From Saccoglossus kowalevskii (taxonomy: Eukaryota; Hemichordata; Enteropneusta; Harrimaniidae): DNA of 40,264 nucleotides. The notes under the pieces are model-generated. The model worked only from the letters and a program-made list of their open reading frames with translations, ran no database searches and was not told where the DNA came from. The stretch is taken from NCBI RefSeq assembly GCF_000003605.2, contig NW_003133373.1, positions 43,805 through 84,068 of the forward strand, given 5' to 3'. Both the position numbers and the translations under genes were made by a program. Shown piece by piece: positions 1 through 40,264 of this stretch; the first letter of the stretch is position 1, and every line of letters starts with the position of its first letter.

Positions 1-387
1 ATCACCACAAAGGTCATTACAACAATTGACAAATCTGATATTGAAAACACTGTAGACATTCTAAAAACAAAAGATAAACAATCACTAATTCATTTGGCAA
101 AATATATCTTTGAGTGCTTCAATTTAAGAAATGACACTCATAAACAAAAAATACCAGCTGCTTTATAATTACATGTAATATAACTTATTAAAATACCGTT
201 TCTGTGTTTTTTTTCTAACCATTTCTTGTTCTTCGTTTTTATTTGATTTTATTATGTTTTCACTTTGTCTTCATTTGTATTTTTCGTCTTGCCATTCTAT
301 ATGTATTTGAAACTTTATTGTATTTTAAAAATCCAGATCCTGAACAGGATATGATTTCAATAAAGGCATTACTTACTTACTTACGTC
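1..387 (+). mobile_element. 3' end of a LINE (non-LTR retrotransposon) with TTAC tail
   Basis: An open frame is already running at base 1 and stops at TAA 166-168 (56 codons, beginning ITTKVITTIDKSD and ending KQKIPAAL). Its helical, charged C-terminal character fits the last segment of a CR1/L2-like LINE ORF2, which often ends in such a non-enzymatic tail. After about 190 nt of AT-rich 3' UTR there is an AATAAA-containing stretch near 358-364, followed by a short (TTAC)n run at about 368-385. A simple tetranucleotide tail of this kind is typical of CR1/L2 3' ends. The 5' part lies outside the window. The LINE assignment rests on the layout, because no catalytic motif is visible here. Confidence 0.5.
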
Positions 388-1195
388 GAAAAAATTATTG
401 CTGCAGTATATTATACAATGTCTAAAGTTTGAGTTTGACGCGTGATCACGATTATAAAGCTTGATTTTAACAAACTTAGCATTTTCTTCTAGCTTCATTG
501 AAAATGATATTTTTTCCGTGTTTTCTCTTGCTGATTATACTTTGTCTTCAACTTCCTAACAAGTATGCAGATGTCCATTCTGAGCTTCAAATGGATTTTA
601 ACACCAGACTCTAATATTTTTGGCGATACTCGGCCCTTCTTAACACCTATAGAAAAACAACAGATGGCAATCAGGAGGTTCTTAAGTGTTTAGGATGCAC
701 AATACAATACATATAGCTTAGTACAGTACAATACATATAGCTTAGTCACGGTGGAATTTATAAAACATTAACCTCGGTGACCCCTCACGTTCCATTGAAA
801 TCAGCAGAAGTTGTCATTGACTGGAAAAGATCTTTGCTAACGGCTATTTACCCGTGAGCCTCAGTGTCATTCCTCCAGTCATGGCTTATTTACGCGGAAC
901 TTAGATCCCATCATATGCCTTCAAAATTGTACACTGTTACGTGGCACAACTGACCTATTAGAAACGGTATGGACAAGTATTAGACACGAGGTCACACAGG
1001 TCACGCACGAGGCATACTTGCAATATGTGTACAGTAATTAAGTGACTCAGATTCACGAAGATGTAATCGTCTTGTAAAAAAATAAATAAGTCAATACACC
1101 TCAATACTTTCACTGATTTACACGATATATGTATGCCATATTTTTTTGACTTCCAATTTTCTGAATGTCATTGCCAATGTCTGGTAGGCTGTGTT
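388..1195. other. Non-coding stretch, no gene seen
   Basis: No convincing exon, RNA gene or transposon protein is visible. The only structure noted is a perfect 20-bp direct repeat (703-722 and 727-746, period 24) that looks like a small local duplication. Confidence 0.5.
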
Positions 1196-1656
1196 CGGTT
1201 ATTGTGTCATGGTATAACTCGCGAAGAATCGATAACATTATTTAATCGGTAAGCGAGACAATTGTCACGTGATCAGCGTTTACCGTGACGGACAAATCAA
1301 ATAATTACGATATTCATAATTAACAATTACGCGTAACTTTGTTTGTAACTGAAATATGACGCGATGTAACGTGGTATATACACATCTTAAATAAATGCAC
1401 ACATAATTATCTGGAACTGTATAAAATAGTCACTTTTCGTGTTTTTATGAACCACCCATTCTGACTTCGTGACTCTCAGGTTATTTGACTCACGCAATCG
1501 CAGAGCAACCATTATTTACTTAGTGTGACCTTTTTTTTACGTGACCTCATCTCTCAAATAACTTGTCACTGAATCTAGGCGAATCGGGGCAGAAGACTTA
1601 ATACAAGGACAGGTCGACACCAAAAATACTCACGGTAACAGCATACAGTGCATAAG
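1196..1656 (+). promoter_or_regulatory. Orphan copy A of the array promoter and 5' leader exon
   Basis: This is the most diverged of four related blocks (others end at 5092, 19963 and 36500). It shares the E-box region (GTCACGTGATCAGC, CACGTG at 1266-1271), a TACTCACGGTAAC segment at 1628-1640 and a leader exon ending CATAAG|gtgagt after base 1656. The homology continues into the following intron (about 1737-1980; motif GACCGTGGCGGAGTAAG, then a CATGGCCATG-containing piece). No DOMON coding exon follows before copy B, 3.4 kb downstream. It is therefore either an alternative distal promoter of gene 1 or the remnant of a lost gene copy. Confidence 0.5.
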
Positions 1657-2009
1657 GTGAGTTTAGAAATTTCTTATTCCTTATATCCATGATTTTCCTT
1701 ATATACACTCGTATATTTTATTTTACTGACCAGACACCATGACCGTGGCGGAGTAAGAAATCTACTTCAACGCCATCATCGAGTTCTTGACCGTGACGGT
1801 CGTCACATTCGATATTGACGGCTGTAAGGTCTGCATTTGCTCCTCGACACTCCTTTTCATCACACCCGGTCTTTCACAAAATCAAAATCAAAACAAACCC
1901 AGATGTAACATTATTCATATCTTGTACTTCACTTACATGGCCATGCTTTTACAAGTCGACTTTCAAATCCCACCCTAGACTCAGGTTGGTTAAGCTCTGG
2001 TAATTTTAT

Positions 2010-3073
2010 TGTTTTATAAATATGATAATTACCATAAGGACGAATTTGTAAAAATCTTTTGGGCCAGACTAAGATTTAAAAGAAAAAAAAGAACTATAAA
2101 ATGGCTATGACCAGGCGAGTCTAATCCCACCCATACAATTGTAAAGCATTTATTGCATAATACCATAATGCGGAGTACGTAGTATCCAATCAAACCGAAG
2201 AAAGGCGCTTGAATTACATATGCACTGAATAAAAGCTTGAAAACAATAAACATTGAGAGGGAAATATTTTTTTTACTCAAGGTTTCTGTCTCATTCTGCA
2301 CATGGCGACCACATGGTTTTGTAAACTCGCATCAGGTTTAACACTTTGAGGGTCTGAAAACTTTGATCAAATAATTTAGTAATCACACGTAATGTGTAAC
2401 AGGTTACGACAAGAAGCTTTCAGGAGTATTGAATTCACGCATTCACGAAAACCCGAAATCAGGTGGCATAGCACTCAGACACACAAAGAGTCTATTGAAT
2501 CTCAGACTCTTCTATTGGTTGTCTGAGACTGAATTCACAGTATGCTTCTTATGGCATGCGTTACCGCACCCTACTATGGTACACTGATCAACAACAATGC
2601 GCGCGTCCACTCACTGACGGGCAAACAAACAACCGATGATGAATATTGATAATGTACATGTTCATTTAGTACAAAAGGCCATCGGCCTAGACATACTGGA
2701 CATCAATGAGAAATACAGAAGTAAGCGCTATAGATCAGTTATGCAAGTTCAATAAGTCACGGCAATTGTAAATCAGCCACATGATCATCTCTTATTTTAA
2801 ACGCCTCTACTTCCCCGGATTTATCAGGTGACAAGAGTGCACAGAAATTATAATTAGATCGTTCGAGTAGAAAATGAAATTCATCATGATCTTCGACTTG
2901 AAGACATTTCGAATTGCTTAACATACGTTTTCTATTTGGTCCGCAAATGTTATTTCAACGAAAAGTTTTGATGTTAAGTTGTGAACCAAGTTTCTAAATT
3001 TAGAGAGATAGTCGACCGTACTTACATATGGTTCCAATGAAAGTTATTGTCTGAACAGGCATGTGTTCCAAGT
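2010..3073. other. Non-coding stretch with a compound hairpin
   Basis: No gene is recognised. A nested inverted repeat lies at 2474-2527: outer arms CTCAGACA/TGTCTGAG and inner arms AAGAGTCT/AGACTCTT, each perfect. A segment around 2300-2345 (GACCACATGGTTTTGTAAAC) has a diverged counterpart at 6596-6640, which extends the A/B segmental duplication. Confidence 0.4.
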
Positions 3074-3237
3074 TTAAAGCGGCAGGGCCGTAACCTGCGC
3101 ACGCGCGGGAATTGAGTCCCAACCGACGATAACAACACACGCTAAAACGCAAAGGCTCATGGGTAGACGCTTGTTTGTAAACAGTGACACACTATGACCA
3201 TTCGGCGCATGTGCAGGTGACGACTCCCCCGCTTTAA
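3074..3237. mobile_element. MITE family 1, copy a
   Basis: This is a 164-bp element with GC-rich terminal inverted repeats of roughly 30 bp. The left end reads TTAAAGCGGCAGGGCCGTAA and the right end, reverse-complemented, reads TTAAAGCGGGGGAGTCGTCA; both continue into a CCTGCGC/CCTGCAC-type segment. The ends contain TTAA, which could be the target duplication. The interior has no coding capacity. A second copy at 9919-10083 is similar over its whole length, and a third begins at 40196 in the opposite orientation. The element is inferred to be non-autonomous and moved in trans by a DNA transposase that is not in the window. Confidence 0.75.
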
Positions 3238-3956
3238 TTCTCCGCCCAGGGTTGGATAATGAATTATTGTGTTTATACGTGTGCCAAAAAACCGTTTCGA
3301 GACCAGCTTCGTTGAAATACGCGTGAAAAAGATAAGCCGTTGCCATGCCGATTTATTTTAGAACGTCCTAAAATGGCAAGTCTCGAACCGGCGCCCCGTA
3401 CTTACAGAAACGCTAGTAGCGCTTGTGAACAATAACGCCGCATTAAAAGCACGCCCTCAATGTCCGCCATTTTAAATTTGGAGTCTGGGTTCTTGAGAAC
3501 GCAAAATTGATGACGTCAACAAAAATTATATCTCAAAAGTAAATATTCATGGGATTTTGTTACTACTCTAAATATCGAAACATATTTTAGTATAAGATAA
3601 TAATAATAATAATCAGTGAACATTCGTTATTTTATCTTCGAGTGCGAACGACTAGTTCTCGTCAACCCAAAATCTGTTAAATACGATATACAAATATTTA
3701 CAATCAATCCCAGTCAAAAAAACAAACACATGTGTCTAAGTGTCCGAGTCTGACTAATTTCCTAAAGTACAATAGGGCTTTTGATAAGAGTTCCTTAGGG
3801 CCCCTCAGCCACGACTATAATCTTTCTTGCCAGATTCTCTCTCCCATTTTAATTGTAAATGCATATGGTTATCAGGAGGCACATATGCAATTACATTTGA
3901 GAGGAAGCTGGAGTGTTGGAGCTGGGTTCTTTTATATATATGAAACAGGAAACACA
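3238..3956. repeat. Dispersed repeat, inverted relative of the 34.5-kb repeat
   Basis: The reverse complement of about 3500-3600 (containing TTATACTAAAATAT, then AATATTTACTTTTGAGAT) resembles 34475-34575 on the + strand. A short (TAA)n run lies at about 3598-3613. No exon is recognised in this interval. The segment around 3390-3400 reads like a tRNA B-box on the minus strand but has no matching A-box. Confidence 0.45.
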
Positions 3957-4494
3957 ATGTTAAGAAGAATAACAGGTGGGGTTCGAACTCAGAGTTCACA
4001 TAACCAAGGTTGCTCAGTGGAACTATCTGGAACACTAAGTCGGTCATTGTCCTTTTTCGCATTAAGAATTTCGTTCATAATTGTTGACATGACTTACTGA
4101 ATGCCGTCAAAATGTGAGCAGCGGGTTTAAAGTCAAATAAAGACCCCTCCAGGAACTCTTCTGTATTTAATGTCTGAGGCCGTAGGAAAGGGTCCTAATG
4201 CCTCAATTTTATTTTGGACGTCTTATCCCAATGAGACGAGTTTCGTCCTATAAATAGTACGTGCGGCGATATGTCATAGGTTCCTTTATTCGAGTTCTCT
4301 GAACTTGGTCAGTGGCCAATGTTACTGTAACACGAGACGTTGAATTGTTCGAGGTACGAACATCGAGTTCCATAAATGACCACGCCCATATTTTAAAAAC
4401 CACGCCCACCTTTGAGAAACCATGCCCAAATTGTAACACAGGATAGGTAATGTTAGGCCATTGGGTCACAGAGTATAGGTATCATGTATCAAGT
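3957..4494 (+). repeat. Segmental-duplication copy matching 19025-19440
   Basis: This stretch aligns well by eye with the region upstream of gene 2. Shared landmarks in the same order are GGTTGCTCA, ACTATCTGGAAC, TTCATAATTGTTGA, AATGTGAGCAG and TTTAAAGTCAAATAAAG. It shows that the duplication producing genes 1 and 2 extends at least 1.1 kb upstream of the leader exon. No reading frame is conserved between the two copies, so it is non-coding. Confidence 0.7.
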
Positions 4495-5092
4495 TATAAT
4501 GCTATGCAAATTGGTTAGGCAGGACAAAGTTATTTCTCTGTTTGGTATGTGTCACGTGATCAGCTTTTACACATTGTCTTGCGATATATCACCATGACGA
4601 ATTACGTCATCGTCTGTTGGAATGTAATGGAATGTATTGTAATGCGATGCGATGTACTTAATGTAATACACACACGTCTAGAACATGGGATTATGATTAC
4701 CGACCTTGACAGCGATTGCTACTAGTTTAGAAATTCAATTGTTTACGAACATATTTAGTCCATAAAAAAGAACTGAAAAAGCCGGATAAGAAAATTGCCA
4801 AGAATTACGTCATCCATACAGTTCTGTGAATACGGTCGTAATTTGTTACATCTGTGTATTAATTATTTGCAACCATTCTGTCTGACTTATTGATTATATG
4901 GAGCAATGCCATTGCATATAGTAACCATGAATTAACTTCGTATGGCCTTTATGTAACCCTATCTTTCCGCGACCCTTTTAATAAAATAACTTGTGGCCAA
5001 ATCTGGGAGAGGCGAGGAAGGAGAAGTACACAGAGTGATCGGCTGCCGTTGACACCTAATCATACTCACGGTGCCCACATTTAGTATATTAG
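4495..5092 (+). promoter_or_regulatory. Promoter block B and 5' leader exon of DOMON gene 1
   Basis: This block is conserved with 19432-19963. It carries CACGTG (4553-4558, inside the palindrome TCACGTGA) and CRE-like TTACGTCA sites (from 4602 and from 4805). It also has the conserved AACATGGGAT..ATGATTAC..GACCTTG segment, and a leader exon containing CATACTCACGGTGCCCAC that ends TTAG|gtgagt after base 5092. The exon start cannot be fixed without transcript data. It is predicted to splice to the acceptor at 7589-7590, 30 bases upstream of the gene 1 ATG. The E-box and CRE labels are sequence matches; binding is inferred. Confidence 0.6.
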
Positions 5093-5156
5093 GTGAGTGC
5101 CGTATTTGGGTGTTATGCTATTAATCTTGAATCATTTCGGGAATGCCGAAGACATT

Positions 5157-5275
5157 GTGACCGTGGCATAGTAAGAATTCAACGTCAACGCCTTCCCCGA
5201 GTTCGTTGCGATCAGCACATTTAATACTGTTTACACGAGATACTTGTATTTCCTCATCGACACTCCAGTTCAAAA
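5157..5275 (+). repeat. Conserved intronic block after the leader exon
   Basis: The motif GACCGTGGCATAGTAAG, followed by CAACGCC, CGAGTTC and later CGACACTCC, recurs at 1740-1860, 20027-20150 and, in altered form, 36597-36745. The frames differ and stops interrupt it, so it does not behave as a coding exon. It may hold regulatory sites or simply mark the shared duplication. Confidence 0.5.
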
Positions 5276-5279
5276 TACG

Positions 5280-6794
5280 AGCACATAAAACCCACCGGAT
5301 GCAACTTGATCCTCAAGTTCGTACCAGAGGCGGATCCAATCTGGAAAAATATAAGATTTTCTGTATTCAATTATTTATTTCTCATATATTTTATTATATT
5401 TGAAATTATTATTTATTTGATAGTTTTGGCCATTGTGAAAGCTCAAACTGATCGATATATGTGGCGTGGCAATAGTTAAAATAATCTAAAATGAAACGTA
5501 ATAATAACAAAATAAAATACACGCTGTATAATTCGGGTGGATCTATGAATTTTCAAAGACTAGGAGGGGGGGTCTAGCATTTTTAAAATTACAATTGACA
5601 TGTTGAGGGCGTTTTTACAACCCTGGGTGGTCAAAATAAAATGATATGCAATGAAATACTCTGGGACCGCATTGTACAATTATATCCTTTAGTGAACGGC
5701 TGTAGTCGAAGCAAAGATGTAGAAGCTCTACTCTCGTGACAGACAGTATTTACATTACAATTTTAACTGCAGTCGGATTGCCAACAAGTATCCACCCACC
5801 AACACCCCGTCTTCAGTCGAGTTGTAAACTGAATTAAATTTCAATCACGAATACAATTATCATGCTGCGAGGCAAACTACCAACTATAATGGTAACAAGA
5901 GTTGCAATGGGAATAACTTCAACAATAACGACACATATATACTTACTACACGTAAATTGAAGCAAAACGAACGTTAGCTCAGACAACTATATGCTACGCC
6001 ACTGGTGGCGCTGTATACAATCGAAACCTATTTAGGCTTGCCAACACTCAGTGTGAAAAGAAACACTTGTTAAATTTGGTGACCAGTTTAGTATGATAGA
6101 GAGCATGTACGGTCTTCAAATAATCACAATAGACAGAGTGAGGTCAAGACAGAATATACGTGATTGTGGCGTTTCAAAATAACTGTTTTTTATATTAATA
6201 ATTGCACTTTAAAATAATATTCATGAGATATGTCCACGTCAAAACTTTATTAAAGTTATTAGCATATTGTGTACGTAATACACAAGCTTCGGACCGGGCC
6301 CTTTTCCCGTATATTTTCAATATTGAAGTTTACGTTCCATGCAACGTAACGTTCAGCACCGTCAATGGGTTTGGCCTTACTGAAGGCGCAGAACATTGTG
6401 TTTGTATTCGAAGCCCACACATAAGCGACGCTACCAGAAATATATAAATACAAGCTAACAAGCCACATCAACCCAGCGACTGCTGAGGATTTGTACACAT
6501 TCCCACCATTCCATACGATGTAATACGCAATTAAAATTCTGGTACCCCCTTAACTCTGGATGCTATTCAGTGCAGTATGTATACCATTTGTTGCCGACCA
6601 CATGGTTTTACAAACAAACTGGTGAAGCCTGAAGTTTAAAAACATAATCAGTGTCGTCAAAATGGTTTAATAAATAGCGATGTGAAGTGTGAACAACACA
6701 ACACACAACCACATTGGGTTGTGGAAATCTATCCAAGTGTTTTGAACTCAACGTCTACTTTTTGGTGCCGTGTGTAACTTCACCCCCACACACG
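5280..6794. other. Non-coding leader intron of gene 1, no feature recognised
   Basis: This AT-rich sequence lies inside the predicted leader intron (5093-7590). No exon, transposon protein or RNA gene was recognised. Segment 6596-6640 matches 2300-2345 in the copy A neighbourhood. Confidence 0.4.
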
Positions 6795-7137
6795 GTCCGT
6801 ATATACAATCATATACCAGATTATCAGCTATACCACCATATACTAGCCTATACAGTTACTAGCATATTACAAGCATATATCATAACCAATATATACAAGA
6901 TATACCTTATAACTAGTCAAACTAGCATATACTTGATTACAAACTACACCAGCTGATACCATAACCAGCATATACAAACATATACTAGTTTATATCAGTA
7001 TCCACCAATCATATACCAGTATATGTCTCATATGCCAGCATTTACCATTACCAGTAGTAACATTTACCGGTATACATCAACATATACCATATCAAACTAT
7101 CAAATACAAAAATATATCATTACCAGTACATTTGACA
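6795..7137 (+). repeat. Degenerate about 10-bp minisatellite (CATATACCAG type)
   Basis: About 340 bp are made of imperfect units close to CATATACCAG or CATATACTAG, with strong A/C richness and few G on this strand. It sits about 500 bp upstream of the first coding exon of gene 1, inside the predicted leader intron. No equivalent is visible upstream of genes 2 and 3, so it arose or expanded after the duplication. Confidence 0.7.
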
Positions 7138-7590
7138 GTTTTCGATCTGGTGAGTGTTCAATAAACATATTATCGATTGGTGATATGAAGAAATAGTATA
7201 CTTTCAATGACGTTTATTTGCGATACCATTTAGCGTCGCACGTTTGTTTGTCGATAAAATCCGAATATCCGAAAAATAACAATTTTAAGAATACCAAAAA
7301 GATTAAAATGCCATCACAAAGACTGAAGACCAAAACCAGAAAAGCTATTGGCCAACAGCTGACCGGTGCAGTGTTGATCTACAAGTTTTCATTATCTACA
7401 TTACCAGGGAGAGTTGTACTAGTAATAGGCTAAGCGATTGTCAAATGTCGATTTTCAGCGCGTTAATGATTTATCTGGTACGCATTTTTCTACATAACAA
7501 TGAAACAAAAGAATTCTTTTCATGCACGAGAACTTATTTGTTTTTCTGATGCATGTACAATTCACGGTTCATTTGATTTTACCATCTCAG

Positions 7591-7874
7591 GTAACAGCCA
7601 ATATTTCCAAATTGTCACTATGATGTCACTGATGTTAATCTGCGCCTTGTTGCCGGTGGTAGCCATGGCAGCGGTTTCTAACGCGGGATGTGGTTCAACC
7701 AAGGCATGTTTCAAATCACCAGAAGGATGTACGTTGTACACGGATTGTACATTTTTCCTATCATACGTTGATAACGCTGAAATGTCTGCAGTAGATTTTG
7801 AGATGTTGGCTGATAGGTCTGGTACCGATGGCAGTGGATGGGCTGGCGTGGGATTCTCGACTGACAAATCCATG
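7591..7874 (+). CDS. Gene 1 exon: 29-nt leader plus coding 7620-7874
   Basis: The acceptor TTTTACCATCTCAG ends at 7590 and the coding part starts at 7620. The exon ends ATG|gtaaat in phase 0 after residue 85. It holds the signal peptide, four cysteines and the first DOMON strands up to GVGFSTDKSM. The acceptor is immediately followed by GTAA, a layout kept in all three genes. Confidence 0.85.
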
Positions 7875-10800
7875 GTAAATATCAATTGCTACAATCATCG
7901 TTTGAACTGTCTAACAACCTTCTAGTGTTATTTTCAAGTTTGTTATATATATATTAAGTTGTTAAGTACATACATATACATATACTTAACAACTATATAC
8001 TATATATACTTGTTTTGTTCACATTTCAATTTGTTGTCGGATCTCCATGACAACAATAATTAATGTCTTATCGTTATAAGTGTACTAGTGTCCAACTTTA
8101 TATGTTACACATTTCAGTAACGCTGTTGCACTAAATATTCATGTATTGAATCATTTAGCAAGAAAGTTATCAAATATATCTGTATTCCCCCTCAAAAATA
8201 TCAAAGTCAACGTCAATATATTAGGTCATAATTCAGCAAAGTAATTCTGATGGTTTTTTTACAGGGTTTTACGAATTACGTATTTGCATTACATACTAAA
8301 AATGACGGACAATTTTACCGGTGGTAACAGAGTCAATTTTAGCAAATACGATATATAACTTATGGCATGGGCTGACAACCGTAATTCACACAAACGAAAA
8401 CATTCAACACTATAACGAAGTAACTCAATTGACGTTTTGATTATCTACACAGGTTGTCATAGATTAATCTTTTTAAAGGGCCGTGGTCGTCGCACCACGT
8501 CCTTTCCACATGAGACTCACAGCAACGTATATAACGCGTGTAAAATACATTGTTTGTTTACTAAATGTCGACACTCGCTGCGCGATGACCACCGCTTTTT
8601 AATACTCTGAACAACCTCCATCACTCGTGAGTTGTACCATACGATATTAAACATCGTTTTACTGATGACGTTGAACACGTCACTGTAACAGATAAGATAA
8701 TTATGATGACACTGATAAGTGATAATGTGGCAACAAAACTACATAAATCATGTGTTGGCCTATGGACTATGTTGTATGGCGTTAAGACCGTGTTCGGGTT
8801 CAATGATGCCGGTGGTTATACATGTTGTACGTGCTATTGCTTTTTTTAGATCCCCTTCACCCAGAGTGAACATTGTTTCGGACTAATAGTATAAATATCA
8901 CAAAGTTGTCACGGTATCATATGATGGTCAATGTCCCACATTCCCTGGGCGTTCATTTGGTTCATGGTTACGACATACGTTGTCGTACTGACAAACATAC
9001 TGATTTTTTGTTCTCACAGGGAAGCGACAGTGTTGTTATGTGTATGAAACCAGCTAGCGAAGAGGGCGCTGTTCAAACCGCCTTCACTACTGGTACTACT
9101 AATGCTCTGACTGGCACTGTGAGTATTCTGGTATTCACTCGAATATTTCCACAGCAACTGGAATATGTAAATTTGAATTACTCTAATACTGCTTTATTGC
9201 TTCATATTTCAGGATGGTCTTAGTAACGGCGTAGTAACAGTTACTAACAACATTTTGGAGTGTAGCTTCACACGTAACTACTCCATTAACGGCAATGCCA
9301 ACTTCTATGACATAGAAAGTACATCGTATTACTTTTTAATTGGAACAGGTCCAATTACGTCAGGTAAAATCAAATTATCTTGTGCATTCTAGTTTCCATT
9401 ATTGTGTTGAGGATGTAGTAGAATTCATCATAGTAGAGGCAGGACAACAACTTCCATATTGTATTGTGTAATAGCGTGTTGACTACTGTAAAAGTGTCAA
9501 GCAGGGAAAATATGGTTCTGCGCAATTCGAGTCATCCTCCGCACAATATATTAAATTCAGACATGTTCACAGTTTTTGTGTCTCGATTAGTTATTGATGA
9601 ATTTAATCAGTTGGAGTCATCAAACTATCCGGACTCAATTTCTGTGACGTGTATAAAGACCGTGTTGCCATAACGCAACCATCTGAAAAAGGGGAATTGT
9701 GACTGAATTCTGCTCCAGGAATAATGATTAAAATCATTTTGTTCGATCGTATCACTCATAAAGTTAGACATTCGACGTCTCACTCTGTCTGCAGCAACAT
9801 ATTTATGTTGTATATCCAGGCAAATAGGTTTAAATTCCGACGGCAAAGCCTTATATGCATTTAGTGAATTACATACATTACATTAATATCACAACGAAAT
9901 TGTCTTTTGTTTTGTTTGTTGAAAGCGGCAGGGTCGTCACCTGCGCACGCGCGGGAGTTGAGTCCAAGCGATATTAACAACACACGCTAAAAACGCAAAG
10001 GCTCACGCAAAGGCATTTGTTTGTAAACGATGACACGCTATGGTCATCTGACGCATGCGCAGATGACGACTCCCCCACTTTAATAATTAGTATGGTATTT
10101 TTCAGCAACTTAGGAAAGGGTATTGGCATCTAACATTAATTGTTTTGCTGAAATATTTTCTGTAATATTAGGGGAAGTTCCCTATTTTCTAAATATATTA
10201 TTCCATAGCGATTTTATATATTAATCACATTGCACAAAAATGTGTAAAACTGTTTCTTCGGCATTGTTACAAAACGTGCGTAGACTTGCGGTTACACGAG
10301 AAGGTCTCATACGGAAAAGCATAAAATTATTGTACAAAATATTATGATAATTAGTTCCCATTGGAATTCCTGAAGTTTTAATTCTATTGTAACTGTAAAT
10401 GGGAGTAAATACTTTCTTTCCACTCTTTGTCCCCACCATCAAATAAAGATTGCTAATATGTTTCGCCTCTCGGGGATTAATAACACCTAAAAGAGCAAAC
10501 TTATTCTCAATAAACATACCAATTGGTAGTTCTGGTCAAACACAATATGATTTACATGACTTCCATTTTGCGGGCAGAAAAGAAAGTAATTCTCAATAGA
10601 GAAAATGTGTTTTGTTAGCCCTGTGAGATGATAAGACACCCATGCTTTTGGATACCCAGCAGCATCATACAAGTCAGTAATATAAATAACCCCTTTGGAA
10701 ATGAAGTCAAGGTACCATACACTCCTGTCATTTATGAGTAGTTTAGACTCTTATACAAAATTGATAGTTACTTCTGAAGATAATGCTACCTCCAAGGGGT

Positions 10801-12158
10801 TTAAGATATAAAAAGAGAAGTTTTGTCCAAAGATCGGTGATAGGTGGGTCTAGGAAACTTTGAATCCACTTGGCCCTAAAGCACGACACTGAACGAAAAT
10901 ATCTAATAAATTAATGCTCTCAGCAATATCACCAATCATAGTGTTTCTTCCACCTTGTCTGGCCCATTCCAAATAAATTTGTTAATAAATCTGTTTATGG
11001 TTTTAATATCAATATTTTAACAACCATAAGATTAAACAAATAAAGACATTCTGGAATTAGCAGTAATTTAATTATTTGTGTTTTACCTATAAATGAATAT
11101 TTTCAGAGCAAAGCTGCAAGCATTACTTCAGCGAATCGAATCATCCTTCAATATTTGATTCATATGCTTGATCTTTCTTGTAACAAAAATACATTACAAT
11201 AATTTTGATTGGTGATATTGGCCAGAGGATACTATAGGGATTATCCGTACGAGATTTCAACACCAAATCCACATGGATTGTATACAATGTAAACACATTA
11301 TCACACAACATTTATTATTTTCAAGATGATTGAAATAAAAATAGATTTAAAAAAAAAACTGCCTCTATCGCTATAAATGGCCCTTTTTCTTGGCGGCGCT
11401 ACGGTGATCTGTGACGTCATTCGTATTTACGTCTCTACTTTTCTGAACCGCTGTGAATACAAAATACTATGATAAGGTGATGTGCAGTTGGTTGCTATAG
11501 TGATTCAAGAACAAGTTCACAGAATGACAAAACATTAACAATTTCAAATAGTGTTTCGCCATGTGCTATTGTTGACAACGTAGACACAGTTCATACACGT
11601 TGTACATTAGTGATGAAAGTCTACGCATATGAAAAATAAAACGCACTAAAAATATTATGTCTGAGCAATTTAAAAAAAAAAAACATATCGTTTGAGTTGT
11701 CATTGTGTTACATCTTGACAATTAATTATTAACGATAGTTTGTTCAACTCTATTTCTAGGTACTCCAACAGAACATGAGGATTACCCATGTGCCAGTGAT
11801 ATGAAACTGGACATCACCAGTAAAGATGACATCATGTGCAGTGACGCTCATCATAGCTCAGAGGAGAGCAACAATGTCGCTATCATGTCACCAGGTACGC
11901 TACATTATATTTTGTTATATTTCTCATTCGCTTTTATCGTTGAGGGCGACCTAGTTTATCATAACCTTATCAATATCGTGATATCATTGCGTACGCTTGA
12001 TTCGCGATTAGACGAGTGGTTTTTCCCGCTGCCACACGTCAAAATTTTCCTGAATACAAGGATTGAATAAGTTTTTCTACTGAACGTATTTTCTTTCTAT
12101 TTCAGCTGCACACCTGATAATTTTTATGTGTGGACTGGTGATGGCTCTGTTTTACTGA
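7620..12158 (+). CDS. DOMON gene 1, FRRS1L-like membrane-anchored DOMON protein
   Basis: Complete gene. Joined exons 7620-7874, 9020-9118, 9213-9363, 11760-11894 and 12106-12158 give 230 aa, with GT-AG introns of phase 0, 0, 1 and 1. Residues 1-18 form a signal peptide (hydrophobic LMLICALLPVV, AMA cleavage motif). Residues 24-168 form one DOMON domain: paired cysteines C24, C30, C37 and C43, the GWAGVGFSTDKSM strand, DSVVMC, and LECSFTR. This is the pattern of FRRS1/FRRS1L-type domains. A linker with C179 and C195 follows, then a 17-residue hydrophobic tail (AAHLIIFMCGLVMALFY) ending the protein, as in GPI-anchored or tail-anchored proteins. There is no cytochrome b561 region. FRRS1L proteins are known AMPA-receptor biogenesis partners in vertebrates; the role here is unknown. 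N140-Y-S is a glycosylation sequon. The start was chosen by the signal peptide, the tandem ATG ATG and conservation in all three copies. Confidence 0.88.
7957..7994. repeat. Short inverted repeat just after gene 1 exon 1
   Basis: Perfect 12-bp arms AGTTGTTAAGTA (7957-7968) and TACTTAACAACT (7983-7994) enclose a 14-nt AT-rich loop. It lies in intron 1 and is not seen in genes 2 and 3. Confidence 0.5.
8473..8602. mobile_element. MITE family 2, copy a (intron 1 of gene 1)
   Basis: 130 bp with terminal inverted repeats TTAAAGGGCCGTGGTCGTCG on the left and, reverse-complemented, TTAAAAAGCGGTGGTCATCG on the right. There is no coding capacity. The sequence just before it (CAACCGTAATTCACACAA at about 8378) matches 22605-22622 in gene 2 intron 1, where a similar left end (TTAAAGGACGTTCGTCGTCG) sits at 22659. 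The insertion may therefore predate the duplication. Confidence 0.65.
9020..9118 (+). CDS. Gene 1 coding exon 2
   Basis: 33 codons, phase 0 at both ends, beginning GSDSVVMC after TTCTCACAG and ending LTGT before gtgagt. Residues 111-114 (TTNA) form the patch that differs completely from gene 3 (HSIS). Confidence 0.88.
9213..9363 (+). CDS. Gene 1 coding exon 3
   Basis: This 151-nt exon starts DGLSNGVVTV and ends GTGPITS plus one base, before gtaaaa. It completes the DOMON domain (LECSFTR with C135; SYYFLIGTGP as the last strand). It follows a 94-bp intron nearly identical to that of gene 3. Confidence 0.88.
9919..10083. mobile_element. MITE family 1, copy b (intron 3 of gene 1)
   Basis: 165 bp, full length and similar to the element at 3074-3237 from end to end. 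The left end reads GAAAGCGGCAGGGTCGTCAC and the right end, reverse-complemented, reads TTAAAGTGGGGGAGTCGTCA. It lies inside intron 3, so it does not disturb the coding sequence. Confidence 0.78.
10190..11000 (-). mobile_element. Degraded LINE ORF2 C-terminal fragment (intron 3 of gene 1)
   Basis: On the minus strand, broken frames give in order: WIQSFLDPPITDLW (about 10870-10830), then LINDRSVWYLDF and GVIYITDLYDAAG (about 10725-10660), then after frameshifts RTFCNNAEETVLHIFVQCD (about 10280-10221). The last is the Cys/His knuckle (C..C, ET..H.F..C) found at the end of many LINE reverse-transcriptase proteins. The clade (L1/Tx1-like or CR1-like) is not certain. Stops and frameshifts make it a relic. 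Confidence 0.65.
11760..11894 (+). CDS. Gene 1 coding exon 4
   Basis: The acceptor TATTTCTAG ends at 11759 and the exon is in phase 1 at both ends. It encodes the acidic Ser-rich linker (TPTEHEDYPC through NNVAIMSP) with two cysteines. The homologous exon of gene 2 is 15 nt shorter. Confidence 0.85.
12106..12158 (+). CDS. Gene 1 terminal exon (hydrophobic tail)
   Basis: The exon follows TATTTCAG and encodes AAHLIIFMCGLVMALFY and TGA (12156-12158). Gene 2 has the same exon with two changes. The protein ends inside the hydrophobic segment with no cytoplasmic residues. Confidence 0.85.
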
Positions 12159-12201
12159 TCGTTATTTTCAATTACAAGGCAAGATAACTGCAGCTATTTC
12201 A

Positions 12202-12207
12202 AATAAA
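12202..12207 (+). terminator. Polyadenylation signal of gene 1
   Basis: AATAAA lies 44 bp after the stop codon. It is the nearest canonical signal and would give a very short 3' UTR. No transcript evidence is available. Confidence 0.5.
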
Positions 12208-12259
12208 TTTAGTGTCGGACAATTTTACTTAACAGGAATTTTGAGATGACTTTATTTAA

Positions 12260-12590
12260 TCAGTAGGTGACTACTAATGTGTCAGTCACATAGCCCGTAA
12301 ATACAGTTTACGATATAATAGTACCAGTTTAGAATATTTGTATTTGGTGGATGCAGGTCGATATAAACAAGTAATTGATGTACACTCCCACTGGGAATAA
12401 TGGGATTTATGTAAAACTCGACAGATTAAAATTCTAATTCTGAAAAACAATGTGTGACCTCACCGTGTCTGAACATGGATGCTACTATGTATGAATTGTA
12501 ATTGATCACGTGACATATACAGTAGGTATATATGTTATAGTTCCATTTCGAAGGTCATTTCTGCAGATTGTTTTAAACGTTGACACAAAT
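12260..12590 (+). repeat. 3' flank of gene 1 duplicated at 27480-27815
   Basis: The stretch beginning ATCAGTAGGTGACTAC aligns with the 3' flank of gene 2. Shared landmarks include AAACAAGTAATTGAT and CGTGTCTGAACATGGATGCT. It shows that the duplicated unit runs past the 3' ends of the genes. It is non-coding. Confidence 0.7.
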
Positions 12591-12742
12591 TTGAATACAC
12601 CTAATCAAATTTGAGTACACGCTGTCAGATATGGATACACACTATCCGTTATGAGTACACCCTGTCATATATGGATACAGCCTATCGGATTCGAATACAC
12701 CTTATTAAATATAGATACATATACTACGAGATTTGGGTACAC
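12590..12742 (+). repeat. 20-bp minisatellite downstream of gene 1
   Basis: About eight imperfect units alternate between a TTTGAGTACACCCTGTCAGA type and an ATATGGATACACCCTATC type, giving a rough 40-bp higher-order period. The same satellite, expanded, lies at the matching place downstream of gene 2 (27818-28110 and 28626-28785). Confidence 0.8.
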
Positions 12743-13406
12743 TGAAAATCTAAGTGTTTTCAAATATGTCACATTTTGTCCCACTTTAAAATCATTTCTA
12801 GTGTTTTATAATTACACACATTAAGTGTTTTTCTTAAAATCGCAATTGTTTTTACAATGATTATACTGTTTCACTGTTTTGTGGTAAACACATTTAACGT
12901 GTTTATAAGCGTGTCCCCACTTTAAAATGTGTTTACAATCTGCAAAATTACAAAAAGTATATTTGATGAAAACATTTGCAGTTAGTGTTTTTATTGCAAC
13001 ATGTCAGGGATGTTTTTGCACATTATGACAAGTTTTCTCCAATAGAAACACGTATCCGACATTGAGGCTTCGCAAATAGAAAAATAGCTAAAAAGAAAAT
13101 GAATCTAATGATTAGATCACAGGGAATTAGCGCTGCGTCACCCAGTTTACCAACCCGAGCATTGATAACAAAACCGTGCATGTTTAATTCCACCGGTTAT
13201 TAAATTTGTGACAGGTACATGGTAGTATAATATATAAAGCCGTTTATTATTGAAAATTTATCACTACATGTACAGTATGTCTGCTGACAAATGTGACGTG
13301 TGTGAGCATTTGTTTCTAAAACAATATGCTGCATACAGTCGATAATAAGTGCTGTGTCTATTATAGATGCATAACGTAGACGGCATACAAAAGTGTCCTG
13401 TATATA
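12743..13406. other. Non-coding AT-rich stretch
   Basis: No gene is recognised. GTGTTT-type words are frequent, as in the tandem repeat that follows, so it may hold older decayed units. Confidence 0.35.
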
Positions 13407-13810
13407 ATCGGGTGTTTTTAGGTTGAAACATTGCATGTGTTTTTGTTTCAGGAGGTGCTATAAAATAAAACAGTTTGGAAACAAGTGTTTTAATTACTCT
13501 TTTGAACGAGTGTTCATGTCGTACACATAAACACTAAAGACGAAACATGCACAGTGGGTGTTTTAGATTGAAACGTTTCATGTGTGTTTGTTAACTAAAG
13601 TATTTCAAAATAAAACATTTTAGAAGAAAAGTGTTTTTAGTTTCTCCTATGAACTCGTCTGCATGTCATATGCATAAACACTTATAAAACATGCATAGTC
13701 GAGTGTTTTACCTTGAAATGTTACATGTGTGTTTGTTTTGAGAAGTGCTTCATGATAAAACAATTTGGAAGAAAAGTGTTTTAGATACTCTCACAAACTC
13801 AAATATGCCT
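13407..13810 (+). repeat. Three-copy tandem repeat, period about 145 bp
   Basis: Units start at about 13411, 13557 and 13702. Each runs GTGTTTTA..TTGAAA, then CATGTGTTTTTGTTT, AATAAAACA, GAAAAGTGTTTT, ACTC..GAACTCG and CATAAACACT. Divergence between units is clear but the order is kept. No coding capacity is shared by the units. Confidence 0.75.
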
Positions 13811-16800
13811 CATGGATTAAAACTTTGCAAAACGAAGTAATTAATTCACCACGTGTCTCGATTTCTGGTTGTACTTAAAGGTTGGTAAGATCATATAAGC
13901 GTACATACAATTAATTATTCTGCAACCTGGTGCTTGACTTTAAATTATTTTTAAGGTAATTTCATGACCCACCTCATTATACATTGAATTACGCCACCTT
14001 CAGTGATTATCTAGTTGGAAGATATGCCTTAATGTTTACTTGCAGTAACCAGACGTGCTTGCATAAAGCTGGATGCTTAATACTACATGCATAAAGTTGG
14101 ATGCATTATTCCATAAATGTCATATCAATAAACATTTCAATGACACACCCAGTTTTTTTATTTTAAAAAAGTGTATTTTTGTGTGTTAAAAAGGAAGTCA
14201 AGCCAAACATTTTTTTTCTTCAAATTTTCAGTGTGCATATCACTCGTGTGTATAATTATAGTCATGGAAATATCTAGAGAATGAAAAGTGATATGAAAAA
14301 GCTGTAAATTGCATGTTCTTACATTTGCAGAGCTAACTCGCCTGGGAGTATTATGCTGTTAGATTTTCTTTTAACAGTGCGCTTAATTTTCATCGAAACG
14401 TGTTTATGCTAAAACACTACTGTTTTGATATAAAAATCAGTTGTTATATTAAATAATATACATGTTTTTAATCACAATAAATTGCAATTAAAGTGGTGTT
14501 TTTTTTTATGAAATACATGAAAGTGCTTCCAAACTTTACAGTGAACGCCCTTACACCCTATGGGATATTTGTAAGCCCTGTCAGACTCAAGTGCAACTAT
14601 TGTCACGAGTTAAATACAGGTATAATAGCGAAAAAAGCCAAATTATAATAAAGCCATTTATGGATGAGTCGCCATGATTCAATGTCGTCGGCGAACACGA
14701 CTACAGTCATTTCAGTTACAAAACTATATAATTTAACAGTGTGAATGACAGAACATTTATACAGTCTTGTGATTGGTTGTTGATACATTCTGAATAGGCC
14801 ACGCCTCCAACTGTGCCGTGCTTTCCGGGCAANNNNNNNNNNNNNNNNNNNNNNNNNNNNNNNNNNNNNNNNNNNNNNNNNNCGTTAATTATTCATAAAT
14901 GGAGTCAATTTGTGTAGTTTTCTTGACTTATTCTGCAGATATCGGTGAAATATAGGTATGGCTTTGGCGAAATTTAAAAGAGCAACCAATATTCTTCAAG
15001 CTAGTATGTTTTAGATTTTATTTTTCATTCTGTTTGACTGATTTTTCGAGTTTAAAATTATGAGCTCACTGGTGCCTTCATCCCTTGTCTATTTCTTACA
15101 CTAGAAACCAGCCGACCCTCCCCCGCTCATAGGGACTGCGTACAGTTGATTATAGTTCCTGGGCTTCCTGTGGTTTAATATGAGAAAAGACGTTCATTTT
15201 TATATCGCATTAACAAACACCATACATCCGTCTACCTATACATCCAATCTACGTTCGTGCATTTATTGGTTCGTTTTAGGCTATTGTGTCTGTTGACAGG
15301 CTGTCTTGGTGTTAGCATATAATTATAGGTGTTTTTCATTTTGCTAGGGTTAGCTGGTTTAATATGGTTAAGCAGATTATTTGTCTGCTTTCATTACCAT
15401 TTTTACATTCGCGGTGAGTTGATTTCGTAGTGAGTAGCTTTAGCAGTGAGTAGGGCTTTGTCACAGTGACTGGTCATCAGACTTTCGAATTAGTTTTATG
15501 TGCCATTAACAACTAGTATTAATCTGGGAATAACCAACGTTAGAAGCTGTTATTTTGTTCTTATGATTCGTGCAGTTGCTCTGTCAGGAATTCCCAAAGA
15601 AGACCCATGCTCTGATATTGTTTTCTAGTTTCTTACATCGACCAAGATACATTTGACCATTTATAGAATAAATTATAGTATAAAACACATGTATAACTAT
15701 TCTTTAGTATTGAAATAAAATATATAAATCAGGGATAATGTCAGTGTTATTTACTAATAGGGATTGTCAACTTGTCCATGGGGCTGCAGGAGTTAAAAAA
15801 AATAGTGTATTCACTGTCATTTATTTTGCAGTTTCGTGTTCTTGTACACCATAGCTTCCATAGTATCTTTTTTCATTTTACAAAAAAACTTGATCTCCCA
15901 AAAAAGAGTCTTACAGGCCGATTTTCACCTATATTGATATTGTAAATTTAGCCAAGCGGTTATTTATTAGAGGCGCCCGTGGAACCAAAAATTTAGACGT
16001 GAATGACTCCAGCGACGTAAAATCGGGTGAGGGGCTATTTAACTCAGGGATATCTACGGTAATTGGGTTGTATAAAACTCATGATAAAACCTCGTTTGTA
16101 ATTGTTTTACTTGTCTATAATTCTGATGGATTTTTTGTAAAAACACACCGCTACGCAAGTTGTACGAAATATCAAATATTTTAATACATAACAATAATGC
16201 GAATACAAAAACTAGCAATTACAGAACTACAAAATCAAGAACAATTTGGGCAGGGGCCCTCTGACTACCTGGGGCCAAGGTCAAGGTTGCTGACCTTGAG
16301 TGGCAAGTTTTGGTTAAACAAGAATGCCGAGAATGGAGGATGGCCACTTCAGAATTATGACGGTATTCTTGAATGGGGCGCAGGAGGAAATCCTTGGCCC
16401 TTAGCCTTGACCCAAGTCATAACGAAAAGATCCAAGGAGGAAGAAAGGGGACGGTGGAGGGTTAGCTAGCGATGTGCACTGAGGCGAAACAGAAACCTGA
16501 ATGAAAAGCTGAAACAAAGAAAGTTGACAACAAAGCTAGGTGACGCTAAGAGACATATGGAACTTGACACTTACCTTGGTGCTAATTAGATGAGAATAAA
16601 AGCAGTTAAATGGTAAAAATTACCGACCAGTGATTGGCTGGAGTTGATACTTCAGCGATCCGGATTAAGCCTCAAGCTCAGTGCTTTTACAAAATGGGTC
16701 TGTGACACAACAGACCCCACGATTTTTGATGGACATCAACAGGTTATCTAACACTTTCTTCATGTTAACAAAGAATGTGGCCAAGTACTCATTCACTTTA

Positions 16801-18930
16801 CCAAATACGGTTAACGAGGCCCGGGCGTGATATAGAAAATTATTGCACAGCCTGCGCATCGGGATTCACATAGCGTTAGAAAGCCAGGAAAATACAAGGT
16901 ACTTATATGATAATATGAAGTATAACATTCCATGATATGATGCAAATCCCATTTTGTATATGGTCAAATATTTATTGGTCAAAATAATAAACAAGAGCAT
17001 GTGTCTTATTCAGGAACTCCTACAAGAAGAAAGACGAAATTAACAGCTATTAACAGGTAGATGATTAAGATAAAAAAACAGTTCAGAAAATTTACATTTC
17101 TACTTGTTCAAGTTTATATTTGAAAACTGTTTCACTGTTGTTCTTCCCCGTAGTGTTTTTTGAATATTGTTTTTATTTCTAATTTTGTTAAATTGTTGAT
17201 ATTTTCAAGGTTATAGAATTGTGTTCATAAGTTTCTAACCATGACCCCGCTTTCCAATTTTTCCCCATGTCTTTGTAAGCATAGACTGCCATGTAACGTT
17301 TCTTTATTTTATTGAAGTATAAACAGAAGTTTATTGCCGAGCTGTGTACTTTACCAATGTGAGGTTGAGCTCCATTCTACATTCTATTTTGTTGAATTTG
17401 TTCCCTACATCCAAAATTTGGTTAATATCAATATTTGTGTTGTATTAAACAGATTTTCCTTTATTTTAGCAATAAATGTTGATGTGTAAATCTTTGATTT
17501 TATCATTGCTACTTTGTGTATTATGTGAAAAATAATTCGGTGTTATTAAACATTCACGTAAGAGGTACCAAGTTCGGGGAATTCTCCACCTTTTTATCGA
17601 ACAAAGACACACAGAGAATCGAATCGAGTCACATTTGGTCTCAGCCGCCTTGTTACTCTCCCACGGCCGCCTTAAGACTGCGCCCCACCGAGAGCTTGCC
17701 ACAACTAACTGAGATCGGCTTTATTCACATTCCAACTGTTAACCAATTACAAGCGAGTTTAAGAGCTCGAGGCGTGGCCTCCATACATATAGCCAATCAC
17801 GCAAAGTAATCAACACGCCATAATGTGTAATTAATTGCCCCCGATGTCGGGACATAACTCTCATACTTATCGTCGCCACAAGGGCTAAAACAATACTTCA
17901 TAGTTGACAATTATATCAGCCAGTTGTTCCAATCACTAATTCCCTAACATACGAATGAACCTGATCATGACAAGTTACGGGCAGGTGTGGTGTCATGAAT
18001 TAGTTTTCGCGTATCTGTTGACCGACTTATTTAGCTGATTACTAACGAATGGCTGTGTTATGTCTGGCATCGTTTAGGCCATGCGAGGTTCTGAACGGAA
18101 CTTGGCTCAGTGATTTGGAACTAATTACGAGATAGCCGTAGCTATTCGGACTATTAATTCTGACAGTTGGTATTCGTAGTTATTGATGTAGTGAACGATT
18201 AATCAAAAGATATTACGTATTCAGTACTTAGTCTTTTTTCTGCTTTGTAATTGGTTAAGGTTTTGAAAATGAATAAAGAGAGTTTGAGTTGGTCTTGGCG
18301 AGTACACCACGATAGACGCAGTCGAGAGTCCAGTCCTGGAGAGTCTTGGGCGAGTCTTGGGTTCAGCCTTGCGATAGTCTTGGGGATTTTTCCCCAGGGC
18401 GCTGTGTCTTATAGAGTGCTCCAAAGACCGACTAAGACGAGAGTTGAAACGTATTTCGTTGTGTGTGTCTTATTTGACTGTAAAGCTTAAGTGACTTTCC
18501 CGATCCCGTACCTCAAGGAGACGAGATATAGAGACGAGACGAGATTCCCCCCTCACACGTGTGGAGAACCCCAGAGGAAAAGAATTTCCCCTGATAGTGG
18601 ATCATCCAGGGGTCACCAGTGAAAGTCGCTATGACTGCGAAAAGCGGCCTCACCGAAATACATGAAACTATAAATCATGACAGCTATATCAGCTAATCTA
18701 TCTGCTGTGAGTGTTATTGAGCCATTTGATTTAAAAAAATACCTCCCAAAAAAGTATACTGTTCCTCAATTTAAATTTATTCACCATATTTAAATTGTTC
18801 TTTATTTGTTTTACATCTAGTCCTGCAGAATATAATAACTTGTTTCTTTTTTATAATTCTATATTTGGAATGTTATTCCCAAATTAACACCAGTTGTTTA
18901 TGGCACATAAACATTCTCAACTCCGATGAA
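13811..18930. other. Intergenic region between genes 1 and 2, no gene recognised
   Basis: This region contains a 50-base N gap (14833-14882). No exon of the DOMON family and no recognisable transposon protein was found. Segments 16974-17030 and 35521-35575 share AGAGCATG and GTCTTATT..GGAACTCCT and look like copies of one dispersed repeat. The GC-richer part at about 18250-18610, with repeated GAGTCTTGGG words, could be a retroelement terminal repeat, but no second copy or boundary was found. Confidence 0.4.
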
Positions 18931-18934
18931 AGGA

Positions 18935-19320
18935 CAGATGAAAGGACCAGTTACTGCTACACAGCCCTATTCACTGCGAAAACTACCCACTATGAAATCC
19001 ACTCACCAAGAAGATACTACTATAGATAACTGACGGGGTTCTAACTCATAGTTTACATAATCAGGGTTGCTCAACGGACTATCTGGAACGCAATGTCGTT
19101 TATTGTCCTTTCTCGCGCGAATGTCCTTCATAATTGTTGATATGAATTACTGAATGTCGAGAAGAATGTGAGCAGTGGGGTTTAAAGTCAAATAAAGCCC
19201 CCTTACTCAACCTTTTCTGTATTCAAAGTCCGAAGCCATAGGAAGGAGCCAACTGCCCCCCGCATTTTATCTCGGATTTTATCTCATATTCCAAAGAGCC
19301 TTCACACGAGAGTCTCGTCT
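18935..19320 (+). repeat. Upstream duplicated segment, gene 2 copy
   Basis: Positions 18935-19025 (GAAAGGACCAGTTACTG, AGCCCTA, GCGAAA, CCCAC) match 35641-35740 upstream of gene 3. Positions 19025-19320 match 3957-4250 upstream of gene 1. The two matches together link all three gene units as segmental duplicates. Confidence 0.65.
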
Positions 19321-19431
19321 TATACATATCATGTACGGTTGTATGTCACCCGTTCTTCTATTCGAATTCATTGGACATGATATATTTAATAGGTCGAAAT
19401 GGTCAATGGTACTGTAGCGTAGGATAAGTAA

Positions 19432-19963
19432 TGTCAGGTCGTTGTCATTGAGTCAGAATGCTATACAATTTGGTTAGGCGAGACAATGTTACCTTTAATT
19501 ATCTGTTTGTCATTTGTCACGTGGCCAGATATTACACATTGTCTACGAATCAATGCATTACGTCATTACGAATTACGTCATTATTTGTAATGTACTATTT
19601 TGTATTGTAATGTAATATGATGGAATGTATTGTAATATGATGTATTAAATTTAATACATACATGTCCAGAACATGGGATAATGATTACTGACCTTGGCAA
19701 CGAGTGTTACTATTGTAGCAATAGTTCGGTAAGGGTGTACTACGTTATCCATATAATTCTGTGTTATTTATTTGCCACCTTTGTGTCTGACCTATTGACC
19801 AAATGGAACAATGCCATTTCATAGTAACAATGAATGAACTGCGTATGGCTTTCACGTGACCATATCTGCCTACGACCCCTTTGAGATCATTTGTGACCAA
19901 ATTTGCGAGAGGCGTGTAAGAAGCAGCACACATTGTACACGGTGCTTACATGTAGTATATAAG
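19432..19963 (+). promoter_or_regulatory. Promoter block C and 5' leader exon of DOMON gene 2
   Basis: This is the best-preserved match to block B. It has CACGTG at 19518-19523, two TTACGTCA sites (19558-19565 and 19573-19580), the CAGAACATGGGATAATGATT segment and GACCAAATTTGCGAGAGGCG. The leader exon ends TATATAAG|gtgagt after 19963. It is predicted to splice to the acceptor at 21513-21514. The transcription start is not determinable here. Confidence 0.6.
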
Positions 19964-20026
19964 GTGAGTGGAGAAATGACATATTTGGATGTTATGCTAT
20001 GAATCCATCCGGGAATGCCAGGGACA

Positions 20027-20150
20027 TTGTGACCGTGGCATAGTAAGAATTCAATGTCAACGCCATCACCGAATTCGTGGTGATCAGCACATTCAATACT
20101 GTTTACACGAGAGGGTTAATCGTAACACTTGTATTTTCTAATCGACACTC
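20027..20150 (+). repeat. Conserved intronic block after the leader exon, gene 2
   Basis: Close to 5157-5275 (GACCGTGGCATAGTAAG, CAACGCCATCACCGA, GATCAGCACATT.AATACTG, CGACACTCC). It contains stops in every frame in at least one copy and is not an exon. Confidence 0.5.
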
Positions 20151-21514
20151 CACATGGACAAGAACTGTCGCACTGTGACGTCATACGGTAACATTTTTGC
20201 CAACCAGCAGACGAATGTCTGATAAGAAACGTCGCTCACTTATCAGCAATATACTTGACGATCTGCTGTGACAACGATGATCGCAAGTTGTTTAATAAAC
20301 AGACACGCGTAGTGCTACATATATATTTTGTTAACATCATCAGCGAACAACGTAGCTATTTTAATTACGGTTGCGAACGACTGGTTCTCGCCAACCAGTC
20401 ACTGTATACGCGCACGCACGCACCAAACGTTAAGAAGTACGATGGCACAGCGTGGGTTATTACGTGAATGTTTGTTTGCATGTAAAAATTTTCTCGGCTC
20501 ATTGTCTCTACTGTAGACAGTATTGTCCCGAGGACAATCATAAGCTGAGTTGTTGGTACTCAATCATGAATACACGGCTGTCCATGCATACAGATACATT
20601 ACTATACAGGCTGTTTGATATTCAGAATGTGTATTTCCGTCTGTAGTCCATGTGGGAACGTACTCAATACAGTCCATTTTGTGATGAAAATTTTGGATCA
20701 GTATGTATGGTTCAGTGGCACCGTCTAGGTTCGGTCGTGTTACTGGAACATCTGTCACTGTGATTGAGCAGAGATAATTACTGATTCCCCGCCGTCGTCG
20801 ACCGTCATCGTTCTTCTTCGTTCTCGCAAACTGGAACTCCGTTTGATTGATTTGATATTTGGTATATGTGTACCCTGGGTGAACCTCTCTTAGATTTATG
20901 TGTTCATTTCTTTCATGGTCCAGTTGGTGTTGTTATATTTTTGCTTAGACAATCTAGGGGGTATTTCAAGACCGCGCATGCGCAAATCAAGTGTCGTCTG
21001 GTAATATACGTCGTTATACACAAGGTCAGTACAATTCGATGAATTTTTATACGCTAAATGATCTCAACTTGTACAGACATGCAGACAGAAATGTGAAATG
21101 CAAAACAAGCAGCGGTTTATTTTTCGAGTGAGTGGGAAAATACTGTAAATTCACGTTTTTATCCAAATAAATGATAGTCTTTTTAACCCATGGAAGGCCT
21201 CATCCCGTATCTAATTGGCAGTCAAACGAGAAGAAAAAAAAAGGGTGAATTCGGAAACGGTAAAGTTTCTGCATGCGTGGAGTGCAAACACGATGTTCAC
21301 AAGGCACACGTTATCAACCCAGCATTAGGACTGTAAGCCACTTACGTAGTAAATATATCCAATATTTATAAACACTATGCTTATAATACGGCACAATATA
21401 CACCCAAACTGATAGCAATAATACAATAACTAGTGCTTCTACGTACTTCCCACAGTTTTCACGAGAAGCTGTCGATTGTACTGATTCATCTACATCTCAT
21501 GGTTATCATTTCAG
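20151..21514. other. Non-coding part of gene 2 leader intron
   Basis: No exon or transposon is recognised. The short open frames at 20255-20650 share no sequence with the other units and have no family resemblance. Confidence 0.4.
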
Positions 21515-21798
21515 GTAACAGTCACAATTCCCGAATTGTCACCATGATGTCACTGATATTAATCAGCGCCATGTTGCCAGTGGTTGCCATGACAGCGGTT
21601 TCTGATGCGGGATGTAGTGTTAACAAAGCATGTTACAAAAACCCAGAAAACTGTATGCTTGGCTTGGATTGTAAAATGTTCCTATCATACGCCTATAATC
21701 CTGACATGTCTACAGTCGATTTTGAAATGTTGGCTGATAGGTCTGGTGACGCGGGGGCTGGTTGGGTCGCTGTGGGATTCTCGACTGACAAATTTATG
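21515..21798 (+). CDS. Gene 2 exon: leader plus coding 21544-21798
   Basis: The acceptor GGTTATCATTTCAG ends at 21514, followed by GTAACAG and the ATG at 21544. The exon ends ATG|gtaagt in phase 0. Compared with gene 1, the cysteines and GFSTDK core are unchanged while the loops differ (for example ENCMLGLDCKMF for EGCTLYTDCTFF). Confidence 0.85.
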
Positions 21799-24700
21799 GT
21801 AAGTATCAATTGCCTCAACCATTTTTTGAACTGTCCTATACTCCACTAGTGTTATTTTCCGGTTGATTTGGAAATCAGAATTTAAATGCAATTACAAATT
21901 AGCTGAGCGAGCTGCGCTGATGTATTGAGTGCTGCTCCTTGTTTATCGCTCCATTGGTGGCGATCAATAAGAAGTTGGTGTACCTCTATATCGTCCATGA
22001 CTAAATCCTAAAGAAGCTTAGTTATAGACTTCTCCTGGTAAAATTTGTTTAACTTTTTTTTTATTTCATATATTTATTTTTCTAGTTCATATTTCCACTT
22101 CAATGATATGACGTAACGTTGTAAAGTGCAGAATTGTACTGAATTCACACTACAGTGCCCAACTGTGCATGTTTAACATTACAACTACCATGTTTCACTT
22201 ACTATAATTAATCTTTCACCATAACAGTAACAAATAGTAATAATAAAGTTTTATTTTAGGTCATAATTTATCGAGTTAATATTGGTGTTACAGATTCGCA
22301 TTCCAAATTTTAACTGACTGACAATTGTACTGATAGTAATAAAGTAAACACATAAAAATTTACAGCATTGACTACATCAGGCAAAGTCGCCTTCCGAATT
22401 TTAGCATATACGATATGTAATAATACAACAAGACTGACCAATGAATTCAAATAAATTAGGAAAACTAAAAAACCTGATGTCATTAATAATTCCTAAAGTT
22501 TTTAAGTTTGTATATAAAAAAAAAATACTGAAAGACAATAAATAATATCGAATATATCTGCATTGGTTGGGGAGAATTATGGATTTATTTTTTATGATCT
22601 GTCAACCGTAATTCACACAATGTTCAAAATCGTAACATGTTGGTCTGGTTTGATCTGATTAAAGGACGTTCGTCGTCGCGCGCGTCCTGTTCCGTATGGA
22701 CACCTGGCGACGTATTCTCGAGGCGGACAGCCGGGCATTTTCATCGCCTGGCAACCATCAGGATGAAAAATACCCGAGAAATAAAAAAAAAATGTTTTGA
22801 GACTTCCCTGAATGATGTAACAAGATTAGTCTTGCGTGTGCAATATATATAAATTTGGTTGTTCAGGATTACTTCAAAGTTGAGTTTGTGCTGTTTTCTC
22901 GAAGATGACAGAGCCCCCACTTGTCAGATGTGATTATATTTGGCTATGAATTATAAAGTTTGAATGTATATGTATACAATCGGGTAGGAAGATTAAGTTG
23001 AAAATCAACATTACAAGGCACATACCCTATATCGACATATCAAGTAAGTCAAGTATGGTCTTATTTGGACTAATATTTCACAAAATATTAACTAAAATTA
23101 AAATTTAATTAAATATGCAAATGAGCCCATTAATTACATTGAAACTCAATATTGCATAGCACATATCTTATATTGACAGATAAAGTAAGTCTATAACAAG
23201 TTTGGTCTCATTCGGACAATTAATTCACAAGATATTATACAAAATTAATTAAATATGCAAATGAGCTTGTTAAGTTGAAACTCAATATTGCGTAGCACAT
23301 ATCGTATATTGACAGATCAACTAAGTCTATACCAGCTTTGGTCTTATTTGAACTATTAGTTCACAAGATATCAACAAAAAATCAAAATTCATTAAATATG
23401 CAAATTAAATTGGAACTCAATATTGCATAGTATATATCTTATATTGACAAATCAAGTCTCTACCAAGTTTGGTCTGATTTGGACTATTAGTTCACAAGAA
23501 ATTAACAAGAATTCAAATTGATATTTAAATATGCAAATGAGCTCATTAATTGATTTCTTGAAAAAATAAATCAATGTGCATCTGTACAAGTGGTCACTCT
23601 GTCTTTGTACCAAGTCTCAGCAAAATCGGTCCAGGCATCTCCGAGAAATGATGAAGGACACACCCAAAAAAATGGATTTTAAAGGATTTTGACAATCAAA
23701 ATGGCTACCAGTCAGCCATATTTGATCATTTCAAAAAGGTAAAACAATGTACATCTGTATGGGTGGTCCCTATATCTTTGTGACAAGTTTCAACAAAATT
23801 GATCCAGCCATCTTCGAGAAATCACTCCGGACGGACTGACGAAGGCGAAACTACAAGCCCCCTCCTGAACTTTGTTCAGGTGAGGGCTAATAATAATAAT
23901 AAGACGGGCTCCTGCACATAGTTAAGACTTTCAGTGATGTCATCAAAATGGAGTTTGATCTAGAAAAGTGTGCCAAAGAAACTTTCAAACGAGGGAGATC
24001 AACCCAAACCGACAACATAACTATTGACACTGACACACCAATCAAAGACATAGAACATGAGGGAACTTACAAGTATCTAGGAATCAATTAAGGAGATGCA
24101 CTCTGCCATGAAAGAAAAAGTCAGGAAAGAATATTACAGACGGATTAGGATGATTTCAAGAAGTGAACTCAATGCTACCAACAGATTTGAAGCTATAAAC
24201 ACCCTAGCCATACCAGTTGTAACTTACAGCTTCAACATTATTAACAGCTGGAATTGTCCTTCAAGACAGCCACCATCGGTCTGGACACATACCTAGCAAA
24301 TTCTCTGCTTTAGCTGGTACAACAACTTGAGAAAAAAGAAAATCTACTCAACCTCAAAAGAAGCAAGAACATACAAACTGGAGCTGGAAATGACCAATGA
24401 ATTCCATCAAAATGAAAATCAGGGAATTACAAAATATGCAAAGAGAGTAAAGAAAAAAGCTAAGAACCCTGCTCAGGATATAATACTAAAGAAATTGGAA
24501 GAGTAGGTAATACATGGCTAGTATCAAAAGAGATTGAAAGAAACAGATGTTGACCAACACAAAACCAATCAATGGCTTCGAAGTGGTGGACTGAAAGCAG
24601 AAACAGAAGGACTGATTGTTGTTGTACAAGACCAGAGCCTAGCAACTAGATCTTATCATCACCGTATCGCGGAAAATATCACAGACCCCCAGTACAGAAT

Positions 24701-27246
24701 ATGTAGCAGATATGAGGAGAGCATCGATCATATTGTATCTGACTGCCTTGAATTAGCAAAGACAAAATATATTCGAAAACAAAACAGCACAATTGCATGC
24801 GTGCACTGGAAGATCTGCATACATTATAAGATATAGATTGCAGACAAGTGGTATGAACACCAACCAGATACAGTAAATGAGAGTGAGGAAGTAACAATCC
24901 TATGGGATATGCAAATACAAACAGATAAAGAAATAAGTGCCAAAAGGCCTGACATAGTTATAGATATCTAGAGCAGTGCCAGTAGTGATCGGGGCGCTAG
25001 GGCTCATAAAAAAGGGCCTGGAAATATACATCAGCAAAGTTCCGGGAGATATTAACATCTTGGAACTTAAACAGATAAAGAAATATGTGCCAACAGACCA
25101 GACATAGTTATCAAGGACAAGAAACATAAAATGTGCATCCTCATTGACATGACAGTACCATCGGACAGAAACACATCCGTGAAACTGGTTGAAAAGTTGT
25201 CTAAGTACAAAGACTTAGAAATTTAAATCAACAAAATTTGGGGAATGATATCTAGAGCAGTGCCCGTAGTGATCGGGGCACTAGGGCTCATAAAGAAGGG
25301 CCTGGAAATATACACCAGCAATGTTCCGGGAAATATTAACATTTTGGAACTCAAAAAGATCTGCATCCTTGGAACTATCAAAATAACATTTTCCCTTTAA
25401 CGCCAAAGGTCCATGGAATGGCCCCGGCTCTACAGGATGTTACACAAGCACTATAAAGGAAATATAATAATAATAATTTTTAAACTTTATAACTTATTCC
25501 ACACCGCCCCTAACACACAAAATGTTTTTGTTTTTCGTTCTTACAGGGAAGCGACAGTGTTGTGATGTGTTCAAACTCAGATACCGGAATTNNNNNNNNN
25601 NNNNNNNNNNNNNNNNNNNNNNNNNNNNNNNNNNNNNNNNNNNNNNNNNNNNNNNNNNNNNNNNNNNNNNNNNNNNNNNNNNNNNNNNNNNNNNNNNNNN
25701 NNNNNNNNNNNNNNNNNNNNNNNNNNNNNNNNNNNNNNNNNNNNNNNNNNNNNNNNNNNNNNNNNNNNNNNNNNNNNNNNNNNNNNNNNNNNNNNNNNNN
25801 NNNNNNNNNNNNNNNNNNNNNNNNNNNNNNNNNNNNNNNNNNNNNNNNNNNNNNNNNNNNNNNNNNNNNNNNNNNNNNNNNNNNNNNNNNNNNNNNNNNN
25901 NNNNNNNNNNNNNNNNNNNNNNNNNNNNNNNNNNNNNNNNNNNNNNNNNNNTTGTTTGAATTCCTATTGTTAACTATAATCAACAATTTACGCAAATTTT
26001 TAACATATCTTCTTGTAGTATCAAGTAGCGATGCCACCCATATTCTTGCAAGTAAGTACAATTATTGTATCGAACATTTAAAAAAAAGGACATAACTCTT
26101 AATATAATATAGAAATCTTTTCAAGCATGGAGCAATGTTATTGCTGCCGCTTATCACTGTATCGGATACTATAGTACGAATCATTTTTGTGTGTAAAGGA
26201 GCAATATTAGCGGAAGAATATTCAGAGGGGGAAACATTTGAGTCAAAAAGTCTATTAAATAACATAGTGAAATATAGAACGATAACAAATAAAACAGATT
26301 TAAAGATCAGCAACAACAAACTGAAATAACCACACCTATCATCTGGTTCGATCTTATTGCTGATTTAGTTAGACATTCAACGTTTTACTCTGTTCCAAAA
26401 TTGTTTCGAATCATTGACAGAAGTTGCAATTTTTTCAACAAATGTATGTTATTTATCCCGGCTTTAAATGTTGATAGCAAATCTATATATGCATTTAATG
26501 AATTTACAATATTATCGCAACGAAATTGATTTCATAATGAATTACTTTATACACTCATTATCAATGTTTACACAGAATGATGTAAATGAATGTATACGTT
26601 ATACAATAGAAAATCCCACCAACAAACTAACTGATTAGCATATCATGATTTATACTGATTATCAGATACATTACTCATATCCTCATTACATTGTTGTCTT
26701 GATATATTCTAAAACATTTACAGGTTGACAATTTTCAAATAGTTCAAATAGTGTTTCTCAATGTGCTATTGTTGACAACGTAGACACAAATCATACACGT
26801 TGTACATTAGTGTCTCGGGTTTCTTAAAAAGAACAGATCATTTCGAGTTGACATGGTGTCCCATATTGACAATTGTTTGCTCAACTGTATTTATAGTTCC
26901 ACAAAAACACGAGGAGCACCCATGCATCAGTACTGTCAAGCTGGATATCAACAATAAAAATGACATCATGTGCAGCTCAGATGAAGCTTTGAGCAACGTC
27001 ACTATCATGTCTCCAGGTACGCTACAATATATTGTGTACCATCCTTATTGGTGCTAGTGTATCGTCATCACTTTCATATCGTGGTATGAATGTGTACGGT
27101 TAATTCGCGATCGAAAGTGTGACCTTTCCCTGTTTCACCCAACCAAAGAATTGGATGAGTTTTTGTACTGAACTTATTTTCTTCTTTTTTCAGCTGCACA
27201 CCTGATAATTTCCATGTGTGGACTTCTGATGGCGCTGTTTTACTGA
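21544..27246 (+). CDS. DOMON gene 2, FRRS1L-like paralogue (interrupted by gap)
   Basis: Second tandem copy. Visible coding exons are 21544-21798, 25547-25591 (cut by N), 26897-27016 and 27194-27246; exon 3 is presumed to lie inside the gap 25592-25951. Exon 1 gives 85 residues (signal peptide, C24/C30/C37/C43 kept, GWVAVGFSTDKFM). Exon 2 starts GSDSVVMC but then reads SNSDTGI, unlike the MKPASEE of gene 1. Exon 4 (VPQKHEEHPC to NVTIMSP) is five codons shorter than in gene 1. The last exon encodes AAHLIISMCGLLMALFY. Intron 1 (21799-25546) has been swollen by tandem repeats and a LINE. All visible exons are open with correct splice sites, so the gene is probably functional, but exons 2-3 cannot be checked. 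A 33-nt candidate extra exon lies at 26019-26051. Confidence 0.78.
23000..23560 (+). repeat. AT-rich tandem repeat, about four units of 130-145 bp
   Basis: Units contain CTCAATATTGCATAGCACAT, CTTATATTGACAGATCAA, TTTGGTCTTATTTGGACTA, TTCACAAGATATTAAC and AAATATGCAAATGAGC. They recur near 23001, 23146, 23281 and 23411. It lies in intron 1 of gene 2 only. Confidence 0.8.
23561..23900 (+). repeat. Two-unit repeat leading into the LINE
   Basis: Two diverged units about 172 bp apart share CAATGT.CATCTGTA, GTGGTC, TTTGT..CAAGT, CAACAAAAT.G.TCCAG and CATCT.CGAGAAAT. The second continues GACGGACTGACGAAGGCGAAACTACAAGCCCCC and ends in a TAATAATAATAA run at 23890. Units of this type are common dispersed repeats in marine invertebrate genomes. 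Confidence 0.6.
23916..25440 (+). mobile_element. Decayed LINE reverse-transcriptase C-terminal region
   Basis: Three broken frames on the + strand carry, in order: EFDLEKCAKETFKRG..EGTYKYLGIN, stop, GDA (about 23950-24100); MKEKVRKEYYRRIR..ELNATNRFEAINTLAIPVVTYSFNIIN (about 24096-24246); and later KWYEHQPDTV, ILWDMQIQTDKE, RPDIVIKDKKHKMCILIDM, SDRNTSVKLVEKLSKYKDLE (about 24848-25226). These are the thumb and C-terminal blocks of a LINE family widespread in cnidarians and deuterostomes. Stops, frameshifts and an internal duplication (24919-25069 against 25070-25350) make it inactive. It sits in intron 1 of gene 2. Confidence 0.8.
25547..25591 (+). CDS. Gene 2 coding exon 2, truncated by assembly gap
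   Basis: The acceptor TTCGTTCTTACAG ends at 25546. Fifteen codons (GSDSVVMC then SNSDTGI) are readable before the N run. The first eight residues match gene 1 exactly; the rest diverges at once. Confidence 0.8.
25592..25951. other. Assembly gap (360 N)
   Basis: Unresolved bases. By the gene 1 spacing (exon 2 of 99 nt, intron of 94, exon 3 of 151), the missing end of exon 2 and all of exon 3 would span about 25592-25890, so they fit within this gap. Confidence 0.95.
26019..26051 (+). CDS. Candidate 33-nt microexon of gene 2
   Basis: Flanked by an acceptor (ATATCTTCTTGTAG) and a strong donor (CAA|gtaagt). Its length is divisible by three, and in phase 1 it reads VSSSDATHILA before joining exon 4 as IPQKHEEHPC. 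It therefore keeps the frame without a stop. No equivalent was recognised in gene 1 intron 3. Chance cannot be excluded at this size. Confidence 0.35.
26897..27016 (+). CDS. Gene 2 coding exon for the linker (gene 1 exon 4 equivalent)
   Basis: The acceptor CTGTATTTATAG ends at 26896 and the donor is CCAG|gtacgc, phase 1 at both ends. It keeps HE.HPC..., IMC and IMSP, and gains a sequon, N-V-T. The upstream intron sequence (ATGTGCTATTGTTGACAACG at 26761) matches 11561 in gene 1. Confidence 0.83.
27194..27246 (+). CDS. Gene 2 terminal exon (hydrophobic tail)
   Basis: The exon follows TTCTTTTTTCAG and encodes AAHLIISMCGLLMALFY with TGA at 27244-27246. It is nearly identical to the gene 1 tail. 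Confidence 0.83.
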
Positions 27247-27479
27247 TCGTTATTTTTAATTAAGAATCACGGTGGCTGGGGTCTGTTTTAATGCGTTTTT
27301 AATACTTGTATTACAAATCTTTAGTGCGCTAGTCGGTTTTAATGTTACAAATCCATTAATATTGTTGATTACATGGGCTGACGGCCATCTAGAGCTTTCA
27401 GTTGCTGTTCGCAAAAATAAGGAGATGTTACCTTTTCTCTTGTTAACATACGTTTAACACGTTTTTGAGTTTTTTAAAT

Positions 27480-27815
27480 TTAATCAGTAGGTGACTACAA
27501 ATGTTTCAGTCACGCAGTTTTCAAAGAAATTTAAGATATAAAAGTATCAGTTTATAATATTTGTGTTGGGTGAGTGCAGGTAGGTCTAAACAAGTAATTG
27601 ATTTACACTTTTACTAGGGATACTGACATTTATGTAATAGTTGGCAGATTAAATATCTAATTCTGAATAGCAATTTGTGACGTGCCGTGTCTGAACATGG
27701 ATGCTAGTATGTATGAATTGCAATTGATCACCAAACATATACAGTAGATACATTGTATATGTTAAGTAACATATCTAAGGCCATTTCCACGGATTATTTT
27801 GAGTGTTAACACAAA
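27480..27815 (+). repeat. 3' flank of gene 2 matching 12260-12590
   Basis: Homologous to the gene 1 3' flank, with scattered substitutions and small indels. It ends where the minisatellite begins, as in gene 1. Confidence 0.7.
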
Positions 27816-27817
27816 TT

Positions 27818-28110
27818 TGGATCCACCCTATCATAGTTAGATACACCTATCACAATTTGATACACTTTATAAGGTTTCAGTAGACCCTGCCAGAAATGGA
27901 TACACTCTATCAGATTTGGATACACTCTATCAAATTTGAGTACATCCTGTCTGATATGGATACACCGTATAAGAATTAAGTACACCCTACGAGATATTAT
28001 GGTGGCCCATATATACAATTGGTACGCTACAAAAAAAATTGTCGATTACTTGAAAACACTCTATCTGATTTGAGTACACCCTATCAGATATGGATACACC
28101 CTATACAAAC
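27818..28110 (+). repeat. 20-bp minisatellite downstream of gene 2, first part
   Basis: About thirteen units are of the GGATACACCCTATCAGATTT and GAGTACACCCTGTCTGATAT types. It is interrupted around 27995-28055 by a non-repeat piece and split from 28626-28785 by a LINE insertion. Confidence 0.82.
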
Positions 28111-28111
28111 T

Positions 28112-28624
28112 ATGCCCCCAAGTGGGATCTTGAGTGCCTAACATAATCGTTGAGGTCCCTCTGCCAGGTGTTTTTTGGCCTTCCTCATTTCCGCTTTCCC
28201 TGTGGATTCCATGTCAAGGCTTGTCTGGTGATACTGGATGGTTGCTTACGCAAAGTTTGGCCAATCCAACCCCATCACTCCACAAGATCTCTTCCTCCAT
28301 GGAAAGCTGCCTGGTTTGCTTCCAGAGCTCAAAGTTACTGATGTTATCCGCCCAATGAATTTATAGGGTTATCCACAGGCATCTGTTTACAAAGGTCTGT
28401 AGATTGTGGGTTGTTGCTTTTGTGGTACGCCGGGTTTCTGCCCTATATAACAGAACAGACTTTACATTTGTATTCAACAAAAGAAACTTGGTGTGTCTTC
28501 CTATTGTTCTGGAGCTCCAAATGATCCTTAGTTGGAGGAATGCAGCTCTTGCTTTGCCAATCCTGGTTTTGACATCAGCATCCCGCCCTGTTTATCCACA
28601 GCACTGCTAAGGTAAGTGAAGAAC
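28112..28624 (-). mobile_element. LINE 3' fragment inserted in the minisatellite
   Basis: On the minus strand the frames read FFTYLSSAVDKQGG, TRIGKARAAFLQL, IIWSSRTIGRHTKFLL, NTNVKSVLLYRAET, TTHNLQTFVNRCLW, WIGQTLRKQPSSITRQALTW and NPQGKRK (stop) GRPKNTWQRDL. This is the end of the endonuclease/reverse-transcriptase protein of an RTE-like family abundant in marine invertebrates. There are only a few stops and frameshifts, so the insertion is younger than the other LINE pieces here. Satellite units lie on both sides. Confidence 0.82.
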
Positions 28625-28625
28625 T

Positions 28626-28785
28626 TGAGTACACCCTATCTGAATTGAATACACCCTTTCAGATTTGTATACACCCTATCAAATTTAGGTACACCCTTTC
28701 GTTACACTCTATCAGATTTGGATACATTTGAGTACACCCTGTTAGATATATGGATGCACCCTATAAGAATTGAGTACACCCAAGT
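28626..28785 (+). repeat. 20-bp minisatellite downstream of gene 2, second part
   Basis: About eight units of the same satellite resume directly after the LINE fragment. Confidence 0.8.
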
Positions 28786-29800
28786 GGGCTGATTTGCATA
28801 GTGAATTGAGAGTGAATGTTTTAGAGAGTGTCTTTACGTACATCGGCGTAAATATTATTGTTACAATCAAAGCCGCATAGAACAGAAAGTCTATTGTTGT
28901 TCTGCAGCTCCTCTGACACATGTAACTGACTTTTATTTTTTTTATTATTCTGACATTTCATGGTCAAATTTTATATATATCAGACAGACTCTGGAAAATA
29001 AGTAATCTGTGACATAGTCAACATGGGTCTAAGAATCACAGGTAGGCTCTGAAGGTAGCATAATCGTACAGCATTAACGAACGCAATTTGTTTTTTAATC
29101 CTGCAGCCACCATGGACCCCCGTCAGTTGTGAATCTTAGTTATTAGGATTACTGCATGGAGATACACACATAAGAGGAAATGCCTCAAGGCATGGACAAA
29201 AAATGCTTCTTTTGTTCAGGTTATATAATTCATATTTTGAGAGTGTATGTATTAAAATATGCAATCACAGTACACATGCAAAATGAACAAAAAATTAGTA
29301 TGCTTCATCACTTTATCTGACTCGTATTCCCATGCTGTACATGATATTTACAACTACTTAAACCCATAGTCTCATAATTATCAAAACCGCTTAGAGTGTA
29401 GCTGGAATTATTACACTCAAAAATTGAATCTGAATCCACCAACACATACGAAAAAATACAATGATTGGAACACAATGTCTGATGCATTCAAAACAGAACT
29501 GAACCATTACAGAATCAATTTTAAGCATTTCAAAATAGTATAATAGAAATGACTGGGCACGAACAGTGGTGTAAACAGTGCATGTAAACAGTATGAAGCA
29601 AATGAGATACAATAACCAGACGCAGTAGAGAAATGAAACAAACGAACGAAGCTTATGTAAATAAAAGTATGCAAATGAATAATTAACAATTTTGAACTGC
29701 ATACAAAATACAACAATTACTCAATGGCAAAGGAGAAACCCGATCCAAGCGAATTGGCGGCAAAAGAGAAAAAAAAGTTAGTTTTATTCTGTTGAATCTG
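28786..29800. other. Non-coding stretch, possible 3' part of the DIRS element
   Basis: No gene is seen. Part of it may belong to the downstream non-coding end of the DIRS element on the minus strand, but no terminal repeat was identified. Confidence 0.35.
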
Positions 29801-29803
29801 AAA

Positions 29804-30450
29804 TTACATTTCTGACATACAGCACAATACAACACTAAAAGGCCAAAAATAAAGCCAAAAGCGAATGTCATATCGACTTGACTGGATTTGATAGCAAGCA
29901 GTGCGAATGCATGACGCTGGTGAGAGAGCTAGCAGGTGAGCATGTGAAAGCCAGTCACGTTGCACGTTAATTGCTTTGGGGTCTGCTCCTGATTGAAATG
30001 TGATAGGAGCACCCCACGCCGAAAGCTGTGACCAGAGTAACTGTTTGGGTCCAGACATGTGGAGGTGAGCAATGATCGCAGATGTCAAATGGAAGACTGG
30101 TAGGTCAAATGATGCAGTCTGTTGGTAGATGATGGAGCAAGAAACAGAGGCGCATCTGAAGGTGCTGGTAACATGTCTACCATATGCTTATAAGCTGATA
30201 CTAGGCAGAGGGCAGAGCCGGGGATAGCCAGGATTGAGATGTGCAGCGCGCGTTTGCCAAACTGTATAGTTTTGGACCATGTGATACGAATTATCAACTC
30301 GGTGGCATCGTAACCAGCACTGCCTCGCAAGAGATAAATGTGGTTGTCAAAAGCTGTATCAGAAGAGGGCACCATACTGGGCTTGTGCAGTAATGAGAAA
30401 AATGCAATGAGGAAAGCGGACCACAGTGTAATGTGCAGCGGGTGTGTCAA
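29804..30450 (-). pseudogene. Tyrosine recombinase remnant with lost catalytic residues
   Basis: Two frames (30450-30085 and 30088-29804) together cover the catalytic half of a DIRS tyrosine recombinase. At the usual first Arg position (FxRKS-type motif) it reads LLHKPSMVP. At the usual HxxR it reads SQLSAWGAP. Where the active Tyr is expected it reads WLSHAHLLAL, with no Tyr. The family pattern is from general knowledge and the alignment is by eye. The protein would be inactive. Confidence 0.75.
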
Positions 30451-31025
30451 AGAGACGATGAATGCGAAGGAGGATATCTAGTGTGATATATAACTTGCGA
30501 CAATGCTATTGCGCTGCATTCTACTGTATTCAGAGTTTGAATGAGTCAAATGAAGGTGGAGTCTCTGTGACGAAGAGATGCAGCAGACAAACGCCGTTGA
30601 GGTAGTTGTGAATAGATGCTGTGCTTGAAAACGAGTGGGTGAGGAACTGCGTGTAGTGAATAATTGTTTGGGTTGTGACCATAACTGGCTGGACGCAAAA
30701 GAAAGGCAGAAAGGGAAGAAAGCACGTCATTGTGTGGTAATGTTGTATAACAAAGTAGAAGCAAATGCTTAGTTGAGTGAGCAAGACGCATGTCGGTCCA
30801 GAGCAGTGAACGGAGCTTGACTACCTGTAGGAGTGAAAAAGAGAATGATATAAATTACCAAGGATGAATGAACTGGAATGTTTCCTCAGATACAACGACA
30901 TCTGAGATGCCTAAGTTTGACTTTAACTCTTCCACACGAGACATGTAAATACAAGATAAATTCGAATGGATTGGTGCGTTCAAAATGTTGCTCTGGCCAG
31001 GAATGTGCATGGCTCAGAGATTAAA

Positions 31026-31667
31026 TTAGAAACATGCTTGGAAGTATGCGATTTCCCACAAGCAACTGAATTTGAAATCTGAATTGATACTATGAGAGTT
31101 GATCAATGCAACTATTGTTGTGTTGTCGGGGGTTATTTGCAAGCAAAGCCTTCGCCAAGCATTGGACCAGAGCTTGAGTGCGACCACGACTGAAGGCAAT
31201 TCCAATGTGTTGATTGACAAACCCATGTTGATAATGTGCTGTGGGAAAGGTGAACAGAAGAACTGGGTAACAGAGAAGCCATCACAGCCTGAAAGGCAGG
31301 CATCTGTACACACAAGCGTGTCGGGTGGAGACCAAATTTGGATGTGTATGATAGAAACGCCATTATAGTCCAGTAAAAATGTCTTCCACCACAAAAGGTC
31401 TTTACAAAACTCGGCATCAATATGGATGAGGGAATATTTAGCAGTGAATGTGTGAAGCATGGACAGCATGCGGGAAATAAACAAGCAACCTGGGCAAGCG
31501 CAATTCAAGACATAGGACAAGAGACCAATGAGACTTTGTAGTTCTGTGCGGAAACAGGAGAACCGATTGTCCCAGTTGGATAGCTCTTCATGAATTTGAG
31601 TGAGTTTGGCGATGGGTACGGCAATGGTCATGTTGACTGTGTCAAAATAAGAACCGAGAAAAGTCAT
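31026..31667 (-). pseudogene. RT end and RNase H fragment of the DIRS element
   Basis: 213 codons open on the minus strand. Residues 1-70 hold the RT thumb (MTFLGSYFDTVNM, WDNRFSCFRTELQSLIGLLSYV, PGCLFISRML). Residues about 115-175 hold the RNase H acidic residues in CTDACLSG and NTLELPSV. The frame continues upstream without an initiator, so this is a segment of a longer broken polyprotein and not a gene start. Confidence 0.85.
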
Positions 31668-32869
31668 ACTGGTAGCAGGAGCACATGCTCTAGTTGCAGA
31701 TTCTTGAAGGCCAATCTCGTTTAGCAGATTTCCTAGACTCTAAAAAGCAGCAGTAACGTTGATCGGTAACTCGGCTCCACCGAAATCATTAATGTAATTG
31801 ATCACTCCATGCCTTTAGTTGCGCACTGCATTGGTTGACCATTGACAAATTAAGGTTGCTGTGTGTAACCCAAAAGGTGGTGAAACGTCAAAGTAGTATT
31901 TCCCTTCTCTGAATAGCCGAGCAGGTGGTAGTCTCCTGGGTCCACACAAAGTTGCCCGTATACCCTGCTGAGCATGCATTAAAGGAGGCAACTAGAGCGT
32001 ATCGATGTGATCCAACATGGAGTCAACAATAGAATATCTCAGCTTGTCCCCTGGGATGCCGTCATTGACTGAGTAGCCTTCTTAAGTGTACAACTATGCA
32101 ACGGGAAGATGAGCCACAGTCATTAAAGGTGAGGTAATGAGCAGGCGAGACAATGGCAGAATGTTGAACGGTCCGACAGATGCACTGAGCAATAGCTCTG
32201 ATTCCAAAAAAATGTTCACGTGATCTGCAAAATGTAATGCCGATGTGTGATTTGTTGGGTGTGAAGTGGGGAGAAAATCACATGAGTAGTTGATGGGCCA
32301 AGCAAATTCTAAGATGTTGTTGTTCTATTCGCATCAAACATGTTGCCAAGACTGAATGTTCAAACCAGAAGAGACTGGGATTCTACGACCTTGAAAGTTA
32401 TAAAGGCCCGAAACGAAGATTCTGTGATGTAAATCAATGTAATGCTGTGCGATACTCCCATTAGATGATGATGAAGTTGTTGTTGTTGATGTTGTTGACG
32501 AGGGTGTAGACCTCAACACACTTTTGTTGTGATAAAGTTTGGGGTTGAAGGTGAGGTCGCTGCAGTCCACCTGCAATGGTGGTGCTGCATTCATGATGTG
32601 CATAATGAAGGTGTGGCTGTCGACTGACCAGCTGAAGTGGGGTTCCGAACTTGTTATTTTTGATGAAAACTGTCATGATGAAAAAGATTCATGTGTATAA
32701 AATGTCACTAGGGTCACAGCTATCACAGCTGTGAACATTCCAAACAAAGAGAAATGCCTTGCCATATTTCTGAATTTATCAAAACTTTCCACATTTTCTT
32801 ATCTAATATCCATGTTTTATTGTTTACAGTTTCAAACAAATGTTATCAGAACATTCACAGCACTGAAGT

Positions 32870-33060
32870 GTTAGTTATGAAATATTTATACTGCAATTTT
32901 GTTTTTGTTTTTAATTTGTTGTATTACAATACATTAAACATATTTTTGTTTCATTGCTGAGAAAGAGTTATACATATATATCATACTATAATTTCTTATC
33001 TATATTGTTCTGCAAATTATTAATTTCAATAAACAATATCCAACTGCACTACAAAAGCCA
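32870..33060 (+). repeat. Dispersed repeat also present at 35285-35495
   Basis: Both copies contain ATTTGTTGTATTACAATACATTA or its near match TAGTTGTATTGCAATGCATTA, then ATCTATATTG and AATTATTAATTTCAATAAACAATAT.CAACT. Same orientation, 2.4 kb apart. It is non-coding. Confidence 0.6.
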
Positions 33061-34500
33061 CTCACCGCCTGACCCACTCATCTCGATGCTACTAGTACCT
33101 AATTTAAGTATCCAAACATATATTAGTATAAGAGTCGTAATAAAAGATATTTTCTATTTTTAGTTTACTTCATGTCCTGTCGCTAGTAACGCTAACAAAA
33201 ATACAAGCCCACTCATAACACTGGGGTAGCAAATCAGATAACGACAGTGCTGTAAAAAGTAAATAAGTCGAAAAATATTACTGCCTCTACGTGAAACTAA
33301 AGCTCAGCAAAGTCTTACAATTTAATAAGTTTTAGATATTTAAAAATAATAAATTTCACAAAAAATGTAATTATTATGTGTGTATATCTATCAGTAGTAT
33401 GTAGCGACATAGTATATATTGTAATTTCATAGAATTCTTGGTATTTTAATGTTCGAGTAGGCTTTGCCCTCTTAAAGTAAAGTATTTATTTTTACTTCCT
33501 CATTCCTTTTCCGTCTTGACGTGTCTGTATGTTAGTACGGCGTATTAATAGTTACCATAGCAACAAACAATGATGACAATACTAGTTCCCAGCCAACTGA
33601 ATGACATAATAGTTTTTGAAATGAACAAATTCTGAAAAGTTGTGAATATATTTCCGAGTTGAAGTGCCGATCGACTCCTGGTATATACTGGGCTGCTTAA
33701 TGTGACCCCAGTTGACCTCCGTGAATGTACATGTACTTTAATCCCGACGCGTGGTCACAGTTGACTATACCGTCACAAGTATACTTTGATTCTCTCTTCC
33801 AAGGAGTCATTCAATTGATCGGTTGTTGATACTATCAACTACTTACCAATATCACCACGATGTAAACCATTCCACGGCACCGATAACCTACTAAAATTTA
33901 TTTTTACAGACAAGTGTTTGACAAGTCACACACGAGAACTAAGAACTGATTAACGGCAAGAAAAAACAACAAATCGACATATTCAAACTAAAATACAAAT
34001 ACATATTATAAAAAAACAAAATAATATTGATTTTAATCAGATTGAGTTTAGCACATACCGATCGACCAGAAACAAGTATTAGTGATTGGGGGAGGGGCGG
34101 AGCGTGAATGATTAAATGTAATGTTATATGGCTGCATTACATTACCAAAGTGTCACAATTCTATAATTTTTATTATTTTGGGCAAGGATAAGGCTCTGTA
34201 CTGGAACATGGTCTTTCTGCTACATAGGCGTCTATGTATCAACTTCAGCAACCATCCACAGGAATAAATCGTCGGGCACCTGCGATTAAAATGTAAGCTG
34301 TGAACATATTATTATATGGTGAAACTCATTGCTGCATTGTGTGAGAGGTGTTTGAGGTGACGTGTTCGAGCGTGTCTTTTAGAATCACCTGTATTAATCC
34401 GCGCCAGTAAAAAGACCCGTACCGAACCCGGATGAAATTATATAGTATCCAGTCCATAAAGATTATTTCTACCTTATACTAAAATATATTTGGATATGTA
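33061..34500. other. Non-coding stretch, no feature recognised
   Basis: AT-rich sequence without recognisable exons, transposon proteins or RNA genes. Confidence 0.4.
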
Positions 34501-34507
34501 GATTACT

Positions 34508-35155
34508 AACAAATTCTCACTTCCGGTCCGGTTAGTGGTAAAATACACCACGAATATTCACTTTTGAGATAATTTGTTGGTATGTGTTGGTTCTTGGATA
34601 TCTAAGCTTCGTCGTCCTGTACTTCATTTAGTAATTCAAACTTCCCAGATTGTGTAAAAACGGAGAGTTTCGCGATTTCAATATCAAAAACGCCTTGGCC
34701 TAATTATTTGCTGGGGGACGGCCGCTTTGGTACGTGCTCTGTAGCACATGAACCTAAAAACGTTAGGTAATCAAATTCACAGGAAGTTGACAATCCCTAA
34801 TATTGCTAAATCGCCAGTTGTGAACTTTATCAGGATTCCCGTATGAAGTTACACATCATTCTAGCATGGAAAAATATTGATTACTTTTGTGCACTTCCGG
34901 TCTGATTAGACTTAAAATACACCGCGAATATTCACTTTTGAGATTTTTGGTATGTGTTGTTCTTGGATATTTCAGCTTCGTCGTCCCGTACTTCATTTAA
35001 TAATTCAAACTTCCCAGATTGTGTAAGAACGGAGAGTTTTTTGATTCGATATTGAAACCGCATTAGCTTAATTATTTGCTGGGGACGGCCGCTTAGGTAC
35101 GTGTTCTGTAATATGCAGCGCATAAACCTAAAAAACGTTAAGTAATCAAATAAAT
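34508..35155 (+). repeat. Two-copy tandem duplication, period about 374 bp
   Basis: Units at about 34508-34780 and 34882-35155 share, in order, CACTTCCGGTC, AAAATACACC.CGAATATTCA, CTTCGTCGTCC, AATTCAAACTTCCCAGATTG, TTATTTGCTGGGG, GACGGCCGCTT and CGTTA.GTAATCAAAT. A related piece lies inverted at 3500-3600. No open frame is shared. Confidence 0.75.
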
Positions 35156-35284
35156 ATTTAATTTTATTTATTAAAATATGTACACATTATATCTAATTGT
35201 GGTGGGTATTGCCAAGCAAGTTTATAAACCTATAAACAAATATTTCGTAAATAACACTGACCGCGAAATGCGCCTTTGAGAAGT

Positions 35285-35495
35285 ATTACTGATGGAATAT
35301 TTTATAATGCAATTTCTTTCAATTTGAATTAGTTGTATTGCAATGCATTAGTGATAATGTAAATATATATATACATTCCTTTATTTCATAATTGAGACTG
35401 AGTTATATAGTTTGTTACGTACTGCAATTTATCTATATTGGAAAACGCTTATAGGAATTATTAATTTCAATAAACAATATTCAACTATCCTTTGC
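35285..35495 (+). repeat. Second copy of the 32870-33060 dispersed repeat
   Basis: See the 32870-33060 entry for shared words. The copy here has an added AT run near 35360-35370. Confidence 0.6.
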
Positions 35496-35640
35496 AACAC
35501 CAATAAGATCATAATGTTTATTGGTCTTTGAAACTAGAGGCATTATCAGAGCATGGGTCTTATTTTGGAACTCCTGCTAGGATGGTATTCCAAGAATAGT
35601 GCCAGTTGTTAAAGAAACATAAAACTTTAATTCTCAACAA

Positions 35641-35728
35641 GGATGAAAGGACCAGTTACTGAGACAAAGCCCTACTCCCCGCGAAACCCACCAGATACGA
35701 AACCCACTTATCACGAAAGCTACCTACC
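35641..35728 (+). repeat. Upstream duplicated segment, gene 3 copy
   Basis: Matches 18935-19025 upstream of gene 2 (GATGAAAGGACCAGTTACTG, CCCTACT..CCGCGAAA.CCACC). It is the outermost recognised part of the third gene unit and leads into a palindrome. Confidence 0.6.
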
Positions 35729-35798
35729 GCAAAGCTACTAGTTAATATATATAAATATATAGTTAATATATATAAATATATATAACTAGTAGCTTTGC
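35729..35798. repeat. AT-rich palindrome with perfect 16-bp arms
   Basis: Arms GCAAAGCTACTAGTTA (35729-35744) and TAACTAGTAGCTTTGC (35783-35798) flank a 38-nt TA-rich centre that can itself pair. An (AT)n run follows at about 35817-35835. Confidence 0.85.
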
Positions 35799-35981
35799 AT
35801 CCATTCATTGATATGTTGATATATATATATATATATCTGGGCATTGGTTAATAATGATTGACACGGTTGTTACTGTGTCGGTATGGCATATTTATGCGAA
35901 AGACATTTTTATAAAGCAATCGGATAAAATAACCGTAATAACCCCGATGGAAAGTATTACGTTATTCACAAAGTTCCGTGA

Positions 35982-36302
35982 CTACGGTCCTGATTTACTG
36001 GATCTGTATATAATATCCTTAATGATGTTCTTTTCTGGTCCGGGATTACTTTCGATATCTCCAGCGCACAGTAATATACTTGGAATGTGAGGATTTACGA
36101 GTGATTCGCAGCGGTTGAATGTCAGCATCAAGTTAGAGTCTACGGAATGCATGGATGGAGTTCTTACGTAACGCAGTGTACAGCACAATGACAAGTCCAA
36201 GTTCATGAATAAATTACCGTTTTCGATCTGCATTTCTTCAGCTACGTCAATCATACATGTTAATTTTCCCGTATTTTCCAACCAGGTATATAATATCGGC
36301 AC
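35982..36302 (-). pseudogene. LINE-like ORF fragment with a 2A-like GDIESNPGP motif
   Basis: 106 codons on the minus strand. Residues 81-89 (36062-36036) read GDIESNPGP, preceded by PSILLCA. This fits the 2A consensus D(V/I)ExNPGP with the usual Leu-rich lead-in. Such motifs are known at the N-termini of CR1-like LINE proteins in echinoderms, lancelets and hemichordates, where ribosomes skip the Gly-Pro bond. The frame stops 17 codons after the motif, and no endonuclease or RT follows at lower coordinates, so it is most likely a truncated LINE relic. It lies just upstream of the gene 3 leader exon and may have displaced the E-box part of that promoter. Confidence 0.6.
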
Positions 36303-36419
36303 ATTCCAATTTATTCGCCAGCTTACCTGTCAGACTTTTTGACTGCCTGGCAAAAAGCCATAAATTACACAATTTACTTTGTACGGTCTCGTTTTACCTT
36401 GTGATTAAATCGCGGGGCG

Positions 36420-36500
36420 AGACAAGGTAATACAACGAGTCATCAACTGCCGTTGGCATCGAGTCATACTCACGGTAACCACACTAGCCTGGTAAATAAG
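36420..36500 (+). promoter_or_regulatory. Block D: shortened promoter remnant and leader exon of gene 3
   Basis: It shares the leader segment ATCAACTGCCGTTGGCATCG, TCATACTCACGGTAACCACA and the end TAAATAAG|gtgagt (exon end at 36500) with blocks A-C. The upstream part with CACGTG and TTACGTCA is not found. In its place are the 2A-motif LINE fragment and unrelated sequence. It is predicted to splice to the acceptor at 38561-38562. Confidence 0.55.
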
Positions 36501-36504
36501 GTGA

Positions 36505-36912
36505 GTGGAGAAATGTCGCCTTTGGGGGTTATGCGCTGTTTTGTATGGCAATGACAAGTATTATTCTTGGATTCAGTCAGACATGAATGATGATCAGAGC
36601 ACCGTGGACATGGCGGAACTTCGTCGCCATCATTGCGTTCTTTACGATCGTCTCACCTTTTTTATTATTTTCTTTAGTATAGAACGACACCCGATCATAA
36701 AATACACGTGCCGTGGTTCACCTGCATGGCCACGATGGTTACAATCAACGAAGTTCACTTTTTACATCATCTACAATTTTGCTTCTTTGTTCCTATTTTT
36801 ATATTACTTTATATATTATATAGCAACTCGTTTGTGTAGTTTCATTATTTTTATTTTAGCTGTCATTTTCATTAATTTTTATCATTGCCGTTCATTGGCG
36901 AAGTTTCTATGA
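36505..36912 (+). other. 135-codon open frame, doubtful coding
   Basis: This frame starts 5 nt into the predicted leader intron of gene 3. It covers the conserved intronic block (here CACCGTGGACATGGCGGAACTTCG) and then a T-rich run that translates as hydrophobic Phe/Ile/Tyr segments. The corresponding blocks at 1740, 5157 and 20027 have early stops, so the frame is not conserved. It is probably chance. Confidence 0.2.
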
Positions 36913-38560
36913 TATTTTCATTTGATTTTTTTATATCTTCATTTCTCGGTTTTTGTTTCATTCCGTGTGTTGTAAATTTCACTTCTATATTTTAGACGCT
37001 TGATTCGTGTTACATAAATGTCGCCTCTGTTCTTATTTGTTTGATAAGTCAAGCAGTAACCTTCAAGGTTTACAACTGTTTGCCAAAGCACTTGACACTC
37101 TTTCCTTGTTTGCACGACAACATTTTATCGAAACACAACAGCTCAAAGGTCGGCTTAGTCTGAAACAATGTCCTCTTAAACGCGAGCCGAGTTCGATTTC
37201 AAAAAAAAACAACAACATCGGGGTTGAACTCCAATATGACTGAGCCCCGACATGGCCTGACCTCGTAAATGAGAACCCCCAATTAAGGGCTCTATTGCAG
37301 CTCGACTCAAAAGAAACGGATAAACTTAGGACACGTTCGGTCGCAATCACGTAGAGGAATCAAGAGTTTGGTTCCGATAAAATGCTGCTAACCAACTAAA
37401 TACTTATGTAGCAGTAATAAATCAAATGTGACATTAAGCTAGAAAAAAAACTTACAAAACTATTGAAACAGGTAGACACTCAGAACTCCAGCTGAAAACA
37501 GGAATTGTAAATTATGGGATAAAGGGGAAATAAAAAATTCCACTTCATTATATATTGTTCCATTTATAAACAGCAAAGACAACGGCTATACGAAGAAGCT
37601 TCAAACTTCATCTCTGGCTTATGAGGACGATGGTCGTGGAACAAACGTGTTGTCTACGTCGCTATGAACAGACGCGGCGCGTAGACCACCACTCTTTAAG
37701 CCTATATGAATCGAGGCGAGAAAACTAAATTTATTTTGATAATGAATGGAAATGACATAATTTCTGAAAAAGCTAAATATATTAAATGCAACTTTTCTTC
37801 AAGGCAGCAATATCAAATCGTTATATAAAGAGAGCAAGTTATTTCTTTAATTTTTATTATGTGTTATATTATAATTATGTATTATTTCGTGTGTTTGTTT
37901 TTTATCCTTATTATGTTCTTGTTATGTAACTTTAATGACTTACTGCTGATCTCTCCCGACGACAGTGTTGTCACAAATAAACCCTCGTCTTTCAAACTTT
38001 AGCAGCTGTTTAATCAACGTTGTGCGAACATTCTGATAGGAAAATCATCAAGTCAATATTGTATTTTCCAAAAGAGGACCCGGACCTCTGGGACCCTCTT
38101 TACCCCATAGATCAGCCACTGGGAACGCTGGTACGCCAACCTATTCCAACTTGTGAGGGCGTCCTATCGTGCATCGGAAGTACCCTCACAAAACACATAT
38201 AATACGAAACACTGAATTTGAACCTGTTAAACCATACATGAAATGGTTTATACAAATCTTCATCAAAATATTATTACTTTGAATTACACAAGGTAAGTGT
38301 GTCTCTTTGTGCACACGATCTCCGACGTACAGTGCAATCGTTTCCAATCCGCCATTGATTTCGAGATTATTCACGGCAACGAAACGTCGACATCATTCCA
38401 ATACAAATACCGGTTTATATAATTATTCATGCCACATGCCTGTACAATGTCTTCCTCGTGACAACTGGAATGAAATAAAAGATCTATTCTTTTCAGACAG
38501 TTATATTTGATATTTGTTGTACAGATGCAGATCTCACAGTGCATTTGGTTTTATCATTTC
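36913..38560. other. Leader intron of gene 3, no gene recognised
   Basis: It contains a possible MITE family 2 derivative at about 37619-37699 (right end, reverse-complemented, TTAAAGAGTGGTGGTCTACG). A GC-richer stretch at 37950-38200 could be the end of a retroelement. No exon was supported. Confidence 0.4.
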
Positions 38561-38562
38561 AG

Positions 38563-38846
38563 GTAAAAACCACTATTCACGATTTGTCACTATGATGTTA
38601 CTGATGTTGATCTGCGCCTTGTTGCCAGTGGTAGCCATGGCAGCGGTTTCTGACGAGGGCTGTGGTACAAACAAGGCATGTTTCAAATCACCAGAAGGAT
38701 GTACGTTGGGCACGGATTGTACATTTTTCCTATCATACGTTAATAACGCTGACATGTCTGCAGTAGATTTTGGGATTATGGCTGATAGATCTGGTACCAG
38801 TGGCAGTGGATGGGTCGCTGTGGGATTCTCGACTGACACATCTATG
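38563..38846 (+). CDS. Gene 3 exon: leader plus coding 38592-38846
   Basis: The acceptor TTTTATCATTTCAG ends at 38562, followed by GTAAAAACC and the ATG at 38592. The exon ends ATG|gtaaat in phase 0. Confidence 0.85.
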
Positions 38847-39707
38847 GTAAATATCAACTGCTACAATCGTTTTAACTGAGATATAACTTTCAAGTGTTAT
38901 TTTTCCAATTCTTTTTGAAATCAGACTTTAAAGGGCGGTGGTCTTCGCGCTGCGCATATGCGACATTTGTGTTGATGAACATTGATTTTCCCATAATCCA
39001 GTGCGCTCTTCTAATGGAAATCACAAGTACTAGTATATGAGGTTTGACCCGGGCGCGACGTGCACTAATTACCGCCGGTGACACCTTCGATACCTTCCAA
39101 TCACCTCAAAATACCTCATTAAAGCTTGGTAGCGTCCCAGTTTATACTCGTTGATTTCCGCAACAGACGAAGTCGCCATGTTTGTTTATATGGGACCCAT
39201 ATATATCGCGCATGCGTGGCGCGACGACCACTGCCCTTTACATGTAACTGCGATATAGCTCGGCGAACTGTGTTGATCTCCTTGTTTATCAGAACATGTG
39301 TGTAGACATAGTCAAGGCCCTTTCTCGTCATATCGAGTAACGTGCTAAATGTTATTCCAACAGGGAGACGACAGTGTTGTGATGTGTGTAAAACCAGCTA
39401 GTGGAGAGGGCGCTGTTCAAACCGCCTTCAATACTGGTCATTCCATTTCTCTGACTGGCACAGTGAGTATTCTGGTAATCACTCGAATATTTTCACAGCA
39501 ACTGGAATATGTAAATTTGAATTACTCTAATACTGCTTTATTGCTTCATATTTCAGGATGGCCTTAGTAACGGCGTAGTAACAGTTACTAACAACATTTT
39601 AGAGTGTAGCTTCACACGTGACTACTCCATTGACGGCAATGTCAACTTCTATGACATAGAAAGTACATCGTATTACTTTTTAATTGGAACAGGTCCAATG
39701 GCGTCAG
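38592..39707 (+). CDS. DOMON gene 3, FRRS1L-like paralogue (3' end outside window)
   Basis: Coding exons 38592-38846, 39364-39462 and 39557-39707 give the first 168 residues plus one base. All splice sites and phases equal those of gene 1. The linker and tail exons are expected beyond the window (2.4 kb further on in gene 1). The signal peptide, C24/C30/C37/C43, GWVAVGFSTDTSM, DDSVVMC, LECSFTR and SYYFLIGTGP are all present. The protein is closer to gene 1 than to gene 2, yet differs from gene 1 at 15 of 85 residues in exon 1 and 9 of 33 in exon 2. The gene 1 sequon N-Y-S is D-Y-S here. Intron 1 is only 517 bp and holds a MITE. The function is inferred only by family, as for gene 1. Confidence 0.85.
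38928..39240. mobile_element. MITE family 2, copy b (intron 1 of gene 3)
   Basis: 313 bp with ends TTAAAGGGCGGTGGTCTTCG on the left and, reverse-complemented, TAAAGGGCAGTGGTCGTCGC on the right, both continuing into a GCGCATGCG-type stretch. It is longer than copy a (130 bp) and shares mainly the ends. No coding capacity. Confidence 0.75.
39364..39462 (+). CDS. Gene 3 coding exon 2
   Basis: 33 codons, GDDSVVMC through SLTGT, phase 0 at both ends, donor gtgagt. It is the fastest-changing exon between genes 1 and 3. Confidence 0.87.
39557..39707 (+). CDS. Gene 3 coding exon 3
   Basis: 151 nt, DGLSNGVVTV through GTGPMAS plus one base, donor TCAG|gtaaaa. It differs from gene 1 exon 3 at 7 positions, 5 of which change the protein. 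Confidence 0.87.
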
Positions 39708-39987
39708 GTAAAATAAAGTTATGAATGTCTGTAGTAAACTATTCGTTTCCGAAAAACTCAACGGCTGCTTAAAAGATCAAGTGCCTCCTTGTCCAGTTCT
39801 GGCAGGGTATGAGCCAATCAACCATGCACCATATATATGTTTTCTCCCGTATACAAGAGCGTCTAGTGTTGACATTAATTATATAATTAAATTGCCTTCA
39901 GTGTACTGATGCATAGGAGGACGGATGTACATACACAATTACTGTATGATCGCTCATTCTTAGTAACAGTGATTTAGTGCATTTACT

Positions 39988-40022
39988 CACGGTTACTAGT
40001 TGAACTTCTTATAGTAACCGTG
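39988..40022. repeat. Hairpin with perfect 11-bp arms
   Basis: CACGGTTACTA (39988-39998) and TAGTAACCGTG (40012-40022) enclose a 13-nt loop, in intron 3 of gene 3. The left side, TACTCACGGTTACTAG, resembles the leader-exon motif of the array. Confidence 0.55.
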
Positions 40023-40195
40023 TTTTACTGTATGATTATGGGAATGCGTACATGGAACGATAAAACTAAAGATATCATGTATACCATTAATAATGAATCA
40101 TAACTTACTTAACTTGAAAATGAACAATTTCATCCAAAGTCTACCACACCTTCAACACAAGCATCATTGATTTGACGCATACCAAACATTAACTT

Positions 40196-40264
40196 TTAAA
40201 GCGGAGGAGTCGTCACCTGCGCATGCGTCAGATGACCATAGCGTGCCATGAGCCTTTGAATTTT
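40196..40264. mobile_element. MITE family 1, copy c (cut by window end)
   Basis: It starts TTAAAGCGGAGGAGTCGTCA and continues with CGTCAGATGACCATAGCGTG. This is the reverse complement of the right half of the 9919-10083 copy, so this copy is in the opposite orientation. Confidence 0.75.

Follow-up and report, generated by a model that had tools for sequence, protein, structure and literature searches.

A probable past gene-conversion tract across intron 2 and exon 3 of tandem DOMON genes in Saccoglossus kowalevskii

Between two tandem DOMON genes of the hemichordate Saccoglossus kowalevskii it is intron 2 that is unusually alike, not the exons that are unusually different. We consider that the most probable reason, with a chance of roughly two in three, is a past interlocus gene-conversion tract of ~260 bp between these paralogues, beginning late in exon 2 and ending with exon 3. 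An earlier note on the same DNA, made from the sequence alone, had read the pattern the other way round, as coding sequence diverging faster than the intron, and had proposed as causes either diversifying selection or gene conversion centred on intron 2 and exon 3 with fast change outside it.

The window, i.e. the whole stretch of 40,264 nucleotides that was analysed, is draft sequence, eukaryotic as judged by its spliced genes, with two runs of N (14833-14882 and 25592-25951). It holds three tandem copies of one gene on the same strand, in which exon 1 starts at 7620, 21544 and 38592. Gene 1 has five coding exons, gene 2 is visible as exons 1, 4 and 5 together with the first 45 nt of exon 2, and gene 3 leaves the window past exon 3, any exons 4-5 lying beyond it. 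The features are listed below.

7620..7874, plus strand: gene 1 exon 1, an open frame with a GT donor; codes for a signal-peptide-like start (by eye) and for the beginning of DOMON, matched as PF03351 by the spliced product
9020..9118, plus strand: gene 1 exon 2, with 15/99 differences from gene 3; holds the cluster of six differences
9105..9378, plus strand: putative gene-conversion tract, 12 differences in 274 bp against 17 in the preceding 97 bp; MaxChi p 0.007-0.03
9119..9212, plus strand: gene 1 intron 2, the low-divergence segment of 94 bp, with 2/94 differences and no indel against 39463-39556
9213..9363, plus strand: gene 1 exon 3, with 7 differences from gene 3
11760..11894, plus strand: gene 1 exon 4, carrying His174, a candidate for the second haem ligand; matches gene 2 and continues the frame between exons 3 and 5
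12106..12158, plus strand: gene 1 exon 5, hydrophobic C-terminal tail and stop (splice reading)
21544..21798, plus strand: gene 2 exon 1, 68% protein identity to gene 1 and 54/255 nt differences
25547..25591, plus strand: first 45 nt of gene 2 exon 2, then the assembly gap; placed by alignment with the beginning of exon 2 in the other two genes
25592..25951, no strand: assembly gap of 360 N, in which gene 2 presumably has the remainder of exon 2, then intron 2 and exon 3 (~299 nt expected)
26897..27016, plus strand: gene 2 exon 4 (splice reading)
27194..27246, plus strand: gene 2 exon 5 with stop (splice reading)
38592..38846, plus strand: gene 3 exon 1 (alignment to gene 1)
39364..39462, plus strand: gene 3 exon 2 (alignment to gene 1)
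39463..39556, plus strand: gene 3 intron 2, with 2/94 differences from gene 1
39557..39707, plus strand: gene 3 exon 3 (alignment to gene 1)

The counts from which the earlier note started were exact on recount, namely 46 differences in the 505 coding nucleotides of exons 1-3 and two, none of them an indel, in the 94 bp of intron 2, and its coordinates and splice sites were confirmed as well. Divided by exon, genes 1 and 3 differ at 24/255 positions in exon 1, 15/99 in exon 2 and 7/151 in exon 3 (the last count was run over 153 nt, the 151 and 2 extra, with no difference in the extra 2). Fisher's test of intron 2 gave p=0.021 against all exons, 0.021 against exon 1, 0.0016 against exon 2 and 0.49 against exon 3. 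The fourfold excess of exon over intron 2 divergence is therefore real, but it was chosen post hoc and is of modest significance, and it cannot be extended from intron 2 to a general rule of exons against non-coding DNA, as exon 1 has non-coding flanks that have diverged further than the exons, and intron 2 is the outlier. For the 5' flank of exon 1 a local alignment gave 21/115 differences and 14 gap columns, a three-way alignment by MAFFT 35/120 and 4; the two alignments disagree and the tests take the lower figure. At its start, intron 1 has 9/57 differences and 3 gap columns. Neither the end of intron 1 (8600-9019 against 39244-39363) nor the start of intron 3 (9365-9700 against 39709-40010) has detectable homology between the loci, their alignment scores being lower than the best of 100 shuffles.

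Set against these flanks (30/172), intron 2 is clearly the less diverged (p=1e-4), also when only the gap-free flank columns (17/92) are taken (p=2e-4), and it lies below the synonymous divergence of the exons too (2/94 against 13.5/120.4, p 0.008-0.015). Silent sites of intron 2 and exon 3 taken together (4/130.5) are less diverged than those of exons 1 and 2 (11.5/83.9, p=0.011), and about five times less than the silent sites of exons 1 and 2 plus the flanks (~42/256, p=5e-5). Since the silent sites of exons 1 and 2 (14%) are close to the flanks (17%), the pattern is regional and not one of coding against non-coding sequence, and since they are far above intron 2, selection on the protein alone does not explain it. 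Replacement sites drop in the same direction, with 5/116.5 against 27.5/270 (p=0.07). Exon 3 on its own is not significantly lower at silent sites (2/36.5), nor does it differ there from intron 2 (p=0.32). All these p values belong to a post hoc comparison of two sequences from one genome, and it could be asked whether a short intron has simply drawn an ordinary low number of differences. A scan of the whole concatenated alignment and MaxChi on it reach only p=0.055, and the test of intron 2 against the exons stands before correction for the choice made, but the comparison with the non-coding flanks makes a chance draw very improbable.

The earlier note had asked for a gene-conversion test, and a breakpoint test, MaxChi, was run. 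Within the 371 bp that cover exon 2, intron 2 and exon 3 it places a break after 9104 (p=0.007); when the dense cluster of differences at 9094-9104 is left out the break moves to 9060 (p=0.013), and the strictest variant, which omits the cluster too, also breaks after 9060 (p=0.03). The drop in silent and intronic divergence over intron 2 and exon 3 and the break near 9104 agree with gene conversion centred there, which was one of the two causes proposed at first. The 5' edge of the tract is uncertain, at about 9060-9118, and the 3' edge falls where homology stops in intron 3 (~9363-9378); in gene 3 the tract corresponds to 39449 to about 39707-39722. What is directly observed is the low-divergence block, its 5' breakpoint and the loss of homology on its 3' side.

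A block of this kind could also be produced by the assembly, if reads of two similar blocks were mixed or alternative haplotypes joined. The assembly is a draft, and one of its two N gaps lies over the matching block of gene 2. No exon 3 of gene 2 was found when it was searched for in the window, so we place the rest of its block in the 360-N gap, which covers the same exon 2-intron 2-exon 3 segment that is near-identical in genes 1 and 3, and which is possibly a repeat-induced assembly gap; a gap at this place might result from near-identity of the copies, and in that it also speaks for conversion. On the other side, the block retains 29 differences in 371 bp, 12 of them inside the proposed tract, and the stretches of introns 1 and 3 that were compared could not be matched from one locus to the other. 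A simple collapse, or a duplication of alleles, is thus unlikely, and we hold an artefact to be an explanation with hardly any claim.

Intron 2 could also have been kept alike by functional constraint, such as a splicing structure in which both splice-site regions are paired. The introns of both genes fold near-identically, with a hairpin at each end (z of -1.68 and -2.62), folds as good being found in 15/200 and 4/200 shuffles. These are just two near-identical sequences, in which covariation is not countable; the lower divergence runs on, in direction, into exon 3, from which intron 2 does not differ by the Fisher test above, and neither Rfam (gathering threshold) nor a tRNA search gave any match in the window. 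We regard such constraint as improbable, although less so than an artefact or chance.

Under the gene-conversion reading the tandem copies would first have diverged, after which one conversion event, or a few, would have copied ~260 bp between genes 1 and 3, with either locus as donor. The conversion would have ended within exon 2 on the 5' side and, on the 3' side, where intron 3 ceases to match. Intron 2 would have been taken along within the tract because it is short and free of indels, while introns 1 and 3 would have been spared because their homology had already been lost and they were no longer convertible. The coding regions would have evolved under weak overall constraint, with the haem-ligand motif and the cysteines retained and most of the mature domain near neutral. 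Fast change outside the converted block, which the earlier note had added to this explanation, is not needed, as the non-coding flanks beyond the tract exceed the exons in divergence.

Three-way comparison bears on the history of the copies. In exon 1, 40 sites unite genes 1 and 3, against 10 and 11 for the other two groupings; in the near flanks the counts are 24, 24 and 12, a weaker grouping (p=0.006). This hints at either an older exchange there or a younger duplication of genes 1 and 3. Intergenic patches near 4780-5110, 19700-20010 and 35930-36540 unite genes 1 and 2 instead (54 sites against 32 and 15), but the gene 3 patch overlaps a LINE-like ORF with a 2A-like motif and may be a transposon copy, so it was given no weight, and neither were the lower p values obtained with it included. 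The ORF in question (35982-36329, minus strand) contains GDIESNPGP and has no Pfam match; we take this motif to resemble the 2A-like peptide of some non-LTR retrotransposons. Upstream intergenic DNA is homologous between genes 1 and 2 (3969-5267 and 19026-20152, 71-73% in three pieces), which indicates that the duplicated unit was larger than the gene.

Repeats and other transposon-like sequences are spread through the window. Short repeat units 3' of genes 1 and 2 (12586-12719 and 27911-28781) match each other several times, and those downstream of gene 2 read like GATACACCCTATCA. Three dispersed related repeats (3072-3238, 9918-10084 and 40179-40249) are 83-87% identical, the last one inverted; two of the three hold CGCATGCGC-type sequence, and they are perhaps MITEs. 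A minus-strand ORF of 237 aa (31026-31739) has no Pfam match and presumably, by its look, belongs to a DIRS-type reverse transcriptase/RNase H region. Another minus-strand ORF (28361-28591) matches DUF6451 (PF20049, E=1e-14), and weak zf-RVT matches below the cutoff (E about 0.04) at 10221-10535, minus strand, and 24522-24836, plus strand, are perhaps LINE remnants.

Turning to the coding sequence, the earlier note had estimated that about 36 of the 46 differences change the protein; the NG86 method lowers this to ~32.5 replacement and ~13.5 silent changes, a ratio of 2.4 against a site ratio of 3.2 (386.6:120.4), and the proteins differ at 28/168 residues. For exons 1-3 NG86 gives dS 0.121, dN 0.089 and dN/dS 0.73 (bootstrap 0.39-1.6). 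The codon-model estimate that had been proposed as a check comes to an omega of 0.91 for genes 1 and 3 by pairwise codon ML, with omega=1 not rejected (LRT p=0.79), and to 1.02 without codons 1-17; the overall ratio is close to 1, as the earlier note had it, and not significantly above it. In none of the five codon ML comparisons was omega=1 rejected, although tests of this kind, made on whole genes in pairs, can hardly detect selection that acts at a few sites. On these grounds positive selection was rejected as the leading explanation. The contrary outcome that the earlier note had named, dN/dS well below 1 with intron divergence equal to the synonymous, did not appear either, dN/dS being only slightly below 1 and intron divergence the lower of the two. 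Between genes 1 and 2 dN/dS over exons 1, 4 and 5 is 0.53 (0.31-0.89), which suggests purifying selection overall in that pair, and for their exon 1 alone ML does not reject omega=1 (p=0.42). Unusually fast coding evolution is not demonstrated for the gene 1/gene 3 pair, and diversifying selection, with a dN/dS of 0.73-0.91 that is indistinguishable from 1, is neither demonstrated nor excluded.

The differences are not evenly spread. Six of those in exon 2 fall within 11 bp (9094-9104, p=0.029) and turn four adjacent residues from TTNA into HSIS; this cluster could stem from a mutation of several nucleotides at once, from a short conversion with another copy as donor, or from selection on a loop. 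In exon 1 dN/dS is 0.13 for codons 1-17, a value resting on just 3 changes, and 0.99 for the remainder, which suggests that the mature sequence is weakly constrained. These observations could be joined in another explanation, in which conversion homogenises the exon 2-3 block (and earlier did so in exon 1) and selection preserves the differences in exons 1 and 2, leaving islands of coding divergence above a converted intron. The peak of divergence in exon 2 stands right next to an intron with 2%, the cluster alters neighbouring residues, and the contrast between the mature part of exon 1 and its first codons goes in the same direction. There is also a precedent in exon 5 of the human red/green opsin genes (PMC3924837), likewise an island of coding divergence beside a low-divergence intron in duplicated genes, which by that account is kept by selection despite conversion. 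The opsin peak is explained by two functionally important residues, whereas the present one is known from sequence alone and its dN/dS does not exceed 1; the overall dN/dS values of both gene pairs speak against selection, and the cluster would equally follow from a mutation of several nucleotides or from a short conversion whose donor is a copy not seen here. We therefore look on selection of this kind as unlikely, yet as the least unlikely of the alternatives to conversion alone.

Products of genes 1 and 3, which were taken into the Pfam scan, carry a DOMON domain (PF03351; 45.4 and 51.6 bits, respectively, with a cutoff of 32.7) at residues 42-160, and in both it is preceded by a start that to the eye resembles a signal peptide. 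Across the join of exons 1 and 2 all three genes have the motif SXDXXMGXD, as STDKSMGSD in gene 1, STDKFMGSD in gene 2 and STDTSMGDD in gene 3. The motif has been published for the DOMON domains of SDR2/CG8399, where Met is the likely haem ligand (PMC10691727). A His in exon 4 (residue 174) follows this Met after 89 residues in gene 1 and has a counterpart at the aligned place in gene 2; it is a candidate ligand by spacing only. The corresponding distance in CG8399 is 93 residues (PMC10691727). The 28 amino-acid differences that separate genes 1 and 3 leave every cysteine and every fixed motif residue in place; two of them, K83T and S87D, are on free positions of the motif.

With the CYBDOM proteins (SDR2/CG8399) the three genes have DOMON and SXDXXMGXD in common, but CYBDOM has a cytochrome b561 domain (PMC10691727), whereas the gene 1 model has none after DOMON and closes with a hydrophobic tail. 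In this model of 230 residues, with its stop in exon 5, DOMON is the sole family above the cutoff. The C-terminal hydrophobic tails of genes 1 and 2, SPAAHLIIFMCGLVMALFY and SPAAHLIISMCGLLMALFY, seem by eye to have small residues ahead of a hydrophobic stretch and no cytoplasmic part after it, as GPI-anchored proteins do. A single haem-binding DOMON with a C-terminal GPI-type signal is the make-up of AIR12, a plant protein, which these genes may resemble in this. The gene products are probably secreted single-domain haem-DOMON proteins, perhaps GPI-anchored. A PDB sequence search returned a single match, at chance level (E=0.31), and among 14 pattern matches of the gene 3 product in viral contigs there was no relative.

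It would be more speculative still than the selection explanation above to picture these genes as a tandem family of surface proteins of the haem-DOMON type, with conversion still going on and making introns and framework exons alike, and with selection maintaining differences in a variable exon 2 loop (TTNA against HSIS) and in mature exon 1, i.e. a small recognition-type repertoire built round an invariant haem site, and we find this doubtful. If the selection reading were true, a domain of redox type, DOMON, would serve as a diversifying surface protein. A DOMON domain is not known to us to have been described in that role, and a literature search joining the DOMON domain with gene conversion returned one paper, which by title and abstract is unrelated.

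The mechanism of the preferred explanation, gene conversion, is ordinary and the pattern is of a kind already known. PMC3924818 quotes mean conversion tracts of, for the most part, 200-300 bp from experiments in yeast and of 287-296 bp from hamster cells; its own ML estimate of tract length is lower, on the order of 10^1-10^2 bp. In the GOT1Sd/GOT1Sr genes of Tigriopus californicus (PMC3728101) interlocus conversions are, as proposed here, largely in exons, and a long intron is largely unalignable between the copies. It is this agreement, of published tracts of 200-300 bp and of exon-limited conversion beside an unalignable intron, that makes the mechanism an ordinary one. In contrast to our one genome, conversion there is supported by GENECONV over several populations, in several of which one copy decays; unlike there, a short intron lies inside the proposed tract here (PMC3728101).

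From these results we can conclude that lower divergence in an intron than in the neighbouring exons does not on its own indicate adaptive change, and that in tandem copies a short intron can simply sit inside a conversion tract.
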